Shown here piece after piece: positions 1 to 64,000 of a DNA stretch of 64,000 nt. The translations under genes and the position numbers were made by a program. Under the pieces are notes generated by a model that did not search any database, was not told where the DNA came from, and was given only the letters and a program-made list of their open reading frames with translations. The stretch comes from Tautonia marina (GTDB taxonomy: Bacteria > Planctomycetota > Planctomycetia > Isosphaerales > Isosphaeraceae), in NCBI RefSeq assembly GCF_009177065.1, contig NZ_WEZF01000009.1, positions 186,001 through 250,000 on the forward strand, given 5' to 3'. Every line of letters begins with the position of its first letter. The stretch's first letter is position 1.

Positions 1-87
1 ATCGTATCGCGAACCGTTCGGGATTCCGGAACAGGTTTGATTCGTCTCTCTCCACGCTCCTCGAACCCCCGGAGTAAACCTCGAACC

Positions 88-666
88 ATGCGATTGATCC
101 TCGCCAGTGCATCCCCCCGACGCCGGCAACTGCTGACCGAGGCCGGATACTCGATCGAGGTCGATCCCTCCGGGGTCGAGGAACTGGAGCCCGAAGGGCC
201 GGTCGACGCGGCAGCCTACGTCGCCGAGCTGGCCTGGCGGAAGGCTCATGCCGTCGCCTCTCGTCGCGGTTCGGGCCTGATTCTCGCCGCCGACACGACG
301 TGTGCCCTCGACGGTCGCTTGCTCAACAAGCCGCTCGATCGCCAGGACGCCGAGCGGATGATCCGCGCTCAGGAAGGACGTGAGGTGGCCATCTTGACCG
401 GCCTCTGTCTTTATCGAGCGGATCGCCGGGAATGGGTCGGAGCCGTCGAGACCAGTCTCGTCCACGTCCGCGAGATGACCGACGACGAACGCCTGGCCCA
501 TCTCGACTCCGACCGATGGGTCGGCAAGGCCGGTGCCTACGGCGTGCAGGATGACGACCCGATTGTCTCCGTGACCTCAGGAAGCTGGTCGAATGTGGTC
601 GGCCTTCCTCTGGAGCGACTGGACCAGTTGATTCGTGAGTACCCGTCGATCATGACCGATCGCTGA
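88..666 (+). CDS. maf: Maf-family nucleoside triphosphate pyrophosphatase
   Basis: 192-residue protein of the Maf/YhdE family, whose members hydrolyse non-canonical or pyrimidine nucleoside triphosphates to monophosphates in the cytoplasm. Seen in the sequence: the N-terminal LILASASPRRRQLL signature, an acidic ADTT segment near residue 70, a NKPLD segment and the GKAGAYGVQ motif typical of the family. The open frame extends upstream to 37, but the family signature begins at the ATG at 88, so that start is preferred. The length matches the family. It lies 15 bp upstream of the sulfatase gene on the same strand, so they may be co-transcribed, although their functions are unrelated. Family assignment is firm; the exact nucleotide substrate cannot be read from the sequence. 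Confidence 0.93.
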   Translation: MRLILASASPRRRQLLTEAGYSIEVDPSGVEELEPEGPVDAAAYVAELAWRKAHAVASRRGSGLILAADTTCALDGRLLNKPLDRQDAERMIRAQEGREVAILTGLCLYRADRREWVGAVETSLVHVREMTDDERLAHLDSDRWVGKAGAYGVQDDDPIVSVTSGSWSNVVGLPLERLDQLIREYPSIMTDR

Positions 667-681
667 TCCCGGAGCCGACCA

Positions 682-2493
682 ATGCGCGACCACCTCCGAT
701 GCAGTGCCTTGCCGATGATCACCGCACTCGTGGCACTGACGGCGGGACCAGGCGCGGCCGACGACTCACCGAGACGGCCGAACGTGCTGATGATTCTCAC
801 CGACGACCAGGGTTGGGGCGACGTTCGCTGCCACGGTAACCCTGCAATCGACACGCCGACACTCGACGCTTTGGCCGGTCAAGGGGTGCGTTTCGATCGG
901 TTCTTCGTCAGCCCCGTCTGCGCTCCCACACGAGCAAGCCTGCTGACAGGACGGGATCATCTCCGCACCGGAACCGTCTGGGTCACGCATCGCCTGGAGT
1001 CCATGCGAAGTGAGGAGATCACGCTCGCCGAAGCTCTGCGAGCTGCCGGTTATGCCACCGGATGTTTCGGGAAGTGGCACAACGGTGCTCACTACCCCAT
1101 GCACCCAAACGGCCAGGGGTTCGACGAGTTCCTCGGATTCTGCGGTGGGCACCTGAACAACTATTTCAATCCATTGCTGGAACGCAATGGCCGACCGATC
1201 CAGCCCGAGGGTTATATCAGCGACATCCTCACCGATGCCGCGATCGATTTCCTCAGGCAACACCACGATCAGCCCTTCTTCTGCTACATCCCGTACAACG
1301 TCCCGCATAGCCCCGATCAGGTTCCCGACGCGTTCTTTCAGAAGTATGCCAATCAAGGGCTCGACCCCAAACTTGCCTCCGTCTATGCCATGACCGAGCA
1401 GGTTGACGCGAACATCGCGAGACTTCTGGCCACGCTCGACGCGCTGGAACTGGCTGATGAGACGATCGTGGTGTTCCTCTCCGACAACGGCCCGAACACC
1501 GATCGCTATAACGGCGGGATGCGAGGACGCAAGGGAAGCATCCACGAGGGAGGAACGCGCGTTCCGATGTTTCTCCGCTGGCCAGGAACATTGACCCCTG
1601 GAACAACCGTCTCGCAGATTGCCGCCCACATCGACGTGATGCCGACCATTCTGGACCTCTGCGGGGTCGAACCGCCCGAGGGAGTGGACTTCGATGGAGT
1701 AAGCCTCATTCCGTTACTCGACGGATTCGAGCCCGATTGGCCCGATCGGATGCTCTTTACCAACCAGTGCCGTCCGATTCCCGAGGATGGCTCACCATTG
1801 CCCGGTTCAGTCCGGACCCAGCGATTCCGCTACGTCCGCGAGCGCGATTCCGAGCAGCTCTACGACCTGGTGGCCGATCCCGGTCAGCAGCACAACATCG
1901 CCGCCGAACATCCGGAACAAACGCGGACACTGGCCAACGCTTATGATTCCTGGTTCGCCGAGGTGACCCAGGACTGGAACGGTGTCTTTCCGGTGCCGGT
2001 TGGCCATCCCGACCGCCCCAGGACGACCTTACTCGGCCCCGACGCCACCTTCGAGGGGGGAATCCGCTGGTGGGCCACGCACGGCTACGCCAACGACTGG
2101 CTCACCGACTGGACCCGTACGGATCAGAGCATCCGGTTTGATCTCGATGTACTCCAGCCAGGCAAATACCAGGTCACCCTGCACTACACGGCTCCGTCGG
2201 CCAACCTGGGAGCGCGCATCGTGGCCGAGGCCAATGGTCAGTCGGTCGAGGGGGTTCTCGCCAGCGAACACGATCCCGATCCCATTCCCAGCCCCGACCG
2301 CGTCCCGCGCGGCTCGCTCAACGAGCAAGGGCACTGGCGAGGAGAAGCCTATGAGAAGGTCTGGAACGATCTACCGATGGGTTTGCTCCCGCTCAAGGCC
2401 GGTCGGCAACTTCTCTCACTCCGCGCGGTCGAGGTTCCGGGGGGCGGAGTGATGGATCTCAAAGGGGTCGAGCTGGAATTCGTTGAACCATGA
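682..2493 (+). CDS. Exported sulfatase (formylglycine type)
   Basis: 603-residue type I sulfatase, predicted to hydrolyse sulfate esters outside the cytoplasm, probably on sulfated polysaccharides. Residues 1-26 form a signal peptide (hydrophobic core then AxA-like GAAD). The core starts with PNVLMILTDDQGWGD, giving metal-binding Asp41/Asp42. The CAPTRASLLTGR sulfatase signature follows; Cys80 is the residue expected to be converted to formylglycine. A second metal segment FLSDNGPN is present. After the sulfatase core, residues about 430-603 form an extra beta-rich domain of unknown role, possibly carbohydrate-binding. ATG at 682 follows a GGAG about 9 bases upstream. The stop overlaps the next start by 4 bp (ATGA), so translation of the peptidase gene is coupled. 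The natural substrate is not determinable; a co-encoded maturase was not seen in the window. Confidence 0.92.
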   Translation: MRDHLRCSALPMITALVALTAGPGAADDSPRRPNVLMILTDDQGWGDVRCHGNPAIDTPTLDALAGQGVRFDRFFVSPVCAPTRASLLTGRDHLRTGTVWVTHRLESMRSEEITLAEALRAAGYATGCFGKWHNGAHYPMHPNGQGFDEFLGFCGGHLNNYFNPLLERNGRPIQPEGYISDILTDAAIDFLRQHHDQPFFCYIPYNVPHSPDQVPDAFFQKYANQGLDPKLASVYAMTEQVDANIARLLATLDALELADETIVVFLSDNGPNTDRYNGGMRGRKGSIHEGGTRVPMFLRWPGTLTPGTTVSQIAAHIDVMPTILDLCGVEPPEGVDFDGVSLIPLLDGFEPDWPDRMLFTNQCRPIPEDGSPLPGSVRTQRFRYVRERDSEQLYDLVADPGQQHNIAAEHPEQTRTLANAYDSWFAEVTQDWNGVFPVPVGHPDRPRTTLLGPDATFEGGIRWWATHGYANDWLTDWTRTDQSIRFDLDVLQPGKYQVTLHYTAPSANLGARIVAEANGQSVEGVLASEHDPDPIPSPDRVPRGSLNEQGHWRGEAYEKVWNDLPMGLLPLKAGRQLLSLRAVEVPGGGVMDLKGVELEFVEP

Positions 2494-3410
2494 ATCCTTC
2501 GACTTATGCCGACCGCTTCGATGGTGATCGAGCCATGACCGATCTGATCCGGCTTTGCGACCTTGGTCCACGGCCGGCAGGATCGGACGCCATGGAGCAG
2601 CAGCGGCAGATCGTGGGCAACGCGTTTCGAGCATGTGGAGCCGAGGTGGGCATTCAGGAGTTTCAAGGGGTTCACCCGCTCTCAAGGGAGACGGTCCGAC
2701 TGGCGAATCTGGTCGGTTCCTGGAGGCCGGAACGGCAGGAGCGCGTCCTCATCGGCGCGCACGGCGATACCCGACCCAGGGCAGACCGGGAACGTGATCC
2801 TGCCCGGCGACTTGGCCCATTCCTGGGGGCGAACGACGGTGCCTCGGGCGTGGCGGCGTTGATGGAACTGGCGAGGCATCTGACCGAACTGCCCGGATCG
2901 GCGGGAGTCGATCTGGTGATGTTCGATGCGGAAGAGCTTGTTTTCGACGAAGTGGGCGACTACTGCCTCGGCTCCCGAGAATTCGCCCTCCGAGCCAGGC
3001 ATCAGGAGCGGGCAGGGGGTCCTAGCTACGCGGCGGCCGTGATCCTCGACATGATCGCGGGTCGGGCGATGCGTTTGTGTCGGGAAGGATTTGGAAGGGA
3101 TTACGCAACCTGGTTAACGGAAGACCTCTGGGAGATTGCCCGAAATCGCGGAACACCGCACTTCTCCGACGATTGGGGCCATTACGTTGAGGACGACCAC
3201 CTGCCGTTGCTCAGTGTCGGGGTTCCCGCAATCGCCCTGGTTGATCTCGATTATCCCCAGTGGCACACGCTCGACGACCTCCCCGACGCATGCGATGCCC
3301 GAGCGCTTGAGGATGTCGGCCGGGTTGTTCTGGAGTGGCTCCGTCGGAGAATCTCGCACGACCAGCAACCGGGAAAAACTGGCCTTCTCGACAACGAGAA
3401 CCGAGAGTAA
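2490..3410 (+). CDS. M28-family zinc metallopeptidase / glutaminyl-cyclase-like protein
   Basis: 306 residues resembling the M28 aminopeptidase fold, including the bacterial glutaminyl-peptide cyclotransferase branch. Visible metal and catalytic segments in order: GAHGDTRP (His91, Asp93), GANDGASG (Asp116), DAEE (Glu148/Glu149), an ILDM segment (Asp187), DDHLPLL and QWHTLDD (His259). This order fits a di- or mono-zinc M28 site. No signal peptide is obvious at the chosen ATG (2490), which is odd for a family that is usually exported; a cytoplasmic role or an atypical export signal is possible. The start codon overlaps the sulfatase stop by 4 bp. Whether it is a peptidase or a cyclase cannot be settled by eye. 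The frame is well supported by the ordered motifs. Confidence 0.85.
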   Translation: MNPSTYADRFDGDRAMTDLIRLCDLGPRPAGSDAMEQQRQIVGNAFRACGAEVGIQEFQGVHPLSRETVRLANLVGSWRPERQERVLIGAHGDTRPRADRERDPARRLGPFLGANDGASGVAALMELARHLTELPGSAGVDLVMFDAEELVFDEVGDYCLGSREFALRARHQERAGGPSYAAAVILDMIAGRAMRLCREGFGRDYATWLTEDLWEIARNRGTPHFSDDWGHYVEDDHLPLLSVGVPAIALVDLDYPQWHTLDDLPDACDARALEDVGRVVLEWLRRRISHDQQPGKTGLLDNENRE

Positions 3411-3613
3411 CTTGCGTCTCGCGACATTGTGTGACGATCCAGGAACCCGCGGGGAATGTTCGAACGCTCGCGGCGCAAAGTCTCTCCTCGGTGATGGACG
3501 GATCGGCAGCGTTCATGGCCTCGACGAGGGCGTTCCTGGGTCGTCATGCCGCCTCCGGAGGATCGGGGAGCAGGCCGAAGATGGACGATTTCCTGGCAGG
3601 GAGGCCCGGAGTC

Positions 3614-6600
3614 ATGAGCGATTCCCTCGGGAGCGATTCGCGGCAGGCACTCCCGGTCGTTGGCAATCGGCCAAGGAACGTTGAGTGGACCGTGCGAAGT
3701 GGGGTCCGCCTGGCGTTCCTGATGACTCTGGTGATGACGGGAGCCTCCGTTTCGGTTGCTCAGACGTTCGAAGTGCCCGAGCCTCCCAGCCTGGAATTGC
3801 CCGATCTGCCGGTCCCCGCTCCAACGATCGAAGGGGAAGCACGCGATCGCCCCGCCGAGGCCCCGGTGCCAACCCAGCGTCGCGCTCCGGTCGCCCCGGA
3901 ATCCTCTCGCGTCGATCCTCCCGAACCGATGGAGGAGTCGCCCAGCCAGACCATCAGCGCCCTGGCCGAGGACTTCGAGGAGGATGGGGTTGCCTTCCGA
4001 CAGGAAGCGGCCGACGCCCCGTTACAGATTCGGGTCCACGACCGGACGAGCGAAGGGGCGTTCGAGGGATCGAGCGAGCGATTTCAATTCGTGGCAGGTC
4101 CTGGCAGTGGTGTTTATGCGAGTTATCCCCTGCCGAAGCTCCCGATCACCGAGGACCTACGGGCCTCGATCTATGTGAGGTCGAACCGGCCCGGCGTCCA
4201 GATCATTGGGCGAGTGGTCCTGCCGAACGACCTCGACCCGGAAACCGGTCAGCCGTTCTACGTCAACGTCGGCGGCACGCTCTATGAGGAATCGGGGCGT
4301 TGGCGACGCCTCGAACTCCGCGAACTGCCCTCGAACGTCGAACGTCAGGCCCGGATTCTCCGGCTCAAGACCAATCAAAAGGTCGAGATGGAGGGAGCCT
4401 ACCTCGATCGGATCGTCCTCAATCTCTACGGCGGTGCGGGAGAGTCGGAGGTGATGGTTGATGCCCTTCGCATCGCCCCGGTGGATCCCGAACTGTTGGC
4501 GGATCGGATCGATCCTCCGATCGGATTTGCCTCGGACAGTCCGGACGGTGCGGAGGAGCTTGGTCCCGACCTCTCATCTCCCAGCGACAATCCGGCCCTT
4601 GCCGACGGCCGAATCCGGTTCAACCGAAATCGCCTGGAGTTACTCGACGAACCGTTGCGGGCCTATTTCCCCTGGCTGCCAACGATCATCGACGCTCCGG
4701 GAGCCTCTCCCGAGGAACTCCGACGGTTTGGGTTCGACGTCTTCGCCGTACGACCGGGAACCTCAGTCGAGATCGTGAATCGTGCCGTTGACTCCGGAAT
4801 GCTCCTGATGCCGATGCTCGGCGATTCGCTGCTTGGCGCGGCCGATGCGGCAACGCTCGCTTCAGCCATTGACTCCTACCCCAGACGAGAGGCGGTCGCC
4901 TTCTGGCACCTGGGTGAGAATCTGGGTGGCCAGAACCTTTGGAGCAGCCGCCAGGAGACCTTGAAGCGGGTTCGGGAGGCCGTCGATTCCGTGCAGGCCC
5001 CCAACGCTGCAGTGGGAGTTTCGAACCTGACGACCGGTGACGTGGCCGGGGAGCTTGCCCTGTATACGAGCCGCCCCGGACGCATGGACCTGGTCGGGGC
5101 TCACGGGACTCCCTGGGGGACCATGACCCACCCGATTCATTACTTCAACTACCTGACCCAGCGGCGCGACCTGACCGGCTTGACGAATGTTGAGGCGCTC
5201 TTCTGGACCTGGATTCCCGCGTCGGCTCCCCCCGAGTTCCAGCGGGCCATTTACGGGTCCGACCCGCCGCCGTCGTGGGGGCGTCCGCAGATCCTGCCCG
5301 AGCAAATCCGGATTGCCACGGCAGCCGCGCTTTCGGCCGGATACAGGGGAATCGGCTTCCGCGGAGACGCCGAGCTGACGCGAACCTCGGGCCGAGCCCG
5401 ATTGATCGAGCTTCAACTGCTCAACGCCGAGATCGATCTGTTTCAGGAAATTCTCGCGCGGAACGTGGGAACCATCCATTCCTACAACGTCTACCCCCCG
5501 TTGGGCATCGAGACAGGCAGGCCGATTGAAGAAAACTACAACCGACGCGATTCCCCGCAAAAAGATGAAGTTGCGGCGCTCAGCCACATTCAGGCGGTTG
5601 GGTTCACCACTCCCGATCGCCGAGGAACCTTGCTTCTGGTCAGCAACCTGGATCGGGATGCTCAGTGGGTTCCCGGTCAGCTCGCCCAGAAGGAAGTGCG
5701 ATTCACGGTCCCCGGGCACACGAACGTCTCCGCCTGGGAAATCACGCTTGGGGGTGTCCGGAACCTTGACCGGAAGCGGGTTCCGGGGGGAATCGAGCTG
5801 CGGTTGACCGACTTCGGTGCAACGGCCTGGGTCCTGCTCACCCCCAACACCGATTTGGTCCGTCAGCTCGAACAGACGATCGCTTCGTGGGCCCCCATCG
5901 CGGCACAACTTGCGATCGAACAGGCCGAACTGCAACAGCAAGCCATTGTCGAAACACACTCGCAACTGGTGCTCGACGGTTTCGACGTGGAAGGGAGCGA
6001 GGCGCTGCTCGCGATTGCAGAGGAACAGCTTCGGGCCGCCCGCGCGGGCCTGTCGCGAGGGGAAGCCGGAACCGCCTTCGCCAATGCTCGCCGCGTGGTC
6101 CGACCGCTTCAGATCTTGATGAAGCAGCACCATGTCCGAGCCTTGAAAGACCTGAAAGAGTCCACCGTATTCGCCCATGATCCCGAGGTGAAACTCGAGC
6201 TTACGCCCATCTCTGCCCCGCCCTTGATGTGCTTTAATACCTTGCCTCAGCTGGAACTGTTCTGGACAAGCACGATCCGGACCTATCCGTTCGGCCGGAA
6301 TCTCTTGCCGAGCGGCGAATTCGAGGAGGCCGATCCCGCCCTCTACGTTCGAGAGGGATGGACCAGTGTCGGCTACGAAGTTCCCGGCCTGGAAGGCTTG
6401 ATTGACATCGAGGCCGATCCGACCACCAATGTTCGTGGAAGTGAGCGGTTGCTTCACTTGCGAGTCCAGCCGGCCGAGGGGGAGTCGATCGAGGCGTTTT
6501 CACCCGTTCAGGACCGACCGACGGTGGCCATTCAGACGCCACCGATCGCGGTTCGACAGCACGAGTTCCTCCGGATCTCAGTGCTGGTGAAAATGCCTGT

Positions 6601-6985
6601 GTTCCAGGCCGCCGGCAGTGGTGGCGGGGTGATCATCCGGGATTCGATCGGCGGAGAGTTGATGCAGTATCGGCAGTACTCGGCGCTGCCCGAGTGGCGT
6701 CGGGTCGTGCTCTACCGGAGAGCCCCCGAGGATGGCGAACTGACTGTGACGCTCGGCCTGGCGGCGACGAGTGGCGAGGTCTTCTTTGACGATCTCCGGA
6801 TTGAACGAGCCGAGCAACCTGGAGCCCCGGTTTCACCGACCAGCCCGACGCTAGGGGCCTTGCCCGAATCGACCGAGCGGATCGAGACAGCCCCCGATCC
6901 CTTCGAAGGCACTCCTCCCGCCGAACCGGATCGTCAACCTCCCGGCCCGGTGAGCAGTGGGCCTCGTCCCTCTCGGCGAGACTGA
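3614..6985 (+). CDS. Large secreted multidomain protein with glycoside-hydrolase-like core
   Basis: 1123 residues at the chosen ATG. The first 45 residues contain a basic stretch then a hydrophobic segment ending SVSVAQ, a probable signal peptide; the long n-region means a later GTG start is possible. A Pro/Glu-rich linker follows. Residues about 120-290 look like a beta-sandwich (binding-module style), and about 340-640 alternate strands and helices like a TIM barrel, with segments AFWHLGENLGG and ALFWTWIPAS reminiscent of glycosidase active-site strands. Next come a beta domain with LLLVSNLDRDAQW, a helical stretch and a C-terminal beta-sandwich opening with NLLPSGEFEE, as in carbohydrate-binding modules. 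I do not recognise a named family. The inferred role is extracellular glycan binding or hydrolysis. Catalytic residues are not assigned. Confidence 0.75.
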   Translation: MSDSLGSDSRQALPVVGNRPRNVEWTVRSGVRLAFLMTLVMTGASVSVAQTFEVPEPPSLELPDLPVPAPTIEGEARDRPAEAPVPTQRRAPVAPESSRVDPPEPMEESPSQTISALAEDFEEDGVAFRQEAADAPLQIRVHDRTSEGAFEGSSERFQFVAGPGSGVYASYPLPKLPITEDLRASIYVRSNRPGVQIIGRVVLPNDLDPETGQPFYVNVGGTLYEESGRWRRLELRELPSNVERQARILRLKTNQKVEMEGAYLDRIVLNLYGGAGESEVMVDALRIAPVDPELLADRIDPPIGFASDSPDGAEELGPDLSSPSDNPALADGRIRFNRNRLELLDEPLRAYFPWLPTIIDAPGASPEELRRFGFDVFAVRPGTSVEIVNRAVDSGMLLMPMLGDSLLGAADAATLASAIDSYPRREAVAFWHLGENLGGQNLWSSRQETLKRVREAVDSVQAPNAAVGVSNLTTGDVAGELALYTSRPGRMDLVGAHGTPWGTMTHPIHYFNYLTQRRDLTGLTNVEALFWTWIPASAPPEFQRAIYGSDPPPSWGRPQILPEQIRIATAAALSAGYRGIGFRGDAELTRTSGRARLIELQLLNAEIDLFQEILARNVGTIHSYNVYPPLGIETGRPIEENYNRRDSPQKDEVAALSHIQAVGFTTPDRRGTLLLVSNLDRDAQWVPGQLAQKEVRFTVPGHTNVSAWEITLGGVRNLDRKRVPGGIELRLTDFGATAWVLLTPNTDLVRQLEQTIASWAPIAAQLAIEQAELQQQAIVETHSQLVLDGFDVEGSEALLAIAEEQLRAARAGLSRGEAGTAFANARRVVRPLQILMKQHHVRALKDLKESTVFAHDPEVKLELTPISAPPLMCFNTLPQLELFWTSTIRTYPFGRNLLPSGEFEEADPALYVREGWTSVGYEVPGLEGLIDIEADPTTNVRGSERLLHLRVQPAEGESIEAFSPVQDRPTVAIQTPPIAVRQHEFLRISVLVKMPVFQAAGSGGGVIIRDSIGGELMQYRQYSALPEWRRVVLYRRAPEDGELTVTLGLAATSGEVFFDDLRIERAEQPGAPVSPTSPTLGALPESTERIETAPDPFEGTPPAEPDRQPPGPVSSGPRPSRRD

Positions 6986-7479
6986 CCGGCGATCGGTCCG
7001 ACACGCTCGCCTGGCCTCTTGATCCACGCGAGGAAGACCGATAGCTTGCGCATCAACGGAGGGGTTCCGCATCTCAATGATGCGACCGGAACGGAACCGT
7101 CCGTCGACTCTCGCCGGACATGAGGAGAAGATCGCCTTGCCTGGGCGTCTGCGCAACCTCAAGGGCCGACCGTCATCGGCGGAACGTTCAAGGCTAGACT
7201 CGCCAGACCGGTCGGCATACGATTTCCAAGAGATCGCAATGATGAGCACCTTCGTTCTGTTCCGCAGATCGATCAAGAAGTGTTACGATCGTATCGAGTC
7301 CGATCGGACCTCTACGGCCGAAATCCGGTGAACGATGCACCATGGATTTCGGATCGGTTCGGCGGCGAAACGGCGTGGAGCCCTGGTGCTCGGCTCAAGC
7401 CGCCCCTGTGTCAAGCCTTGGGGACCCGTCCACTGGGCAGGTTCCCTCGACCCGGTGTGCCTGCGGAGTCTTATCGACG
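6986..7479. other. 494-bp gene-free stretch upstream of the two-component pair
   Basis: No convincing gene was found on either strand. Short open frames crossing it lack family motifs. The right part holds a candidate extended -10 promoter (listed separately). The rest shows nothing recognisable. Confidence 0.5.
7261..7289 (+). promoter_or_regulatory. Candidate extended -10 promoter for the two-component pair
   Basis: TGTTACGAT gives an extended -10 (TACGAT at 7284-7289). A weak -35-like TCCGCA lies 17 bp upstream at 7261-7266 (3 of 6 consensus). The first gene starts about 190 bp downstream at 7480. Read by eye, so weak evidence. Confidence 0.28.
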
Positions 7480-8343
7480 ATGGAGACGGCCCTGATCGTC
7501 GAGGATGACCCGGACCAGGCCGAGATGGCGGCGGCGTTCCTGCGGCTTCGGCAGATCGAGCCGAGGATGGCCTTCGATGGTCGATCTGGGGTCGATTGTG
7601 TTCGTATTCATCGGCCGGATTTCGTGTTGCTCGACCTCATGCTGCCAGACATCGATGGATTTGAGGTCTGCCGACAAATTCGATCGGCTCCCGAAACCAT
7701 GAGCTTGCCGATTATCATGGTGACGGCCCTGCATGGCGACTCGCACCGACGCCTGGGCTTCCGGGTGGGTGCCAATTCGTATTTGACCAAGCCTTACGGA
7801 CCGAGCGACCTGTATCAGGCCATCGATCAGGCCCTCTCCTGGCAAGGCAAGGCCGACCGAGAACGGATTCGTGGAGAGATCCAGATCGAACTTGATAGCG
7901 CTCCGAAGTTTCTCCGGCAGGTCAATGATTTTCTGGTCGGGCTCTACCGGGCGACTCCCCTGACGATCGAACAGGTTCAGCATCTGCAACAAGCGGTGCT
8001 GGAGATCGGGCAGAACGCCATCGAGTGGGGTAACCGCATGCAGGTTGATCTGCCCGTCGAAATCAGTTATCGGGTCTTTGAAGATCGGGTCGAAATTTGC
8101 ATCCGCGATCAGGGCTCGGGCTTCGATCAAGCCATGCTGCCGCACGCCGCCTGCCGCGACAATCCGCTGGCTCATCTGGAGGTCCGTCAGCGGATGGGAT
8201 TGCGGGAGGGGGGCTTCGGCCTGCTCATTGCTCGTGGTATGCTCGATGAATTACGGCACAATGAGGCCGGTAACGAGGTGACCTTGACCAAGCGATTCCC
8301 CCCCGACGCGGTTCCCGATCACTGCGCCGGCCAGGAGGCGTGA
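7480..8343 (+). CDS. Response regulator with C-terminal HATPase (RsbW-like) domain
   Basis: 287 residues. Residues 1-125 are a receiver domain: acidic pair Asp9/Asp10, phospho-acceptor Asp52 in LLDLMLPD, Thr in VTALHG and Lys104 in YLTKPYG. Residues about 150-280 form an ATPase domain like anti-sigma kinases of the RsbW/SpoIIAB type: an N-box-like EIGQNAIEWGN, a DQGSGFD segment and GGFGLLIARG. The histidine phosphoacceptor domain of ordinary kinases is absent, so the output is probably serine/threonine phosphorylation or partner binding. ATG at 7480 starts exactly at the receiver; an upstream in-frame ATG at 7342 would add 46 unlikely residues. The stop overlaps the next gene's GTG, implying coupled translation with the kinase at 8340. 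Confidence 0.88.
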   Translation: METALIVEDDPDQAEMAAAFLRLRQIEPRMAFDGRSGVDCVRIHRPDFVLLDLMLPDIDGFEVCRQIRSAPETMSLPIIMVTALHGDSHRRLGFRVGANSYLTKPYGPSDLYQAIDQALSWQGKADRERIRGEIQIELDSAPKFLRQVNDFLVGLYRATPLTIEQVQHLQQAVLEIGQNAIEWGNRMQVDLPVEISYRVFEDRVEICIRDQGSGFDQAMLPHAACRDNPLAHLEVRQRMGLREGGFGLLIARGMLDELRHNEAGNEVTLTKRFPPDAVPDHCAGQEA

Positions 8344-9632
8344 AAGCCGTGGCCGAGGCCGTCACCCAGCGCCGGATTCCTGCCTCCGGACGAAGTCGTC
8401 CCGTGCTTCTGGTCGTCGATGACGAGCCGGAAGTGCTTCGATCGCTCTACGACCTGTTCCGGCTCGATTACCGGGTCTTGACCGCCAGCCGCGGAGCCGA
8501 GGCGCTGGACATCCTTGGTCGGGAACCCGTCAGCGTCATCATGTCCGACCAGCGGATGCCGGAGATGACGGGGGTCGAGTTTCTCAGTCAGGCCCGAGTG
8601 ATTCGTCCTGAGGCGACCCGCCTGCTGATCACCGGCTACGCAGACCTGAAAGCCGTGATCGACGCCATCAACGAGGGGCATGTCTTCCGATATATTGCCA
8701 AGCCGTGGGACCCGGAGGAACTTGCCACGGTGATCCGTCAGGCGGTCGAGCACCGCAATCTGATCGTCGAGAAGCAACGGTTGATCGAAGAACTCCGCGC
8801 GGCCAACCTCCGATTGCAGGAGGCCAACCGACTGAAGTCGAACTTCATTGAAGTGGCCAGCCACGAGCTGAACACGCCGGTCACGATCGTGCTTGGCATG
8901 GCCGAACTCTGGAAATTGACCCAGGGCAACGCGGCGGAACCGGACGATCTGACCAGCGGCTGGGTCGAGCGCATTCTCGCCGCGGGCCGTCGGCTGGCAT
9001 CGACGGTCGAGCGGATGATCAAGCTCCTGCATGCCGATCGCCTGGCCCCCATGCTCGATGCCGAGCCGGTCGAACTTGCTTCGCTGGTTTCCCAGGTCAT
9101 CGACGATGTTCAACCGTATCTCGACGCCCGCCAGCAGCGGATCGAGCTGGTGGTGGAGCCCGAGCTTGGAGTGGCGGAGGTTGATCGGGGGAAGGTGGCC
9201 GATGCCCTCTCCAATCTGGTCATCAACGCGATCAAGTTTACCCCGGACCAGGGGCTAATCCGCGTCTGGGCGGGTCCGGAAGGGGAAGATGCCGTGGCCT
9301 TCGAGGTCTGCGACGAGGGGGTCGGCATCGACCCGAACGAACAAGACCTGGTCTTCGAACCCTTCTTCACCGGGTTCGACACCATGCACCACTCGTCCGG
9401 AGACTTCCAGTTCGGCAAACGCGGCATTGGACTGGGCTTGAGCCTTGTTCGCACCTTCGCCGAGATGCACGGTGGCTTCGCATCCTTCGAAAGCACGCCG
9501 GGTCAGGGTTCTCGCTTTCGGATCCAGCTCCCTCGACACCCCATTACCCGCCCGTTGCCAGACGAATCAGAACCGAGCCCTGAACGGGAGCCTCCCGATC
9601 AAGAAAAGGGGCGTTCGGGAACGGCCGGGTAA
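8340..9632 (+). CDS. Receiver-histidine kinase hybrid sensor
   Basis: 430 residues, predicted cytoplasmic. Residues 20-135 form a receiver domain (VVDDEP, phospho-acceptor Asp70 in MSDQRMP, Lys121 in IAKPWD) of the type found in RpfG-like regulators. A coiled linker (140-165) leads to a HisKA domain with His175 in SHELNTP. The HATPase domain has the N-box LVINAIKF (Asn296), DEGVGI and GIGLGLSLV. There is no transmembrane segment, so input probably comes through the N-terminal receiver from another kinase. The GTG start at 8340 follows a GGAGG at 8333-8337 and overlaps the preceding stop (GTGA). The pair likely forms a phosphorelay with the receiver-ATPase protein. The signal and target are unknown. 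Confidence 0.92.
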   Translation: MKAVAEAVTQRRIPASGRSRPVLLVVDDEPEVLRSLYDLFRLDYRVLTASRGAEALDILGREPVSVIMSDQRMPEMTGVEFLSQARVIRPEATRLLITGYADLKAVIDAINEGHVFRYIAKPWDPEELATVIRQAVEHRNLIVEKQRLIEELRAANLRLQEANRLKSNFIEVASHELNTPVTIVLGMAELWKLTQGNAAEPDDLTSGWVERILAAGRRLASTVERMIKLLHADRLAPMLDAEPVELASLVSQVIDDVQPYLDARQQRIELVVEPELGVAEVDRGKVADALSNLVINAIKFTPDQGLIRVWAGPEGEDAVAFEVCDEGVGIDPNEQDLVFEPFFTGFDTMHHSSGDFQFGKRGIGLGLSLVRTFAEMHGGFASFESTPGQGSRFRIQLPRHPITRPLPDESEPSPEREPPDQEKGRSGTAG

Positions 9633-9695
9633 GCTTATCGGCATCAACTCTTGCTCTGAGGGATTGAGGTCGCATGCCAAACCCCTCTCGCTGGG

Positions 9696-10226
9696 TCAGG
9701 CACGATCTTCAGGAATCGCGGGTTTCGGGTTCTCGAGCTTGGCTTCCTCATTCTGAATGTAATGCTTGAGGTAGCCGAGAAACGTAGGCAATCCCTCTGC
9801 CTCCCACGCCGACTCGATCTGCTCCTTGTACTTCTGATTGGCCGCCTGCAAGGCTCGAAAGGCCTCCGCCTCGGGCGAGGACGGATCAGGCGGGGCAACC
9901 TGATCGTGCGAGTTGACCGAAAGCAAGAACCCGGCATCCGACGGCCAGGGCTGCACCTGCAACTTCATGTGCGGATATCTTGCGTTCCCAAGACGGATCG
10001 CATAAATCGGCGATCCCTCAGGGCCGGAACTCGACGCCTCAAAAATCTGACGGTCGTGCAAGGGAACAGGGCCGGGGGCCTCTCGCCAGGCCAGGCGTCG
10101 ACGCACCGCCTCGGGAACGGTTCCCTCAGGGTAGGCACGTTCCAGATAAATCGAGATGGCCCGCTCCAGGTCTGCTCGGGCGATGCCATCGGTCGGGTCC
10201 GGGGTCGTCTCCGGATTGAGCCCCAT
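9696..10226 (-). CDS. Conserved-looking hypothetical protein, 176 aa
   Basis: No family recognised. The protein is soluble, without signal peptide or membrane segment. It begins GLNPETTPDPTDGIARADL, has a predicted helical N-terminal region (DLERAISIYLERAYPEG), a beta-rich middle (YAIRLGNARYPHMKLQVQPW) and a helical, charged C-terminus. The ATG at 10226 has a strong GGAAGGGG upstream; the frame is open further upstream to 10283. It is convergent with the histidine kinase gene (63 bp apart) and stands alone. Amino-acid composition and the good ribosome site support a real gene. Function unknown. Confidence 0.72.
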   Translation of the reverse strand: MGLNPETTPDPTDGIARADLERAISIYLERAYPEGTVPEAVRRRLAWREAPGPVPLHDRQIFEASSSGPEGSPIYAIRLGNARYPHMKLQVQPWPSDAGFLLSVNSHDQVAPPDPSSPEAEAFRALQAANQKYKEQIESAWEAEGLPTFLGYLKHYIQNEEAKLENPKPAIPEDRA

Positions 10227-10331
10227 CGCTGTTCCCCTTCCGTCTCCGATCGGCATCGCCTGGAGACTCTGCCTCGTCCACAATCAGTAGGATGATCCTA
10301 TTCTACGATGAGAACGGAGCACGTCGCTACG

Positions 10332-10375
10332 GCACGTTTTCCTAGGCTCACAGATCGACTGGAAAACGAGCGTGC
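10332..10375 (-). terminator. Weak hairpin between the epimerase and hypothetical genes
   Basis: CGTTTTCC (10335-10342) pairs perfectly with GGAAAACG (10361-10368) around an 18-nt loop. It lies downstream of the epimerase stop on the minus strand. No T-tract is seen, so terminator function is tentative. Confidence 0.28.
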
Positions 10376-10428
10376 TTCACCGGAAACCTTGATCGACGGA
10401 CTCAGGCCTGGTCGGGAGCGGCGACCGT

Positions 10429-11487
10429 TCACGGATCGCGGCGCTCGGTGTCCTGATCAAGGAACCAGCGGACCGTCTGTGCAATGCTCTCCGCATTTCC
10501 GAGGGTGGGAGTCCAACCCAGTCGCGATCGAGCCTTCTCGGTGCTGTACCAGATCCGTCGAGCCATCAGCCAGGTTGCATACCGGGTGATGATCGGAGCC
10601 TTCGGCCATCGCATGAGCCGGGCATAGGCTTCAATGACCAGCGAACCGCCGAACACCAGCGGATAGAAATGCGGCAGCCGACGATACCACCGAGGGGGTC
10701 CCGCCCCGGCGGCCTCGGCGAAGTAATGAATGAACTCGCGCTGGGTCATCGGCCCCTGGTCGGTAATGTTGTACGCCTCCCCCACCGAAGAGGGGTCCTC
10801 GGCCGCGAGGATACAGGCATTCGCAACATTTCCGGCATAGATCGCGCTCAACGGGTTATCTCCGGGGCCGATCACGGGAATTCCGGCCCCTCGCATACGA
10901 TTGATCATGCGAGCCACCGTCGTCCGATCACGCTCTCCGTAGAGCCAGCTTGGGCGGATGACGGTGAGGGGAAGCCCTTCCTCCTTCGCCAGTCGCCAGA
11001 GGATGCGTTCGGATTCGACCTTGCTGATCGTGTAGTAATCCCAGGGCCACCAAAGGCCGACGCCGAGTGGGTGGTCCTCGGTGATCGCCTGACCCGTCCT
11101 GGGCGGATGGCCATAGGCACTGGTCGAGCTGATGTGCAGAAAGCGATCGACCCCGGCAATGATCGCCGCTCGGGCGAGTGACTCGGTCGCATCCAGGCAG
11201 GCGGATTGGAACTCGTCCCAGGTTCCCCAGTCGCCCACCTTCGCCGCGGCGTGATACACCACTCGGGCTCCTCGGAGCGCCTCGGCACAGGAGTTCGGAT
11301 CGGTGAGATCACCGATCACGAGTTCCACCCCGATCGATTCGAGGAAGCTCGTGTCGCTGGTCGCCCGGACCAGAGCGCGAACCGGCTCTCCGCGAGCGAC
11401 GAGCTGTTCGGCGAGATGGCTGCCGAGCAAACCCGTGGCGCCGGTGACGAGGCAGGGGCGGCTGAGAGGACCATTGGGATCGTTCAT
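10429..11487 (-). CDS. NAD-dependent epimerase/dehydratase (extended SDR)
   Basis: 352 residues of the extended short-chain dehydrogenase family, which act on nucleotide-sugars, sterols or flavonoid-like substrates. Seen: N-terminal Rossmann motif TGATGLLG (residues 15-22), an acidic GDLTD segment, a HISSTSAYG strand with the catalytic Ser, and the Tyr152-xxx-Lys156 pair in YYTISK. The IRPSWLYG segment is typical of the substrate-binding lobe. Starts at ATG 11487. The C-terminal half has hydrophobic helices (PHFYPLVFGGSLVIEAYARLM) resembling 3-beta-hydroxysteroid-dehydrogenase-like SDRs, so a lipid or isoprenoid substrate is as likely as a sugar. It stands alone on the minus strand, divergent from the export cluster. 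Specific substrate unknown. Confidence 0.88.
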   Translation of the reverse strand: MNDPNGPLSRPCLVTGATGLLGSHLAEQLVARGEPVRALVRATSDTSFLESIGVELVIGDLTDPNSCAEALRGARVVYHAAAKVGDWGTWDEFQSACLDATESLARAAIIAGVDRFLHISSTSAYGHPPRTGQAITEDHPLGVGLWWPWDYYTISKVESERILWRLAKEEGLPLTVIRPSWLYGERDRTTVARMINRMRGAGIPVIGPGDNPLSAIYAGNVANACILAAEDPSSVGEAYNITDQGPMTQREFIHYFAEAAGAGPPRWYRRLPHFYPLVFGGSLVIEAYARLMRWPKAPIITRYATWLMARRIWYSTEKARSRLGWTPTLGNAESIAQTVRWFLDQDTERRDP

Positions 11488-11951
11488 CGAGTCAATTGGT
11501 CACAAGGGTCCAGGAGTTGAGGGGCGCAACACGAATCCAGAGCCATCGTTTCGTGCCATCGGTGCGCCGGAAACGCCGATCGGAGGATACCGCCGGACCG
11601 TTCCAGGCGGCAAGCGGATCGGCGAGGACCTCACACAAGTCACGGAGCAAGAGCGAGGCGGAGGGAGAAGCGGCGGCGCCGCGGTGTCTGCGGTCTTGCG
11701 ATGCTACGGGTGGAGGGATTCGGCCGTTCATTGGAGTCGGGTCCAGAAAATTCGGAACGGCCTGGAAAAAGTTCCGGGAAGGGTGAAGGCGGAGACGTCC
11801 CGTTGGAGTAGCCGGGTCTATACGTCTCGCCGACGCGAGCGTTCAGATCCGGCGTGACGGCCCCCCTTGTCGGGAAACGCCTGGGACCGAGACCACGAGC
11901 GCGGGTCGGCCGGACTTCGAGAGCGAACGCCTAACTCCTCGGGGCTGCCAA
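11488..11951. other. 464-bp divergent intergenic region before the export cluster
   Basis: Lies between divergent starts at 11487 and 11952, so it should hold promoters for both. No clear -35/-10 pair could be assigned. One inverted repeat, CGGAAC (11753-11758) with GTTCCG (11771-11776), spaced 12 bp, could be an operator. Short open frames here lack coding character. Confidence 0.4.
11753..11776. repeat. Short inverted repeat, possible operator
   Basis: Perfect 6-bp arms CGGAAC and GTTCCG separated by 12 bp, about 175 bp upstream of the first export-cluster gene. Arms this short can occur by chance. Confidence 0.22.
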
Positions 11952-14069
11952 ATGGCCGAAGACACGACCAAGACGCAAGAGCCGCAGCAACAGCCGATCG
12001 ATCCCGGCCTGCTTGAGCAGACCAAGAACCAGATCCGGACGCTCGTCGCCGAGATCGCCGATCTGGCTGATTCCGACATCCAGCCACCGGAATTCTCTCA
12101 GGAGTTCCTGACCCGCGCCGTCGCCGCGGTGGCCGCCTCGGGCGGTGCGCTCTGGATGCTCGACAATCGGGGCACGCTGAAGCTCCAGAATCATGTTGAA
12201 TTTCAACTGACCGGCTTGCTCGATGGCCGGGTGCGCACCCAACCGCACGATATTCTGCTCGGCACGATCTTTCAGGCCGCACAGGCCCAGATCATTCCGC
12301 CGGGAGCCACCATCGAAGGGGTGCCCGGCGCAGGTAACCCGACGGCCTTTGCCCTGATCCTCTCCCCCTTGATCGTCGACAAGCAGGTGGTCGGCCTGGT
12401 CGAGATCCTGATGGACCCGACCCGCCGCGCGGCCACGCAAAAAAGCACGCTCCGGTTTGTCGGCGACCTCTGCGACCTGGCAGCGCAGTATCTGAAGAAT
12501 CGCCAGATGCGGCAGATGATGTCGCAGCAGAAGCTCTGGAACCAGCTCGAAGGCTTCACCCACGCCATTCACGCCTCGCTCGACCTCCAGGAAACCGCCT
12601 TCGCCGTGGCCAACGACGGCAAACGCCTGATCGGCTGCGACCGCCTGAGCGTTGCCCTGAAGATCGGCGGCCGAACGATGGTCGAAGCCGTCAGCGGCCA
12701 GGAAGTGGTCGAACAACGGTCGAACCTCATCCGAGAGCTGACGAAACTTTGCAAGCTCGTAATCAAGTCGGGCGAAGACCTCGTCTACACGGGGGACACC
12801 GAAGGGTTCCCGCCCGACATCCGCGATGCCCTGGAAATCTATGTTGATGAGTCGGGCTCGAAGGCCGTCATCATCACCCTGCTGCACCGTCCTGAGGAGC
12901 CGAGCAAGGACGGCAAGGTTCCCGACAAAGTCCCCTTTGGCTGCATCGTGGCCGAGCAGATCGGCGACGAGTTGATTGTCACCGACGTTCACGCCCGGAG
13001 CGAGGTCGTCTCACGGCATGCGTCGACGGCGCTTTACAACGCTCAGGAACATCATCGCATTTTCCTGAGACCCGTACTCAAGGCACTCGGTTCTCCCTGG
13101 CGGATGTTCCGGGGACGGACTCTGGCGAAGATCGCCGCGGTGCTGGGTATCGTCGCCGCCGTCGTGCTTGTGATGGCCTTCGTCCCCTGGAAACTGACAA
13201 TCGAAGGCAAAGGATCCATCCTTCCGGAAGAACGTCGGAACACCTATGCCCCGCTTTCCGCTCGGGTGGCCCAGGTTCACGTTGAACACGGCGACCTCGT
13301 GCGGGCCGGGGAACCGATGGTGACGCTCTACAGTGAGGAATTACTCAAGCAGCTCGAACAGGTTCAGGCCGACCGTTCCTATTATGGTGCCCAGGCCGCC
13401 ACGCTCGAACGGCGGATCAACCAGACAACCGACTACAACGAGCGCCCCATCCTCGCAGGCCAGGAAGAAGAAGCTCGCATTCGTTACGAGAGTGCGACCG
13501 AGCAACTGGAAATCATTCGAGAACAACTGGAGCAGTTGAATGTGACGGCTCCCCACGATGGCACAATCGTGACCTGGGAGGTGCGGAAGAACTTGCTGGG
13601 CAGGCCGGTGGAAATCGGCCAGGAACTTGTCTCGGTCGCCTCGACCAGCGGTGACTGGATCTTGGAAGTGAACGTGACGGACGACGACATGGCTCCAATT
13701 CTTGCCGCCGAACAGCGATTGAGGGATAAGATCGCCAGGGGAGACGCCTCACCCGACGAAGCGCTCAAGGCCTACTTCGTTCTGGCAACCGACCCGGAGA
13801 AGCGATATCCGGGTTACGTCCGCCGGATCGCATCGATGGCCCAGACGGTTGAAGGGGAACACGTCGTCAAGATTACGGTCGGGTTCAGCGACGAAGTGCG
13901 TGATCAGATCATCGCCCGGAGTCAGAACACCGATCGCGGTTTGCGATCCGGTGCCGAGGTTCGAGCCCGGATCGAATGTGGCGATGAACGGATGGCCTAC
14001 GTCGTCTTCCGAAAGGTCATCAATGCCTTCCACGAAACGGTCTTGTTCCGCTGGCCGTTCATGAATTGA
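11952..14069 (+). CDS. GAF-domain membrane-fusion (HlyD-like) protein
   Basis: 705 residues with an unusual order. Residues about 50-180 and 200-365 look like two GAF-type sensory domains in the cytoplasm. A single transmembrane helix follows (about 391-413, rich in Ala/Val/Ile). After it comes an HlyD-type periplasmic adaptor: first half-lipoyl strand set near 420-460 (YAPLSARVAQVHVEHGDLV), a coiled-coil hairpin at about 463-528, second half-lipoyl segment (VTAPHDGTIVTWEV) and a beta-barrel region to the end. HlyD proteins bridge inner-membrane transporters to the outer membrane; GAF domains bind small ligands or mediate dimerisation. The fusion suggests ligand-controlled export. It is followed after 73 bp by a second adaptor and then the protease gene. 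Domain calls were made by eye from motif patterns; the HlyD part is firmer than the GAF part. Confidence 0.82.
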   Translation: MAEDTTKTQEPQQQPIDPGLLEQTKNQIRTLVAEIADLADSDIQPPEFSQEFLTRAVAAVAASGGALWMLDNRGTLKLQNHVEFQLTGLLDGRVRTQPHDILLGTIFQAAQAQIIPPGATIEGVPGAGNPTAFALILSPLIVDKQVVGLVEILMDPTRRAATQKSTLRFVGDLCDLAAQYLKNRQMRQMMSQQKLWNQLEGFTHAIHASLDLQETAFAVANDGKRLIGCDRLSVALKIGGRTMVEAVSGQEVVEQRSNLIRELTKLCKLVIKSGEDLVYTGDTEGFPPDIRDALEIYVDESGSKAVIITLLHRPEEPSKDGKVPDKVPFGCIVAEQIGDELIVTDVHARSEVVSRHASTALYNAQEHHRIFLRPVLKALGSPWRMFRGRTLAKIAAVLGIVAAVVLVMAFVPWKLTIEGKGSILPEERRNTYAPLSARVAQVHVEHGDLVRAGEPMVTLYSEELLKQLEQVQADRSYYGAQAATLERRINQTTDYNERPILAGQEEEARIRYESATEQLEIIREQLEQLNVTAPHDGTIVTWEVRKNLLGRPVEIGQELVSVASTSGDWILEVNVTDDDMAPILAAEQRLRDKIARGDASPDEALKAYFVLATDPEKRYPGYVRRIASMAQTVEGEHVVKITVGFSDEVRDQIIARSQNTDRGLRSGAEVRARIECGDERMAYVVFRKVINAFHETVLFRWPFMN

Positions 14070-14142
14070 TCGGGAACGTCCCAGCATCGTTTCCTCCTCA
14101 ACACTCGTTGAACGTTCGGCCCCTCCAGCGGAGACACGAGCC

Positions 14143-15141
14143 ATGCAGACGATCGTGAAGACCACTCTGGCCGCTGCCCTCGTCGCAAGCCTCTCTGTTG
14201 CGATGATTGCTCCCGTCCGGGCACAGCAGCCGACCATCTCGTCGAACGGCCAGGTGCAAACCCTGGTCGTGCCGGGCAACATCGAATGGATCGAGCGAGC
14301 AGCCCTGGCCGCTCGGCGCGAAGGGATCTTGCGGCATATCGAAAAGTCGATTGGCCAGGAGATCAAGCGAGGCGACCTGGTGGCTTATCTCGATTCCACC
14401 ATGGCCGAGCTGGCCCGAACCAAGGCGGAGATGTTCGCCAAGGACACCTCAGCCATTGAAATGGCTGAGGCCGAACGGGAAGTCGCCGCCACCAACGCCG
14501 CGCGGGCTTACCGTCTTCGCGACATTAATTCGAAGGAAGAGTACGAACTGCGCCAGGCCCAGTTCAAGGTGGCCGACGCCAAGCTCAAGGAAGAGAAGTC
14601 CAAATATGAGCAGGCCGCTCAGGAACTAAAAATGGCCGAAGAGGCCGTCGCCGAGCATCAGATTCTCGCACCGTTCGACGGCGAGGTCTTGCAGCAGATC
14701 AAGTACCCCGGCGAGGCCGTGCAGTCGATGGAGCCGGTCGTTCACGTTGCCCGGACCGACCGAGTCCGGTTCCAGGGATACGTTCCGCTGGAAATGGCCT
14801 ATCAGCTCCGCAAGGGGATGGTGGTGGATGTTCAGCCGGTCATCGAAGGGGAACAGATTCCGATCACGCAGAAACGGTTCCGAGGCCGAATCGTCTACAT
14901 CAGCCCCGAACTGGCCTTCGCCAAGACCCGAGCCGAGGTCGAGATCAAGGCGGATATCATCAACAACATTGACAAGGAATTGCGGGTTGGCCACAAGGCC
15001 AACATGACGGTCTACCTGACCGACGACCCGAACCTTATTCCTGCTCCTCCGGAAGACATGCTGCCGGTGATTCCCGATCCGACGCCGACCCCGCCGGTGA
15101 TTGGTCGCCGGATGGATTTGGGAGCAAACGCAGCTCAATAA
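14143..15141 (+). CDS. Periplasmic HlyD/RND-type adaptor subunit
   Basis: 332 residues. Residues 1-27 are a signal peptide ending PVRA. The mature part has a half-lipoyl segment (AARREGILRHIEKSIGQEIKRG), a long coiled-coil hairpin about residues 85-165 rich in Ala/Glu/Lys, and the return half-lipoyl strand ILAPFDGEVLQQIKYPGEAV. A beta-barrel domain follows (VRFQGYVPLEMAYQLRKGM), then a Pro-rich tail (DPTPTPPVIG). There is no transmembrane helix after the signal. ATG at 14143 has GGAG 9 bases upstream. It lies 73 bp after the GAF-HlyD gene and 216 bp before the protease fusion, so the operon is plausible. Membrane-fusion proteins of this class oligomerise around the transporter exit. Confidence 0.88.
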   Translation: MQTIVKTTLAAALVASLSVAMIAPVRAQQPTISSNGQVQTLVVPGNIEWIERAALAARREGILRHIEKSIGQEIKRGDLVAYLDSTMAELARTKAEMFAKDTSAIEMAEAEREVAATNAARAYRLRDINSKEEYELRQAQFKVADAKLKEEKSKYEQAAQELKMAEEAVAEHQILAPFDGEVLQQIKYPGEAVQSMEPVVHVARTDRVRFQGYVPLEMAYQLRKGMVVDVQPVIEGEQIPITQKRFRGRIVYISPELAFAKTRAEVEIKADIINNIDKELRVGHKANMTVYLTDDPNLIPAPPEDMLPVIPDPTPTPPVIGRRMDLGANAAQ

Positions 15142-15189
15142 CGAGTTCGGAGCCGCTCATCAGGTCTTCCACGAAGATGTTCATGGCAA

Positions 15190-15302
15190 TTCCTCCTCAG
15201 GCAACCGCGGGGCGAGGAAGGCCAATTGCCGGGTGAGGGGCCCACAACCGATGGCCAGGCCCCCTGAACCCGGCCCCCCCCTCTGCGATCGAGCGAGGGG
15301 GG
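15190..15302 (+). repeat. Degenerate REP-like GC repeat in the export cluster
   Basis: Contains GCCGGGTGAGGGG preceded by GCGAGGAAGGCC, resembling the right half of the element inside the GT9 gene at 55190-55259. It runs into the C-run/G-run hairpin at 15276-15302. Similarity is partial and judged by eye. Confidence 0.35.
15276..15302 (+). terminator. Strong hairpin between adaptor and protease genes
   Basis: CCCCCCTC (15276-15283) pairs perfectly with GAGGGGGG (15295-15302) around an 11-nt loop. No T-tract follows, so it may be an attenuator, RNA-stability element or REP arm rather than a full terminator. It lies 56 bp before the protease start. Confidence 0.42.
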
Positions 15303-15357
15303 AGATAGGACCGGACCCCGCTCGAACCGTGATTGCCGAGAAAAGGGCCGCTCACCG

Positions 15358-17583
15358 ATGCTCCGAGACCCCAGCCAATCCGCTTCGGTGCCTGCCGGTC
15401 AGGCGGCCGAATACCTCACCGCCCGCTTGCGGCCCGACCTCGTCGTGCAACCGGTCCCTTATGAGGGCGTGACCCACTACGTCATCAAGGACCCGATCGC
15501 CCTGAAGTACTTCCGGTTCAAGTCTGAGGAGTACTTCCTGCTCCAGGAACTTGACGGCAAGAAAACACTTCAGGATATCAAGCGAGCCTTTGAGCGCAAG
15601 TTCCGGCCCCAGACGATTACCGTCGAAGACCTGCTCCGGTTCGTCGCCCAGTTGCACGAGGCAAGCCTCGTCCTGGTTGACACTCCTGAGCAAGCCAAGG
15701 CTCTGGTCAAACGGAAGAAGAAGAACCGCTGGAAGAAGATCAAGCAGACCGCCGCGAACATTCTCTATATCAAGATCCCGATTATCGATCCGGAAAAGCT
15801 GCTGACGTGGATGTATCCCTATTTCCGATGGCTTTTCACGTCATACTTCGTGATCTTTAGCCTCGGGATGATGCTGGCGGCGCTGACTCTTGTCTTCGCG
15901 CAGTGGGACACATTCACCACCAAATTGCCGACGTTCGAAAGCTTCTTCAACTGGCGAACGCTCCCGTCTCTCTGGCTAAGTCTGGCCGTCGTGAAAATCA
16001 TTCACGAGTTCGGCCACGGCCTCACGGCCAAGCATTACGGTTCGGAAGTCCATGAGATGGGCATTCTGTTCCTGGTGCTCACCCCGGCCCTCTATTGCGA
16101 CGTGACCGACAGCTGGCTCTTGCCGAACAAGTGGAAACGCATCTGGATTGCTGGGGCAGGCATCTACGTCGAGTGCTTCCTCGCGGCCCTCGCCACCTTC
16201 GTCTGGTGGAACACCCAGCCAGGCCTGTTCAACAGCCTGATGCTCTCAACCATGTTCATCTGCTCGGTGAACACGATTCTCTTTAATGCAAATCCGCTGC
16301 TGCGATACGATGGTTACTACGTCGCCTCCGACTACCTGGAGATTCCGAACCTCCGGATCAAGTCGACCCAGTTCTTCACCTACGCGTTCCAGGAAAAGGT
16401 GCTCGGCCTGGAGGTCCCAGTTCAGAGCTACATGCCGCGATCGCGTCGCGCCCTGTTCGTGACGTATGCCGTCGCATCGTACCTCTACCGGTGGTTCATC
16501 ACCTTCAGCATCATCTTCTTCCTGTACCATTTCTTGCCGCCGAAGCTCCGGGTCATCAGCGCAATGCTGGCGATGGGAGCCCTGGTGCCGCTCCTGTTCA
16601 TGCCGATGTGGCAGATCGTCAAGTTCGTCCGCCAACCCGGGAGGATGCGCAAAGTGAAGAAGGTCCGAGCGGCGGCTTGCTTCGCCGTGGCGGCGGCCGT
16701 GATCGCCTTGATCCTGCTGATCCCGACGCCGCTGCGGATCAAGGGGACGCTCGTGCTTCGTCCCGCCAAGCCCGATCGTATTTACGTCGAGGTCCCCGGC
16801 CGTCTGGTCTCAATCGATGTTCGAGACAATCAGCCTGTCGAAGGGCCCCGTGACGATGGCAGCCCCGGCACCGTCATCGCCCGCCTGAGCAACCTCGACC
16901 TGCTCCGCGAAGTCAGCGAGTTGAACGAGGAAATCCAGGTCAACGAGGTCAAGGCTCGTGTCTACGACCAGACCAGCGGCAACAATCCACTGAACCGCGT
17001 ACTTCACCTGGAAACGGTTGACATGATCGAGCAGGACCTCCAGCCAAAGCTCGATGTGGCGATCGATCAGCAAGGGAAGCTCGTCCTGACCGCCGCCCGA
17101 GACGGTGTGGTCATGGGGATTCCGAACCGAGAGGTGACCGGCTCGTTCATGAGACCCGGCGACCTTTTCTGTGAAGTTGGCGACCCGAAGCAACTGGAGG
17201 CCCATCTGCTGATCGATCAATCGGATATCGATCTGATCAAGCAGGATTCCGAGAACTCCAAAGCCAAGGCCTGGGTCAAAATCTACGGCAAATCCCACGA
17301 GACGATTCTCAGCCACGTCGAAGAGATTGCCCGCCGCAACCAAGAGGAAATTCCTCCCGAGCTTTCGAACCTCGCGGGCGGCGAAATCGCCACTCAGCCA
17401 GACGAGGAAACCGGCGGAGCCCGGCCGCTGACCACCGTCTATGAGGTCGTGATCCCGATCGACAACTCCAACCTCTCCCTCCACCCCGGCCAGCGCGGCA
17501 TGGCCAAGATCGACGGCGGCACTGCTACCCTCGGCTGGTGGATCTGGCGGACGATCACCAAGACTTTCCGGTTCGTCCTCTGA
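15358..17583 (+). CDS. PqqD-like / M50 site-2-type protease / HlyD fusion
   Basis: 741 residues. Residues about 20-110 resemble a PqqD-type winged helix (peptide-recognition element): ALKYFRFKSEEYFLLQELDG then an ITVEDLLRFVAQLHE helix. A basic stretch (KRKKKNRWKKIK) precedes several transmembrane helices. The zinc site is HEFGH at 216-220, and the third ligand is Asp318 in NPLLRYDGYY (312-321), the standard layout of M50 site-2 proteases. More membrane helices follow to about 458. The C-terminal 280 residues are HlyD-like: IKGTLVLRPAKPDRIYVEV, a helical hairpin, TAARDGVVMGIPNREV and a final barrel. The protein could recognise, cut and hand over a peptide to an exporter. All catalytic residues are present. 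It is predicted to sit in the inner membrane, operonic with the two adaptors upstream and near the ABC exporter downstream. Confidence 0.88.
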   Translation: MLRDPSQSASVPAGQAAEYLTARLRPDLVVQPVPYEGVTHYVIKDPIALKYFRFKSEEYFLLQELDGKKTLQDIKRAFERKFRPQTITVEDLLRFVAQLHEASLVLVDTPEQAKALVKRKKKNRWKKIKQTAANILYIKIPIIDPEKLLTWMYPYFRWLFTSYFVIFSLGMMLAALTLVFAQWDTFTTKLPTFESFFNWRTLPSLWLSLAVVKIIHEFGHGLTAKHYGSEVHEMGILFLVLTPALYCDVTDSWLLPNKWKRIWIAGAGIYVECFLAALATFVWWNTQPGLFNSLMLSTMFICSVNTILFNANPLLRYDGYYVASDYLEIPNLRIKSTQFFTYAFQEKVLGLEVPVQSYMPRSRRALFVTYAVASYLYRWFITFSIIFFLYHFLPPKLRVISAMLAMGALVPLLFMPMWQIVKFVRQPGRMRKVKKVRAAACFAVAAAVIALILLIPTPLRIKGTLVLRPAKPDRIYVEVPGRLVSIDVRDNQPVEGPRDDGSPGTVIARLSNLDLLREVSELNEEIQVNEVKARVYDQTSGNNPLNRVLHLETVDMIEQDLQPKLDVAIDQQGKLVLTAARDGVVMGIPNREVTGSFMRPGDLFCEVGDPKQLEAHLLIDQSDIDLIKQDSENSKAKAWVKIYGKSHETILSHVEEIARRNQEEIPPELSNLAGGEIATQPDEETGGARPLTTVYEVVIPIDNSNLSLHPGQRGMAKIDGGTATLGWWIWRTITKTFRFVL

Positions 17584-17989
17584 GACGATTCCCGCAGGAA
17601 CGCTCTTCGCATTCGATTGCTCAAGGCTGGCCGGCTTCCCAGTGGAGGCCGCCGGCCTTGTGCGTTTCTGGCCACGGAACATTTCAACACGTCTGCTTCT
17701 GATCGCCGTCATCAACCAGTCGAGCCTTTGTCAGATTTTTTCTCAAGCTCAAAAACACAGAAGACTTTGATGGAATGCCGACTCTCCTCAATCCATGGTA
17801 GGGTAGCGACGGCCGTTCCCAGGCCGTCGCGTGCGGACATTCCCGAGAGAAGTCAGCTTGTCAGAATCGGCGAGGAGTGGTACACCTCTCATGACCCCAG
17901 CCCCGACCGCGCGTAGGCAACTGCGCATCGCAAGCAGTCGGGTTCGGCAAGGACGCCCGAGGGTTTCACGTCGACGGTCTGGCGCACTC
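17584..17989. other. 406-bp gap between protease fusion and ABC exporter
   Basis: Holds a candidate terminator at 17623-17659 and an AT-richer patch at about 17730-17775. An in-frame ATG at 17891 with GAGGAG 13 bases upstream could extend the ABC protein by 33 residues. A 48-codon open frame from 17770 has no recognisable motif and was not called. No substrate-peptide gene is evident. Confidence 0.45.
17623..17659 (+). terminator. Candidate terminator after the protease fusion
   Basis: AAGGCTGGC (17623-17631) pairs with GCCGGCCTT (17651-17659), 9 bp with one G-T pair, 40 bp after the stop. It is followed by GTGCGTTTC, only a weak T-run. Confidence 0.42.
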
Positions 17990-20221
17990 ATGAAGAATTT
18001 CGCCCGTCTCGTACGGTTTGCCTGGCCCTACCGGGGCCGATTCGTGCTGTCGATCGGCTGCGCGATGATGGTCGCCCTGCTCTGGTTTACAGAGCTGGGG
18101 GCGGTCTTCCCGCTGCTGAAAATTCTGCTCGGCGGCGAGAATGTCCAGACCTGGGTTGCCGATCAAATCGAACGGTACGAAACCGACGTAGAGACAGTGC
18201 GCGCTCGACTCAACGAGTTGGAGATCGTCCGCCAGGCTGGGCCGAAGGGCGTGCACGCCGATCATGTCGAGCAAATCAAGCAAGGGTACCAATCCGCCTG
18301 GAATCTCTATTTCAATGAGGTTCCCGAGGAGTTCCACGCAACCTCTGTCGGACCCAAGCCGTCGTTGCCGGCCGAGCAACTCGAACGCTACTCGGCCTTG
18401 ACCCAAGCCTATCGAATCGCCGAAGCCCGTTACGACGAACTCGGCCATGCCTCCCGGCTGATGGAGGAAGGGGGGCCGTCGGCGCTCGATCGCCGCGAAC
18501 GCTCCTGGCAGAAAGAAATGGCCAAGGCCGAAGGCTGGCAAGCCCGGTTCGAAGCAGTTGCTCCCTGGGTCAGTCGCTGGTTACCCGAGGATAATTTCCG
18601 GACCCTGACCGTCCTGCTCGCCCTGGTGATGGTCGGCGTGGCAATCAAAGGGGTCTTCATGTTCGGCCAGGAATTCCTGGTGGCGAACATCATGCAGCTC
18701 TCGATCTTTGACATTCGCAAGCGTTTCTTCCGCCGCACCCTGGCGCTCGATCTGGCAAGCTTCAATCAGCAGGGTTCGGCCGACCTGATGGCCCGCTTTA
18801 CAAGCGACCTCGACTCGGTCAGCCAGGGGCTCGTCGTCCTCCTGAGCAAGGTCGTGCGAGAGCCTTTGCGCATCATCGCCTGCCTCGGAGGGGCTCTCTG
18901 GCTCAACTGGCGATTAACCCTTCTGGCGCTCGTGCTGGTGCCCGTCTCGGCGATCACCACAGTCAAGGTCGGCAAGCTGATGAAGCGGGCGATCCGGCGA
19001 TCGCTCGAAAGCATGTCGAATATCTACAAGATCCTGCAGGAGACCTTCCAGGGGATCAAGCTCGTCAAGGCCTACACGATGGAACGCCGCGAGCGCCGGC
19101 GGTTCTATCTGGAATCGAAGGCGCTTTACAAGAAGCGCGTTCGGGTGGCGACCATCGAGGCGATGAGTGACCCGGTGCTGGAACTGCTGGCATTGACCAC
19201 CGTTTCCATCGCCCTGATGTCCGGGGCCTACCTCGTCTTGCGAGAATCGCGCTTCCTGGATCTGGGTCTCTTTCGCCTTCAACTGGCTTCAGAGCCGATG
19301 ACGATCGAGCAGTTGCTCACGCTTTACGTCATGCTCGCTGGCGTCTCCGACCCGCTACGGAAGCTCTCGAACGTGCATTCCAAGATCCAACGGGCCGCGG
19401 CGGCTTCGGATCGGATCTGTGCGCTGATGGACCGTGAGCCGACGGTCATCGAACGACCGGGAGCGCTTCGGATCCCCCCCCACCGGTTGCAGATCGAGTT
19501 CGACAACGTCCATTTCTCCTACGATGACCGGACGCAGGTTCTCCGAGGGCTCAATCTGAAGGTCCGTCACGGCGAGACGATCGCCCTGGTCGGCCCCAAC
19601 GGTTGCGGCAAGTCGACCCTGATGAACCTCTTACCAAGATTCTGGGACGTGGAAGACGGCGCGATCCGGATCGATGGCCACGATCTGCGGGAGGTCTCGC
19701 TCAAAAGCCTTCGGTCACAGATCGGCATGGTCATCCAGGAAACGATCCTGTTCGAAGACTCGATCGCCGCGAACATCGGCTATGGCAGTCCCTTCGCCAC
19801 AAGAGAACAGATCGAAGCCGCAGCCCGCCGCGCATACGCTCACCAGTTTATCTCCACCATGCCCGAGGGGTACGACACGATTATCGGGGAGCGTGGCGCC
19901 GGTCTCTCCGGCGGCCAGCGGCAGCGAATCGCTCTGGCTCGGGCGATGCTCCGAGACCCGGCAATCCTCATCCTCGACGAGGCCACCAGCGCCGTCGATA
20001 TCCAGGATGAAGCCCTCATCCGCCGGGCCATCGAGGAGTTCTCCCGCGGGCGCACGACCTTCCTGATCACCCACAATCTCGGATCGCTCCAGTTCGCCGA
20101 TCGAATTGTGCTGATGAACGAAGGGCAGATCGAGTCGGTCGGGACCGAGGACGAACTGCGACGAACCTCCTCGCTCTACCGACGCCTCCTCGAACTCCAA
20201 TATCACCGAGAGAGTGCCTGA
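17990..20221 (+). CDS. MsbA-type ABC exporter (fused membrane and ATPase domains)
   Basis: 743 residues, half-transporter that should act as a homodimer in the inner membrane exporting lipid, glycolipid or peptide. Membrane domain residues 1-470: after TM1 (about 17-45) there is an extra extracytoplasmic, helix-rich insert (about 49-203) before TM2, much longer than usual in this family. ATPase domain: Walker A GPNGCGKST, Q-loop VIQETILFED, signature LSGGQRQR, Walker B ILILDEATSA, H-loop ITHNL. All catalytic elements are intact. Start at ATG 17990 (MKNFARLVRFAWPYR) matches the usual N-terminus; ATG 17891 with a better ribosome site is an alternative. It lies downstream of the HlyD/M50 genes on the same strand, but 406 bp and a hairpin separate them, so it may have its own promoter. 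Confidence 0.92.
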   Translation: MKNFARLVRFAWPYRGRFVLSIGCAMMVALLWFTELGAVFPLLKILLGGENVQTWVADQIERYETDVETVRARLNELEIVRQAGPKGVHADHVEQIKQGYQSAWNLYFNEVPEEFHATSVGPKPSLPAEQLERYSALTQAYRIAEARYDELGHASRLMEEGGPSALDRRERSWQKEMAKAEGWQARFEAVAPWVSRWLPEDNFRTLTVLLALVMVGVAIKGVFMFGQEFLVANIMQLSIFDIRKRFFRRTLALDLASFNQQGSADLMARFTSDLDSVSQGLVVLLSKVVREPLRIIACLGGALWLNWRLTLLALVLVPVSAITTVKVGKLMKRAIRRSLESMSNIYKILQETFQGIKLVKAYTMERRERRRFYLESKALYKKRVRVATIEAMSDPVLELLALTTVSIALMSGAYLVLRESRFLDLGLFRLQLASEPMTIEQLLTLYVMLAGVSDPLRKLSNVHSKIQRAAAASDRICALMDREPTVIERPGALRIPPHRLQIEFDNVHFSYDDRTQVLRGLNLKVRHGETIALVGPNGCGKSTLMNLLPRFWDVEDGAIRIDGHDLREVSLKSLRSQIGMVIQETILFEDSIAANIGYGSPFATREQIEAAARRAYAHQFISTMPEGYDTIIGERGAGLSGGQRQRIALARAMLRDPAILILDEATSAVDIQDEALIRRAIEEFSRGRTTFLITHNLGSLQFADRIVLMNEGQIESVGTEDELRRTSSLYRRLLELQYHRESA

Positions 20222-20345
20222 CGAGCGGCTCGATGGCCTCCCCCCCCTCGAAAGGAACCACCAACCGGTGACATCGTTGACGATTGCGCACAAGAGGGGA
20301 TGGAAGAATCTCGTCACGCGGGCGAGGCCGCTGCGTAGAATTGAA

Positions 20346-20374
20346 TTGAGGTCTCGATTGCGCCCGCGCATGAT
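20346..20374 (+). promoter_or_regulatory. Candidate promoter for the DUF1549/DUF1501 pair
   Basis: TTGAGG (20346-20351), 17-bp spacer, CATGAT (20369-20374); 4 of 6 in each box. The first start codon is 145 bp downstream. It lies in the 297-bp gap after the ABC exporter, which otherwise shows nothing. Confidence 0.3.
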
Positions 20375-20518
20375 AAAGGAGGCCAGTTCAGGCCGACGCC
20401 TCCGATCGTGCTGAACGCATCATCTGCCGTTCTCCCCTGAACTCTCTGCACCGACTCTATGTTGCGTGATCGCCTCCTGACCATGCCGATGGTTAAGAGC
20501 GCGAGAGGAGTGCCTTGC

Positions 20519-22141
20519 ATGACGACGAGCCGAAGGGAACGATCGAGGGTCCACGCGGGCCTTTGTCTGGCCGGAATGGCAGCGGCGTTCGTGCTCTTTG
20601 CGAGTCCGTCCCAGGCGGATGACAGCGCCGATCGCTCCACGACCGAGGCCATCAACTCCTGGATTCGCGCAGGTTGGGAGGATGCCGGGGTCAAACCGTC
20701 GCCTCGGGCCACGGACGGGGAATACCTCCGTCGGGCCTACCTCGACATCCTGGGACGCATCCCAAGCCTCCAGGAAACGTCCGACTTTCTCCAGAGCAAG
20801 GATGCCAATAAGCGGGAGAAACTGATCTCCTATCTGCTCGATCATCCGGACTATGCGCAGAACTTCGGCAACTTCTGGTCAGTGGTCCTGATCGGACGAG
20901 GAGACACCGGCAATCAGGTCAACCGGAATGCCTTGCGGGCCTGGCTCCGGACCCGATTCGCCGCGAACGAACCCTGGAATGAGATTGCTCGGGAACTGGT
21001 GACCGCCTCGGGACCAAACACCCCCGAGAACGGCGCGACGAACTTCGCCCTGGCTCACCTCGATTTCGACGCCGTTCCCTTGACCTCAATCACGACCCGC
21101 GTGTTCCTCGGCCAGCAGATCCAGTGCACACAGTGCCACGATCACCCGTCGAATGACTGGAAACAGGCCGATTTCTGGGGCATCAACGCCTTCTTCCGCG
21201 GCGTCCGATCGCGTGAAGTCTCGCGGACCAGCGCCGGCGGTGCCGAGGAAACCGCCTACTACGAACTGTACGATGACCCGACCGACGCTTTCGCCCGCTA
21301 CGACCGCCGCGACGGCACCATCCGGATCGCCTTCCCGACCTATCTCGATGGACGCAAGATCAGCCAGGAAACCGACGTCGATCGTCGTCAAGAACTCGGC
21401 ACCTTCATCACCGAGCCTGACAACGACCAGTTCGCCCAGGCTTTTGTGAATCGGATGTGGGGCCACTTCCTCGGCCGGGGGATCGTTCACCCGATCGATG
21501 ACTTCGGCGACCACAACCCGCCGAGCCATCCCGAATTGCTCGAACGCCTGGCCGACGACTTCAAGGCGTCCGGCTATGACATCAAGCAGTTGATCCGATG
21601 GATCACTGCGTCCGAGCCTTACCACCTCTCCAGTGTTCGGACCCGAGCCAACGAGCGCGACGAAACCTATTTCAGCCACATGACGCTCAAGCCCTTGACG
21701 CCTGAACAACTCTTCGAATCACTGCTCACCGCGACGCGGGCTCACCAGGCGGGAGGCGGCGGAAACTCCGACGCTCGCCGCGACCGATGGCTCCGGCAGT
21801 TTACCTTCGCTTTCGGCAACGACGAGACGAACGAGGGGACGAGCTTTCAGGGGACCATTCCCCAGGCGCTCATGATGATGAACGGCGACCTGATCGACGA
21901 GGCCACCAGCAGCAAACCGGGGAGCTTCCTCCGAGACCTGCTCGACGAGGCCATGCGCCGCAGGGCCTCGGCAGACTTCGTGATCGAGAAGCTGTATCTG
22001 GCTGCTCTGAGCCGTCCTCCCAGTTCGAAGGAAGCGGGGGCCGCACAGGTCTTGCTCCGCCAGGGACCTAGCCCGAACGCCGTCATGGAAGACATCTTCT
22101 GGGCCTTACTCAATTCCAACGAGTTTATCCTCAACCATTGA
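20519..22141 (+). CDS. Secreted DUF1549/DUF1553 planctomycete protein
   Basis: 540 residues. Signal peptide 1-33 (hydrophobic core, ending SQADD). DUF1549-like region about 40-260 includes RRAYLDILGRIPSLQE and the CTQCHDHP segment (Cys203, Cys206, His207), a c-type-haem-like CxxCH. DUF1553-like region follows, with FVNRMWGHFLGRGIVHPIDDFG and NPPSHPELLERLADDF, and a C-terminal AALSRPPSSKE. These proteins are abundant in planctomycetes and nearly always paired with DUF1501; their biochemical role is not established. The usual N-terminal PSCyt1 cytochrome domain is absent, so this is the short form. ATG 20519 has GAGAGGAG 9 bases upstream, better than the upstream ATG at 20459. The DUF1501 gene follows 49 bp downstream. 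Confidence 0.9.
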   Translation: MTTSRRERSRVHAGLCLAGMAAAFVLFASPSQADDSADRSTTEAINSWIRAGWEDAGVKPSPRATDGEYLRRAYLDILGRIPSLQETSDFLQSKDANKREKLISYLLDHPDYAQNFGNFWSVVLIGRGDTGNQVNRNALRAWLRTRFAANEPWNEIARELVTASGPNTPENGATNFALAHLDFDAVPLTSITTRVFLGQQIQCTQCHDHPSNDWKQADFWGINAFFRGVRSREVSRTSAGGAEETAYYELYDDPTDAFARYDRRDGTIRIAFPTYLDGRKISQETDVDRRQELGTFITEPDNDQFAQAFVNRMWGHFLGRGIVHPIDDFGDHNPPSHPELLERLADDFKASGYDIKQLIRWITASEPYHLSSVRTRANERDETYFSHMTLKPLTPEQLFESLLTATRAHQAGGGGNSDARRDRWLRQFTFAFGNDETNEGTSFQGTIPQALMMMNGDLIDEATSSKPGSFLRDLLDEAMRRRASADFVIEKLYLAALSRPPSSKEAGAAQVLLRQGPSPNAVMEDIFWALLNSNEFILNH

Positions 22142-22190
22142 TGATCTCCTGATGGCCCCGAACCGACCCGACGAGGGGAGGACCCGACCG

Positions 22191-23471
22191 ATGTTCGATC
22201 GCCTGCTGACACCGCGAGGCATGTCTCGGCGGCATTTCCTCGGGCACCTGGCCGCCACCTCGATGGCGTTTCCGGCGGCCAGTTTCCTCGGGTCCCTTCG
22301 AGCCAATGCTCAGGAAGTGCGCCGGAACCAGAAGCACTGCATCCTGCTTTGGATGGGGGGTGGTCCGAGCCAGCTCGACACCTGGGACCTGAAGCCCGAA
22401 AGCCCTCGCAACGGCGGCGAGTTCAAGCCGATTGACACGAGCGTCCCCGGTATCCAGATCAGCGAGCACCTGCCCACCGTCGCCCAGCAGATGCAGCATC
22501 TGAGCCTCATCCGTTCCCTCAGCACGAGCGAAGGGAACCACGATCGCGGCACCTATCTGATGCACACCGGCTGGCAGCCGAACCCGACCGTCGTGCATCC
22601 GAGCTTCGGGTCGATCTGCTCGTTCGAACTGGGCACCCGGCTCGGAGACGACTTTCCCTTGCCTCACTTCGTCTCGATCAACCGACCGGGAGAGTCGGCC
22701 GGGTTCCTCGGCATGTCTCACGCGCCGTTCGTGGTGGGCAACCCGAACGGTCAGATCGAGAATCTGAAGCCAAAGGTCGATCCGGCTCGACTGAATCGCC
22801 GCGTCCAGATGCTTGGACTTGTCGAAGACCGCTTCATCGCCCAGAACCGCGGCGCGGCCGCCGTCGGACACCGGGATGTCTACGGCAAGACGATGAAGAT
22901 GATGAACTCGGCTTATACCCGAGCCTTCGACCTCTCGGACGAACCGGACACCATCCGGGATGCATATGGTCGATCCGGCTTCGGTTCCGGCTGCCTCATG
23001 GCGCGCCGCCTGGTCCAGGCCGGTGTGACCTTTGTCGAGGTCGGCCTCGGGGGCTGGGATAATCATGACGACATCTTCCGCATCCTTCGCGAGCAGCGAT
23101 TGCCCGAACTCGACAAGGGCATGGGCGCCCTCATCGCCGACCTGAACCGCCTTGGTCTGTTGCAAAACACCCTGATCGTCTGGATGGGCGAGTTCGGCCG
23201 CACCCCTCGCATCAACCAGAACGGCGGCCGCGACCACTGGCCGCGCAGCTGGTCGGTCGCCCTCGGCGGCGGCGGGATCAAGGGGGGCCAGGTCGTCGGC
23301 GCGACCGACTCCGACGGCATCGACATCGTGGATCGTCAGGTCGGCGTCATGGACCTCATCGCCACCATGTGCACGGCCCTCGGCATCCATGTCGATACCG
23401 AGTACACCACCCCCCTCGGCCGTCCCATGCGGGTCGTCGATGGGGGCACGCCGATCACGGAGCTGATCTGA
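22191..23471 (+). CDS. Tat-exported DUF1501 protein
   Basis: 426 residues. The N-terminus has a twin-arginine signal SRRHFLGHLAATSMAFPAAS ending near SLRANAQ, so folded export is expected. The body shows the DUF1501 pattern: LLWMGGGPSQLDTWDLKP, a GVTFVEVGLGGWDNH segment, WMGEFGRTPRIN and GGRDHWPRSW. The fold is alkaline-phosphatase/sulfatase-like and the histidine/aspartate positions suggest a metal site, but no activity is established for the family. Start ATG 22191 is preferred over 22152 because GAGGGGAGG ends 9 bases upstream and the Tat motif then sits near the N-terminus. It pairs with the DUF1549/DUF1553 gene; a shared operon with it is likely. A strong bidirectional hairpin follows. 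Confidence 0.92.
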   Translation: MFDRLLTPRGMSRRHFLGHLAATSMAFPAASFLGSLRANAQEVRRNQKHCILLWMGGGPSQLDTWDLKPESPRNGGEFKPIDTSVPGIQISEHLPTVAQQMQHLSLIRSLSTSEGNHDRGTYLMHTGWQPNPTVVHPSFGSICSFELGTRLGDDFPLPHFVSINRPGESAGFLGMSHAPFVVGNPNGQIENLKPKVDPARLNRRVQMLGLVEDRFIAQNRGAAAVGHRDVYGKTMKMMNSAYTRAFDLSDEPDTIRDAYGRSGFGSGCLMARRLVQAGVTFVEVGLGGWDNHDDIFRILREQRLPELDKGMGALIADLNRLGLLQNTLIVWMGEFGRTPRINQNGGRDHWPRSWSVALGGGGIKGGQVVGATDSDGIDIVDRQVGVMDLIATMCTALGIHVDTEYTTPLGRPMRVVDGGTPITELI

Positions 23472-23497
23472 GCTCCGCTCAATCCACGAGCAGCGGA

Positions 23498-23520
23498 GCG
23501 CCGAGCTTCCCGCTCGGCGC
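23498..23520. terminator. Bidirectional terminator between convergent genes
   Basis: Perfect 9-bp stem GCGCCGAGC (23498-23506) with GCTCGGCGC (23512-23520), loop TTCCC. It sits between the DUF1501 stop (23471) and the giant gene's stop (23551), in convergent orientation, as expected for a shared terminator. No long T-run. Confidence 0.6.
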
Positions 23521-23550
23521 CCTGTATCCCCCACGAAGCAACTCCGATCC

Positions 23551-26500
23551 TCAGGGTGTGTCTCCGGGGGTCCAATCAAACGAAATGGCCCGACCCGCTT
23601 CGGTTTCGGAGCGGAAGTGACGGGGCAATCCGGGGCGAAGCGGTGAGAGGAAGTCCGTCGGGGGACCGGGATCGGAGGAGCTGGAACGCGTCTCGGACAG
23701 ATCGGCAAGTCCGGCGGCGAGCAGAGAGCGATCGAGGCCCTCTCGGGTCGTGACGATCCGCCGGAGCGGGCCGCGCTGGCGGACCACTTCGTTCGTGTCG
23801 GGCATCATCAAGGCGGCCCAGTAGGCGGAACGCTCGGCCTGGCGTTGGAGCGTGAGGACGCGGGCGAGCTCGGCCGAGAGGGAGTCGCGGTCGGTACCGG
23901 TGCTCGAGGAGCCCAGCCGGTCGATCCGCGATCGGAGCCGATCGGCCGCCCGCTCCAGCCGTTCGACCAGCAGGCCGGCGGCGGGGATCGGCAAGGTCGC
24001 ACCGCCGGAGGCACTCACCGCGTCCTCCTCGGCAGATCGGACCGTGGTCAGCACGGTTGCTCCCTCGTGCAAGGGCTGAGGGATGCTCAGGCGGCGTCCT
24101 CGGCGTGATTCAGAACGCGGCATCGGGTCGATCCAGACCAGTTCGACACGACGCGCCGGCCCGTCACCCAGCGGGATGATCCAGCGACCGTCAGGTCCGA
24201 TCCGAGGTCGAACCGGGCGGCCATCGACCACTGCGGCCGGTGCCTCCGCGCCGGGAGGAGCCGTCAGGGTCAGAAACGGCCCAGGCTGGGGTTGGAGTTC
24301 CAGGATGGCATGGCCCCGTACCGTCCCTTCGGGAGCAATCAGACAGGTCAGGTCAACCAACTCAACACGGGTCTTTTCCAGGTCGCTCGAACCGCCCCGA
24401 GATGTGGACGGCGGCTGGACCACCAACGACCAGCCCCCCGGCTGCACCCGGTAAACCTTTCGACTGGCATCGGGGGGAAGTGGCGACGGGAACAGGGTCG
24501 CGAACTGCTGCTCCGTGACCGCGTCGGCCAGCGCAAGCCCAGACACATCAAGGGTCGGCGGCCGATCCGAGGGGACCACGAGCCCGATGGTATGGCCGGT
24601 GGCCGTGCCGAGCCCCCAGGCGACCAGGTCGGGGAAGACCAGCGGTTGGTCATCCTCCAGCGGAAGCACGGATCGGATTCGGAGGTCCGTCGATCCCCAG
24701 ATAGGACGGCCAGGGTCGATCTCAATCCGGTCACCCAGGTCGCGCACCGCGACCGGAGGCATGCCATCGAGCTCGTACTCGGCCCCTTCGGCCCACGATT
24801 CCGGCAGAATCAGCTCGATCCGGTCCGCAGGCCCTCCCGAAACTCGGTAGCGCACCAGAGCCTCCCAGCGGGCCGACTGGCTGCTCAGAACGAGCTGACT
24901 CCAGAGTTCGACCGTGACCGCAGGGAAGGACTCAACCCGCAATGAGCCAGGTTGATCGAGCGGAATGGGCCGGTAACGACGGCGGTTATTCGAGGTCGCC
25001 AGACGCTCAATCGGCTGCGAACGGCCATCGGCCCCGCGGTAATCCACCAGGGCCGTCGTCGGAGTCGACAACAGCAACGTCCCCGGCTCAACCGTGAGAC
25101 CGGGCCATTCGGGCCAGGGAAGGGGTCGCTCCGTGACCAGCGGCCCGGGCTCCATCGGCCGAGAGCGTTCGGGAAGCCATCCGGTCAGACTGATGGGACG
25201 CACGGAACTGGGAAGGCCATCAAAGCGCAGCCGAAGTTGATCGGAAGACGGCCGATCCCAGGAAGTCAGGCCAGGGGCCTCAAGATCGATCAGTTCCAGA
25301 TCCTCCGGCACGTTGAGCGTGACCTTGCGGACGGCCCGGCCATCAAGGTCGGAGATGCGGGAGGCGAGTCGCCATTCCCACCGGCCGGCGTCGAGATCCA
25401 GTTGCAACGTCGGCTCGACGAGGCGTCGAGGATGGGTCGGTCCGAGGGGCACGGACACCTGAGGAAGCCCCGAAAACCGGGTTGCCCCGGCCACGTCGAG
25501 TGCGCCTCCTCGGGGAAATGGTCCCCAATTCTGTTCAAATTCCTGATCGCTCATCGGTAGGTTACCCGAGGCGGCTTCGAGTCGCCCACCCCAGGTCTTC
25601 GGACGCATCAAGGCAATCTGACCATCAAAGCGAGACAGACCGATCGGCTCCAGCCGGGGAGGACTTCGAAGGATCGGATCCGTGTTTGGTTCGCCTGCCG
25701 CGTTCGACGCCTCGGAACGCAGCGCGCGTCGAAGTTCGAGCTGAAGGACCGCCCCTTCAGACAACGGGGGGTCAATGCGAGCAATCCAGCGGTCGCCGTC
25801 ATCGGCGACGATCCGAGAACTCTCAACAATTGCCCCGGCGGCGCGAACCGATCGCACCGCGACCCCCGGATCGATGGCAAACCAGAGTTCTCGGACCGGG
25901 CTGGCTCCTCGGATCGTCAGTCGAGCGTCGAGCAGGTCGCTCGTCGGCAAGGCTTGCCAGAGGAGCAGGCCCTCAAGTCCGGGGGCTTCGGTCTTGTTTC
26001 CTTCCTGATCGATCCGATCCCATCGGATCTCAATTCCATCACTCGGACCGATCGCGGCTCGAAGCTCACCATCGGCTCCAATCGTAATCGGGCCAAAGGA
26101 TCGGGCGAGGGTCAGCCCTGAGGCTCCCGGGGGATCGGCCACCCGGAGCGAGGCCGAGGCCACGGGATTGATCGGCAGAACCAGACGAACGCCCGAGGTG
26201 TCGTTATCAGGATGAACCCGCTGACGAACGACCAGTTCATGCAACCCCGTCTCTCCGTCGAGCGCAACGGTTGCACGGTCGGCCGACTCTCCGATTAACA
26301 CCGGACGCGGACGACCATCAACCATTGCCTCCAGTTCGGTCGGTCGACCGATCGGCAAGGACCACATGGCCGGCCCTTCCTGCTCAAATCGCAAGGTGAG
26401 CCGGGATTCCAGACGCCAGCCTTCCTCCGCGTCTGGCCTGAGCTCATGCTCGGCCCGGATCACTCCCACGGTCGGCCAATCGGGACGCGCCTCATCACCA

Positions 26501-29500
26501 GGACGGGCCGACGCGGCAGCCCTCAGACGCTCAGCATCCGTCTCCTGAAGCCAGACCACCGGCCCCTCTGACTCATCACCGACTTCGGTTCCCCGATCAA
26601 TAAGAAACGCGATGATGGGCGAACCGCCAGGGGCATCGGCCTGTGAAGCAGGTTGCGCCCCGACCACCGTGGCGATCAGGAGGAAGACTCCAGAAGCCCC
26701 CAGACTGATCCGAGCGGCCGACCCGCGTGGTCGAATCAAGGTTGAGGCCCCCGATTCATCCCGATCGGGTCGAGGACGACTCTGGATCAAGGCAATGACA
26801 AGGCCGATCAATCCTGCATAGAACGGACCGATCACAAAGGCGGATCGCCGAGGCTCCCCCCGTTCTCCCACCACGACCGCCCCGAGGACGACGAGCAGCA
26901 AGAGGCAGAGCCGAACCGCATTCCAACCTCGACCCTGGAACCGAATCGAGGCTGCCACAATCAGCAAGGCCCCCACTCCAAGGCCGAGCATCAGCCACGG
27001 CCACCGATCGACCGATCGGACTCCGGCATCGTGACGAGGCCATCCGCTCGCCACGAAGCGCCGAAGAATCCGGGATTCGGTCTTCGAACCGCTGAGGGGC
27101 AGGATTGCCTCATCCGAGAATCCCCCGGCGGTTGCCCGCCAGCGCTCCACCGTCCGGAAGCGATCTGACTGGTCGGCCCCCCAGGCAACAGCCTCCCGAA
27201 GTGATCGGACCCAGGTTTCTCGGGTCGGTCCCGATGCCAGCGAGGTCGGTGAGATTCGCGGAGCTTCGGCCGGAGAGGTGATCAGAAAGACGGTATCGAT
27301 CGGCACCGCGAGCAAGCCCAGCGACGACAAGGCGCGTCGAGCAGACCCGGCGGATTCCTCCTGACCAGATGGGGAAGGGGTCGGAACAATCGTGCTCGGG
27401 CCGAGGCCAAGCGCTTCAAGGGCGGATCGATCGACCACAAGCGGCCATCGTCCCACGTCCCACGAGGCCAGCGCATCGCCCAGCCGAAGCCCTCCCACCG
27501 GTTGGGTCGCCGCCAACTCGTCGAGTTGTTCCAGCATCGTGCGTTCCAGCGCCGTCAACCGGGGCAGGCGTCGCAACGAGACGCCTGGCAACCACCCTGG
27601 ACGATCCGGCCCAGGATCGGCGGAGATCAGGGCCTGACCAACCCCCGCCAGCGACCGGGCCGTCGGCCAGGCAAGATTCCACGAGAATGACAGGCACGGC
27701 ATCGAGAACCGAGGACGATCCGGTTCGACTGCTCCCGATCCGACGGTCTGAACAAACTCGACCACCAGTCGGCGTGGTCTTCCCGAACTCATCCGCTCGA
27801 CCTCGGGAAGCTGCGTCAAGGGAATCCAGATCATCCCCTCCTGCTCGAACGGCTCAACACGCCGCCCGTTCGAGGAGACCGCGGCGAGGATCGCTCCTTC
27901 CGGCAATTCGATTCCCAGTGTCGCGGCCTCCTCCGCTGCCACATCCAGCGCCAGTCGGTGTCGGGTCAAAGTGTCGGTGGACGGGGTCGAGGCCAGATTG
28001 GCTCGAAGAATCACCCCCTCGAAGCGCGAGGCCGGTAGCCTCGTGGTGCGCACGCCGAGCAGTCCGGGCTGACCTTCATAAAGAAACCGGTCCGCCAGTC
28101 GGATGGATGGACTGGAGAAGCGATCGGCCTCGGAACTCGTCGCACCGATGCCGAGCTCTCGAAAGGAGAGGTCACCGCGGGTCTCGCAGCGAAGGGCCGG
28201 ATCGACGCGGAGCGAGACGGTTCCGCGTGTCTCGAACCAGCGGGGCAGATCGAGCATGGGCAATGGGCCTTCGCCGTCCCAGGGCAGTTCCAGCCGTCCT
28301 CGGATCGACAACGGACCTGTGAGGTCCGAGGGCAGCCGAAGCTCGGATTCATCTCCCACCGAGGGAGTGACGGGCAGGGGCCTTGATTGCTGACCTTCGG
28401 CGGCCACCAACGACCAGCTCGGCCCATTCACGTCAAGTGGCACGGGACGAACGCGAAAGGGCAACGTGCGGAGGGATTCCCCTTGAGCATCAAGCTGAAG
28501 CTCCCATTCGACCGTCAGGCGATCGTCCAGGATCGTCACCCGTTGATTCACGATGGCGAGTGGACGTTTAGGGATCGGCTCTCGGACCACGCGTCCGAGA
28601 GCGTCCGGGGCGACCCAACGCCAGGAAAGAAGGGGCCGGGGAGATTGCAGAGACGTGGTCGAGGGAACGGCCGCCGGATCGAGCCAGGCAAGTCCCTCGG
28701 CCTCCACCGGGCGCAACACGACTCCCAGATCGGAAACAATCGACCAGCGCTCCTCGGCAATGGCAAGATCCACAGGGCGAAGTCGGGGAAGCTCCAGGAA
28801 TCGGATGTTTTCCTGGACCAAGGAGGCCGAGACAATCAGTTCGGGGCGTCGTCCGTCGTTGAGTGCGATCTCCCCGGATCGTGCCCCGGGCAGAGCAACT
28901 CGAATCATCCGGCGACCGTCGGGCAATTGCTCCTGTTCCCATCGAGAGGCAAGCTGCCCGTCAGAGATCCGAATCGCGTCCGGTAACCATCCCGGCGAGA
29001 GGAGAAAGCTCACCAAGGTCGGCGCTTCCGGCGGCGGCTCGACATCAATCTCAGCCTCAAGCGTATCGGCCCCGTCGCGGAGCCTCACCGTTCCCTGAAC
29101 GGAAACCGAGGTAATGGTGCGGGCCGGTGCCAGGTGCAATTCAGCCACCGGTGCGGGCCGATCGGCAAAGAAGGCCAGCGGTAACCCGTTTCGTTCCGGT
29201 TGCAATGCGAGGCCCGGGAGATCACTTTGCTCAGGGCGACGCCCGACCTCGATCTGGGCTCGCTCCAGTTGCTGCCAGGACTCAACGGAAATCTCGTCAA
29301 GGTCAAGCCGTCGCCCGGCCCGTTCCGTGCAATCGAGGAGCGACCAGGATTGATCCAGCCAGACAATGACGGGCCCACCGGTCCACTGAGCATCCAGGGG
29401 TTCGGGAACGGGGACGAGCCATCGGCTTGGGTCGTCGATTGGTGCCAGTCCGGAAAGGGTCAGGCGAGTCGGACCAATTAACCCGTCTCGCCATCGGACC

Positions 29501-30471
29501 GTGAGCCAGGTTCCCTCAGGACCAGGGCGTAGCTCGACCCCGGAAACCGCCCCCTCGGGACCGATGACCTCCTCCCAGGTCACGCCGGGAGGAAGGGAGA
29601 CGACCAGGGGACGATGCCCTTCCGGCCCCGGATCGATCGACCAGGCGGTGGTCCAGCGGGCAACTCCCGCGGCATCACCCTCCAGTTCGACGAGAGTCGC
29701 GCCTCCGATCCAGGGGCCGGAGGGCCGATCGGGGTCGGGCGCCGATCGAAGCCGGAGGACAACCGAGCCCCCCGGCCCATCAAACCGCCATCGGAGTCGG
29801 CCCGGCTCACCGGTCGGTACCGGCCCTTCACGATAGCCAGGGGGGCCGGATGGAGTAATCCCCTCCGGAAGGTCGAGGATCAACGCCGTGGCCGATCCCT
29901 CGATCAACTCCAGGTCGAAAATCCGCCCTTCGGCCTCAACTCGTGGCCGGAGACGCCATGAGATCGTGACGGCCCGGGTCGATCCCGGGCCTTCCTCCGG
30001 ACCAATCCGCAGAAACGCGCGACCGTCTCCGTCGCGGTGAATCAGGGTGCAAGACGACGGTGACACCTCCTCGACCGCGGGCGACCAGGGCCAGAGGGTT
30101 GCCCAGCGCACCGACGATCCCGGATCGGGGAACTGGAGCAAGGTTTGTCCGACCAGCTCTCCCCCTTCAAGACGGATTCGATGTTCGATCCGCTTCGGCT
30201 CGATCGGGCGGGTCGCCTCGATCAACGCGGACACGCGGCGAGCCTCCTCGACGAGCGTTTCGAACTGATCGGCTGGCATCGAGACCAGGCCCGTCCGGCC
30301 GGGAAACCACTGCTCAAGCATCTCCTCGGCCACCTGAAGCCGAACGACTTCGGGCGGAGCATCGTTGACCGCCTGAAGTGTCCGAGGCCCGATCAGCCCG
30401 GCGAGCATCGCCAAGGCAATCGCGACCGGCAGGGAGATTCGGGGGGGCGAAGCGATCATGTCGACACGCAT
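23551..30471 (-). CDS. Giant beta-rich membrane-anchored protein, two tandem units
   Basis: 2306 residues, no named family recognised. After a signal-like segment (about 6-30), residues up to about 1150 form strand-rich repeats (many alternating hydrophobic/charged strands, Pro/Gly turns). Three transmembrane helices follow (about 1157-1177, 1183-1202, 1210-1230), then a basic loop and a fourth helix (about 1254-1272, GASGVFLLIATVVGAQPASQ) that resembles a second signal peptide. A second strand-rich half runs to the end. Positive-inside charges place both big halves outside the cytoplasm. The first half plus three helices has the same architecture as the neighbouring 1159-residue protein, suggesting duplication and fusion. 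ATG 30471 was chosen; 30459 is an alternative. The upstream gene ends 46 bp before, so an operon is likely. Function unknown; envelope or surface scaffold is inferred. Confidence 0.8.
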   Translation of the reverse strand: MRVDMIASPPRISLPVAIALAMLAGLIGPRTLQAVNDAPPEVVRLQVAEEMLEQWFPGRTGLVSMPADQFETLVEEARRVSALIEATRPIEPKRIEHRIRLEGGELVGQTLLQFPDPGSSVRWATLWPWSPAVEEVSPSSCTLIHRDGDGRAFLRIGPEEGPGSTRAVTISWRLRPRVEAEGRIFDLELIEGSATALILDLPEGITPSGPPGYREGPVPTGEPGRLRWRFDGPGGSVVLRLRSAPDPDRPSGPWIGGATLVELEGDAAGVARWTTAWSIDPGPEGHRPLVVSLPPGVTWEEVIGPEGAVSGVELRPGPEGTWLTVRWRDGLIGPTRLTLSGLAPIDDPSRWLVPVPEPLDAQWTGGPVIVWLDQSWSLLDCTERAGRRLDLDEISVESWQQLERAQIEVGRRPEQSDLPGLALQPERNGLPLAFFADRPAPVAELHLAPARTITSVSVQGTVRLRDGADTLEAEIDVEPPPEAPTLVSFLLSPGWLPDAIRISDGQLASRWEQEQLPDGRRMIRVALPGARSGEIALNDGRRPELIVSASLVQENIRFLELPRLRPVDLAIAEERWSIVSDLGVVLRPVEAEGLAWLDPAAVPSTTSLQSPRPLLSWRWVAPDALGRVVREPIPKRPLAIVNQRVTILDDRLTVEWELQLDAQGESLRTLPFRVRPVPLDVNGPSWSLVAAEGQQSRPLPVTPSVGDESELRLPSDLTGPLSIRGRLELPWDGEGPLPMLDLPRWFETRGTVSLRVDPALRCETRGDLSFRELGIGATSSEADRFSSPSIRLADRFLYEGQPGLLGVRTTRLPASRFEGVILRANLASTPSTDTLTRHRLALDVAAEEAATLGIELPEGAILAAVSSNGRRVEPFEQEGMIWIPLTQLPEVERMSSGRPRRLVVEFVQTVGSGAVEPDRPRFSMPCLSFSWNLAWPTARSLAGVGQALISADPGPDRPGWLPGVSLRRLPRLTALERTMLEQLDELAATQPVGGLRLGDALASWDVGRWPLVVDRSALEALGLGPSTIVPTPSPSGQEESAGSARRALSSLGLLAVPIDTVFLITSPAEAPRISPTSLASGPTRETWVRSLREAVAWGADQSDRFRTVERWRATAGGFSDEAILPLSGSKTESRILRRFVASGWPRHDAGVRSVDRWPWLMLGLGVGALLIVAASIRFQGRGWNAVRLCLLLLVVLGAVVVGERGEPRRSAFVIGPFYAGLIGLVIALIQSRPRPDRDESGASTLIRPRGSAARISLGASGVFLLIATVVGAQPASQADAPGGSPIIAFLIDRGTEVGDESEGPVVWLQETDAERLRAAASARPGDEARPDWPTVGVIRAEHELRPDAEEGWRLESRLTLRFEQEGPAMWSLPIGRPTELEAMVDGRPRPVLIGESADRATVALDGETGLHELVVRQRVHPDNDTSGVRLVLPINPVASASLRVADPPGASGLTLARSFGPITIGADGELRAAIGPSDGIEIRWDRIDQEGNKTEAPGLEGLLLWQALPTSDLLDARLTIRGASPVRELWFAIDPGVAVRSVRAAGAIVESSRIVADDGDRWIARIDPPLSEGAVLQLELRRALRSEASNAAGEPNTDPILRSPPRLEPIGLSRFDGQIALMRPKTWGGRLEAASGNLPMSDQEFEQNWGPFPRGGALDVAGATRFSGLPQVSVPLGPTHPRRLVEPTLQLDLDAGRWEWRLASRISDLDGRAVRKVTLNVPEDLELIDLEAPGLTSWDRPSSDQLRLRFDGLPSSVRPISLTGWLPERSRPMEPGPLVTERPLPWPEWPGLTVEPGTLLLSTPTTALVDYRGADGRSQPIERLATSNNRRRYRPIPLDQPGSLRVESFPAVTVELWSQLVLSSQSARWEALVRYRVSGGPADRIELILPESWAEGAEYELDGMPPVAVRDLGDRIEIDPGRPIWGSTDLRIRSVLPLEDDQPLVFPDLVAWGLGTATGHTIGLVVPSDRPPTLDVSGLALADAVTEQQFATLFPSPLPPDASRKVYRVQPGGWSLVVQPPSTSRGGSSDLEKTRVELVDLTCLIAPEGTVRGHAILELQPQPGPFLTLTAPPGAEAPAAVVDGRPVRPRIGPDGRWIIPLGDGPARRVELVWIDPMPRSESRRGRRLSIPQPLHEGATVLTTVRSAEEDAVSASGGATLPIPAAGLLVERLERAADRLRSRIDRLGSSSTGTDRDSLSAELARVLTLQRQAERSAYWAALMMPDTNEVVRQRGPLRRIVTTREGLDRSLLAAGLADLSETRSSSSDPGPPTDFLSPLRPGLPRHFRSETEAGRAISFDWTPGDTP

Positions 30472-30517
30472 CCGACGGTCAATCTCTTGAGAACGTGCAA
30501 GAACGACAACACGCCGA

Positions 30518-33500
30518 TCATGATGCCGGAGAGTGATCGGAGCGCGTCGGAGGAGCCAGGTCAATCACCTCGTCCCGAAGATTGGAATCGGGCCGAGGCG
30601 ACGACAGGGAAGGCGGTCCAACGAGTGGCGGCCGAGGTCGGATGGCCGTCGAGTCGTCGGACCCGACCAGCGGCGTCGATCCTCCCGAACCCCCCATCCC
30701 CGAGGCTTGATCGCTGGCCGCGGGAGTGGAGCCCAGGGCGCTCTGCTCTCCGAATCGCGGGCCGGGACGACGCAGTTCCACGGCCCGTCGGGTCAAGACG
30801 GCAACCGCGATCAAGAGCCAGCCAACCGCCGAGGATTGGACGACCACGATCGACGTACTCGGCCCCATCAGGATCAAGACCAACAGGGCCACCGCGCCGA
30901 CGATTGGCAACACGCGAGCCCGGATCGGATGCCGAATCAAGACCAGGAGGCCAAACAGCAGAACAACCCCCGAACAGCAACCCACCAACGTGGCCCGCGA
31001 GACGATCATCGCGTTCAACGACCCTGGATTTCCGGGCCGGCTGAACAGATAGCCGTGGTCGCCATTTCGCCCTCCGGTCAGGGGCGGAGCCAGCGTCTCG
31101 GCCGAGCTGCCCGGCCCGCCAATCCAGACGGCCAGTTCCGAAGGCGACATTCCCGGTTGACGCTTCCAGACGTATCCTGCCCAGTACCAGAGATTTTCAT
31201 CCGTAAACCCTCGGGGAACACCCACGAGCGCCTGATTCCAGGGCACGCGAACTTCCCAGAGCGTTTCAAACACGCGACCACCGTCGAGCAATCTCGGCGG
31301 CTGCCAGCGACTCCCGGCCGCCTCCGGAGGAAGCCGGTAACTCATGCCGACGAGGACCCCTCGGGCCGTCTCGGCCGGCAAATGAAGCAGGAACATACCC
31401 GGACGTTCCAGCGCGTCGAGGTCGTCGGATGGGACGGGTTCCCCATCGAGGTAGACGCGGTCAAGCTCGGCCCCGTACGGCAACCGAAAGCCGAGCGATG
31501 GGCCATGATCATCGAACCGAAACCAGGCGGCAATCCTGACCTCGCCATCCGCTCCTTGTTCCGACCGAAGCCAGAGCCGAGAGGCAAGCGACTTCGGCAA
31601 TTCCGCCGGTGCGGAGGCCGTGGCCGAGAACCGAGGACAGACCACCGACGCCGCCCCCGGCGGACGAACCCAGACCTGGCGGATCGGCAGCGGAGCGCCA
31701 CCGTCGGGATTGGTCACCCACTGGTTCTCGGCTGGGCGCCGCCAGCCTTCTCCCTCGGGACGAAGCTCAATGCCTGGGTCGGCGGCGATTTCCACCCGAG
31801 GAGGTGAGGCCGGACGAGGGTCCAGGACCTCGATCCGGGGGATCTCGATCAACGCCGACTCCCCCGGCACCAGGCGCCCCAACTCTTGCAGCCGGTAGCG
31901 AAGCCGAAGCTTGACGGGCGCTCCGCTGACCGGCTGGGCCAGCGTCAGGCGGCGAATCGGCAGCCCATCCGGTCCAGGAGGGATCGGTTCTTCCTGTTCG
32001 ATCACCCCTCGATCGACCAGTTCCCAGCCACGCTCCAGACCGGCAGGAATCGCCAGATCAACCCACTTCAGCTCGCCGTCGGGTGCATAGAGCGTCAGGT
32101 CTTGCTGGACGTCGATCCCGTCTCGAGCCACCCGGACGAGTTGGTCAATCGTCGAGGAGACCGTCGAGGCCCGGGCGGTCAGGGTGAGCGGGACCACCGC
32201 GGCCGGTGCCTCAAATCGGAGCCAGAGAACCCGACGCGGCAGCTCTTCGGACGTACTTGCCCACGGACCGGCTTCCAGGATGGCAGAGGGATCGGTCGGG
32301 ATGACCTCGGCAGAGGCCTGAGCCTCCAGGCCGTTCGACGGAGCCACGTCCAGCTCGGGAGGCACCGCCACCGCCAGTCGACCGCCGTCAAAGCCCGCGT
32401 CAAGCGGCCGAAACACGGATAGCTGCCCCGGCCGTTCGGGGTCGAATCGGACTGTTCCCTCCAGCTTAATCCGAAGCGGAGCCTGCTGCCCATCTCGAAG
32501 CGCAGAGGCCAGCGTCATCTCCAGCACGACGGGGCCGCTGGTCGCTTCGGAGTCGTCCGGCCGGACAAGATCCCAAGTCGAAATGGCCTCGGGAGGTCCG
32601 ACACGATCAATCTCCAACCCCTCGGGCACCTCGACCCGAAGGTTGAAACATTGGCCACGAACCGACCGATAGTCGAGCCACGACTCCACCTTCGCCGAGG
32701 CTCCACCCGGTTCGATCCGTGCAAACGATCGTTGCGCCACCCGCACCATCGGCGGCATCGGCCCGACACGAAGCTGAAGCCCGAACGGCTGATTGGCAAA
32801 TCGAAAGGCCGAAAGAATCGTGGGCCTTGCCCGAGCAATCTCCTCACGGAGATCACGTGGATCAATGCGGCGCAGCCCGTCCTCCGGATCGGCCAGAATG
32901 CGCAGGCCATCCGTTCGGCCAATGGAGAGGGTCCCGGTTTGCTCGATCACCCCTTCAAACGGATGGCCGACAAATCGCACCGAGGCCAGATCGGTTTCCG
33001 GGTCGAAGGTTGGGACCGGCCGACGGGTCGTGATCGCCACCCGAATCGACTCCCCTTTGCGAATCGTCCGGGGGAGCGAAAGGAGCCGACCCCGTCCATC
33101 AAGGGTCGAGGCCGGGGGAATGGATCGCCCTTCCGTCTCAATCTCCAGAATCTCCTCGTCCGGGTCGGGCAAGAAGACCAGGGTGGAAACCTCGCCCCGG
33201 CGGACCTGAATCTCCCAGATCGACTGAGCGGTCAAGGCCCCTTCGCTGAGATCAAGCGAAATGTGTCCTCCCCCCGTCAGAAGCGGAGGCACCGGCGCGG
33301 CCTCATCGCGACGAGGAAGCCAGCGGATCTCCAGTTCGCTGCGAGCGTCGAGCATCGCCTCGATCCGGGATCGGCGCCCCTTGTCAATCATTTCGACGGG
33401 AAGCGGAGCGCCGTCTCCCAGCGTGGCTTCAGCAATCGGCCCCTCGAGGTCGAGTTGCAGTCGGGTCCGGATCGCACGGGGGATCGCCAGGGTCAACCCT

Positions 33501-33997
33501 TTGCGGTCGTCGATTGATCGGACGGGAGCGACCACATCGACCCGAACCGTCCGCAACTGCTCCTCGTCTCTTTGACCTGGCAGGATCACGAACCACCCAT
33601 CCGGTGGTGCGGCCTCCCAGCCGAGCGGAACTCCGTCAGACTCCGCCTCTCGGGGGTAGAGCCCGTCCAGACCGATCGGCACCCGGTGCGGACCAGGGCC
33701 GCGGGCGTAAAGGGTGATGGTCAAGGAAAGACGAGCCAGGCCACCATCTTCCGGCACATGGCCAACCACTTCGACCGCGGTCACCCCTGAAAGGGCCGAT
33801 CGAGCCACGTCCTCCAGTTGTTCCCCCGATCGAACGATCACCACGGGGCTCACCGACTCGGAGCGAGCCGCCGGCTCAGCTCCATCCTCGGATGCCGGAT
33901 CTGCGTCATCCTGTGCCAACGAGGCCCCGGGAGCCATCAGCAGCGTCAGGACCACGCCGATCCAGAGAAGGTCACAATATCGGGCCACGCGGCGCAC
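30518..33997 (-). CDS. Large beta-rich secreted protein with C-terminal membrane anchor
   Basis: 1159 residues, no family recognised. Signal peptide about 1-28 (LLWIGVVLTLLMAPGASLAQ). Residues 45-1000 are strand-rich, with repeated short beta units and very few cysteines. Three membrane helices lie at about 1002-1021, 1030-1049 and 1050-1069; the RHPIRARV loop is positive, hence cytoplasmic. The last 90 residues are a low-complexity Ser/Pro/Gly tail, probably cytoplasmic. GTG 33997 is the chosen start; GTG 33988 has better spacing from GAGGG and is equally possible. It is the first gene of an operon with the 2306-residue protein, and a candidate promoter lies 120 bp upstream. Shared architecture with the first half of that protein suggests a common origin and partnership. 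Function unknown. Confidence 0.8.
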   Translation of the reverse strand: MRRVARYCDLLWIGVVLTLLMAPGASLAQDDADPASEDGAEPAARSESVSPVVIVRSGEQLEDVARSALSGVTAVEVVGHVPEDGGLARLSLTITLYARGPGPHRVPIGLDGLYPREAESDGVPLGWEAAPPDGWFVILPGQRDEEQLRTVRVDVVAPVRSIDDRKGLTLAIPRAIRTRLQLDLEGPIAEATLGDGAPLPVEMIDKGRRSRIEAMLDARSELEIRWLPRRDEAAPVPPLLTGGGHISLDLSEGALTAQSIWEIQVRRGEVSTLVFLPDPDEEILEIETEGRSIPPASTLDGRGRLLSLPRTIRKGESIRVAITTRRPVPTFDPETDLASVRFVGHPFEGVIEQTGTLSIGRTDGLRILADPEDGLRRIDPRDLREEIARARPTILSAFRFANQPFGLQLRVGPMPPMVRVAQRSFARIEPGGASAKVESWLDYRSVRGQCFNLRVEVPEGLEIDRVGPPEAISTWDLVRPDDSEATSGPVVLEMTLASALRDGQQAPLRIKLEGTVRFDPERPGQLSVFRPLDAGFDGGRLAVAVPPELDVAPSNGLEAQASAEVIPTDPSAILEAGPWASTSEELPRRVLWLRFEAPAAVVPLTLTARASTVSSTIDQLVRVARDGIDVQQDLTLYAPDGELKWVDLAIPAGLERGWELVDRGVIEQEEPIPPGPDGLPIRRLTLAQPVSGAPVKLRLRYRLQELGRLVPGESALIEIPRIEVLDPRPASPPRVEIAADPGIELRPEGEGWRRPAENQWVTNPDGGAPLPIRQVWVRPPGAASVVCPRFSATASAPAELPKSLASRLWLRSEQGADGEVRIAAWFRFDDHGPSLGFRLPYGAELDRVYLDGEPVPSDDLDALERPGMFLLHLPAETARGVLVGMSYRLPPEAAGSRWQPPRLLDGGRVFETLWEVRVPWNQALVGVPRGFTDENLWYWAGYVWKRQPGMSPSELAVWIGGPGSSAETLAPPLTGGRNGDHGYLFSRPGNPGSLNAMIVSRATLVGCCSGVVLLFGLLVLIRHPIRARVLPIVGAVALLVLILMGPSTSIVVVQSSAVGWLLIAVAVLTRRAVELRRPGPRFGEQSALGSTPAASDQASGMGGSGGSTPLVGSDDSTAIRPRPPLVGPPSLSSPRPDSNLRDEVIDLAPPTRSDHSPAS

Positions 33998-34119
33998 CCT
34001 CGCTCAGGTCGCGGAGATTGACCGGCCTCGCCGAGACAGGACACGAAGTGAGCCGGATCAACCAGCCGGAGGGGATCGGTTCCGGGCTTTCGATCACGGC
34101 AAGACGAGTCATCCGGCAA

Positions 34120-34149
34120 ATTGTACCACCTGGAGAACCTCGGAGTCAC
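34120..34149 (-). promoter_or_regulatory. Candidate promoter of the giant-gene operon
   Basis: On the minus strand: -35 GTGACT (34144-34149), 18-bp spacer, -10 TACAAT (34120-34125). The -10 matches 5 of 6, the -35 4 of 6. The coding start is about 120 bp downstream at 33997. Confidence 0.45.
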
Positions 34150-34270
34150 GGATCGAACACTCCGGCTCCGGTCCCCATCTCACCTTGTCGAGTCGAGGGG
34201 ATGAGGAACACCCCCTGGTCGGATACGCACAACTCGATCGCTCGTTGCTCCGTCACGTGCGGGCCAAGTC

Positions 34271-35071
34271 CTACGCCCGGCGTCCAATCGCCTCCGTGGT
34301 GGCTAGGGAGGCCTCGTCATGAACGATGCCATTGGAGGCGAGGATCTCCGAACTGTAGAGTTCATAAGGGCCACCGTCGAGTGCCGAGACAGTGCCGCCG
34401 GCCTCACGGACCAGCAGAACCCCGGCGGCGACATCCCAGGGATGGACGTGCGTCCCAAAGCAGACGTCGGCACCTCCCGAGGCGAGCGTGGCGAGGTTCC
34501 AGGCGGTCGAACCGCTTCGCCGAACCGAGTGCGTGCCGGTCGAGAAGCGCTCCATCAAGGCGAGTTGCCGGGGGGCATCGGCGCCGAATCGCGTCGGAAA
34601 GGCCGCGGAGATCAAGGAGCGTTCCAGGCGATCGGCCGAGCTGACCCGGGCAGGCTGGCCGTCCACGGTCGTGCCGCCTCCCAGGCTGGCCGACCACATC
34701 GTGTCGGTCAGGGGGGCGTACACGACGCCGGCGATCAACGTTCCCCGATGTTCCAGGCCGATCGACACCGTCCAGATGGGGAAGCGATGGGCGAAGTTGA
34801 CCGTGCCGTCGAGCGGATCAACGATCCAGCGAAAGGGGCAATCGGGATCGGGCTGAACCCCTTCCTCCTCGGCAAGCAAGGTATGATCGGGGAACTGCTC
34901 GGCCAGCAAGGCGGCAATGGTCCGCTGGCTTGCCAGATCCGCCTCGGTCACCAGATCGCTCGGCCCTTTCTCGCGGGCCTCGACGCGGCCATAGTGCTCT
35001 CGCAACACACTGCCCGCGCGCCGAGCAATCTGCTCTGCGGCGTCTCGATACGCTTGATACGCTTCGGCCAC
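34271..35071 (-). CDS. Inositol-monophosphatase-family protein
   Basis: 266 residues of the magnesium-dependent, lithium-sensitive phosphatase fold (IMPase, also histidinol-phosphatase HisN and CysQ). Seen: TEADLASQRTI (metal Asp), LLAEEEG (Glu pair), the signature DPLDGTVNFAHRFP carrying metal-binding Asp residues, and the C-terminal WDVAAGVLLVREAGG signature. Length is standard. The frame opens at a TTG (35107), but GTG 35071 follows AGAAAGG and matches the usual N-terminus, so it is preferred. It may dephosphorylate inositol phosphate for phospholipid synthesis; a role in histidine synthesis is the main alternative. A strong terminator separates it from the upstream gene, so it is probably monocistronic. 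Specificity cannot be read. Confidence 0.92.
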   Translation of the reverse strand: MAEAYQAYRDAAEQIARRAGSVLREHYGRVEAREKGPSDLVTEADLASQRTIAALLAEQFPDHTLLAEEEGVQPDPDCPFRWIVDPLDGTVNFAHRFPIWTVSIGLEHRGTLIAGVVYAPLTDTMWSASLGGGTTVDGQPARVSSADRLERSLISAAFPTRFGADAPRQLALMERFSTGTHSVRRSGSTAWNLATLASGGADVCFGTHVHPWDVAAGVLLVREAGGTVSALDGGPYELYSSEILASNGIVHDEASLATTEAIGRRA

Positions 35072-35114
35072 GAACCGGACCTTTCTGCGGACTCGATCAC
35101 GACACAACCTCTCA

Positions 35115-35148
35115 AACGCCTTCCTCAGGGAAAACCGAGGAAGGCGTT
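35115..35148 (-). terminator. Strong terminator hairpin
   Basis: Perfect 12-bp stem AACGCCTTCCTC (35115-35126) with GAGGAAGGCGTT (35137-35148), 10-nt loop. It lies 87 bp after the stop at 35235 of the minus-strand gene and before the next start, so it insulates the two units. The T-tract is weak (TGAGAGGTTGTG). Confidence 0.7.
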
Positions 35149-35234
35149 CGAACGGGCTTGATCTTGCCAGAGTCGGGGCAACGGCGCCTATCCCCGTCAG
35201 CGTTCGATCCGACGGGGAACTGGGCCGATTCCGA

Positions 35235-37154
35235 TCAGCGAGCCGGAGTCAATCGGTTTTCCTTCAGCAGGTCTTGCCAGGCCTTCAGGCCAGGCCCCTC
35301 AGGGGAATCGGGATCGTAGCCGAGCGTCTCTCGCCCGGTCAGCATCATCAAGGTATCGAGCGCGAGCTGGCGGACCCCCGCATTGGGCGATGACAGGTCG
35401 GCCACAAGCTCTGCGTAGACCTCTTTTTCTTCGATCTGGTCCTCGGGAACACCCAGCAAGAGGCGGTCAAATGCTTCGGTGGCCTCGGGAGGAGCGATGA
35501 ACCGTTCCAGGAGTCCCCGAACGTCCTCGGCGGGCTCGGTGCCTCGCGCCATTCGTCGCATGACAATTCCGATCGCGGTGCCTCGAACGGCCGGGTCGCC
35601 CGGTCGATTGAGCAACGGCATCACCTGCTCTAGTGCCTCGGGATCGGACCCAGCCATGGCTCCCAGGGCGGCGACCGACAGACTTCGGACGGTCGGGTCC
35701 GGATCCTCGATGCCTTCGAGCAACGTAAAGGTGATCGACCCGGTGGATTGCTCGAACAGCTCCACGAAGGCTTCGCCGGCCTGGATGTCGGCAGGTTGCG
35801 GCTCAGGATCGACGACCCATTGCGGCATCACGGCCGGCTCTGCGCCGAGAATGCCGTCCTCCGGATCGACACTCACCAGGGTCGGGCCTTCGAATTCCTG
35901 CGGATCGCCGTCGTCGAACGTGACGCCCAGAGCGCCCGCGGGACAGAGAATCGTCAACAACGGACGACCCGCCGGCTGTCCTGGCACCTTCAACCCCATC
36001 CACGACAGACCGACCGGCCGCCCCGGGGGTAACTGGAGCGAGAGGGTTCGCCCTTCGAACCCGACGGCGATCGGCTCCTCAGCATTGGGAGACCGGAGCA
36101 CGACACTCCCGTCAATCAAAGCAAACCGTGGCGTGTCGGCCAGTGCTGGCGGTTCCACGCGCAGCTCGGACTGAGCGATCAAGGTGATTCGAACCGAGCC
36201 CATGCTCAAGGTGGTGCGGAACGGGGCCAGATTGACGACGCGATCTCCCGGAGCAAGGGAATCGTCGGCGGAGAGCCGTTCCCAGGTCGGATTGGCCCGC
36301 AAGACGATGCCGTCGGTCTGCTCGACGACCGCCACGTCCCCTGCCGCCAGGGGAGCCTCGGGCTCGGCGGGCTCAGCGGGTTGCTCCGGAGTCGGTTCAG
36401 GTTCGGGTTCGGGCTGATCCGTTTCTTCGACCCGAGCGGGCTCTGAGAGAGGCGGCGGAGCAGGCCGAGCGTCCCCCTCCTCGTCCGCGACCTCCTCATC
36501 CGGTTCTTTGGCCGCATCGGGATCGAATTGCGCAGCGGCCAGGGAATCCGCCTCCTGAATCTGAACACCGGCGTACCGAAGGTTCAGATATCCGACCGCT
36601 CCCAGCACGACGATCAGGAGCACGGCCACCAGCCAGGGAACCACCTGTTCGAACCACGATCGTGGGACCGGAGCCGTCTTCGCCCAGGGGGCCTCGGGGG
36701 CTCCAGACACGGCGTCGGGAACCATTCCGGCCGCGGGGGGAACCGCCACTCGATAGTTGGTGCGAACCGCTTCCGGCCCCTTGAAGAGGCGATACATGCG
36801 GTATCGGGACTCAGAAGGCACCTTGGCCTTGTTCTTGATCAGGCTGAGAATCTGGTGACAACTGGCGGCCTCGGCCAGGTGAACGTCAGACTCCAGGCAG
36901 AGTTTTTCGTATTCGGCGACCTTCTCGGCTTCCAGCTCGTTATCAAGGTAGGCGGCCACGGTGTTCGGATCCACCGCCTCGGGACCGCTGGTCGGCGGAA
37001 TCGTCAATCGACGACGGCGCGTGACCTTGCGAATGCGCTCGATGAGCGTCTGGGCGAACGGGGTGCTCGAAACCTGCGTGCCAATCTCGCGAACTTCTTC
37101 CGGCGGAAGAGTATCGTCGAGCCAGGCGAGCAGCGTGCGGAGAGTCAATCGCAT
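35235..37154 (-). CDS. Anti-sigma-like membrane protein with FecR-like and HEAT-like parts
   Basis: 639 residues. The N-terminal 110 residues are helical with a Cys/His cluster (Cys in EKLCLES, then SCHQIL), resembling zinc anti-sigma domains. One transmembrane helix (VVPWLVAVLLIVVLGAVGYL) lies near 175-200. A Glu/Pro-rich spacer (PEPEPEPTPEQPAEPAEPE) leads to a periplasmic beta domain with FecR-like repeats (GDRVVNLAPFRTTLSMGSV, FALIDGSVVLRSP). The C-terminal 180 residues look like HEAT repeats (DPDPTVRSLSVAALGAMAG). The pattern suggests a signal-transducing anti-sigma factor, but no ECF sigma gene is adjacent. ATG 37154 is preferred over the TTG at 37172. Domain calls are from pattern only; a structural envelope protein is the alternative. 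Confidence 0.72.
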   Translation of the reverse strand: MRLTLRTLLAWLDDTLPPEEVREIGTQVSSTPFAQTLIERIRKVTRRRRLTIPPTSGPEAVDPNTVAAYLDNELEAEKVAEYEKLCLESDVHLAEAASCHQILSLIKNKAKVPSESRYRMYRLFKGPEAVRTNYRVAVPPAAGMVPDAVSGAPEAPWAKTAPVPRSWFEQVVPWLVAVLLIVVLGAVGYLNLRYAGVQIQEADSLAAAQFDPDAAKEPDEEVADEEGDARPAPPPLSEPARVEETDQPEPEPEPTPEQPAEPAEPEAPLAAGDVAVVEQTDGIVLRANPTWERLSADDSLAPGDRVVNLAPFRTTLSMGSVRITLIAQSELRVEPPALADTPRFALIDGSVVLRSPNAEEPIAVGFEGRTLSLQLPPGRPVGLSWMGLKVPGQPAGRPLLTILCPAGALGVTFDDGDPQEFEGPTLVSVDPEDGILGAEPAVMPQWVVDPEPQPADIQAGEAFVELFEQSTGSITFTLLEGIEDPDPTVRSLSVAALGAMAGSDPEALEQVMPLLNRPGDPAVRGTAIGIVMRRMARGTEPAEDVRGLLERFIAPPEATEAFDRLLLGVPEDQIEEKEVYAELVADLSSPNAGVRQLALDTLMMLTGRETLGYDPDSPEGPGLKAWQDLLKENRLTPAR

Positions 37155-37347
37155 CGGAATCGCTCGGGTCAAGAGGATGAGGCGAGCCGCTCGGAGGTCT
37201 GTGGCCTCCGGCTCCGAAACGCTCCCCTCACCCTTCTATCTGTGCCCCGAGCGAAGGCGATCCGTCGAAAATTTCAAAAAATTCGCCAGCCGAGGCCGTT
37301 CCGCCCGGAACAATCCCTCCGCTTTGATCCGCAATCGCGTCTCTTGA

Positions 37348-39594
37348 TCAGCGGCGTCCGACCCGGAAAATCCGGAACAGGGGATCAGGCGGTTCTTGCC
37401 CGTAGAGGGGCGTAAACTGATCGGGATGCTGCTCGGCCCACTGGCGTTCGATCGGCCAGGGCTCGCTCACATTGTGCCGGGCAACGACCAGCAGCTCGAT
37501 CCGATCGGCTCGAAGGTTGGCGAGCCAGGCGTCGAAGTCCTCTTCCTCGCGGTCCCAGCCGGGCATGTCGCCCGGCCAGTTTGGTCGGCCCGCGGCCACC
37601 GCCTCACGATGGTAGTCGTGCATCAACCAGTCTCGGTGCTCGTTGATATTCACATAACGCACCTGATTCTTCATGCCCGGCCCGAGCAGGAAATACGGCA
37701 GGTTCGTTCCGGCATAGGCGATCCGTGCCCCGTCGTCGCCAGCCAGGCGGTCGAGCGTCAGCCAGCCTCGGTAATAGTCGACAAAGACGGGAAAGAACCG
37801 TAACGGCTCCGACATCCCCCAGGGAGCCGTGACCACTCCCCCGATCAGGAGCATGGCCGCCACTGCTCCCAGGGCGACCCGCTTCGGCCCGGGGTACCCC
37901 GGACGGTTGACCGCTCGGCCGATCGCCGCTGCCGCCAGGAAGGCCAGCAAGCCGATCACCCACGGCCCGACCACCAGGAAGAACACCCGGACCATCTCGG
38001 CCCACTGGCCGGCATTCACCGCTGTCGTGAGCGAGTTCCACCAGTTGGCACTCGGCGTCGGTAGCACCACGGGGCCGGGCGTGGTGTTCGGAATCATCGG
38101 AGAGAAGTCCCAGGGCACCTTCTGTTCCTCACCGAATCCCGCCCACGGCCACGCCTGGCCCGTCATCGTGTGCAAGGCGAGCAGCACCACCCCAGCCACC
38201 CGCAACACCTTCGCCCGATCGAGGAGCATCGCCACCGGCACCGCCGCCATGCCCACCGCCGGGAACAGGAACCGCTGCTGGGTCCGGTACGGGATAATTC
38301 CCCAGTAAATCACCGCGTTGATCACCGCCAGGGCGGCGACCGCCCAGACCCACCGGGCCCGATCTTTCTCCCGACGCTTGCCGATCGCCCAGAAACCGAC
38401 CAGCGCCGCCAGCCAGATCGGTGTCATCCTCGGGTCGAAAACCTGTAAGAACATGTCGATCCCCGATCGCCAGTCGCGGGGATCAATGTAGTAGCGACTT
38501 CCTTTCATCACCTCCGGCGCATACCAGCCAGTCAGCAACGTCCGGCCGAAGGCTTCGACCTGCACCGGATAGAGCGGATTCCCGGTCAGCCAGGCGTTTC
38601 GGGCGTACCAGTACCCGGCGGTCAGCATCGGCGCGAAGCCGAGGATCGCCAGATGCCCGAGCTTCGATCGCCATCCGATGGGTCGCACGAGGACCGCCAT
38701 GCCCACGGCCGCCAGCAACGGCGGCACCAGCACCAGGCCCGTCGGCTTGCATCCCCAGCAACATCCGGCCGCCAATGCCCCCAGCGCGAGGGTTCGGGGT
38801 CCCCCTTCTCCCATCGCGTACCGAAGGAAGAAAAAGGCCGACGCCAGATACCCGGCCTGCAAGATCGTATCGACGTTCGCCTCGAAACCGAACACGATGT
38901 AAGGCGAGCAAGTCAGCATCCAGCCTGCGGCAACCATCGCCGCCGATCGCCCCGCGCCGACCTGCCGGGCCATTGCGAAGACGGCCATTCCGGTCATCAG
39001 ATGAAACGGTGCCTGGCCGACCTTCGCCAGCAAATCTCCTCCCCAGCCGATCATCAGCCAGGCGAACCAGAGATCCCCAATCGCCGAAAAGTAGGTCACG
39101 ACGTTGTCGCCGAACGGCGCGGCGATCAGGTCCAGTGATCCCGATTCCCACCACCGGGCCGCGAACCAAAGGTGATAGATCGGCCCATCGCTGATCACTT
39201 TCACCGGCAAGAGCAGTGACCTTATGCCCAGCAAGACCGACGCCCAGAGCGTCAATCCAAGGGCCACCGTCGCGTCAGGATGCCAGGTCGGGTCGCCGGC
39301 CCGAAATGCCTCGCCCTTTTCCGAGTCGGGGATCGGCCCTCGCTTCCGCGATGCCCACCCAAGGACCCCTGCGGTCATCGACCAGACCAGCAGCGGCCCG
39401 CGCTCCAGAAACCCGAGTGCTCCGAACACCTCCATGCCCAGCGTCACCCAGGTCCAGGCGATCACGGCTGCGGCAAGCCATCGGACCATGCCCTTCGCCT
39501 GCCCGAAGGAGTGCCCGGCCAGCCAGTAGGCTCCGGCCCAAACCGGGGCATTCAGCAAGATCGTCCAGAGCAGCCCGACGCCGATCGCGGTCAT
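37348..39594 (-). CDS. Polytopic membrane glycosyltransferase-like protein
   Basis: 748 residues with many predicted transmembrane helices throughout residues 1-600 (for example TILLNAPVWAGAYWLAGH and VALGAVAAMLLIGGVVTAPW) and a soluble C-terminal tail. The first large loop has SDGPIYHLWFAARWWE; an acidic residue followed by a Tyr-His pair here is typical of GT39/ArnT/PMT-like enzymes that use polyprenyl-phosphate sugars. The C-terminal part (DDGARIAYAGTNLPYFLLG) is a periplasmic soluble domain. No specific family is certain. The start at 39594 overlaps the stop of the upstream GT2-methyltransferase gene by 4 bp (ATGA), a strong sign that the two act together, probably in building and transferring a lipid-linked sugar. 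Confidence 0.78.
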   Translation of the reverse strand: MTAIGVGLLWTILLNAPVWAGAYWLAGHSFGQAKGMVRWLAAAVIAWTWVTLGMEVFGALGFLERGPLLVWSMTAGVLGWASRKRGPIPDSEKGEAFRAGDPTWHPDATVALGLTLWASVLLGIRSLLLPVKVISDGPIYHLWFAARWWESGSLDLIAAPFGDNVVTYFSAIGDLWFAWLMIGWGGDLLAKVGQAPFHLMTGMAVFAMARQVGAGRSAAMVAAGWMLTCSPYIVFGFEANVDTILQAGYLASAFFFLRYAMGEGGPRTLALGALAAGCCWGCKPTGLVLVPPLLAAVGMAVLVRPIGWRSKLGHLAILGFAPMLTAGYWYARNAWLTGNPLYPVQVEAFGRTLLTGWYAPEVMKGSRYYIDPRDWRSGIDMFLQVFDPRMTPIWLAALVGFWAIGKRREKDRARWVWAVAALAVINAVIYWGIIPYRTQQRFLFPAVGMAAVPVAMLLDRAKVLRVAGVVLLALHTMTGQAWPWAGFGEEQKVPWDFSPMIPNTTPGPVVLPTPSANWWNSLTTAVNAGQWAEMVRVFFLVVGPWVIGLLAFLAAAAIGRAVNRPGYPGPKRVALGAVAAMLLIGGVVTAPWGMSEPLRFFPVFVDYYRGWLTLDRLAGDDGARIAYAGTNLPYFLLGPGMKNQVRYVNINEHRDWLMHDYHREAVAAGRPNWPGDMPGWDREEEDFDAWLANLRADRIELLVVARHNVSEPWPIERQWAEQHPDQFTPLYGQEPPDPLFRIFRVGRR

Positions 39595-41054
39595 GCCGAG
39601 GGTCCCTCTCCTGGTTTCCGGCCCACCGCAATCGTCGACAGGGCAGGCCAGCCGGGAATGCGCTCGATCACCTTCGCCACTGGCAAGAGCAGATCAAACA
39701 GACGCATTTGCCCCGGAGAAAGCCGGTCGCGTCCCAGAATCTTCCCACTGACGTACCAACCGACCGTCCCAAATCGGTTAAACCCCTGCTGATGCACAAC
39801 CTCGAAGCCCGCGGCTTCCAGTTTCCGACGCAATTCCGACTCCTCGTAGCGCCGTTCGTGACCGAGGGCGCGGTCGGTCGGCGTGTAGAGCCAGGGGTGT
39901 TGCGGCACGAGGATGATCGCGTGACCTCCTGGCTGAAGCACCCGGAAGAACTGGCGAAGCACCTCCTCATCGGCGGCAATATGCTCCAGCACGTTCAGGC
40001 AGACGATGGTATCGAGTCGCTCCGGCTCGATCCGGTCGTAATCGGCCGATCGGGTCAGGTCCATCTCGACCGTCTCGACGTTTTCCAGATGACCGAAGCG
40101 CCGGGAGATCATCTCGACATAGAAGGCTTCGTTGTCGGTCGCCACCAGACGATCACTGTCGAGAAGCAATTCCGTCAGGTTCCCGATGCCGCACCCGGCC
40201 TCCAGCACTCGAGGTCCGATCCACGGCTCAATCTGTCGGAGCAACCACCGATTCAGGCCCCTCGCCTTGCGCATGGCCACCAGAATCGCGTAGCCGTCGT
40301 GCGTCGTGAAGCGGCGGTCGAAGACTCGGCAGCGGATCATCACCCCGATCGCCCGCAACCCATCGACCCACCGAACTTTCTTCCCTTCCAGATACGTTCG
40401 ACCCGCGTAGCTGATTGCCACCTCGTACAACCGAACCCCCCACTGAGCCAGCCGGACGGTCAGTTCGGGCTCGAAACCGAACTTCCGACTTTTCAACGGG
40501 GTTTGCCGGAGCAGATCGGCGCGAATCGCCTTGTAGCCGGTCTCCATGTCGGTGAGGTTCAGGTCGCACAGGACGTTACACAGCCACGTCAGCAGGCCAT
40601 TACCGAGGCTGTGCCAGTAATACAGGACCCGGCGATACTCTCCGCTGAGAAAGCGGCTGCCGAAGACGGCGTCGGCCCGGCCGTCGAGAATCGGCTGAAC
40701 CAGCCTGGGCAGGTCGTTCGGGTCGTATTCGAGATCAGCGTCCTGGATCACAACGATCTCGCCCCTGATGTGGGGCAGGGCGGTGCGGATCGAAGCCCCT
40801 TTCCCTCGGTTCCTCCGGTGTTGCAAGACCCGGAGGCGCGGGTCGGCCTCGGCCAGGGTTCGAAGCACCTCGGCCGAGCCGTCCGTCGAGCCGTCATCCA
40901 CGGCGATCAACTCGATCGGCACCGGCAACGGAGCCTCGAAAACCCGTCGAACGATGGTTCGCAAGGTGCGCCGCTCGTTGAACACGGGCATCACCAGGCT
41001 CAAGATCGGCTGCGGGTCGGGGGATGAATCGCTGAAGGGCTCAGGCTCGGGCAT
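39591..41054 (-). CDS. GT2 glycosyltransferase fused to SAM-dependent methyltransferase
   Basis: 487 residues, two catalytic domains. Residues about 15-245 are a GT2 enzyme of the DPMS/polyprenyl-phosphate type: LVMPVFNERRTL, AVDDGSTDGS, the RGKGASIRTAL segment and a DAD metal motif (VVIQDADLEYDP). Residues about 280-480 are a class I methyltransferase: motif I VLEAGCGIGNLTELL, an ATDNEAFY acidic strand and CLNVLEHIAADEEVL. The first domain would load a sugar on a lipid phosphate; the second could methylate the sugar or lipid. Both motif sets look intact. ATG 41054 is the start. The downstream polytopic protein overlaps it by 4 bp and could be the enzyme that consumes the product. Substrates are unknown. 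Confidence 0.88.
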   Translation of the reverse strand: MPEPEPFSDSSPDPQPILSLVMPVFNERRTLRTIVRRVFEAPLPVPIELIAVDDGSTDGSAEVLRTLAEADPRLRVLQHRRNRGKGASIRTALPHIRGEIVVIQDADLEYDPNDLPRLVQPILDGRADAVFGSRFLSGEYRRVLYYWHSLGNGLLTWLCNVLCDLNLTDMETGYKAIRADLLRQTPLKSRKFGFEPELTVRLAQWGVRLYEVAISYAGRTYLEGKKVRWVDGLRAIGVMIRCRVFDRRFTTHDGYAILVAMRKARGLNRWLLRQIEPWIGPRVLEAGCGIGNLTELLLDSDRLVATDNEAFYVEMISRRFGHLENVETVEMDLTRSADYDRIEPERLDTIVCLNVLEHIAADEEVLRQFFRVLQPGGHAIILVPQHPWLYTPTDRALGHERRYEESELRRKLEAAGFEVVHQQGFNRFGTVGWYVSGKILGRDRLSPGQMRLFDLLLPVAKVIERIPGWPALSTIAVGRKPGEGPSA

Positions 41055-41230
41055 GCGTTCGCTTCGTCTTCGCCTGCGACGTGATGTCGGGACAATACGG
41101 TACGGTTGGTCCTGCCGGAACTCGCCTCACGAGAAAGGGGGCGGCCGGAGTCTCGCCAAAGGGTGACAGACCCACCGGGCCGGCGTCCAGAGGGTTCCCG
41201 GCTCGATGCCTGGTCGGATCGGCCGGCACG

Positions 41231-42400
41231 TCAAGGACCGTCAATCCGGGGATGATCGTCGTGCGCCTGAGGACGCCGCCACCGCCGATAGGTCGTCAGC
41301 AGTGATCGCGCGGCCCGATCACTGCCAATCCGGGAGAGGAGATTTCCCAGCGCCTCGGCGTGCATCCGGGGTCGATCCGCTCCAGAGAAAGGGGCGGCTC
41401 GGGGTCGGCCAAGAATCACGGCATGCGCCAGAGCCGCGATCAGAGCCAGCATCAGGAAATGTCCGGCCACAATCCCCAGTTCCGGCACCTGACGGATCAC
41501 CTGCCAGGGTGTCGGCATCGACGATTCGGCCCCCAGCAAAAACGACCCTTCGACGAACGCCACCTTTCGAGGCGTCGAACCGACCCACTCCGCCACCTTC
41601 ATCGTCAATGGTCGGCGAGCGTGCGGAACAACTGCGGCATTGAGCAAGAACGAGCCGTTGGCCACGACCAGCACGGCCGAAGGATCCCCGCCGTCGATCG
41701 GATCATCCCACGACCAGTCCATCACGATCACCCGGTCGTCGTCTCCGGTGAGTAAGGCCGCTTCCGCGGGGCTACTCACCTCCAGGGCTCGATGCAAGGG
41801 AAGGGCCGCGGCCTTTGGATCAATTCCTTCAGACCAGGGACCACCGAGACTCACCGACGGATCGGCTCCGCCTGTTTCCTCGTCGAACCGGAACCAGTAG
41901 TCCGGATCGGCGGCCTGGAACCCCGGCGGGGGGCCTTCCGATCCCCAGTCCGAGGCCCTCGTCAGCTTCTCCTCGATCCGATCCCGTTGTTGCTCCGGGG
42001 CATCCTCGGGAAGCGCCTCCAGGGCGCCTTGCCAGTATTCGGCCTCGGCGCTTCCATCGCGGCAAACCAGGATCAACCGACGGCCGTCCCCTTCCATTTG
42101 CCAGTCGAAGTACCAGTCGGCTTCCTCCTGACTCACAATCCCCGGCTCGGGCAAGAACCGGACAATCGTCTCGGCCCAGTCACCTAATTCCTCGTTCAGC
42201 CGACGAGCCGCGCGGACCTCGTGCCCTTCATCACGGAGCAACGAGGCAAACACTCCGGTGCCGTTCACACTTCGACCGGCAATCCGCCCGTAGGTGGTGT
42301 CGATCTGCGTTTCCGCACATCCCGAAACCAGGGCCAGCAGCACGGGGACCAACATCCCGCACCTGCGAGGCATCGATCCGGTTCCACGTGCTCGGGTCAT
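41231..42400 (-). CDS. DUF4350-type lipoprotein
   Basis: 389 residues. The N-terminus carries a lipoprotein signal (LVPVLLALVSGC, lipobox L-V-S-G-C). The body resembles DUF4350: an N-terminal TYGRIAGRSVNGTGVFASLL segment, DRVIVMDWSWDDP, and a NGSFLLNAA strand, followed by a membrane helix around 310-330 (GHFLMLALIAALAHAVIL). ATG 42400 overlaps the DUF4129 stop by 4 bp, so the two are translationally coupled. In other bacteria DUF4350 and DUF4129 proteins occur in MoxR-ATPase operons with RDD and SpoIIM-domain proteins; here the MoxR and DUF58 genes are not visible. Function is unestablished. Start choice is supported by the ATGA overlap and the lipobox position. Confidence 0.82.
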   Translation of the reverse strand: MTRARGTGSMPRRCGMLVPVLLALVSGCAETQIDTTYGRIAGRSVNGTGVFASLLRDEGHEVRAARRLNEELGDWAETIVRFLPEPGIVSQEEADWYFDWQMEGDGRRLILVCRDGSAEAEYWQGALEALPEDAPEQQRDRIEEKLTRASDWGSEGPPPGFQAADPDYWFRFDEETGGADPSVSLGGPWSEGIDPKAAALPLHRALEVSSPAEAALLTGDDDRVIVMDWSWDDPIDGGDPSAVLVVANGSFLLNAAVVPHARRPLTMKVAEWVGSTPRKVAFVEGSFLLGAESSMPTPWQVIRQVPELGIVAGHFLMLALIAALAHAVILGRPRAAPFSGADRPRMHAEALGNLLSRIGSDRAARSLLTTYRRWRRPQAHDDHPRIDGP

Positions 42401-43170
42401 CGCGCCACCCCCGAGGCGAGAATCGCGTCCAGCGACTCGGCCTCCGCCCACAGGGCTTCAAATGCCTCGGGGTCGGGCTCCTGATGGCCGTAGTAGACGG
42501 CTTCGAACATCCGGAGCGTCCGACCGACTGCCCCTTGCACCACCTCATCCTCAACCGACCGAACCAGTTGCCGACCGGTTCGTCCGGGAGCAAGCCGAAT
42601 CAGGCTCATCTGGTCGAGCAGCAACAACTGATGTGCAAAGAGCAAGACGACCGCGCGGCCTCGCTCTCCCTGCTCGCGGAACCGGCGGGCGGCTTCCAAC
42701 GGGTCCGATTCATCCATCGCCAGGCCCGTCGGCAGCGAGTCAACCCGAGCGGCCGAACCCGTCACCTGCGCCGCCTTTGCTCTCGTTTGGAACTGACCTG
42801 CGGCCTCGATCCTGCGCTGCCACGTCCGAGCAAGATAAAGAATCAAGGCCATCAAGCCCGCTGCGAGCAGGACAAAAATGATCAGCCGCCCCAGATCCTG
42901 CAGGTTCATCGAGGGCCAATCGAACCACGATCCTCCGCCACCCAGCCGAGGGTTCGACGCCGCTGGCGGCCGGGGAGGCATGACCGGACGGAACCCGTCG
43001 TTCGGGGCGTCGTACCAGGGAAAGCTGCGGCCGGCAAATGCCTGGCGCACCGATTCGACCGCCTCAGGATCGACCGAGGCCGCCTCTGACGGCTGAGCCA
43101 GTCCTCGCGGAGATGGTCCGGCAACCCCCATTGCAACCACCATCGCCAGAAGCAACGATCGGCTTACCAT
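42397..43170 (-). CDS. DUF4129-type membrane protein
   Basis: 257 residues with an N-terminal signal (LLLAMVVAMGVAGPSPRGLA), a Pro/Gly-rich segment, a transmembrane helix (LIIFVLLAAGLMALILYLA, about 97-115) and a cytoplasmic helical domain with DPLEAARRFREQGERGRAVVLLFAHQLLLLDQ and RTGRQLVRSV, which is the DUF4129 pattern (a transglutaminase-associated domain). Its neighbours SpoIIM, RDD and DUF4350 support the assignment. Overlaps at both ends (7 bp with the upstream gene, 4 bp with the downstream one) indicate one operon. Biochemical role unknown. Confidence 0.82.
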   Translation of the reverse strand: MVSRSLLLAMVVAMGVAGPSPRGLAQPSEAASVDPEAVESVRQAFAGRSFPWYDAPNDGFRPVMPPRPPAASNPRLGGGGSWFDWPSMNLQDLGRLIIFVLLAAGLMALILYLARTWQRRIEAAGQFQTRAKAAQVTGSAARVDSLPTGLAMDESDPLEAARRFREQGERGRAVVLLFAHQLLLLDQMSLIRLAPGRTGRQLVRSVEDEVVQGAVGRTLRMFEAVYYGHQEPDPEAFEALWAEAESLDAILASGVAR

Positions 43171-43949
43171 GAGTCGGAGTCCTCCTTCATGGCCCGTCCG
43201 ACCGCCCGGAGCCGTAGCTCAACCTCCCAGCCTTCGAGGCGGATGCGTTGATCAATATACGTCAAAAAGCGGACGATTGCGAAGAAGGCCACCGCGATCC
43301 AGACTCCGACAAACACCCAGGCATTGAACACGAAATCGGCGTCCGAATAGCCCCAGGTCAGTTCCCCCTGAACGACGCTCATGACCTGACCGGTCGCAAA
43401 CCAGAAGGCCAGCACGAACAGGCCACCGAAGGTCATTTGCGTCATCCACTGGCCGAACAGCTCTCCCCCGCGATCGCTGCTCAGGTCGGTACAGCGCGAC
43501 CAGGCCCGACGCCACTTGCCACGCTCCAGCAAGAGCACCTCGTTCATGAACACCTGGCGCACCGGGATCAGCCAGGCCAGCACCATCGACCCCAGCAGAA
43601 GGCTTCGGAGGAGAAACTGATACAAGAGCATCGGCACGAGCTGTCGGAGCAGCGTTCCGATCACCTGGCGCGGCCTCGGCGTGCTGCCGAACATGATCCC
43701 CCCTAGCACAATCGTCAACGGAGCCGTGGCGAAGGGTGCTTCGAGAACGATCGCCCACAAGTGGACGACCGCTCGCCCGTCCTCCACCTCAGCCAGGATC
43801 CAGGCGTTGAGCAAGGCCCACGGGGCAATTCCCAGGAGCGCCGCGAGCCCTAGCGTGATCGGCCGGTGCCGGATCACCACCAGGGCCAGGTCGAGGATGT
43901 CCAGGTATGATCGCTCTCGAATCTGAACCAGAGTTCGATCAACGGCCAC
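43164..43949 (-). CDS. Multi-pass membrane protein in the SpoIIM/DUF4129 operon
   Basis: 261 residues, five or more predicted helices (for example LALVVIRHRPITLGLAALLGIAPWALL with flanks, MLLYQFLLRSLLLGSMVLAW, GGLFVLAFWFATGQV, FVGVWIAVAFFAIVRFLTYI). No enzyme motif was recognised. The frame is open upstream, but GTG 43949 (VAVDRTLVQIRERSYLD) has GGAG 7-8 bases upstream and overlaps the SpoIIM stop by 11 bp, so it is preferred. Position between SpoIIM and DUF4129 is the same slot used by uncharacterised membrane proteins in related operons. Function unknown. Confidence 0.7.
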   Translation of the reverse strand: MAVDRTLVQIRERSYLDILDLALVVIRHRPITLGLAALLGIAPWALLNAWILAEVEDGRAVVHLWAIVLEAPFATAPLTIVLGGIMFGSTPRPRQVIGTLLRQLVPMLLYQFLLRSLLLGSMVLAWLIPVRQVFMNEVLLLERGKWRRAWSRCTDLSSDRGGELFGQWMTQMTFGGLFVLAFWFATGQVMSVVQGELTWGYSDADFVFNAWVFVGVWIAVAFFAIVRFLTYIDQRIRLEGWEVELRLRAVGRAMKEDSDSW

Positions 43950-45033
43950 GATCTCGCTCCGATGCCTGGCCGACGAATTCCACGGAACCGCTCGCGTCAC
44001 CAGCCCCGCCGCGACCACCCGCCACAAGGTAAACCACGAGAAGCAGCGTACTGCCAATCGCAACGCCCGCCTTCCCCCAGTACGGCAAGGCCGAGGCCGA
44101 CACAAACCCTTCCACGAACGCCGCCAGCACGAACAGACAGACCGCCGTTCCGACAATCGGCAACGAGGCCCGAGCCTCCCGAGCCAGCGAATCGAGCCGC
44201 CGCTGCCCTTTTGTGTCGATCAATCCCCACCCCAGCCGGAGCCCGGCCGCTCCCGACATGACGATCGCCGTCAGCTCGAACGGACCATGAGCCGTCACAA
44301 ACTCATAAAAGTTCGCCGCCGAAGGAGTCGTCGCCATGTGCCCGAACATCGTCCCCAGCACAATTGCCTGAAAGCACAGCTCGTAGAGCGTCATGATGCC
44401 GAAGGTCAGGCCATACGCATAGCATTTCAGGCCGATCGCTGCGTTGTGGTTGATGTAAAATCCGGTCATGAAGGCATCTTCACGGGGCATCTCCGTCAAG
44501 GGGCGGGCGTACATCGCTTCCAGGTTGGCAATTTGCTCCGGGCCGACCACCTTGTCGGCGAAGCCGGGCCTGCCGGCGGCCAGCAAGCCGGCCAGGATCA
44601 TCAGGCCCCAGAAAACCACCGACGCCAGCTTCAGGAACGGATCCGATCGCAACCGACGCGGGACCACCTCCAGCAGCTCCGAAGCCCAGTCTCGGACCCG
44701 AAAGCCTCGGGTTCGGTAGATCGAATTGTGAGCCCGACCGACCAGGGCATGAAGATACGCAACGGTCTCCCGGGGCAGGTCATACGCTTCGGCCAGCATC
44801 AGGTCGGCACAGGCGGCCCGGTACAGCTCTCCCAGCCGCACGACCTCGGCGGCTCCGATCCGACCCTCGGGAGACGGCACGGTCGGGTCGTCCTGCTGCT
44901 CGGCCGCAATCGCTTGTTTCCAGGGTAACAGCCGACGGCCCCGCAACGCCCCGGCCTGCTCGAAGCGGATCAGGAGCGCATCCAGCTCTCGCCAGACCTG
45001 CTCGCGACGGGCAAGGCGCTCGGCAACCCTCAT
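43939..45033 (-). CDS. SpoIIM-like membrane protein
   Basis: 364 residues. A cytoplasmic helical N-terminus of about 120 residues precedes several membrane helices. The stage II sporulation protein M pattern is visible: FMTGFYINHNAAIGLKCYAY, ATTPSAANFYEFVTAHGPFE and ELTAIVMSGAAGLRLGW. In Firmicutes SpoIIM takes part in membrane migration; in non-sporulating bacteria such proteins are found in MoxR/DUF58/RDD operons with unknown role. The start is ATG 45033. The gene lies 6 bp after the RDD gene and overlaps the next gene, so all five genes 45804-41231 probably form a single operon. Strong family call; function inferred only from context. Confidence 0.88.
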   Translation of the reverse strand: MRVAERLARREQVWRELDALLIRFEQAGALRGRRLLPWKQAIAAEQQDDPTVPSPEGRIGAAEVVRLGELYRAACADLMLAEAYDLPRETVAYLHALVGRAHNSIYRTRGFRVRDWASELLEVVPRRLRSDPFLKLASVVFWGLMILAGLLAAGRPGFADKVVGPEQIANLEAMYARPLTEMPREDAFMTGFYINHNAAIGLKCYAYGLTFGIMTLYELCFQAIVLGTMFGHMATTPSAANFYEFVTAHGPFELTAIVMSGAAGLRLGWGLIDTKGQRRLDSLAREARASLPIVGTAVCLFVLAAFVEGFVSASALPYWGKAGVAIGSTLLLVVYLVAGGRGGAGDASGSVEFVGQASERDRGR

Positions 45034-45039
45034 ACGCGA

Positions 45040-45804
45040 TCACTCCTCCAGGAAGACGCGGTGGTAGAGGGCGCAGAGTACGGTGTCTCCCGTTGCGTCT
45101 TCCGGCAAATCGTACGTCTTCCGGGCCGGAACGGCGAGATGAGCGGCCATTTCTTCCCGCCGAGACGTGCTGAACCGCTTCCGGTGCGCCACGTAATCGG
45201 CCAGCGCCCTTGCCAGTTCCGGCCCCGCATCAATCCGGGCCGGCAAACGGGGCAAGAGGGTCTGAACAGCCTTTTCCTCCAGAAGAGCCACCCCACCCCG
45301 CGTCGGCCGCTGCTCGACAATCACCATCGTTCGGGCCGCCAGATCCCCGAGCCGCTGAAACCGACGGGTCAGCAACATGCTGGCAATCGCCGGTAAATAC
45401 CCGAACGGCACGATTCCATCGAAGCACCAGAGCAAGTTGCGCAGGAACGCCTGCCCGCCGTTGATCGGCACGCCTTCCACCGACACCACCCGGAGTCCCA
45501 TCGCCCGCTTGCCGACCGTCTGGCCGTTCAACACCCCTTCCAGCAAGGCACCATAGCCAAACCGAAGCGCGAACAGAATGACCAGAAATAGGCCACCACC
45601 CGCCGCCGTCCCGAGCGCCAGCAGCAACGACACCATGAGCCCCAGGAACACCAGCATTCCCAGGACCGCCAGGTCGATTAGATAGGCCGTCGCACGTCGA
45701 AACGGACCCGCCAGCGGATACTGAAACGTAATCCGCTCCGGAGTGATCAACCGGACGGTCGTATCGAGTGCCTCGTGTGTCGCTTCAAGGGCCGCCGTGG
45801 CCAT
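45040..45804 (-). CDS. RDD-family membrane protein
   Basis: 254 residues. The RDD pattern is present: an arginine-rich start to helix one (AGPFRRATAYLIDLAVLGML), NGQTVGKRAMGLRVV between helices and LTRRFQRLGDLAARTMV. Three or four transmembrane helices sit between about 35 and 150. A cytoplasmic C-terminal region of about 100 residues follows. RDD proteins are often small ion-exchange or stress-associated membrane proteins, and occur at the head of SpoIIM/DUF4129 operons. ATG 45804 is the first start of the operon; a candidate promoter lies 98 bp upstream. The next gene starts 6 bp after its stop. Confidence 0.9.
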   Translation of the reverse strand: MATAALEATHEALDTTVRLITPERITFQYPLAGPFRRATAYLIDLAVLGMLVFLGLMVSLLLALGTAAGGGLFLVILFALRFGYGALLEGVLNGQTVGKRAMGLRVVSVEGVPINGGQAFLRNLLWCFDGIVPFGYLPAIASMLLTRRFQRLGDLAARTMVIVEQRPTRGGVALLEEKAVQTLLPRLPARIDAGPELARALADYVAHRKRFSTSRREEMAAHLAVPARKTYDLPEDATGDTVLCALYHRVFLEE

Positions 45805-45901
45805 GATGCTTTCGACCTCGACGCCGCAATGCCGCGGGCCGGCTCTACGCTCCGGGCCATCCGGTGCGCCAACCCGACCCGCCCGTTCTCAAGGTCGATC
45901 C

Positions 45902-45930
45902 ATGCTATCTGCCCGGCCATCGATCGGCAA
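45902..45930 (-). promoter_or_regulatory. Candidate promoter of the RDD operon
   Basis: Minus strand: -35 TTGCCG (45925-45930), 17-bp spacer, -10 TAGCAT (45902-45907), 4 of 6 in each box. The first start codon of the five-gene operon is at 45804, 98 bp downstream. Confidence 0.4.
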
Positions 45931-46013
45931 CGCGCCTCGCTCCTCGATCGGCCAATCCGACCTCTGCGAGCCGACGACGCAAGCCCATCACTCCCTCTTG
46001 CCGGAGCAACGAC

Positions 46014-47561
46014 TTACCCTCCCGACTCATCCTCTCGCAAATGCCTTGGCACATATTCCCGGAAGACCGTGGTCACCACGGCTCCGCGATAGAGGTCCTT
46101 CAGGTACTCATCCACCAGTTGGGTTTGCTTGCGCGATTTCAGAAGCTCCCGAATCTCATCTTGCACCTCCTCGAACCGTTTCCGCCCCGCCGGGCGAACC
46201 GTTTCGAGCCGAACCAGGTGCAAGCCGTTCGGGCCTTCGAGAACCGTGCTCATCTGCCCCGGCTTGAGACTCCCGAGGGCCGCGTTCACCGACGAAACGG
46301 CGTAACTTCCCGGCGCGGTCGTCCAGAGTCCTCCCGTATCGACGTTCGGTCCCTCTCCCATCGACCGGGCGATCTCCTCAAACGGTGCCCCTTGCGAGAT
46401 GCGAGCCATCACCTCGTCCATCTTCGCCTGCGCGGCCTCACGGCTCGGATGGTTGGCAAAGCGGACGTGGATTTCGCGCCAGGTCAGTTGCGGACCTTGC
46501 TGGAAGCGTTCATCGTCCCGATGCTCGAAATAATACGCCCGCATCTCAGGCAAATCGACATGCACCTTCGAGGCAACGTTCATCATCAGGAACTGCTGAT
46601 AAATCGTTTCCAGCTTGAACGAGTCGAGAATCTCCTCAAACGACTCATTTCGTTCCGAGAGCACCCGTTCCAGGGCGTAACGGTCTTCCACCTGATACTT
46701 GTTCAACAGGGCGGGAAGCCGTTCCTTCTCGAACAGCTCGACCGCGAACTTGTTGATCAGTTCCCAGCGTTTCGCATCTTTGAGCTCGTTGCGCCTGGCT
46801 CGCTGAATCACGAGCGATCGGTCGATCAGATGATCCAGCACATTGGCGGCCAGCGACTCCCGGACCCCGGGAGCCATTTGCATCTGGGGGTCCAGCTCCC
46901 GGAATCGTCGGGCAACCTCCGACTGCAACTCGTTCCAGGTAATGATGTCACTCTCGACCCGAGCCGCCCACTCACCGACCGGCTGACCAATCGGCAACTC
47001 GACCTCTTGCTCGGTGACCGCCAGGTTCGACTCGGTCTTGAGCCCCATTCGATCCGTTGAGGCACCCGTCCCCGTCTCCACCTCGGCCGAGGCCCGCATC
47101 ACCTGGGAATCGACCCGAGCCGGGCTCGGAGCAGAGGGAAGCGGAGGAATCGCGATCCCATCCTCCCCAACAGTCCGATCGGCCTGCGTCTCCTGATCGG
47201 CCGAGCCCAGCACCTCCGGCATCTCCGGCGGCAACTCCGGCAACTCGGCGGGGATGGACGCGGGATCGTCAGGAATCGAGGCCGGCTCCTTCGGCGTCGA
47301 GACAAGGCGGGCTGGAGCTCCGGCGGCCGGTGCGCGTCCGGCCACCCCGTCCGATGTCGCCTCCGCCTCCCCCATCGAAGCCCCATCGAGCGTCCTCGGC
47401 GGGAACGGATCGGGACCGGCGTTGACCCGCTCCTGAATCGGAGGCAAACCCGGTGGCAACGCGGCAGGAGGCAGGCCCTCGGTCGGACGGAGCCCTTCAC
47501 GGTTTTGACTGCAACCGATCAAGACCGCCGCAACAATCCACAGGCCGACCAGGCGATTCAT
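46014..47561 (-). CDS. Lipoprotein PpiC/SurA-type peptidyl-prolyl isomerase
   Basis: 515 residues. Lipobox IGC at Cys17 after a hydrophobic stretch, with Ser at +2, so outer-membrane sorting is likely. Residues 20-190 are a Pro/Ala/Glu-rich low-complexity linker. The SurA-like helical domain is about 200-345 (WNELQSEVARRFRELDP; LIDRSLVIQRARRNELK). The parvulin domain is about 350-470: YYFEHRDDERFQ, IHVRFANHPSREAAQAKMDEV, GEGPNVDTGGLW and LKPGQMSTVLEGPNGLHLVRLE. ATG 47561 follows GGAGGAGGG at 6-8 bases; GTG 47567 is an alternative. It is predicted to assist folding of envelope proteins. The very long low-complexity spacer is unusual. Confidence 0.85.
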   Translation of the reverse strand: MNRLVGLWIVAAVLIGCSQNREGLRPTEGLPPAALPPGLPPIQERVNAGPDPFPPRTLDGASMGEAEATSDGVAGRAPAAGAPARLVSTPKEPASIPDDPASIPAELPELPPEMPEVLGSADQETQADRTVGEDGIAIPPLPSAPSPARVDSQVMRASAEVETGTGASTDRMGLKTESNLAVTEQEVELPIGQPVGEWAARVESDIITWNELQSEVARRFRELDPQMQMAPGVRESLAANVLDHLIDRSLVIQRARRNELKDAKRWELINKFAVELFEKERLPALLNKYQVEDRYALERVLSERNESFEEILDSFKLETIYQQFLMMNVASKVHVDLPEMRAYYFEHRDDERFQQGPQLTWREIHVRFANHPSREAAQAKMDEVMARISQGAPFEEIARSMGEGPNVDTGGLWTTAPGSYAVSSVNAALGSLKPGQMSTVLEGPNGLHLVRLETVRPAGRKRFEEVQDEIRELLKSRKQTQLVDEYLKDLYRGAVVTTVFREYVPRHLREDESGG

Positions 47562-47890
47562 CGACACCCTCCTCCACGCTCGACGACCACCGTGAGGGCC
47601 GAGTCAAGCCACCGAATCCGGATGGATCCACGATCCGTTCTACCATGCTCGCAGGCGCTTTGAGAAACGGCTTCAAGACACCTGCCGACCAATCGAGAAC
47701 GCGTTGAACGAATGTGCGATCTGGTGATGCGGGGACGGGGAAGCCGCGACAGTACGACGAGCCTGCTGACTTGGCAAGTCCAGATCCACCCCCACCGTCC
47801 CCCTCGACCCGGCCGGCCTTGACCCCGTCGACCACTCGGCTTATGGTACGGCCGCCTTATATCCGGGCATCAACCCGAGGGAAGGAACCC
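47562..47890. other. 329-bp divergent region between isomerase and GT2 genes
   Basis: Holds promoters for both directions. The plus-strand promoter is clear (47819-47847, listed separately). No minus-strand pair was assigned with confidence. No gene found. Confidence 0.55.
47819..47847 (+). promoter_or_regulatory. Sigma-70-type promoter of the glycan cluster
   Basis: TTGACC (47819-47824), 17-bp spacer, TATGGT (47842-47847): 5 of 6 and 4 of 6 matches with ideal spacing. Transcription would begin near 47854, giving a leader of about 37 nt to GTG 47891. It overlaps the in-frame ATG at 47843, which therefore cannot be the translation start. Confidence 0.6.
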
Positions 47891-48949
47891 GTGGGCTCCG
47901 ATCGCACCTGCATCCTGGTCCTCAACTACAACGGCCGCGACCTGCTGGCCGAATGCCTGCCGTCGATCCTCGACGCCGCGCAGCGTGCCCCCATGCCCTG
48001 TTCCGTTGTCGTGGTCGACAACGCCTCGACGGACGACTCGGTCTCCTTTCTCCGCGATCACTGGCCATCTGTCGGCATCGAGCACGAACCCAACCGCGGG
48101 CTCGCGTCATTCAATCAGGTGCTTGCTCACCGTGATGAAGATGTCGTTTTGCTGCTCAATAACGATGTGAAGCTCGACCCCGACTCCGTCGCCCCGCTGG
48201 TCGATGCCGTTCGCCGTCACCCCAACGCGTTGTTCTCCGCCCCTTGCTGCTGGACCTTCGACGGCCAGACCTACGAAGGCATGCGGACACGAGTCCGAAT
48301 GCGATTCGGCATGATCCAGGGCTGCTGCCGTGTTCCCGAATTCGAGGCCCACATCGACCGCCCCGGCCTGACCGCCAGCGCTGGGCCGATCCTGGCCGTC
48401 GATCGTTTGAAGTTTCTCGCCCTTGGCGGCTTCGACGAACTCTATTTCCCAGGGCGTCTCGAAGACCTCGACCTCGGTTTCCAGGGCTGGATGCTCGGCT
48501 GGAAGGGATATTACGTGCCCGAGTCGGTCGCCTACCACCGTGGCTTCGGCTCCTTCGGCCCAGCCTTTGGCGCGACCGGATGCGATCGCCTGGCGGTTCG
48601 CAATACCCTGCTTTTTTCCTGGAAGAATCTGAGCGGACGACACCTGTTCGCCCACCTTGCCTGGCTTGCCGTCCGGTTGATCGCCGCGATCGGCATGGGC
48701 CGGCTCGAATTTCTCAAGGCATTCCGAGAGGCCCTCGGTCAGCTCAGCAAAGCCCTGGCCTCGCGTCGCCGTGTTCGGTCGGACCATCCCCACTACTGGA
48801 CCGTCCGCCAGAATGCCTTTTTCGAAGAATTCCGCTGGGAAACCCCTCAACCGCCTCTCCCGGCAACACAGACCGATCAACAGACTTTCCCAGAGGTGAG
48901 GAGCAGGCACATGGGTCGCAGAGTTCCTCTGCACGGACGGCAGACGTAA
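47891..48949 (+). CDS. GT2 family glycosyltransferase (first gene of the glycan cluster)
   Basis: 352 residues. Seen: ILVLNYNGRDLLAECLPSIL, VVVDNASTDDSVSFL, the LLLNNDVKLDPDSV metal motif (NND) and a GGFDELYFPGRLEDLDLGFQ acceptor loop, as in rhamnosyl- and other GT2 enzymes of polysaccharide synthesis. It is cytoplasmic, possibly membrane-peripheral. GTG 47891 is preserved by GGGAAGGAA directly upstream. The GT2 genes at 50079 and 39591 are of other subtypes. It is the first gene of a cluster running to 56039. Confidence 0.88.
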   Translation: MGSDRTCILVLNYNGRDLLAECLPSILDAAQRAPMPCSVVVVDNASTDDSVSFLRDHWPSVGIEHEPNRGLASFNQVLAHRDEDVVLLLNNDVKLDPDSVAPLVDAVRRHPNALFSAPCCWTFDGQTYEGMRTRVRMRFGMIQGCCRVPEFEAHIDRPGLTASAGPILAVDRLKFLALGGFDELYFPGRLEDLDLGFQGWMLGWKGYYVPESVAYHRGFGSFGPAFGATGCDRLAVRNTLLFSWKNLSGRHLFAHLAWLAVRLIAAIGMGRLEFLKAFREALGQLSKALASRRRVRSDHPHYWTVRQNAFFEEFRWETPQPPLPATQTDQQTFPEVRSRHMGRRVPLHGRQT

Positions 48950-49014
48950 CGCGTCCCCTCGTCGATCAAGCCTTCGACCGACCCGCTCGACCCGCCGGCG
49001 CATGGAGGCGCCCG

Positions 49015-50109
49015 ATGCCACGATCCCGGACCCTGCCACCACTGATCATCGACGCCCGGCCCCGAGGGCCAGAGGGGCCGATGGCCGGTGTCCCCTTGCT
49101 CGGCCGGCCGGTGATCGCCCATCTGGTCGATCTCGCCTCGGGGGTCGCAGCCCATCCCACGCTCACCGTCCATGCCCGGCTTGAGGAACACGAGACCCTC
49201 CGCGGCCTTCTCGGCCAGGCAACTCCGAGGAACACCGGCATCACCTTCGCCACCGGCCCGCCACCGGAAGGGGCCGTGATCCTCCGGACCGACCGGCTTT
49301 ACGACCCCTCGCGCCTCCGTCGCGTCGCCAAACGCGGGAAGGACGCCGAGTCGGCCGTGGTCTGGCGGCTCGACTCGCCGCACGGGTTGGCCGGAGCCGA
49401 GGCCGAGCTGGTCCGTCGCCGCTGCTATCAACCGATCGGCCGCTTCTGGTCGGTCGGCCTGGCCGGAGTCCTCGTCCGGGTGCTGGCTCCGACTCGGGTC
49501 CGGCCCCACGCGCTGACGGTCGGATCATTCCTGTTCATGATTGCCGCCGCGGCGATGGTCGCCTGGGGATCGCTCACCCCCTGGCTCCGCTGGTCCACGG
49601 CCGGAGCCCTGGCCGTTGCGCTCGTGCTCGACGGCGCAGACGGTCGCCTCGCCCGACGCCAGGGGACCGCCTCGCCGCTCGGCCGCTGGCTCGACACCAC
49701 GCTCGACGAAAGTGGCGAAATGATTCTTCATGCCGCCATCGCCTTCGCCGCCTTCTCCCGGACCGGATGGGCCGGCTGGTTGGCCGTAGGCATGGTCTTC
49801 GCGATGGGAAAATATCTGTTCACGCTCAGCAACGACGAATGGAACCGTGCGGTCGGTTCCCGAGACGGCAACACCACGCTGGCCCGCGAGCCGCTCGACG
49901 CCCAGCCCCAACCCCTGAGCCCCACCTGGTGGGCTCGCAAGCTCGGCCATGCCGACATCCGCTGGCACCTCTGGATCGTCGCCGCCGCGGCCGGTCGCCT
50001 GGAATGGGCCCTGGCTGCGTATGCCGCGTATTTTCCCACCCGTGCCCTTGCCGGCGCGATTCGAAAGGTAGGACCGACATGGCGAAGCGACCTCGCATCT
50101 CGGCCCTGA
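49015..50109 (+). CDS. CDP-alcohol phosphatidyltransferase with N-terminal nucleotidyltransferase-like domain
   Basis: 364 residues. The C-terminal half has the complete CDP-alcohol phosphotransferase motif DGADGRLAR then GRWLDTTLD, which fits Dx2DGx2ARx8Gx3Dx3D, with several membrane helices. The N-terminal half (about 1-160) has segments like PLLGRPVIAHLVD, and looks like a degenerate nucleotidyltransferase. Such fusions are known in IPCT/DIPP synthase, which makes di-myo-inositol phosphate precursors, so a similar coupled reaction is possible; the glycan neighbourhood suggests instead a lipid or polyol-phosphate carrier. ATG 49015 has GGAGG upstream. It lies 65 bp after the GT2 gene and overlaps the next gene by 31 bp. 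Confidence 0.82.
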   Translation: MPRSRTLPPLIIDARPRGPEGPMAGVPLLGRPVIAHLVDLASGVAAHPTLTVHARLEEHETLRGLLGQATPRNTGITFATGPPPEGAVILRTDRLYDPSRLRRVAKRGKDAESAVVWRLDSPHGLAGAEAELVRRRCYQPIGRFWSVGLAGVLVRVLAPTRVRPHALTVGSFLFMIAAAAMVAWGSLTPWLRWSTAGALAVALVLDGADGRLARRQGTASPLGRWLDTTLDESGEMILHAAIAFAAFSRTGWAGWLAVGMVFAMGKYLFTLSNDEWNRAVGSRDGNTTLAREPLDAQPQPLSPTWWARKLGHADIRWHLWIVAAAAGRLEWALAAYAAYFPTRALAGAIRKVGPTWRSDLASRP

Positions 50110-50861
50110 TCATCGCCCGAGACGAAGCCCAGAACCTGCCCGGCTGCCTCGCCTCGCTTGGCTGGGCCGACGAGGTCGTGGTGGTCGTCGACGCCGCCAG
50201 CCGCGACGAAACCCTCGCCATCGCCCGGCAACGGGCTGATCGGGTGATCGTTCGCCCGTTCGACGACTTCGCCTCCCAGCGCAACGCCGCCCTGAACGTT
50301 GCCACCGGCGATTGGGTCTTCGCCATCGACGCCGACGAACGTGCCACCCCGGCGGTTGCCGCCGAGATCCGTGGCGTCGTGGCCGATCCGAAGGCCCCTC
50401 ACAACGGCTACCGCGTGCCGATTCGCAGCGAAATTCTCGGCCGCCCCTTCTCCTACTCTGGCACGCAGGACGACCGCCCCTTACGCCTCTTTCGGCGGGG
50501 TCAAGGCTGGTGGTTCGGCACCGTTCACGAAACGGTTTCCCTCCGAGGATCGAGCGGAACACTCTCCCAACCGCTGCTGCACCGCACCATCCCGACGATG
50601 AATGTCTTTCTCTCCAAACTCAACAAGTACACGTCCCTGGAAGCGATTGAATTTGTCCGTCGTGGCCGCCCGGTGCGCACGTTCGACTGGACCATCCACC
50701 CCTTCTGGACCTTCGCCAAGCTCTATGTCGGCAAGCGAGGCTATCGTGACGGCGCCGAAGGGCTGGTCTTCTGTGCCCTCTCGGGCGTGTCGGTCGCCGT
50801 CCGACACTGGAAGCACCGCGAACTTGTTCTCCAGGCCGAGGCTCAGGGGAGGGCGGCGTGA
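50079..50861 (+). CDS. GT2 glycosyltransferase (WaaE/KdtX-like)
   Basis: 260 residues. ALIIARDEAQNLPGCLASLGW, VVVDAASRDETL and the acceptor motif AIDADERATP (DAD) fit the GT2 group that adds sugars to lipopolysaccharide core-like molecules. The C-terminus has amphipathic helical segments, suggesting membrane association. ATG 50079 has an AGGTAGGA upstream; the gene overlaps the previous one by 31 bp and the next by one base (TGATG). Cytoplasmic side. Acceptor unknown. Confidence 0.88.
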   Translation: MAKRPRISALIIARDEAQNLPGCLASLGWADEVVVVVDAASRDETLAIARQRADRVIVRPFDDFASQRNAALNVATGDWVFAIDADERATPAVAAEIRGVVADPKAPHNGYRVPIRSEILGRPFSYSGTQDDRPLRLFRRGQGWWFGTVHETVSLRGSSGTLSQPLLHRTIPTMNVFLSKLNKYTSLEAIEFVRRGRPVRTFDWTIHPFWTFAKLYVGKRGYRDGAEGLVFCALSGVSVAVRHWKHRELVLQAEAQGRAA

Positions 50862-51589
50862 TGATTGCAGCCCCATCCCCGCCCCAATTCGAAGCCGAGG
50901 TCGCCTCTCGCTTCGACGCCCTGGAGGCCCGCTTCAAGGATGACGTGGCCGCCGACGATGTCCGGCTCGACGCCATCCTCCGCCATCTCGGTCCGATCGA
51001 AGGACGCCGAATCCTCGACGCCGGGTGCGGCAAGGGCCGTTTCGCGGCTCGTCTCGAAGAACACGGTGCCCGGGTTCTCGGTCTCGACCCATCAGCCGGG
51101 ATGCTCCGGGCAGCTCATCGCCGAGGGCTTCCGGTCGCCAGGGCATCGGCCAGGCATCTGCCATTCACAAACGCATCAGTTGATGCCGTGGTTTTCGTCG
51201 AAGTGCTCGAACACATCGCCCCCTGCTCCCTGGAAGCCACCCTTCGAGAAGCCTTCCGAGTGCTTCGTCCCGGCGGTCGGATCGTGATTGTCGACAAAAA
51301 TGCCGCTTCACTCGATCCGATTCGTCCCTGGCTCCCCGCCATTCTCGTCAAGCGAATCGACGAGCGGCGCGGGCGATGGATGTACCCCCCGGGGTCCAGG
51401 GTCCGCGAGCGCTGGTTCTGGCCCGGCCAGATGCGCCGCCGGCTCCGTCGAACCGGATTTTCGAACATTCACTCCGAGGCGTTGCTTGATCCTTCTGAAC
51501 GTCGATGCGTTGCCTTCCGAACCGTTCCGATGACCCGGCGCTTCGTCGCCTGGTCGGCCACTCGATCGGAGGGAGCGTGCGGGCCATGA
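50861..51589 (+). CDS. Class I SAM-dependent methyltransferase
   Basis: 242 residues. Motif I is ILDAGCGKGRFAARL, then an acidic GLDPSAGML, and the post-motif VVFVEVLEHIAP; the fold is the ubiquitous Rossmann methyltransferase (UbiE/cyclopropane-type sister). Its position in the glycan cluster suggests a sugar- or lipid-methylating role. ATG 50861 is used (GGGGAGGG upstream); a GTG sits three bases earlier. The stop overlaps the next gene's start by 4 bp. Confidence 0.85.
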   Translation: MIAAPSPPQFEAEVASRFDALEARFKDDVAADDVRLDAILRHLGPIEGRRILDAGCGKGRFAARLEEHGARVLGLDPSAGMLRAAHRRGLPVARASARHLPFTNASVDAVVFVEVLEHIAPCSLEATLREAFRVLRPGGRIVIVDKNAASLDPIRPWLPAILVKRIDERRGRWMYPPGSRVRERWFWPGQMRRRLRRTGFSNIHSEALLDPSERRCVAFRTVPMTRRFVAWSATRSEGACGP

Positions 51590-53118
51590 TCACGAGCACT
51601 GCAACCGTTTCACTCTCAGAACTGGCCTCGGCCGCCACCACCGGGCCACCGCTCTTGCCGCTCTTGCTCTGGAAAACGCCTCCGGGGCTGGAGATGATCC
51701 TCCGCCAGGAAGGTATTCCCTTTGAGACGATCCACGAGCCGCATCCGATCGTCCTGCACCGCGGTCGGTTCGTCCTCTTTGACAGCCAGTCCGAGGAGTC
51801 GGCGCGTGGGATCCCCGTGGGCGTCGATCAGGTCGCTATCGACATCAACACACTTCGAAACGGCTGGGCGAACGACCCCTTCGCCGCCCTGATCGACACC
51901 CAGGCCGGGCTCTGCTCCTGGACGATCGCGGGGGTTTCCCTCACCGAGCGCGTCGCCGCGTTCGACAAGGGGAGTATCCGTCGCGCCCTGCTCGCCCGGC
52001 TCCGCGAAGAAGTCACGCGCCTCGGCGGCCTCTGGATTCGCCTCGCCGTCTTCCCCTATCCCTACCGAGCGGCCTTCAACCTCCGCCTCGATCTCGACGA
52101 GCCGATCCCGACCGATTACCACCGCTTCGCCGACGCCCGCCGCCCGCTCGACGACTGCACCACCCACTTCGTCAGCACCGCCGCTTACGGCCTTGACGAA
52201 TCCGTTCTCACCGATTTGAAACACGTCGACACCCAATCTCATGGGCATTTCCATGTGGTCTACCGCGACCCGGCCAGCAATCGCCGGAACCTCGAACGAG
52301 CCCATGATTGCCTGATCGCCGCCGGGTTCGATCCCGTCGGCTTCGCGGCCCCCGAAGGACGATGGAACCCGGGGCTCGACGCCGCGATCGAGCGGCTCGG
52401 CTACCGCTACTCGTCTGATTTTTCGGTCGGCTACGATGATCTCCCCTTTTTCCCCTGGCGGGGCGATCGCTTCTCAAAAGTCCTTCAAGTGCCGATCCAT
52501 CCCATCTGCGAAGGGCTCTTCCTCAACGCCGGACGCGACGACGCCGCAAGCATTGCCACCCACCTCGTCAAGGTCGTCCGCGCCCGGATCGACCAGGGGG
52601 AACCTGCCTTCGTCTACGGCCACCCCGAGCGCCGCCTGGCCCGATTCCCGGAAGTCCTCGCCGCCCTAGCCCGGGAAATCGAACGCTACGACCTGCTCTG
52701 GCGCACCACCCTGACCGAGTTCTCCCACTGGTGGGCCTGGCGAGGCCAACGCCGCTGGTCGGTCATCGCCCGAGGTTCCGGCCGAGTCGAGGTCGCTTTC
52801 GAAGACTGGAGCGACTCTTACCCCCTGACCCTCGAAATCGTCCGAGGCTCTCACGTCGCCAGCCTGCCGATGGTCCGTCCCCGCGGCACGCTTCAGCTTG
52901 ACGGTCTCTCCTTCGAACGCGCAACGGCCCGCGTCGATCTGCCTACCCCGTCGGCCGTCCGCCCCCCGTTCAGCCTCAAGGCCGCCGTCCGATCGGCGAT
53001 CGACTGGGAGACGATCACCCCCGTCGAGGAACTCGACGACAGCTCCCCCTGCCTCCTGCTCAAGAAAACCCTCCGCCGGGTCCGCGACCGCTGGAAATCA
53101 AAAGTTTACATAAAATAA
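51586..53118 (+). CDS. Polysaccharide-deacetylase-like protein
   Basis: 510 residues. The NodB-like region runs from about residue 160 to 400: LDLDEP (metal Asp), SHGHFH (His metal ligands), a FAAPEGRWN segment and a YGHPERR end motif. The N-terminal 150 residues are an alpha/beta domain of unknown kind, and a C-terminal part (about 410-510) is beta-rich. Deacetylases of this fold act on N- or O-acetyl groups of extracellular glycans; no signal peptide is seen, so a cytoplasmic nucleotide-sugar or lipid-sugar substrate is possible. ATG 51586 overlaps the methyltransferase stop by 4 bp (ATGA); GTG 51577 is less likely. The 3-prime end (around 53100) is AT-richer than its surroundings. Confidence 0.78.
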   Translation: MITSTATVSLSELASAATTGPPLLPLLLWKTPPGLEMILRQEGIPFETIHEPHPIVLHRGRFVLFDSQSEESARGIPVGVDQVAIDINTLRNGWANDPFAALIDTQAGLCSWTIAGVSLTERVAAFDKGSIRRALLARLREEVTRLGGLWIRLAVFPYPYRAAFNLRLDLDEPIPTDYHRFADARRPLDDCTTHFVSTAAYGLDESVLTDLKHVDTQSHGHFHVVYRDPASNRRNLERAHDCLIAAGFDPVGFAAPEGRWNPGLDAAIERLGYRYSSDFSVGYDDLPFFPWRGDRFSKVLQVPIHPICEGLFLNAGRDDAASIATHLVKVVRARIDQGEPAFVYGHPERRLARFPEVLAALAREIERYDLLWRTTLTEFSHWWAWRGQRRWSVIARGSGRVEVAFEDWSDSYPLTLEIVRGSHVASLPMVRPRGTLQLDGLSFERATARVDLPTPSAVRPPFSLKAAVRSAIDWETITPVEELDDSSPCLLLKKTLRRVRDRWKSKVYIK

Positions 53119-53199
53119 CCTGAGCGCCCGATCTTGATTTCCCCCCGTTGGCGACCAAGAAACCCCACCTTGGTTTCTATCGTGCCGATCGGACAGACG

Positions 53200-54354
53200 A
53201 TGACACCGCCCGAAGGCCCTGTAAACACCCTGGCCGATCGCCGGAGCCTCTCACAGGTCTCGTCGATGGACTGGCTCCGGCATCGCTCGCTCGGCCCGAT
53301 GGAAGCCGGGGCGGTCCTCCTGCACGCTCCCGGCCACGCCTTTCAAGCCCCCGGCGGTGGAGAGGTCCAACTGGCAAGAACGGCCAGGCACCTAGAGGAC
53401 CTGGGCGTTCTCGTCCGGCCCATGAACCCCTGGGCCGATCGCCTGGAGCAGGGGAGGTTGCTGCATCTTTTCGGCATGAGCCGCGAAGGGCTGGACTTGG
53501 CGAAGATCGCCCAATCGCGAGGAGTCCCCGTCGTCCTCTCGCCGATCTGCTGGTTCGAGCCCTCGGCCCTGGTTGCCCTGGCCGGGAGTCGCCTCAAGGC
53601 GGCACAGGACCTGGCGGCGTGGGGGCTGAGGCGGGCCTTCCCCCGAGTGCCGGGCTGGCGAAGAGAACTCCTCCAGCACTCGGATGCCGTTCTCCCGAAC
53701 TCCGAGGCCGAAGGTGAGCAACTGGCCCGCCTGTTCGGGCTCGACCGGCGGAAGATCCGGGTCGTGCCCAACGGCGTGGAACCAACCGTGCTCGGGGCCG
53801 ATCCGGGACCGTTCCGGGCCCTCGTCGGGCAAGACGAATTCGTTCTCTACGCCGGGCGCATCGAGCCGAGAAAAAACGTCCTGGGGCTGGTCAAGGCATG
53901 CGCCGATGCCCGCTTGCGCCTGGTCGTCGTGGGCGATCCAGTGCCGGGCCACGAAGCTTACGCCGAGCAGTGCAGGGGGGTGCCCCTGGCCTCGGTGTCC
54001 TGGTTGCCGAGAATGGATGCAGACGCCCCCTTGCTCGCCTCGGCCTTCGCGGCGGCCCGCGTGTTCGCGCTGCCGAGTTGGTTCGAGACCCCCGGCCTGG
54101 CCGCGCTCGAAGCCGCCCTGGCCGGGTGCGCGGTGGTCATCACCCCCTTGGGTTGCACCCACGAATATTTCGGAAACTGGGCGTTCTATGCTCGACCAGA
54201 CAAGATCAAGGAGATTTCCGGGGCCTTGCAACGGGCGTGGAAGGCCGGTCGGGGCGGAACTGAGCTTGCCGAAGTTGTCCATCGGCGGTACCTCTGGGCA
54301 ACCGTGGCCCGAAGGACGGCGGAGGTTTATGACGAAGTCGCCCCGACAGGATGA
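53200..54354 (+). CDS. GT4 family glycosyltransferase
   Basis: 384 residues. The GT-B Rossmann fold is recognised by DAVLPNSEAEGEQLARLFG, IRVVPNGVEP, LYAGRIEPRKNVLGLV and the ETPGLAALEAALAG segment (ExGLxxLE-type donor motif). Likely an NDP-sugar-using enzyme of surface glycan synthesis. The start is uncertain: the frame is open from 53134 (TTG); ATG 53200 is used, ATG 53266 is possible. The 3-prime end overlaps the GT9 gene by 26 bp, whose start follows a GGAGG. Confidence 0.85.
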   Translation: MTPPEGPVNTLADRRSLSQVSSMDWLRHRSLGPMEAGAVLLHAPGHAFQAPGGGEVQLARTARHLEDLGVLVRPMNPWADRLEQGRLLHLFGMSREGLDLAKIAQSRGVPVVLSPICWFEPSALVALAGSRLKAAQDLAAWGLRRAFPRVPGWRRELLQHSDAVLPNSEAEGEQLARLFGLDRRKIRVVPNGVEPTVLGADPGPFRALVGQDEFVLYAGRIEPRKNVLGLVKACADARLRLVVVGDPVPGHEAYAEQCRGVPLASVSWLPRMDADAPLLASAFAAARVFALPSWFETPGLAALEAALAGCAVVITPLGCTHEYFGNWAFYARPDKIKEISGALQRAWKAGRGGTELAEVVHRRYLWATVARRTAEVYDEVAPTG

Positions 54355-55882
54355 TCGGGCGCCGAGCCCCGTGCCGGTGCGTCGCTATCGCTACAGCAAG
54401 TGGCGCTGGCGCGTTTTGGTCGGCACGTTGGATGCCGTGGGAGGGCTCGCCATGCGCCTCTGGCGCATCGTGCGGCCGATCCCGACGTGGTCCGAACCAC
54501 GGCGCATCCTGGTCGTGCAGCTCGACCATCTGGGAGACTCGGTCCTCTCCAGTCCCCTCTTTCCGAGGCTCAAGGCGCACTCTCCCGACGCGGCGATCGA
54601 CGTGCTCGCCTCGCCGAGCAACCGGGCGGTCTTCGAGGCCGACCCGCTCGTCGATCGGGTCATCCTGGCCGATCGCAACTGGTTCGAGCGCCAGCCGGGC
54701 CGCTGGGCCCTGGCCTCGGCCGTCTGGTCGATTGCCCGGATGCTCCGGGGCAAGGGGTATGACCTTGGCATCGACGTCCGGGGCGACGTGCTGTCCGTTC
54801 TCGTCCTGGCGATGGCCGGCATCCCGCGCCGGGTCGGCTGGGCAATGGGAGGCGGCGGCTTCCTGCTGACCGACCTGGCCGATTGGGTCCCCGGTCGTCA
54901 CGAGGTCCGCTCCCGACTGGCCCTGCTCGACGCGATGGCCCTCCCTCGGCCCGAAGGCGAGCCTGATGACGCCTCGGCCCGCGTCTCGGTCCACGTCTCC
55001 GACCGCGACCGCTCCCGGGTCGCCCGATTGCTCGCCGACGCCTGGGAATCGCCCGCTCCCGTCCCGGTTCGCCCCGCGAAACGATCCGTGCGCAGGGCCT
55101 CGGCCGAACTCGTCATCGTCGGTTCCGGCCCCTCGAACCACCTGATGGACGAGGACTTTCCCCCCGATCCGGACTCCGAACCCCCTCGTTTTCCTCTCTC
55201 CCTCTCAGTCCTCTCCCCCTCCCGCAGGGGAGAAGGTTGCCGAAGGCCGGGTGAGGGGATCCGCCCCCCCCAACACTTCAACCGGCCCCGCTCCGACGAA
55301 GCCCCGATTGAACCGTCCAACGGCTCCGAGGCCGATTGGCTGCACGCCGGGCGGTTCGGAGCGTCGGCGCCGTTACTTGCCGTGCATCTCGGCGCGGGGA
55401 CACCGGCCAAGCGCTGGCCAATCGAGCACTGGGATGCCCTGCTTACCCGGTTCCTCCGCGACGGCTGGCGTGTGCTCATCGTCGGTGGCCCCGACGATGC
55501 CGAACTGGCCGCCCGGCTGACCCCTCATGATGCCCTCCGCGACTGGACCGGCCGCCTCGCCGTGACCGAAACGACCGCCCTTCTGGAACGGGCCGACCTG
55601 TTCCTCGGCTCCGACAGCGGCCCGGCCCACCTGGCCGCCTGTGCGGGAGTGCCCTCGGTCGTCCTGTTCAGCGGGACGAACCGGGTGGGCCAGTGGCGCC
55701 CCTGGTCGCGCCGGAGCCTCGTCCTGCGGCACGATGTCCCCTGCAACCCCTGCCACCGCAAGGTCTGCCCGCTGGCCGATCACCCCTGCATGACCGGCCT
55801 GACCCCCGACCGCGTCTACCAGGCCACCCGCCGCTGGTGGTCGCGCTTGCATCGCGCGGAGTCTCCCCATGCCCCGCTCTGA
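54329..55882 (+). CDS. GT9 heptosyltransferase-like protein with an in-frame repeat insert
   Basis: 517 residues, about 120-170 longer than typical heptosyltransferases. N-terminal half: ILVVQLDHLGDSVLSSPLFPRLKAH and DLGIDVRGD. C-terminal half: LLAVHLGAGTPAKRWPIEHW, LLERADLFLGSDSGPAHLA and GVPSVVLFSGTNRVGQWRPW, all characteristic of GT9. Between the halves, about residues 250-345 are low-complexity, and 55190-55259 encode a REP-like insert read in frame (SPSRRGEGCRRPGEG). Both functional halves remain in one frame. ATG 54329 follows GGAGG. It overlaps the GT4 gene and a small membrane gene. The expected role is adding heptose-like sugars to a lipid core; whether activity survives the insert is unknown. 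Confidence 0.85.
   Translation: MTKSPRQDDRAPSPVPVRRYRYSKWRWRVLVGTLDAVGGLAMRLWRIVRPIPTWSEPRRILVVQLDHLGDSVLSSPLFPRLKAHSPDAAIDVLASPSNRAVFEADPLVDRVILADRNWFERQPGRWALASAVWSIARMLRGKGYDLGIDVRGDVLSVLVLAMAGIPRRVGWAMGGGGFLLTDLADWVPGRHEVRSRLALLDAMALPRPEGEPDDASARVSVHVSDRDRSRVARLLADAWESPAPVPVRPAKRSVRRASAELVIVGSGPSNHLMDEDFPPDPDSEPPRFPLSLSVLSPSRRGEGCRRPGEGIRPPQHFNRPRSDEAPIEPSNGSEADWLHAGRFGASAPLLAVHLGAGTPAKRWPIEHWDALLTRFLRDGWRVLIVGGPDDAELAARLTPHDALRDWTGRLAVTETTALLERADLFLGSDSGPAHLAACAGVPSVVLFSGTNRVGQWRPWSRRSLVLRHDVPCNPCHRKVCPLADHPCMTGLTPDRVYQATRRWWSRLHRAESPHAPL
55190..55259 (+). repeat. REP-like palindromic element inserted in the GT9 gene
   Basis: CTCCCC (55213-55218) and GGGGAG (55227-55232) form a hairpin, followed by AAGGTTGCCGAAGGCCGGGTGAGGGG. 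This pattern (C/T-rich arm, GGGGAGAAGG, GGTGAGGGG) is typical of short interspersed elements in many bacterial genomes. A partial look-alike is at 15190-15302. Similarity judged by eye. Confidence 0.5.
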
Positions 55883-56039
55883 TGGCCCGATCGAACTCAG
55901 CTCTCCCCGGATCGACTGGCGATCGTGGCTCACCCTCGCCTGGGTCATCGGCTTCGGATCACTCTACGCCCGGATGGTCCTGCAGGAACGTGCCCCCGGC
56001 CTCTGGGACCTGATTCGCGGGTTTCTACCCCTCGACTGA
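55869..56039 (+). CDS. Small single-helix membrane protein (56 aa)
   Basis: 56 residues. N-terminal PRSDGPIELSSPRIDWRSW, one probable transmembrane helix (LTLAWVIGFGSLYARMVLQ) and a C-terminal WDLIRGFLPLD. The start overlaps the GT9 stop by 14 bp, so coupled translation is plausible. No family was recognised. It might anchor or regulate a glycan enzyme. Its 3-prime end overlaps the convergent DUF1559-type gene by 15 bp. Confidence 0.55.
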   Translation: MPRSDGPIELSSPRIDWRSWLTLAWVIGFGSLYARMVLQERAPGLWDLIRGFLPLD

Positions 56040-56798
56040 TCCCTCGGCGGGCAAGCCCTGGGGAGTCGAAGTCGGGGGCGGACAGAGTCTCCGCAACGTG
56101 TCTGGCTCGACCGGAAGCGAGAGCTTTCTGACGCGAAAGTCGGCATACTGCACATTCCGGAGATTTGGGTGGGGCGAACCTTCCCCCCGAGCCGCCTGAT
56201 CGCGGAACGTGTCGAGTTCCAGATCCACCGGCGCCGTCCAGGGAATCTCACTCCCCCCCAGCTCGACGAGCAGGACGGTTCGATCCCGCACCCCGTCGAA
56301 TTCCCTCGTGTTCGCCGCCCGATCAGGCGGGAAGCAGGTCCCCGGCCCGACGAGGGCGACGACGCTCGTAAATCGGGTCGATCCGCCTTGCTTCGCCTGA
56401 TCGGTCGGGCACTGGAAAATCGACGGCATCTGGTCGATGAGCAGGCGGTTGTTCGGCCCGTCCCACGGTTCATCGAACCGATACGAAGCGTAATGCGCAT
56501 GCCCCTCTATGAACGGCAGCACGAGCACCCGCCAGCTATGCCAGAGGCTCCCGTCGGGGCCAGGCACGACGGCCGGAGGCAATGTCCCGTACGCACTCTC
56601 GTAATTCGCCAGAGCCAGGCCTAATTGACTGAGCACCCCGACGCATTGCGATCGCCTGGCCGCTTCTCGTGCCAAGTTCACCGCTCGAGACAGCCAGGTG
56701 ATCGGCGCCAGGACCAGGGCGATCACCACCATCCGTCCCATCCAGCCCCGAACCGTCAATCCCTTGCGGCCCGATTGATCGGCTTGCGGGTCAGACAC
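56025..56798 (-). CDS. DUF1559-type protein
   Basis: 257 residues. After a short cytoplasmic start comes a membrane helix (GRMVVIALVLAPITWLSRAV) and the family segment NLAREAARRSQCVGVLSQLGLALANYESAYGTLPPAVVPGP, then HSWRVLVLPFIEGHAHYASY and a beta-rich C-terminal half. DUF1559 proteins are planctomycete pseudopilin-like proteins; this one lacks the usual FTLIE-type methylation motif at its start. Start ATG 56798. Function unknown. Confidence 0.8.
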   Translation of the reverse strand: MSDPQADQSGRKGLTVRGWMGRMVVIALVLAPITWLSRAVNLAREAARRSQCVGVLSQLGLALANYESAYGTLPPAVVPGPDGSLWHSWRVLVLPFIEGHAHYASYRFDEPWDGPNNRLLIDQMPSIFQCPTDQAKQGGSTRFTSVVALVGPGTCFPPDRAANTREFDGVRDRTVLLVELGGSEIPWTAPVDLELDTFRDQAARGEGSPHPNLRNVQYADFRVRKLSLPVEPDTLRRLCPPPTSTPQGLPAEGSVEG

Positions 56799-56825
56799 GA
56801 GCGGGCCCTCCGATTGCGTTCGTCG

Positions 56826-57884
56826 TCACGAGGCCGCGGCCTGGCTCGCCGCTTCGTCCATCCGGGTCAGGAAGACCCGAAACTCGTCGATGTAGGTCGA
56901 AACCTCGGGACGCATCCCCCCGTAAAGGTTCTGTTCCAGCATCAACAGGTCTTTCTCCAGGACGTTGCTACAGGTTACGTGCGTCCCCTGGAAATCGACC
57001 GTTTGCCCGGCGACCGTCAGGCGAGACGACCGGGCCTCCTGCATGGCCCGGGTCGCCTCCTCCAGCCGTTCGGGATGTTCCGACAGGCTTTCGAGATACC
57101 AGAGATAGTGCAGCCGCCAGGCGAGATCGACCTTCTGGCCTCCGTTGAACCGGAGAAAGGTGCTGCACAGGTTCTTCACATGGGCGAACGCGTCCGGCCC
57201 GAGACTCGGCACCAGCCCTCGCTTCGGCGAAAGGGTCTGAAGGTAGGAGAAGGGGTCGAGGTCCACCCGTCGGCCGTTGACCATCGCCACCTTGTGATAC
57301 CCGTCGATCGGGCGATACCGCGAGCGCACCCACTGAGCATCAAGCGCCAGGTTCCAGCTCCCGAAGATCAGATCCTCAGGCGTCAACCCGTCGAAGCGTG
57401 CCGTCTCGTAGCCCGCGAAGAGCCACTGGTTGTCCTTCAAGGTCTCGTACATCCGGGCGAAATAGCGGGGATCAATCGGATAGAGGTCGAAGTCGTGGAG
57501 GATCGCGTAGCGGCTCTGACAGGCGGCCAGGGCGCGGGTCCAGTTCATCGCCGCGTAAAATTTCGACTGGTTGACCTTCTCCGTGATCCGACCGGCGATC
57601 GGCGGGTGAAACTGGAAGTCGAGTGGCAGCTCGGGAAAGCGCTGCCGAATGCTCTCGACAAACGCATCCCCTCCCGGCTGCTTGATCCGGTCGAACACCA
57701 GATGCACCCCCACCAGGTCATCCAGGTTCTGCCGACTGACGAACCGCAAGTTGACCGCGAGCAAATGGCGAAGCGCCCAGGGAACCCCCAAAAGAATGCT
57801 GAATCCCGGCCGGGGGTCATCCAAACGCGACCAGGTCATCAACGGATTGAGGATCTGCTTGATCAGCTCGCGCTTGTTCAACAT
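56826..57884 (-). CDS. Glycosyltransferase-like protein (GT-A fold)
   Basis: 352 residues at the chosen ATG. Seen: GVHLVFDRIKQPGGDAFVESI, CQSRYAILHDFDLYPIDPRYF (a DFD metal-like triad), LIFGSWNLALDAQW and VDLDPFSYLQTL; this fits GT-A glycosyltransferases with a DxD motif, but no family is certain. The C-terminal half is helical. Start ATG 57884 is chosen because codons beyond it have high GC3 while those upstream to 57947 do not; 57947 remains possible. A candidate promoter lies about 90 bp upstream. It is divergent from the SEC-C gene. Confidence 0.68.
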   Translation of the reverse strand: MLNKRELIKQILNPLMTWSRLDDPRPGFSILLGVPWALRHLLAVNLRFVSRQNLDDLVGVHLVFDRIKQPGGDAFVESIRQRFPELPLDFQFHPPIAGRITEKVNQSKFYAAMNWTRALAACQSRYAILHDFDLYPIDPRYFARMYETLKDNQWLFAGYETARFDGLTPEDLIFGSWNLALDAQWVRSRYRPIDGYHKVAMVNGRRVDLDPFSYLQTLSPKRGLVPSLGPDAFAHVKNLCSTFLRFNGGQKVDLAWRLHYLWYLESLSEHPERLEEATRAMQEARSSRLTVAGQTVDFQGTHVTCSNVLEKDLLMLEQNLYGGMRPEVSTYIDEFRVFLTRMDEAASQAAAS

Positions 57885-57980
57885 GGAGACGCTCGACTCA
57901 AAAAAACCAAGAAGGAACCGGATCGTCGGCCTTGGAGCTTCAGCCATCCTCAATCGCCGCGTTTTCGAAAGGTCGTTTTG

Positions 57981-58009
57981 ATCTTAGCTTTTCCGGCGAT
58001 GGTTGACAG
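57981..58009 (-). promoter_or_regulatory. Candidate promoter of the GT-like gene
   Basis: Minus strand -35 CTGTCA (58004-58009), 17-bp spacer, -10 TAAGAT (57981-57986), 4 of 6 and 4 of 6. The start codon 57884 is about 95 bp downstream. Confidence 0.4.
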
Positions 58010-58033
58010 TCCCCCCGCCAACGGATCGAGGAT
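58003..58033 (+). promoter_or_regulatory. Candidate promoter of the SEC-C gene
   Basis: Consensus -35 TTGACA (58003-58008) with a weak -10 GAGGAT (58028-58033) at a 19-bp spacing. The start is 58247, so the leader would be long. Confidence 0.3.
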
Positions 58034-58246
58034 TCCTATGCTGCCCAGCACCCCGACCTCGCCCGCGCTCGCCCCCATCCGGGATGGGCCACGCGGTAGG
58101 CGCGGTCGCGGGGGCTCTGATACCTTGAACGCAAGGCATCGGCCCTCGACAATCGGGCCGAGCAAGGGGAGTCGTGCGCACCGGAGTCGCGCAGGCTCCC
58201 CCCGCATCAGATTCCTTGAGTGATTCCAATAGCCAACGGGACGGAC

Positions 58247-60493
58247 ATGGCCGCGGTCGACCCTTATTCTCCCTGCCCGTGCGGAAGCCAGGAAAAGTAC
58301 AAGTGGTGCTGCCACAAGGCTGAAGATTGGGCCTTGCGCGCCGAGCGCCTGATCCGCTCCGAGCAGTTCGACCAGGCCCTCAAGGTCATCGACGAGGGGC
58401 TCCGCAAGGCCAAGGGGGCCTTCTGGCTCCTCATGCAAAAGGCCATCGTTCACGAGCGGCGCGACGAGCCCGAACCGGCCCGGGAAGCGGTCAACGCCAT
58501 CCTTCAGGCCAAACCCGATCACCTCGGCGCCCTGGCCCATCGGGTCCAATCGACTCTGATGGCCGAGGGTCCCGAACCGGCCGCGGCCGACCTCCAGGCC
58601 GCCCTCACGGCCATGAACCCGGAAGACCGCCCGAAGTTCGCCGGCGTCTTTCGCATGGTCGGCGTCATGCTCGTCCGATCCGGGAGCATTCCGGCGGGAA
58701 TCGCCCACCTCGAAATCGGCAGCGCGGCCGATTCCGAGGACGACCCGATCGCCCAGCCCGCCCTGCGATCGTTGATGACCGATCCCGGCGTCTCGGCCTG
58801 GCTCAAGAATCCGTACGACCTGATGACCACCCCGCCGGGGCTCGATCCCGAGACGCACCAGCGGTTCGAGGCCGCGCTCCAGGCCGCCGATGAAGCCCTC
58901 TGGGGCCAGGCCGCCGCCGGGTTCGAGACCCTCTCGGCCGACGGCGTCGCCGAGGCCGACCGCAACCTCGGCCTCTGCCGCCTCTGGATGGCCGACGACA
59001 CCGGCGCCATCGCCTCCTTCCGCCGCTACTCCAAGTTCACCGGCCCGACCGCCGAGGCCGTCGATCTGGAAGCCCTCTGCCAGCAGATCGAGCCGATCAG
59101 CGACGACGACCTCATCGAGCATGTCCGCCTGACCTGGCCCCTGAACAACCGCGACGGTCTGATCCAGGCCCTCAAGGACGCCGAGCAGAAGGACAAAACC
59201 GTCGTTTCCGAAGGCGCCGGCCTGATCGACCCGGATGATCCCGAGGCCGAGGAGGTTGACGCCTTTACCCTGCTCGACCGTCCTCGCCCCGAAGCTCGCC
59301 CCGGCATGGGCCCCGAGGAGATGGCCCGCGTCGTCGGCCGGGCGATCCTCGGGCAAGACAGCGTCATGCTCGAAGGCTTCGACGTCGGCAAGCAGTTCGA
59401 TGATTTCCGCGAGCAGTTCATCGCCATTGCCGGAGCGAACATTCCTCCGGCGCAACCGCGGACCGACGTTCTGGAAAAGGTCGCCCGCGTCTCGCTGGCC
59501 ATGCGCACCGAATGGGCCGTACCCGAAGGGCTCGACCCCGAAGAGGTCCGCCGCATTCAGCGCGAGGAACAGGCGCGGGTGATCCGCGAGGTCTGGCCCG
59601 AAACCCCCTTGCCTGGCCTCGGCGGGCGGACCCCTCGTCAGGCGATCAAGGACGGCAACGCCCAGATCCCCCTTCGGGCCGCCTTCTGTCAGCTCGACGC
59701 CGGGCGGGTCAATCCAAGCCTCGACCTGCCCGCCCTCCGGGCCGATCTGGGCATCCCCGGCGAGCCGACTCCCGACCCGGCCACGGTCGACATCGAGCGG
59801 ACCCACCTGGCCCGACTCTTCCGTATCCCGACCGCCCAGCTTTCCGACGACCGCCTCTGGACCCTGTTCCTTCGCAGCCGGAGCTTCGGCCAGCATCGCG
59901 CCCTGGAACAAGCCGCCCAGGCCTTGGTCAACCGGCCGAACCTCCTCAATTCCAGGGCCCCCACCGAGCGTTATGCCGTCTTTGGCGATCTGGCCAACCT
60001 CACCGCGACTCGGGGCGACTTCGCCGCCGCCCTCGCCTGGATCGAACAGGCCCGCCGCGACGAGCCGAGTGCCCACCGCGGCCCCAACGCCCCCCGATGG
60101 GACTTCCTCGCCCTCCGCATCCGGGCGCGAAACGAACCCCCCGAGCAGTGGGTTCCCGAGCTGGCCGTCGTCCTCGACCGCTACCGCGAAGACCGCGCCG
60201 CCAGCCAGACGGTCGTTTCGAACCTGCTCGACATGGGCCTGATGCAGATGGTCCCCCACCCCGACCAGCCCGATCAGGTCATGCTCGACAGCCGACCGCT
60301 CATGTCCTTGATCTCCCGCTATGGCCCCCGCGTCACGACCGCCTCGGGAGCCCTCGGGGTCTCCGCCTCCCGGCCCGAGATCTGGACCCCCGGCGGACCC
60401 AGCAGTTCCGGTAGTGGTGGCGTCTGGACCCCGGACGCTCCCGCCTCGTCAGGGCAGGGGGGCGAACGCAAGATCATCCTGCCGGGTCAGTAA
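58247..60493 (+). CDS. SEC-C motif and TPR-like protein
   Basis: 748 residues. The N-terminus has a SEC-C zinc motif CPCGSQEKYKWCCHK (Cys10, Cys12, Cys21, Cys22), as in SecA tails and many regulators. The following 300 residues are helical and TPR-like (FDQALKVIDEGLRKAKGAFWLLMQK with flanks; PAAADLQAALTAMNP), the middle is acidic, and the last 60 residues are a Ser/Gly/Pro-rich tail. No catalytic motif. ATG 58247 places the motif at the N-terminus; an in-frame GTG at 58220 is also possible. The zinc motif suggests binding to protein or nucleic acid. It is followed by another TPR-like gene. Confidence 0.78.
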   Translation: MAAVDPYSPCPCGSQEKYKWCCHKAEDWALRAERLIRSEQFDQALKVIDEGLRKAKGAFWLLMQKAIVHERRDEPEPAREAVNAILQAKPDHLGALAHRVQSTLMAEGPEPAAADLQAALTAMNPEDRPKFAGVFRMVGVMLVRSGSIPAGIAHLEIGSAADSEDDPIAQPALRSLMTDPGVSAWLKNPYDLMTTPPGLDPETHQRFEAALQAADEALWGQAAAGFETLSADGVAEADRNLGLCRLWMADDTGAIASFRRYSKFTGPTAEAVDLEALCQQIEPISDDDLIEHVRLTWPLNNRDGLIQALKDAEQKDKTVVSEGAGLIDPDDPEAEEVDAFTLLDRPRPEARPGMGPEEMARVVGRAILGQDSVMLEGFDVGKQFDDFREQFIAIAGANIPPAQPRTDVLEKVARVSLAMRTEWAVPEGLDPEEVRRIQREEQARVIREVWPETPLPGLGGRTPRQAIKDGNAQIPLRAAFCQLDAGRVNPSLDLPALRADLGIPGEPTPDPATVDIERTHLARLFRIPTAQLSDDRLWTLFLRSRSFGQHRALEQAAQALVNRPNLLNSRAPTERYAVFGDLANLTATRGDFAAALAWIEQARRDEPSAHRGPNAPRWDFLALRIRARNEPPEQWVPELAVVLDRYREDRAASQTVVSNLLDMGLMQMVPHPDQPDQVMLDSRPLMSLISRYGPRVTTASGALGVSASRPEIWTPGGPSSSGSGGVWTPDAPASSGQGGERKIILPGQ

Positions 60494-60563
60494 GCCCGAT
60501 CGTGCCTCTCTCAAAGGGGCTTCTCAGGATAAACTCCGAGGTTCGAACGAGGCTCCCGGGTGG

Positions 60564-60586
60564 CCCCGGTTGCTCGCCAACCGGGG
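60564..60586 (+). terminator. GC-rich hairpin after the SEC-C gene
   Basis: CCCCGGTTG (60564-60572) and CAACCGGGG (60578-60586), loop CTCGC, perfect. It lies 71 bp after the stop, with no T-tract. The left arm can instead pair with 60652-60661 (GCAACCGGGG). Confidence 0.42.
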
Positions 60587-60702
60587 CGGCACCGCCGCAA
60601 GAGGCCGCACCGAAACCGCTCGTCGCTCCGCGCCCCCGCTTGGCACGTGTTGCAACCGGGGCCACCACCTTGTCCGCGAATGGCCACGAAGCGTCGAGCT
60701 GG

Positions 60703-60722
60703 CTGGGGTCTTCCAGCCCCAG
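60703..60722 (+). repeat. Small hairpin upstream of the TPR gene
   Basis: CTGGGG (60703-60708) with CCCCAG (60717-60722), 8-nt loop. Position is about 90 bp before the TPR start. Function not clear. Confidence 0.28.
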
Positions 60723-60813
60723 TCGCCCGGCCGAATCGACGTTCGAGACGATGTGCTTCGGAGTTCCGAGGCACCATTGAGGTCGGCCAACCCGACCCGA
60801 GGCGATGTGATTG

Positions 60814-62082
60814 ATGGCTTCCGACCTTCCCCCCCAGGCCGCCGAGGCCGCCCTGTCGCTCGTTCACGAAGGCTGGCGGCAACTCCAGCTTCAGCGCCCG
60901 CTGGCAAGCTGGGCCTGCTGGCAACAGGCCATGCGCCTGAAGCCCGGCGACCGCGCCGCGGACGAAGCACTCGACCGCCTCGCCAATTCCGACGAACTCC
61001 CCGAGGTCGCCCGCAAACCCCGACGCCTCGACAACCCCACCGACGACGAAGCCCGAGAGCGCTGGGACGAAACCTTCCGATCCCGCAACCTTGCCAACCT
61101 CGCCGACGCCCTCGACGCCTTCGAGGAGCTCTCCGAGGAGGAACCGACCGACACCGCCGCCTGGTCGAACCGCGCCCTCTGCCTCGCCTGGCTTGGTCGC
61201 AATGATGAGGCAATCGACGCCCTCGATTACCTCGTCCACCTGACCGCCTCCTCCGATCCCGACCGCGCCGCCGAATCGTGGGCCCTGGCCGAGATCCTCC
61301 GCCACGGCGCCGGGGCCGAGCACCGGGCCGACGACCTGAACTACGCCTTCGAGCTTCCCTGGCCCGACGACGCTCCCCCCCCGTTCGACGCCGACGAGGC
61401 CGCCGGGGCCGTCCGGGTCGTCCCCATGCCCGTTGATCCGATGACCCTCAAACCGATGGCCCCCGGCGCCCGGATCGTCGAGTGGCTCGACCGCCCGATG
61501 CCCCCGAGCGATCCCGAGCCGGCTGCCTCGGACCTGCCGATCGTTCGGGCCGTCGTCATCCTTAACGAGGGCATCCTCCGTTGCTCCAGCCTCCAGCGCG
61601 GGGCGATCGAGGAGGTCGAGCGCACCATCGAGGGCCGCCTCGGCCGCGGCCTGGAGTTTGACCGGACCATCTCCCCCTTGCCCCTGGCCATGCTCGACGC
61701 CGCCGTGGCCACCGTCCGCCTGCCTGAAGGGCTTTCGATCGACGCTCGAAAACGCCTCCAGGCCGATGCCATCGCCTCCTACTTCGAAACGCGCTGGGTG
61801 ATCGTCCCTCGAATCGGCCTCGGCGCGGGCCTCGGAGACGAGGAAGGTCCCCCCCAGCGCTCCCCCCTCGAGGCCAGCCGCCTCGGCGCCGAAGGGGATG
61901 ACGTGATGCGGGCCAAGCTCTCCGGCATCATCCTCGTCCGCGAGCAACTGGCCCAACGCCCCCGATCACGCGAACTTTACCTCGGTTACGACTTCGACCG
62001 CCTCCGCCGCCGCCTCGGAATCGACCCGCTCGACGCCCCTCCCGCCGGCGCCGACCTCCCTCTCCAGCCCCGGGACGATTGA
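60814..62082 (+). CDS. TPR-like protein paired with the SEC-C gene
   Basis: 422 residues. Helical repeats in the N-terminal half (AAEAALSLVHEGWRQLQLQRP; ASWACWQQAMRLKPGDRAADEALDRL; TAAWSNRALCLAWLGRNDEAIDAL) fit tetratricopeptide repeats. The C-terminal half is an alpha/beta region of unknown kind. No catalytic motif. ATG 60814; a TTG sits three bases upstream. It is 1 bp from hisI, so the two are probably co-transcribed. It resembles the SEC-C protein in helical pattern, and both may be scaffolds; a specific partner is not visible. Confidence 0.72.
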   Translation: MASDLPPQAAEAALSLVHEGWRQLQLQRPLASWACWQQAMRLKPGDRAADEALDRLANSDELPEVARKPRRLDNPTDDEARERWDETFRSRNLANLADALDAFEELSEEEPTDTAAWSNRALCLAWLGRNDEAIDALDYLVHLTASSDPDRAAESWALAEILRHGAGAEHRADDLNYAFELPWPDDAPPPFDADEAAGAVRVVPMPVDPMTLKPMAPGARIVEWLDRPMPPSDPEPAASDLPIVRAVVILNEGILRCSSLQRGAIEEVERTIEGRLGRGLEFDRTISPLPLAMLDAAVATVRLPEGLSIDARKRLQADAIASYFETRWVIVPRIGLGAGLGDEEGPPQRSPLEASRLGAEGDDVMRAKLSGIILVREQLAQRPRSRELYLGYDFDRLRRRLGIDPLDAPPAGADLPLQPRDD

Positions 62083-62083
62083 C

Positions 62084-62503
62084 GTGACTTCCTCCACCCC
62101 CACCCCGACCGAACCGGCCTTTCTCGACACCTTGAAATGGACCGCCGACGGCCTCATCCCGGCCATCGTCCAGGATGCCGAATCGGGCGACGTCCTCATG
62201 ATGGCCTGGATGGATCGCCCCGCCATCCTCCGCACCCTCGAAACCGGCCAGACCCACTTCTACTCCCGGTCGCGCGGCCAGTCATGGCACAAAGGCGGCA
62301 GCTCCGGCCACGTGCAGCACGTCGAGGAAATTCGGCTCGACTGCGACGCCGACGTGCTCCTCATCCGCGCCCGCCAAATCGGCGGCGCCTGTCACGAAGG
62401 CTACCGCTCCTGTTTCTTCCGCAAGGTCACGCCCGACGGACAGCTCGAAACCACCGGCTCCCCCGTCTTCGACCCCGGCGCGGTTTACGGCCAGGGGCAT
62501 TGA
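62084..62503 (+). CDS. hisI: Phosphoribosyl-AMP cyclohydrolase
   Basis: 139 residues. Third step of histidine biosynthesis: opens the adenine ring of phosphoribosyl-AMP to give ProFAR. Diagnostic segments: PAIVQDAESGDVLMMAWM, THFYSRSRGQSWHKGGSSGH, LDCDADVLLI (metal) and GGACHEGYRSCFFR (zinc Cys). There is no fused HisE domain, so phosphoribosyl-ATP pyrophosphatase must be elsewhere. GTG 62084, one base after the TPR stop. It is not beside other his genes. Very secure assignment. Confidence 0.96.
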   Translation: MTSSTPTPTEPAFLDTLKWTADGLIPAIVQDAESGDVLMMAWMDRPAILRTLETGQTHFYSRSRGQSWHKGGSSGHVQHVEEIRLDCDADVLLIRARQIGGACHEGYRSCFFRKVTPDGQLETTGSPVFDPGAVYGQGH

Positions 62504-62647
62504 TCGCTCGGCGGTCGATTCCCACCCCGATCGTCGCTTCTCCCGAACATCTCTCCCCGAACCCGGGTCGAGTTGGGTAAACTAGTCATTTCCCCGCCCC
62601 AACGTGCCCGCCAACGCACGAGCGCGATTCAACAAGGAACCTGTACG

Positions 62648-63805
62648 ATGCGCAAGCCGCGCCTCATGGCCCCCGGCCCCGCTCCGGTCCCCGAAGAAGT
62701 CATGCTGGAGATGGCCAAGCCGGTCATCCACTCCCGAGACCCCCGCACCAAGGAGGGGATCAAGCACGCGGTCCAGGGGCTCCAGGAGATCCTGAAAACC
62801 TCCAACGACGTCGCCATCCTTGCCGCCACCGGCACCGGAGCGATGGAAGCCGCCGCTCTGCACGCCGTCCCGCCCGGCAAGAAAGCCCTGGTCCTGAACG
62901 CCGGCTGGTTCGGCCTGCGATGGGCGAAGATCTGCCAGGCTCACGGCATCGCCTTCGAGACGCTCGACTTCGAATGGGGTCAGCCCGTCGACCCCGACCG
63001 CGTGGCCGAGGCCCTCAAGGGACGTTCCGACATCGCCGTCGTCATGGGCACCCTTAGCGAGACCTCGACCGGCACCGGACACCCCATCGAGACCATCGGC
63101 AAGGTCGTCGCTGAGACCGACGCGCTGTTCGCCGTCGATGGCATTTCCGGCGTCGGCGCGATGGAGTGCCACGTCGATGCCTGGAAGATCGACTTCCTCT
63201 GCGTCGGCTCGCAGAAGGCCCTCATGCTGCCCCCCGGCCTGGCCTTCGTCACCGTCAGCCCGAAGGCCTGGGCTGTCATCGACACCTTCGAGCCGAAAGC
63301 CTTCTACTTCGGCCTGAAGGCCGCCCGCAAGAAGCTGGCCGACTGGGATACGCCGTACACCCCGGCCCACACCCTGATCTTCGGCCTGAACAAGTCCCTC
63401 AGCATGATCCGCGCCGAGGGAATCGAAAACGTCTGGGCCCGCCACAAGGCGATGAGCGAGGCCTGCCAGGCCGGCGTCAAGGCCCTCGGCCTCGAACTGT
63501 TCAGCGCCCGCCCGGCTGAGGGGCTCACCGCCTTCGTCGTGCCCGAAGGCCTGAAGGACACCGACATCCGCAAGAAGCTCGACGAGCGCTTCGGCATCAC
63601 CGTCGTCGGCGGTCAGGACAAGCTCAAGGGCAAGATCGTCCGGATCGGCCACATGGGCTACAATGACGAGGTCGACGTCGTCGGCGCCCTCGCCGCGCTG
63701 GAGATGGTCCTCGCCCAGCTTGGCCACGAGTTCGAACCCGGTGCCGGCGTCTCCGCCGCTCAGCGGGCGCTGATTGGCCAGGGAAGCCCGGTCGGGGCGG
63801 CCTGA
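62648..63805 (+). CDS. Class V aminotransferase (serine/phosphoserine-type)
   Basis: 385 residues, PLP-dependent fold I. Lys190 in VGSQKALMLPPGLAF is the PLP lysine; Asp164 in LFAVDGISGVGAM binds PLP. The family includes serine-pyruvate, alanine-glyoxylate and some phosphoserine aminotransferases. Because serA begins 141 bp downstream, conversion of phosphohydroxypyruvate to phosphoserine (SerC role) is the best guess; serine-glyoxylate transamination is the alternative. ATG 62648 follows AAGGAA. Cytoplasmic. Confidence 0.9.
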   Translation: MRKPRLMAPGPAPVPEEVMLEMAKPVIHSRDPRTKEGIKHAVQGLQEILKTSNDVAILAATGTGAMEAAALHAVPPGKKALVLNAGWFGLRWAKICQAHGIAFETLDFEWGQPVDPDRVAEALKGRSDIAVVMGTLSETSTGTGHPIETIGKVVAETDALFAVDGISGVGAMECHVDAWKIDFLCVGSQKALMLPPGLAFVTVSPKAWAVIDTFEPKAFYFGLKAARKKLADWDTPYTPAHTLIFGLNKSLSMIRAEGIENVWARHKAMSEACQAGVKALGLELFSARPAEGLTAFVVPEGLKDTDIRKKLDERFGITVVGGQDKLKGKIVRIGHMGYNDEVDVVGALAALEMVLAQLGHEFEPGAGVSAAQRALIGQGSPVGAA

Positions 63806-63825
63806 TTGCCTTGTTGATGTTCGCT

Positions 63826-63858
63826 CCTCCTCTCCGCGTCTCAGGAGAGGAGGGGTTT
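63826..63858 (+). terminator. Terminator between aminotransferase and serA
   Basis: Perfect 10-bp stem CCTCCTCTCC (63826-63835) with GGAGAGGAGG (63844-63853), 8-nt loop, followed by GGTTTC. It lies 20 bp after the aminotransferase stop. Confidence 0.68.
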
Positions 63859-63859
63859 C

Positions 63860-63889
63860 GATCGCATCTCCGCAGGAGGCGATGCGATC
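63860..63889 (+). promoter_or_regulatory. Second hairpin in the serA leader
   Basis: Perfect 9-bp stem GATCGCATC (63860-63868) with GATGCGATC (63881-63889), 12-nt loop, starting 6 nt after the first hairpin. It may be a tandem terminator or an attenuator-like leader element for serA. Confidence 0.4.
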
Positions 63890-63945
63890 TCCGTCACCGG
63901 ACCATTGATTCCTCTCAAAACGATTGCAAGTGGAGCCTGATCGAC

Positions 63946-64000
63946 GTGCCCTATCGCGTGCTGGTCACCGACAAAGTGTCTGAAGAAGGCCTTGCCCTGC
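63946..64000 (+). CDS. serA: D-3-phosphoglycerate dehydrogenase, N-terminus (cut by window end)
   Basis: Only 18 codons and one base are present. They read PYRVLVTDKVSEEGLAL, the typical N-terminus of SerA (substrate-binding domain, RVLVTDxxxxxGL). SerA oxidises 3-phosphoglycerate, the first step of serine synthesis. GTG 63946 is the start. The gene is truncated by the window edge, so domain and length cannot be checked; the call rests on this short segment and the adjacent aminotransferase. Confidence 0.68.
   Translation, partial: MPYRVLVTDKVSEEGLAL

Follow-up and report, generated by a model that had tools for sequence, protein, structure and literature searches.

A Planctomycetal Protein Joining RRE, Site-2 Protease and HlyD Adaptor Parts, a Candidate Hub for the Export of Giant LEPR-Leader Proteins

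Introduction

What does a bacterial cell handle with a single protein that joins a domain of the leader-reading type, an intramembrane protease and a periplasmic adaptor? The question is raised by a gene of Tautonia marina located in a 64-kb window (the whole stretch of 64,000 nucleotides that was analysed), and it touches on a wider one: many bacteria encode proteins of 4,000–16,000 residues, and only for some of these has the route out of the cell been established. Among these giants are the LEPR-XLL proteins, of which a Vibrio representative of about 8,000 aa appears in a section of PMC10868602. From the genomes and the structural models we propose, with a probability of roughly 0.57, that the fusion acts as the inner-membrane hub for recognition, processing and docking in a SecA-driven apparatus exporting giant, repetitive, surface-bound proteins with a LEPR leader.

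Architecture of the Fusion Protein

The initial annotation had described a PqqD-like segment, a zinc motif HEFGH with Asp318 and an HlyD-like domain in one chain; its coordinates and frame proved correct for the 741-residue protein, which starts with ATG on the plus strand (Table 1), as did the three parts and the named residues on the basis of Pfam, fold models and conservation. The AlphaFold model of the full fusion, built with 63 aligned sequences, has a pLDDT of 90.7 and consists, in this order, of a winged helix, seven likely transmembrane helices and an adaptor part that bears a coiled-coil hairpin.

Table 1. Coordinates of the fusion, its parts and associated genes (window positions unless a T. 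marina contig, prefixed G000, is named).
Feature	Position	Strand	Basis or remark
GAF domain(s) + HlyD adaptor, 705 aa, conserved partner gene	11952..14069	+	Pfam; precedes fusion in Isosphaeraceae loci
Second HlyD adaptor, 332 aa, conserved partner gene	14143..15141	+	Pfam and NCBIfam; signal-peptide-like N-terminus by eye
RRE - site-2 protease (M50) - HlyD fusion, 741 aa	15358..17583	+	ATG start; three-part
RRE/PqqD-like winged helix, residues 20-107	15415..15678	+	Fold model and structure matches; Pfam PqqD under cut-off
Membrane region, residues 162-453, seven likely transmembrane helices	15841..16716	+	Model helices and hydropathy
Zinc motif HEFGH, residues 216-220	16003..16017	+	H216, E217, H220 invariant in 63/63 aligned relatives
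Second zinc-ligand motif NANPLLRYDG, residues 310-319, including Asp318	16285..16314	+	N310, N312, L314, D318 invariant in 63/63
Periplasmic HlyD/MacA-like adaptor, residues 456-741, coiled-coil hairpin 513-573	16723..17580	+	Pfam and fold model
MsbA-like ABC transporter, directly after fusion	17831..20221	+	Pfam
Short SecA paralogue, 654 aa	L144 9270-11231 on G000:C4	-	Near an ORF resembling MurB (by eye)
Housekeeping SecA	L160 1387-5133 on G000:C5		Isosphaeraceae housekeeping SecA unusually long, about 1,200-1,250 aa

The best NCBIfam match is the daptide intramembrane metalloprotease NF041824 (residues 45–425, E 1.1e-49), whose cut-off of 300 bits is not reached by the 169.6 bits of the fusion, which is accordingly not the daptide protease MpaP proper; the next one is the YydH/LiaK family NF058609 (residues 163–328, 41.3 bits against a cut-off of 225). 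Both models are matched by 63/63 fusion relatives, with a best E of 9.5e-66 among the 63 for NF041824, and HlyD_3 is present in 59/63. Since the RRE-protease and adaptor parts recur together in the relatives, the fusion is no chance product or assembly artefact; it is real and conserved, with orthologues in 44 of the 45 genomes of the order Isosphaerales and a single copy in T. marina.

The N-terminal domain is weak by sequence and clear by fold. Pfam PqqD matches residues 59–105 below its cut-off (E 0.0072, 17.1 bits vs 23.4), and 28 of the 63 relatives match it at E up to 0.01. Residues 1–119 modelled alone give a beta-beta-beta-alpha-alpha-alpha winged helix with a pLDDT above 90 over about residues 20–100, and the six best PDB chains found for this model by Foldseek are stand-alone RREs with a bound leader peptide (5v1v, 5v1u, 6jx3; probability 1.00, E 0.006–0.05, TM-score by target 0.68–0.75). 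With VIA, Z is 11.0–11.1 for the leader-bound RREs, 9.0 for PqqD 5sxy and 9.4 for an unrelated methyltransferase; the best structural match is therefore with lasso-peptide RREs bound to their leader. A chance resemblance to PqqD is thereby ruled out, and the segment annotated at about residues 20–110 is settled by the winged-helix fold at 20–107. The comparison of the N-terminus with profiles and structures proposed with the annotation thus led to an RRE/PqqD winged helix, and neither this fold nor the zinc site was found absent.

The membrane part combines an HExxH motif with a distant aspartate inside a helix bundle, as in site-2 proteases, and Pfam M50 matches residues 207–283 (E 1.7e-9); as regards comparison with solved site-2 protease folds, the 50 matches listed per structure search were adaptors, biotin carriers or RREs. 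The odd number of helices would leave the N-terminus inside and the adaptor outside. The motif HEFGH with Asp318 highlighted in the annotation is conserved without exception, and from this active site the fusion is predicted to be probably catalytic; that the protease domain is a dead scaffold has a very small probability, H216, E217, H220 and D318 being invariant in all 63 relatives.

The part following the last helix, annotated as HlyD-like, has the barrel, lipoyl and hairpin fold of HlyD/MFP adaptors: HlyD_3 matches residues 576–659 (E 2.9e-5), and the full model superposes on MacA over residues 457–722 with a Z of 17.9 and an rmsd of 3.0 Å for 226 residues; the domain spans residues 456–741.

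Genes around the Fusion

The GAF-HlyD gene, the 332-aa HlyD gene and the fusion lie on the same strand and stay together in Isosphaeraceae wherever the available stretch reaches far enough. This qualifies the earlier view that recognition, cleavage and adaptor parts linked in one chain are a compact solution not expected in ordinary HlyD systems: the joining in one chain stands, by fold and conservation, but ordinary adaptors are not replaced by it, as two further HlyD genes are found in front of the fusion, and its relatives are accompanied by giant LEPR proteins, a short SecA paralogue and an outer-membrane channel. The MsbA-like ABC gene, in contrast, adjoins the fusion only within the genus and was dropped as a partner.

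Clustering of the ORFs of 57 fusion loci gave, among the families common to at least four loci, HlyD, SecA, DUF3467 and OEP, together with a sulfatase-like group regarded as background and another group present in six loci; no ABC, RND, MFS or SecY family recurred in at least four of the 57. A type 1 secretion system was rejected on this ground and on that of the genus-restricted ABC gene, and an RND or MFS tripartite pump because no such pump recurs in these loci.

The same neighbourhoods bear on whether the fusion could serve RiPP-type maturation, as a daptide- or epipeptide-like protease trimming a small modified peptide that the ABC transporter at 17831–20221 would export. RRE plus site-2 protease is indeed the daptide protease architecture, with the E-value of 1.1e-49 reported above, and an ABC exporter gene does follow the fusion in the window. 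Such a role is nevertheless decidedly improbable: the score falls far under the family cut-off, the ABC gene is a neighbour in one genus and no ABC family recurs in the 57 loci, a Pfam scan of nine genes in this part of the window showed no RiPP-modifying enzyme, and among the genes annotated on plasmids giant ones, not short precursors, lie beside the fusion.

Some other features of these neighbourhoods may be recorded. A gene for an NAD-dependent epimerase (10429–11487, minus strand) is divergent from the module and occupies the same place in many Isosphaeraceae loci, and a minus-strand open frame of 2,337 aa (23551–30564) has no link to the module. In several Isosphaeraceae genomes, DUF3467 is located between the fusion and the long housekeeping SecA, the two being no more than about 15 kb apart.

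Occurrence in the Planctomycetota

In an even set of 294 genomes of the phylum searched by profile, the fusion was found in 67. It is present in 18/19 genomes with LEPR proteins vs 49/275 without (Fisher 6e-12, 294 genomes) and in 39/42 genomes with a short SecA vs 28/252 others (Fisher 7e-27, 294 genomes), and 16/19 LEPR genomes have a short SecA (Fisher 1.2e-12), by tests that, like the by-family one, do not model the phylogenetic tree. Because the genomes are related, the LEPR test was repeated by family, and 12/12 LEPR families hold a genome with the fusion vs 18/81 other families (p 2e-7). In these counts a short SecA is an open frame below 800 aa, with the addition of G046, G078 and G048, whose longer frames have a match adjoining the fusion; G119 is counted, its match stopping at position 529 and possibly being a housekeeping fragment, and the ratio is 38/41 when it is left out. 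The sole LEPR genome lacking the fusion (G209, leader row L206), kept in all counts, has leader surroundings unlike those of a LEPR protein. As many as 49/67 fusion genomes have no LEPR match, by a 24-position profile that misses real cases (G249 scored negative and yet holds a LEPRVVL protein in L107), and 28/67 have no short SecA at the threshold used.

As regards gene order, 39 neighbourhoods were chosen by us from roughly 100 places matched by the fusion profile. A short SecA paralogue lies within about 10 kb of the fusion in 18 of them (one being the diverged copy in L128), against a chance expectation of less than one in 39, roughly estimated from two SecA genes per ~6 Mb genome and 20 kb viewed. 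An outer-membrane channel gene is near the fusion in 8/39 and a LEPR-type giant gene, by our reading, likewise in 8/39; the matches to the expression LE.R in L058, L060, L101, L103, L117, L118, L121, L125 and L126 look like chance and were not counted as LEPR genes. In particular, one contig of Schlesneria (L064) holds OEP, HlyD, the fusion, SecA, a relative of the GAF-HlyD gene and a repetitive LEPR protein of at least 1,700 aa, whose leader is VEVLEPRRVMSA. Some fusion loci, in Rhodopirellula and Zixibacteria, have neither SecA nor a giant gene in the stretch read.

DUF3467 could be a constant small partner of the fusion. The fusion lies near DUF3467, with no SecA or giant gene, in two loci of Zixibacteria (L060, L061) and two of Pirellulaceae (L054, L058).

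Proteobacterial Plasmid Loci

The module is also carried by plasmids of alpha- and betaproteobacteria, from which 13 loci were taken out of 79 records (30 listed), 11 of the 13 being annotated in the stretch. A SecA-like gene adjoins the fusion in 8/13; it is missing in the other five (L169, L170, L175, L177, L178), so that SecA is not always linked. Three of the eight SecA-like genes bear the names prepilin peptidase or hypothetical protein and match at 42–47% to the short SecA of T. marina or at 45% to that of Schlesneria; "prepilin peptidase" or "hypothetical protein" is the public annotation of the paralogue in L166, L167 and L171. A giant gene of about 4,000–16,000 aa stands beside the module in 7/11 annotated loci, three of these genes being annotated as LEPR-XLL, and an open frame of at least 1,400 aa touches the upstream edge in 11/13. 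The fullest order, alphaproteobacterial, is giant gene, DUF3467, HlyD, fusion, SecA, HlyD, TolC.

In the Variovorax locus L178, a giant gene of about 16,240 codons (CP063167.1 19413–68132) with the leader variant LEARYMF lies beside TolC-HlyD-HlyD-fusion, and type II secretion genes are found on the other side of the fusion.

The LEPR Leader

Of 47 giant or LEPR genes whose beginnings were read, 45 gave a motif (L198 and L225 none); L224, with the variant LEARYMF, was dropped and 44 rows were tabulated. An arginine-rich stretch is followed by the consensus [LFV]-E-x-L-E-P-R-[VL]-L-L-S-A-D, in which position -3 is hydrophobic in 44/44, position -2 is E or D in 43/44, position 0 is L, M or I, position 1 is E and position 3 is R. 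Most rows were found through the LEPR profile and the conservation of the core is thus partly by construction; the leader is also carried by two plasmid giants (L222, L223) that are not annotated as LEPR and were picked only for adjoining the fusion. None of the leaders read has, by eye, a normal hydrophobic signal-peptide core. A scan of the 64-kb window for the full motif gave no match.

A parallel is offered by the daptides, for which a section of PMC10036551 describes an RRE fused to a site-2 protease in company with a leader motif ELExMEAP, the leader being removed by MpaP; in the same section L(-7) and M(-4) are required for a processing step in which the RRE involved is that of MpaB and not that of MpaP. 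The spacing of L(-7) and M(-4) is that from the hydrophobic residue (-3) to the L of LEPR. Owing to this likeness of leaders and to the match of all 63 fusions with the MpaP model, we infer that the RRE of the fusion may read the LEPR leader, with a cut at or just after LEPR; fold and daptide-like leader together make it a predicted binder.

The Short SecA and the Scattered Parts in Tautonia marina

In T. marina, the parts are present but scattered: contig C9 carries the fusion and adaptors, C4 the short SecA, and C1, C6 and C13 the three LEPR proteins, the largest one having 4,293 aa and 20 stretches of RTX repeats. The genome also holds 21 OEP matches and a single DUF3467 gene, located close to the housekeeping SecA. 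In the family of the window the short SecA and LEPR genes do not adjoin the fusion; the functional link of the window copy is hence drawn via orthologues, and a 57-row tree of fusions places it in a class-wide clade (100/97) with the SecA-linked L064, L097, L098 and L105. The ORF beside the T. marina DUF3467 gene (L234, frame 2, position 2264 on, contig C5) has a diverged LEPR-like start, RFQIESIQQLETKQLLAP.

The short SecA is distinct from the housekeeping one, as identity of the two is ruled out by length (about 650 vs about 1,220 aa) and by a 32-row SecA tree in which the T. marina copy forms one group (100/98) with those SecAs of its class that are linked to the fusion, separate from the housekeeping SecA. 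Its closest PDB match is an entry named SecA 2 (6t4h), which we take to be SecA 2 of C. difficile. By our reading, a short SecA or a fragment of it occurs in 44/45 genomes of the order, G009 having the long one only.

These distributions have to be set against another possibility, namely that the subfamily of the window is a general-purpose or envelope-stress module, engaged in regulated intramembrane proteolysis or small-molecule efflux, and that the link with SecA and LEPR belongs to other subfamilies. The fusion occurs in 44/45 genomes of the order and LEPR proteins in 20/45, the SecA paralogue is unlinked in this family and a partner gene has GAF sensor domains, all of which would suit such a module. 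The clade shared with SecA-linked fusions argues against it, as do the short SecA or fragment in nearly every genome of the order and DUF3467 at a distance of up to about 15 kb from the fusion in 9/16 Isosphaeraceae loci tested, seven of which also hold the housekeeping SecA; on the whole a stress or general-purpose role is unlikely.

Proposed Export Mechanism

In the export role that we favour, the giant protein would be made with a basic N-terminus of roughly 20–60 residues ending in the leader [LFV]ExLEPR[VL]LLSAD, which is the form seen in the genes. The cytosolic RRE (residues 20–107) would bind the hydrophobic-E-x-L-E part of the leader, as its fold and the daptide leader suggest, and the short SecA paralogue, whose linkage is observed, could provide ATP-driven threading. 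The site-2 protease, with its conserved active site, would then cut at or just after LEPR, and the fused HlyD part and the two partner HlyD proteins, all encoded together, would dock a TolC-type outer-membrane channel through which the chain may exit. The inner membrane could be crossed either via SecYEG or via the fusion itself.

SecYEG is the established partner of SecA, and it may be that SecYEG and the SecA paralogue carry the LEPR proteins across the inner membrane while the fusion only trims them and passes them on to the channel. A SecY of its own is not among the families that recur near the fusion in the 57 loci, so that the housekeeping SecY could serve, but the leaders lack, by eye, the hydrophobic core of a normal signal peptide. 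We consider this two-step course possible, at somewhat less than even odds. More doubtful is a distinct type of secretion system that works in one step, common to Planctomycetota and Pseudomonadota, in which the SecA paralogue would thread unfolded, RRE-recognised LEPR-leader giants directly through an inner-membrane complex built on the fusion and out via the TolC-type channel, with motor, leader reader, leader peptidase and adaptor in place of an ABC exporter.

Comparison with Known Systems

The proposed apparatus shares with type 1 secretion the HlyD adaptors, the TolC-type channel and giant RTX or repeat substrates; in contrast, no ABC exporter is conserved beside the fusion, where a SecA paralogue is found instead, and the leader is N-terminal. 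Residues 456–741 have the fold of the HlyD, MacA and MexA adaptors; ordinary HlyD-type adaptors usually have a single helix or a lipid as their anchor, whereas the anchor of the fusion is a seven-helix protease. As in accessory Sec (SecA2) systems, a second SecA goes with genes for large surface proteins, but no second SecY recurs beside the fusion in the 57 loci, and adaptors and an outer-membrane channel come along; the definition of accessory Sec thus applies in part only, through the second SecA.

The YydH/LiaK family (NF058609) has the same site-2 protease core, but neither the RRE nor the adaptor part of the fusion is matched by it. MpaP (NF041824) is the closest of the named families, with an N-terminal RRE fused to the site-2 protease and a similar acidic-hydrophobic leader motif; its model has no HlyD part, and its substrates are short RiPP precursors from clusters that also contain tailoring enzymes and ABC transporters. 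No tailoring enzyme was found among the neighbours scanned (nine window genes and the ORF families shared by the 57 loci).

The combination matches no system known to us, and no publication describing it was found among the open PMC papers searched; LEPR-XLL appears in the literature found (open PMC papers) as a sequence family only, with its machinery unnamed. The LEPR-XLL giants (NF012209, LEPR-8K), three of which are encoded by T. marina itself, are the likely substrates of the fusion system, and a candidate machinery for them can now be named, consisting of fusion, adaptors, short SecA and channel; with the sharp leader motif, it makes binding, cleavage and export separately testable. The joining of an RRE with a site-2 protease has a precedent in MpaP of the daptide clusters (PMC10036551); the adaptor is the new element, as is the connection with giant proteins in place of small peptides. 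If true, the proposal would show RRE domains at work not only on small peptide natural products but also on giant proteins of the cell surface.

Follow-up and report, generated by a model that had tools for sequence, protein, structure and literature searches.

A giant gene of Tautonia marina appears to be an ancient fusion of two homologous exported units and may retain a signal peptide at the junction

A giant gene and its neighbour encode three homologous units

In the 64,000-nucleotide stretch of Tautonia marina DNA analysed here (the window), a giant gene on the minus strand (23551-30471; 2,306 residues) lies next to a single-unit gene on the same strand (S; 30518-33997; 1,159 residues). 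The two halves of the giant product, units N and C, and the neighbour S are homologous units that share their module order. We assign a probability of about 0.6 to the reading in which the giant is an ancient fusion of N and C with S as a third member, the helix in front of unit C (helix 4) is a retained and probably cut signal peptide, and the units form a scaffold complex. The homology was established by profile comparison, for which an alignment of 23 giant sequences was cut into an N half and a C half and S was represented by an alignment of 22 sequences. In hhalign, N matched C with an E-value of 2.4e-18 over 858 columns, N matched S with 2.5e-29 over 857 columns and C matched S with 7e-23 over 801 columns. 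All three alignments were colinear across most of the unit, and reversed or column-shuffled control profiles gave E-values of 0.04 or higher. The first-pass annotation had regarded the first half with its helices as a mirror of the 1,159-residue protein, in agreement with the N to S match, and the similarity among both halves and the neighbour lies far above chance.

The giant reading frame, counted from the ATG at 30471, is open further back, from a TTG at 30564. The ATG start includes the N-terminal signal peptide and is separated by 47 bp from the stop of the S gene. A full-length homologue in the same genus (L031; 84% identity) has no internal stop, and dN/dS between the two giants is ~0.13 to 0.23 in each segment, including the junction; the whole frame is thus under purifying selection, and the intact homologue together with the low dN/dS indicates that it is real. 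The S and giant pair is present in a same-genus genome (G001) and in Singulisphaera acidiphila.

The two-unit layout with three membrane helices, a basic loop and a fourth helix, noticed earlier by eye, was borne out by hydropathy and sequence. The N-terminal signal peptide (residues ~1-34; 30370-30471) is followed by the exoplasmic beta modules of unit N (residues 35-1156; 27004-30369), which were assigned by the profile match to S and by module mapping. The three membrane helices (residues 1157-1176, 1189-1202 and 1212-1229; 26785-27003) lead into a basic, cytoplasmic loop (residues 1230-1254; 26710-26784), in which the sequence STLIRPR resembles the STAIRPR of the neighbour's tail, and then into the signal-peptide-like helix 4 (residues 1255-1272; 26656-26709). 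The remainder is the second strand-rich half, the exoplasmic beta modules of unit C (residues 1273-2306; 23554-26655). According to the AlphaFold model its last module contains a helical hairpin or coiled-coil (residues ~2164-2252; 23716-23982), and the unit closes with the strand pair HFRSETEAGRAISFDW (23575-23628), the C-terminal membrane hairpin of most relatives being absent here. The loop charges of the giant are +3, +1 and +3, which by the positive-inside rule place both halves outside, as the charge pattern had been interpreted before.

S comprises a signal peptide, five beta modules of ~170 residues (residues 66-230, 235-414, 415-575, 583-762 and 772-1000; 30998-33802), three membrane helices in the AlphaFold model (residues ~1001-1076; 30770-30997) and a cytoplasmic tail with the conserved motif SDDSTAIRPR (30632-30661), all encoded on the minus strand. 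The tail motif, ST[A/V/E/L/I][I/V]RxR, is kept in 22 of the 22 S proteins from Isosphaeraceae despite overall identities down to ~23-30%, and traces of ST-x-(I/V)-R-x-R were also seen in a few relatives from another family. The motif may function in docking or phosphorylation.

The helix at the junction resembles a signal peptide

The internal helix displays the n-, h- and c-regions of a signal peptide. In the window, signal peptidase I is proposed to cut after A1272 (VVGA|QPAS); VGA|Q would be an acceptable site, not an ideal one. Comparable internal sites are RPASA|RDD (L046) and TPAEA|DNP (L114). In 50 giants we scored the helix before unit C, asking for a signal-peptidase-like site with a polar stretch behind it. 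A good site was present in 58% of the internal helices and in 69% of the N-terminal signal peptides of single-unit genes, with no significant difference between the two, and in 25-33% of the membrane helices of the same proteins (p-values of 6e-4 to 5e-7 against the internal helix, which overstate independence because the sequences are related). The counts are weakened by the alanine-rich composition of these proteins, in which A-x-A motifs are common. A first cleavage-site score, blind to the region past the helix, failed to separate the groups; the polar-stretch requirement was added after the data had been seen, and the test was adjusted once. By this simple score 21 of the 50 internal helices had no good site, and in some cases the wrong helix had been picked, an error that works against the observed separation.

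Naturally split versions bear on the same point. In L095, S, N and C are encoded by three consecutive genes of 1,128, 1,237 and 1,138 residues, and the C gene begins with a plain N-terminal signal peptide, MNRVIVRVCVLAACLAVVLRSAVRAEE. Several stop codons fall in the gap, so a frameshift error is unlikely. The same arrangement occurs in L121, again with a separate C gene that carries its own N-terminal signal peptide. Single-unit homologues, which the annotation had proposed to look for, were thus found both as these C genes and as the S neighbour across Planctomycetota. Because helix 4 has a signal-peptidase-like site and the separate C genes have signal peptides of their own, this helix is, on sequence grounds, more plausibly a retained signal peptide than the returning leg of a membrane hairpin. 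Signal peptidase probably cuts there.

The annotation had instead proposed one uncut chain, in which a four-helix membrane hairpin tethers two beta scaffolds. The topology it implied agrees with the loop charges, and a widespread fusion would be expected if the physical linkage mattered; the function it gave to helix 4 fares less well, since this helix, besides being short, scores as signal peptides do and unlike the neighbouring membrane helices. Moreover, N and C also exist as separate genes, so the linkage is dispensable in some genomes, and unit C carries its own anchor in most relatives of the same family. In the window's genus the uncut chain gains strength because unit C has no C-terminal helices there and helix 4 would be its sole anchor. 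We regard the hairpin as a serious rival, more so in this genus, but as less likely than a polyprotein. The annotation had also considered cleavage into two unrelated proteins; the products would here likely be related instead.

A precedent for the cleaved polyprotein is FbcH of Bradyrhizobium japonicum, the cytochrome b/c1 precursor, in which one gene with an internal signal peptide gives a product that is cut into two envelope proteins. The giant shares with FbcH-like polyproteins the internal signal-peptide-like segment, and its downstream unit is also found as a separate exported protein (L095 and L121). The products of FbcH are unrelated respiratory subunits, whereas N and C are paralogues and their cleavage is a prediction. 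In the L106 giant (G132) the internal helix, LVLLCVGLPGC, ends in a lipobox-like LPGC, which may represent a lipoprotein signal with lipoprotein-type processing.

The fusion extends across Planctomycetota

A single-sequence search detected the giant only in the family to which the window belongs (28 of 59 genomes). With an S profile, relatives were found in at least 81 of 294 sampled genomes across Planctomycetota, a lower bound given that just two candidates were scored per genome. Among 40 such regions that were read, an S gene of ~1,100-1,400 residues stood beside a giant of 2,000-2,850 residues in many families. Since the fused form and its S neighbour occur across the phylum, the fusion is ancient and not a local event. 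The duplication and gene fusion that the annotation had inferred is upheld, both halves and S being homologous and alike in module order, but not as a local rearrangement.

In a unit tree, which was built on a fast alignment and is weak at its deep nodes, N, C and S formed separate clades within Isosphaeraceae and its closest relatives (N x19, support 1.00). L095 and L121 fell among fused relatives within the C clade (support 0.92-0.93), which makes fission the simpler reading of their separate genes. Two separate genes in the order C-like to N-like were found in L103, L104, L111 and L118. In L106 and L108 the best hits agreed only partly with the unit tree, the C halves matching X2 best and not X1, which leaves an independent second fusion as no more than a possibility. 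In most same-family relatives unit C is followed by membrane helices of its own that have been lost in the window's genus. Each of the family f2 genomes (L084/L085, L086/L087 and L115/L116) holds two separate S and giant systems, and of these systems L087 and L115, like the one in the window, adjoin a gene for an inositol monophosphatase.

Each unit is predicted to be a chain of five beta sandwiches

AlphaFold2 models of S (pLDDT 84) and unit C (pLDDT 80) are both chains of beta sandwiches, and each unit consists of five related modules. Most modules of the S model match one another, and the same order maps onto C and N. Compared with the PDB, the two models matched the N-domains of M1 aminopeptidases and ribophorin I with Z-scores of 12-15. 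The last module of unit C aligned with tricorn factor F3 (1z1w; Z 15.1, rmsd 2.5, 142 residues), and modules 1, 2 and 5 of S aligned with M1 N-domains at Z ~12. Modules 1-2 of S together matched yeast Ost1 at Z 14.3 (rmsd 6.4, 325 residues), which exceeds the single-domain matches, and two modules of unit C matched it at Z 13.9.

The predicted N-terminal, saddle-like beta sandwich is thus shared with M1 aminopeptidases such as LTA4H, ERAP1 and F3. Unlike these enzymes, the window units carry it in five tandem copies and have no peptidase domain; the zinc-binding motif HExxH was absent from both window proteins in a sequence scan, and Pfam gave no match up to an E-value of 1 for either S or the giant. 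NCBIfam, PADLOC and PHROGs scans of the window proteins returned no useful match, a profile search of PDB sequences returned none, ribophorin I included, and a viral fold search gave loose beta-rich matches only. A segment at residues ~960-1085 that we had presumed to resemble the secretin N-terminal (STN) domain received no support from Pfam. We found no paper describing the family in a literature search of incomplete coverage, and it appears to be undescribed.

Ribophorin I (Ost1) has a membrane-anchored, luminal M1-N-like pair of its own and sits beside the eukaryotic translocon, where it holds or folds emerging proteins. A comparable role for the units, near an export channel, would fit either cleavage model, and the Ost1 matches of both S and C point in that direction. 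We nevertheless consider it improbable: the structure search found the M1-N-like fold to be common to M1 peptidases and TAF2, so that the predicted fold by itself would say nothing on function, the Pfam and PDB-sequence profile searches found no match to ribophorin I, and no glycosylation or translocon gene was among the conserved neighbours examined. S also differs from ribophorin I in being bacterial and in having five modules, not two, and three membrane helices. The models would nonetheless place a ribophorin-I-like domain pair in bacteria. That N and C are unrelated proteins alike in composition only can safely be set aside, because, although both are rich in arginine, proline and strands, profiles that were reversed or column-shuffled retain the composition and yet lose the match entirely, and module order is conserved between the units.

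A proposed polyprotein origin of an envelope complex

In the polyprotein reading, the giant would be an ancient fusion of the paralogous subunits N and C, and the adjoining S a third paralogue. Each subunit would be exported and contribute five M1-N-domain-like beta-sandwich modules, and the helices at the end of S, of N and, in most relatives, of C would anchor the subunits in the cytoplasmic membrane. The junction helix would be the original signal peptide of C, kept in frame since the fusion, and signal peptidase would probably cut it as the chain is exported; a single translation product would thus yield N and C in equal amounts beside S. The three most likely assemble on the outside of the cytoplasmic membrane into a structural or scaffolding complex, a role proposed from the predicted fold and topology.

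A more far-reaching version, a phylum-wide envelope machine of three paralogous M1-N-like rods in which fusion through a retained and cleavable signal peptide happened repeatedly, seems to us speculative and rather unlikely. If true, it would be a cellular polyprotein strategy that fixes a subunit ratio at the membrane. Planctomycete envelopes are unusual and their parts poorly known, and this large membrane-anchored family is present in at least a quarter of the sampled Planctomycetota genomes, often beside regulatory genes. The natural occurrence of fused, split and swapped units makes the role of the internal signal peptide directly testable.

Regulatory genes often lie upstream of the units

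Two genes on the minus strand precede S in the window. The first encodes an inositol monophosphatase family protein (34271-35107; Pfam E 1.7e-62), a conserved upstream neighbour that clustered in 11 loci, and the second a HEAT-repeat membrane protein with a weak anti-sigma-like N-terminus (35235-37172; HEAT_2 E 2.7e-8, zf-HC2 E 0.09), found upstream in 13 loci. Both stand upstream of the pair in many Isosphaeraceae loci. In seven loci of other families a related large gene lies upstream of the units, at ~130 bp or less where the frame is clear. Pfam scans of two of these seven genes identified zinc-finger/VWA (YfbK-type) proteins. In all three cases tested, an ECF sigma factor is encoded by the small gene that precedes the large one. 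These neighbours suggest that S and the giant are regulated envelope genes, and the gene of the HEAT-repeat protein may correspond, as a regulator, to the VWA gene found elsewhere. Where tested, ECF sigma factor and zinc-finger/VWA genes lie directly upstream of the units in L108 (11614-15757), L106 (11051-16760) and L120 (477-4324).

Elsewhere in the window, a GAF/HlyD protein is encoded close to an M50-peptidase/HlyD protein (11952-17583), with an ABC transporter nearby (17831-20221), and these genes look like a secretion set. A 1,216-residue open frame at 3335-6985, possibly coding and without a Pfam match, is overlapped by a 531-residue frame on the minus strand.
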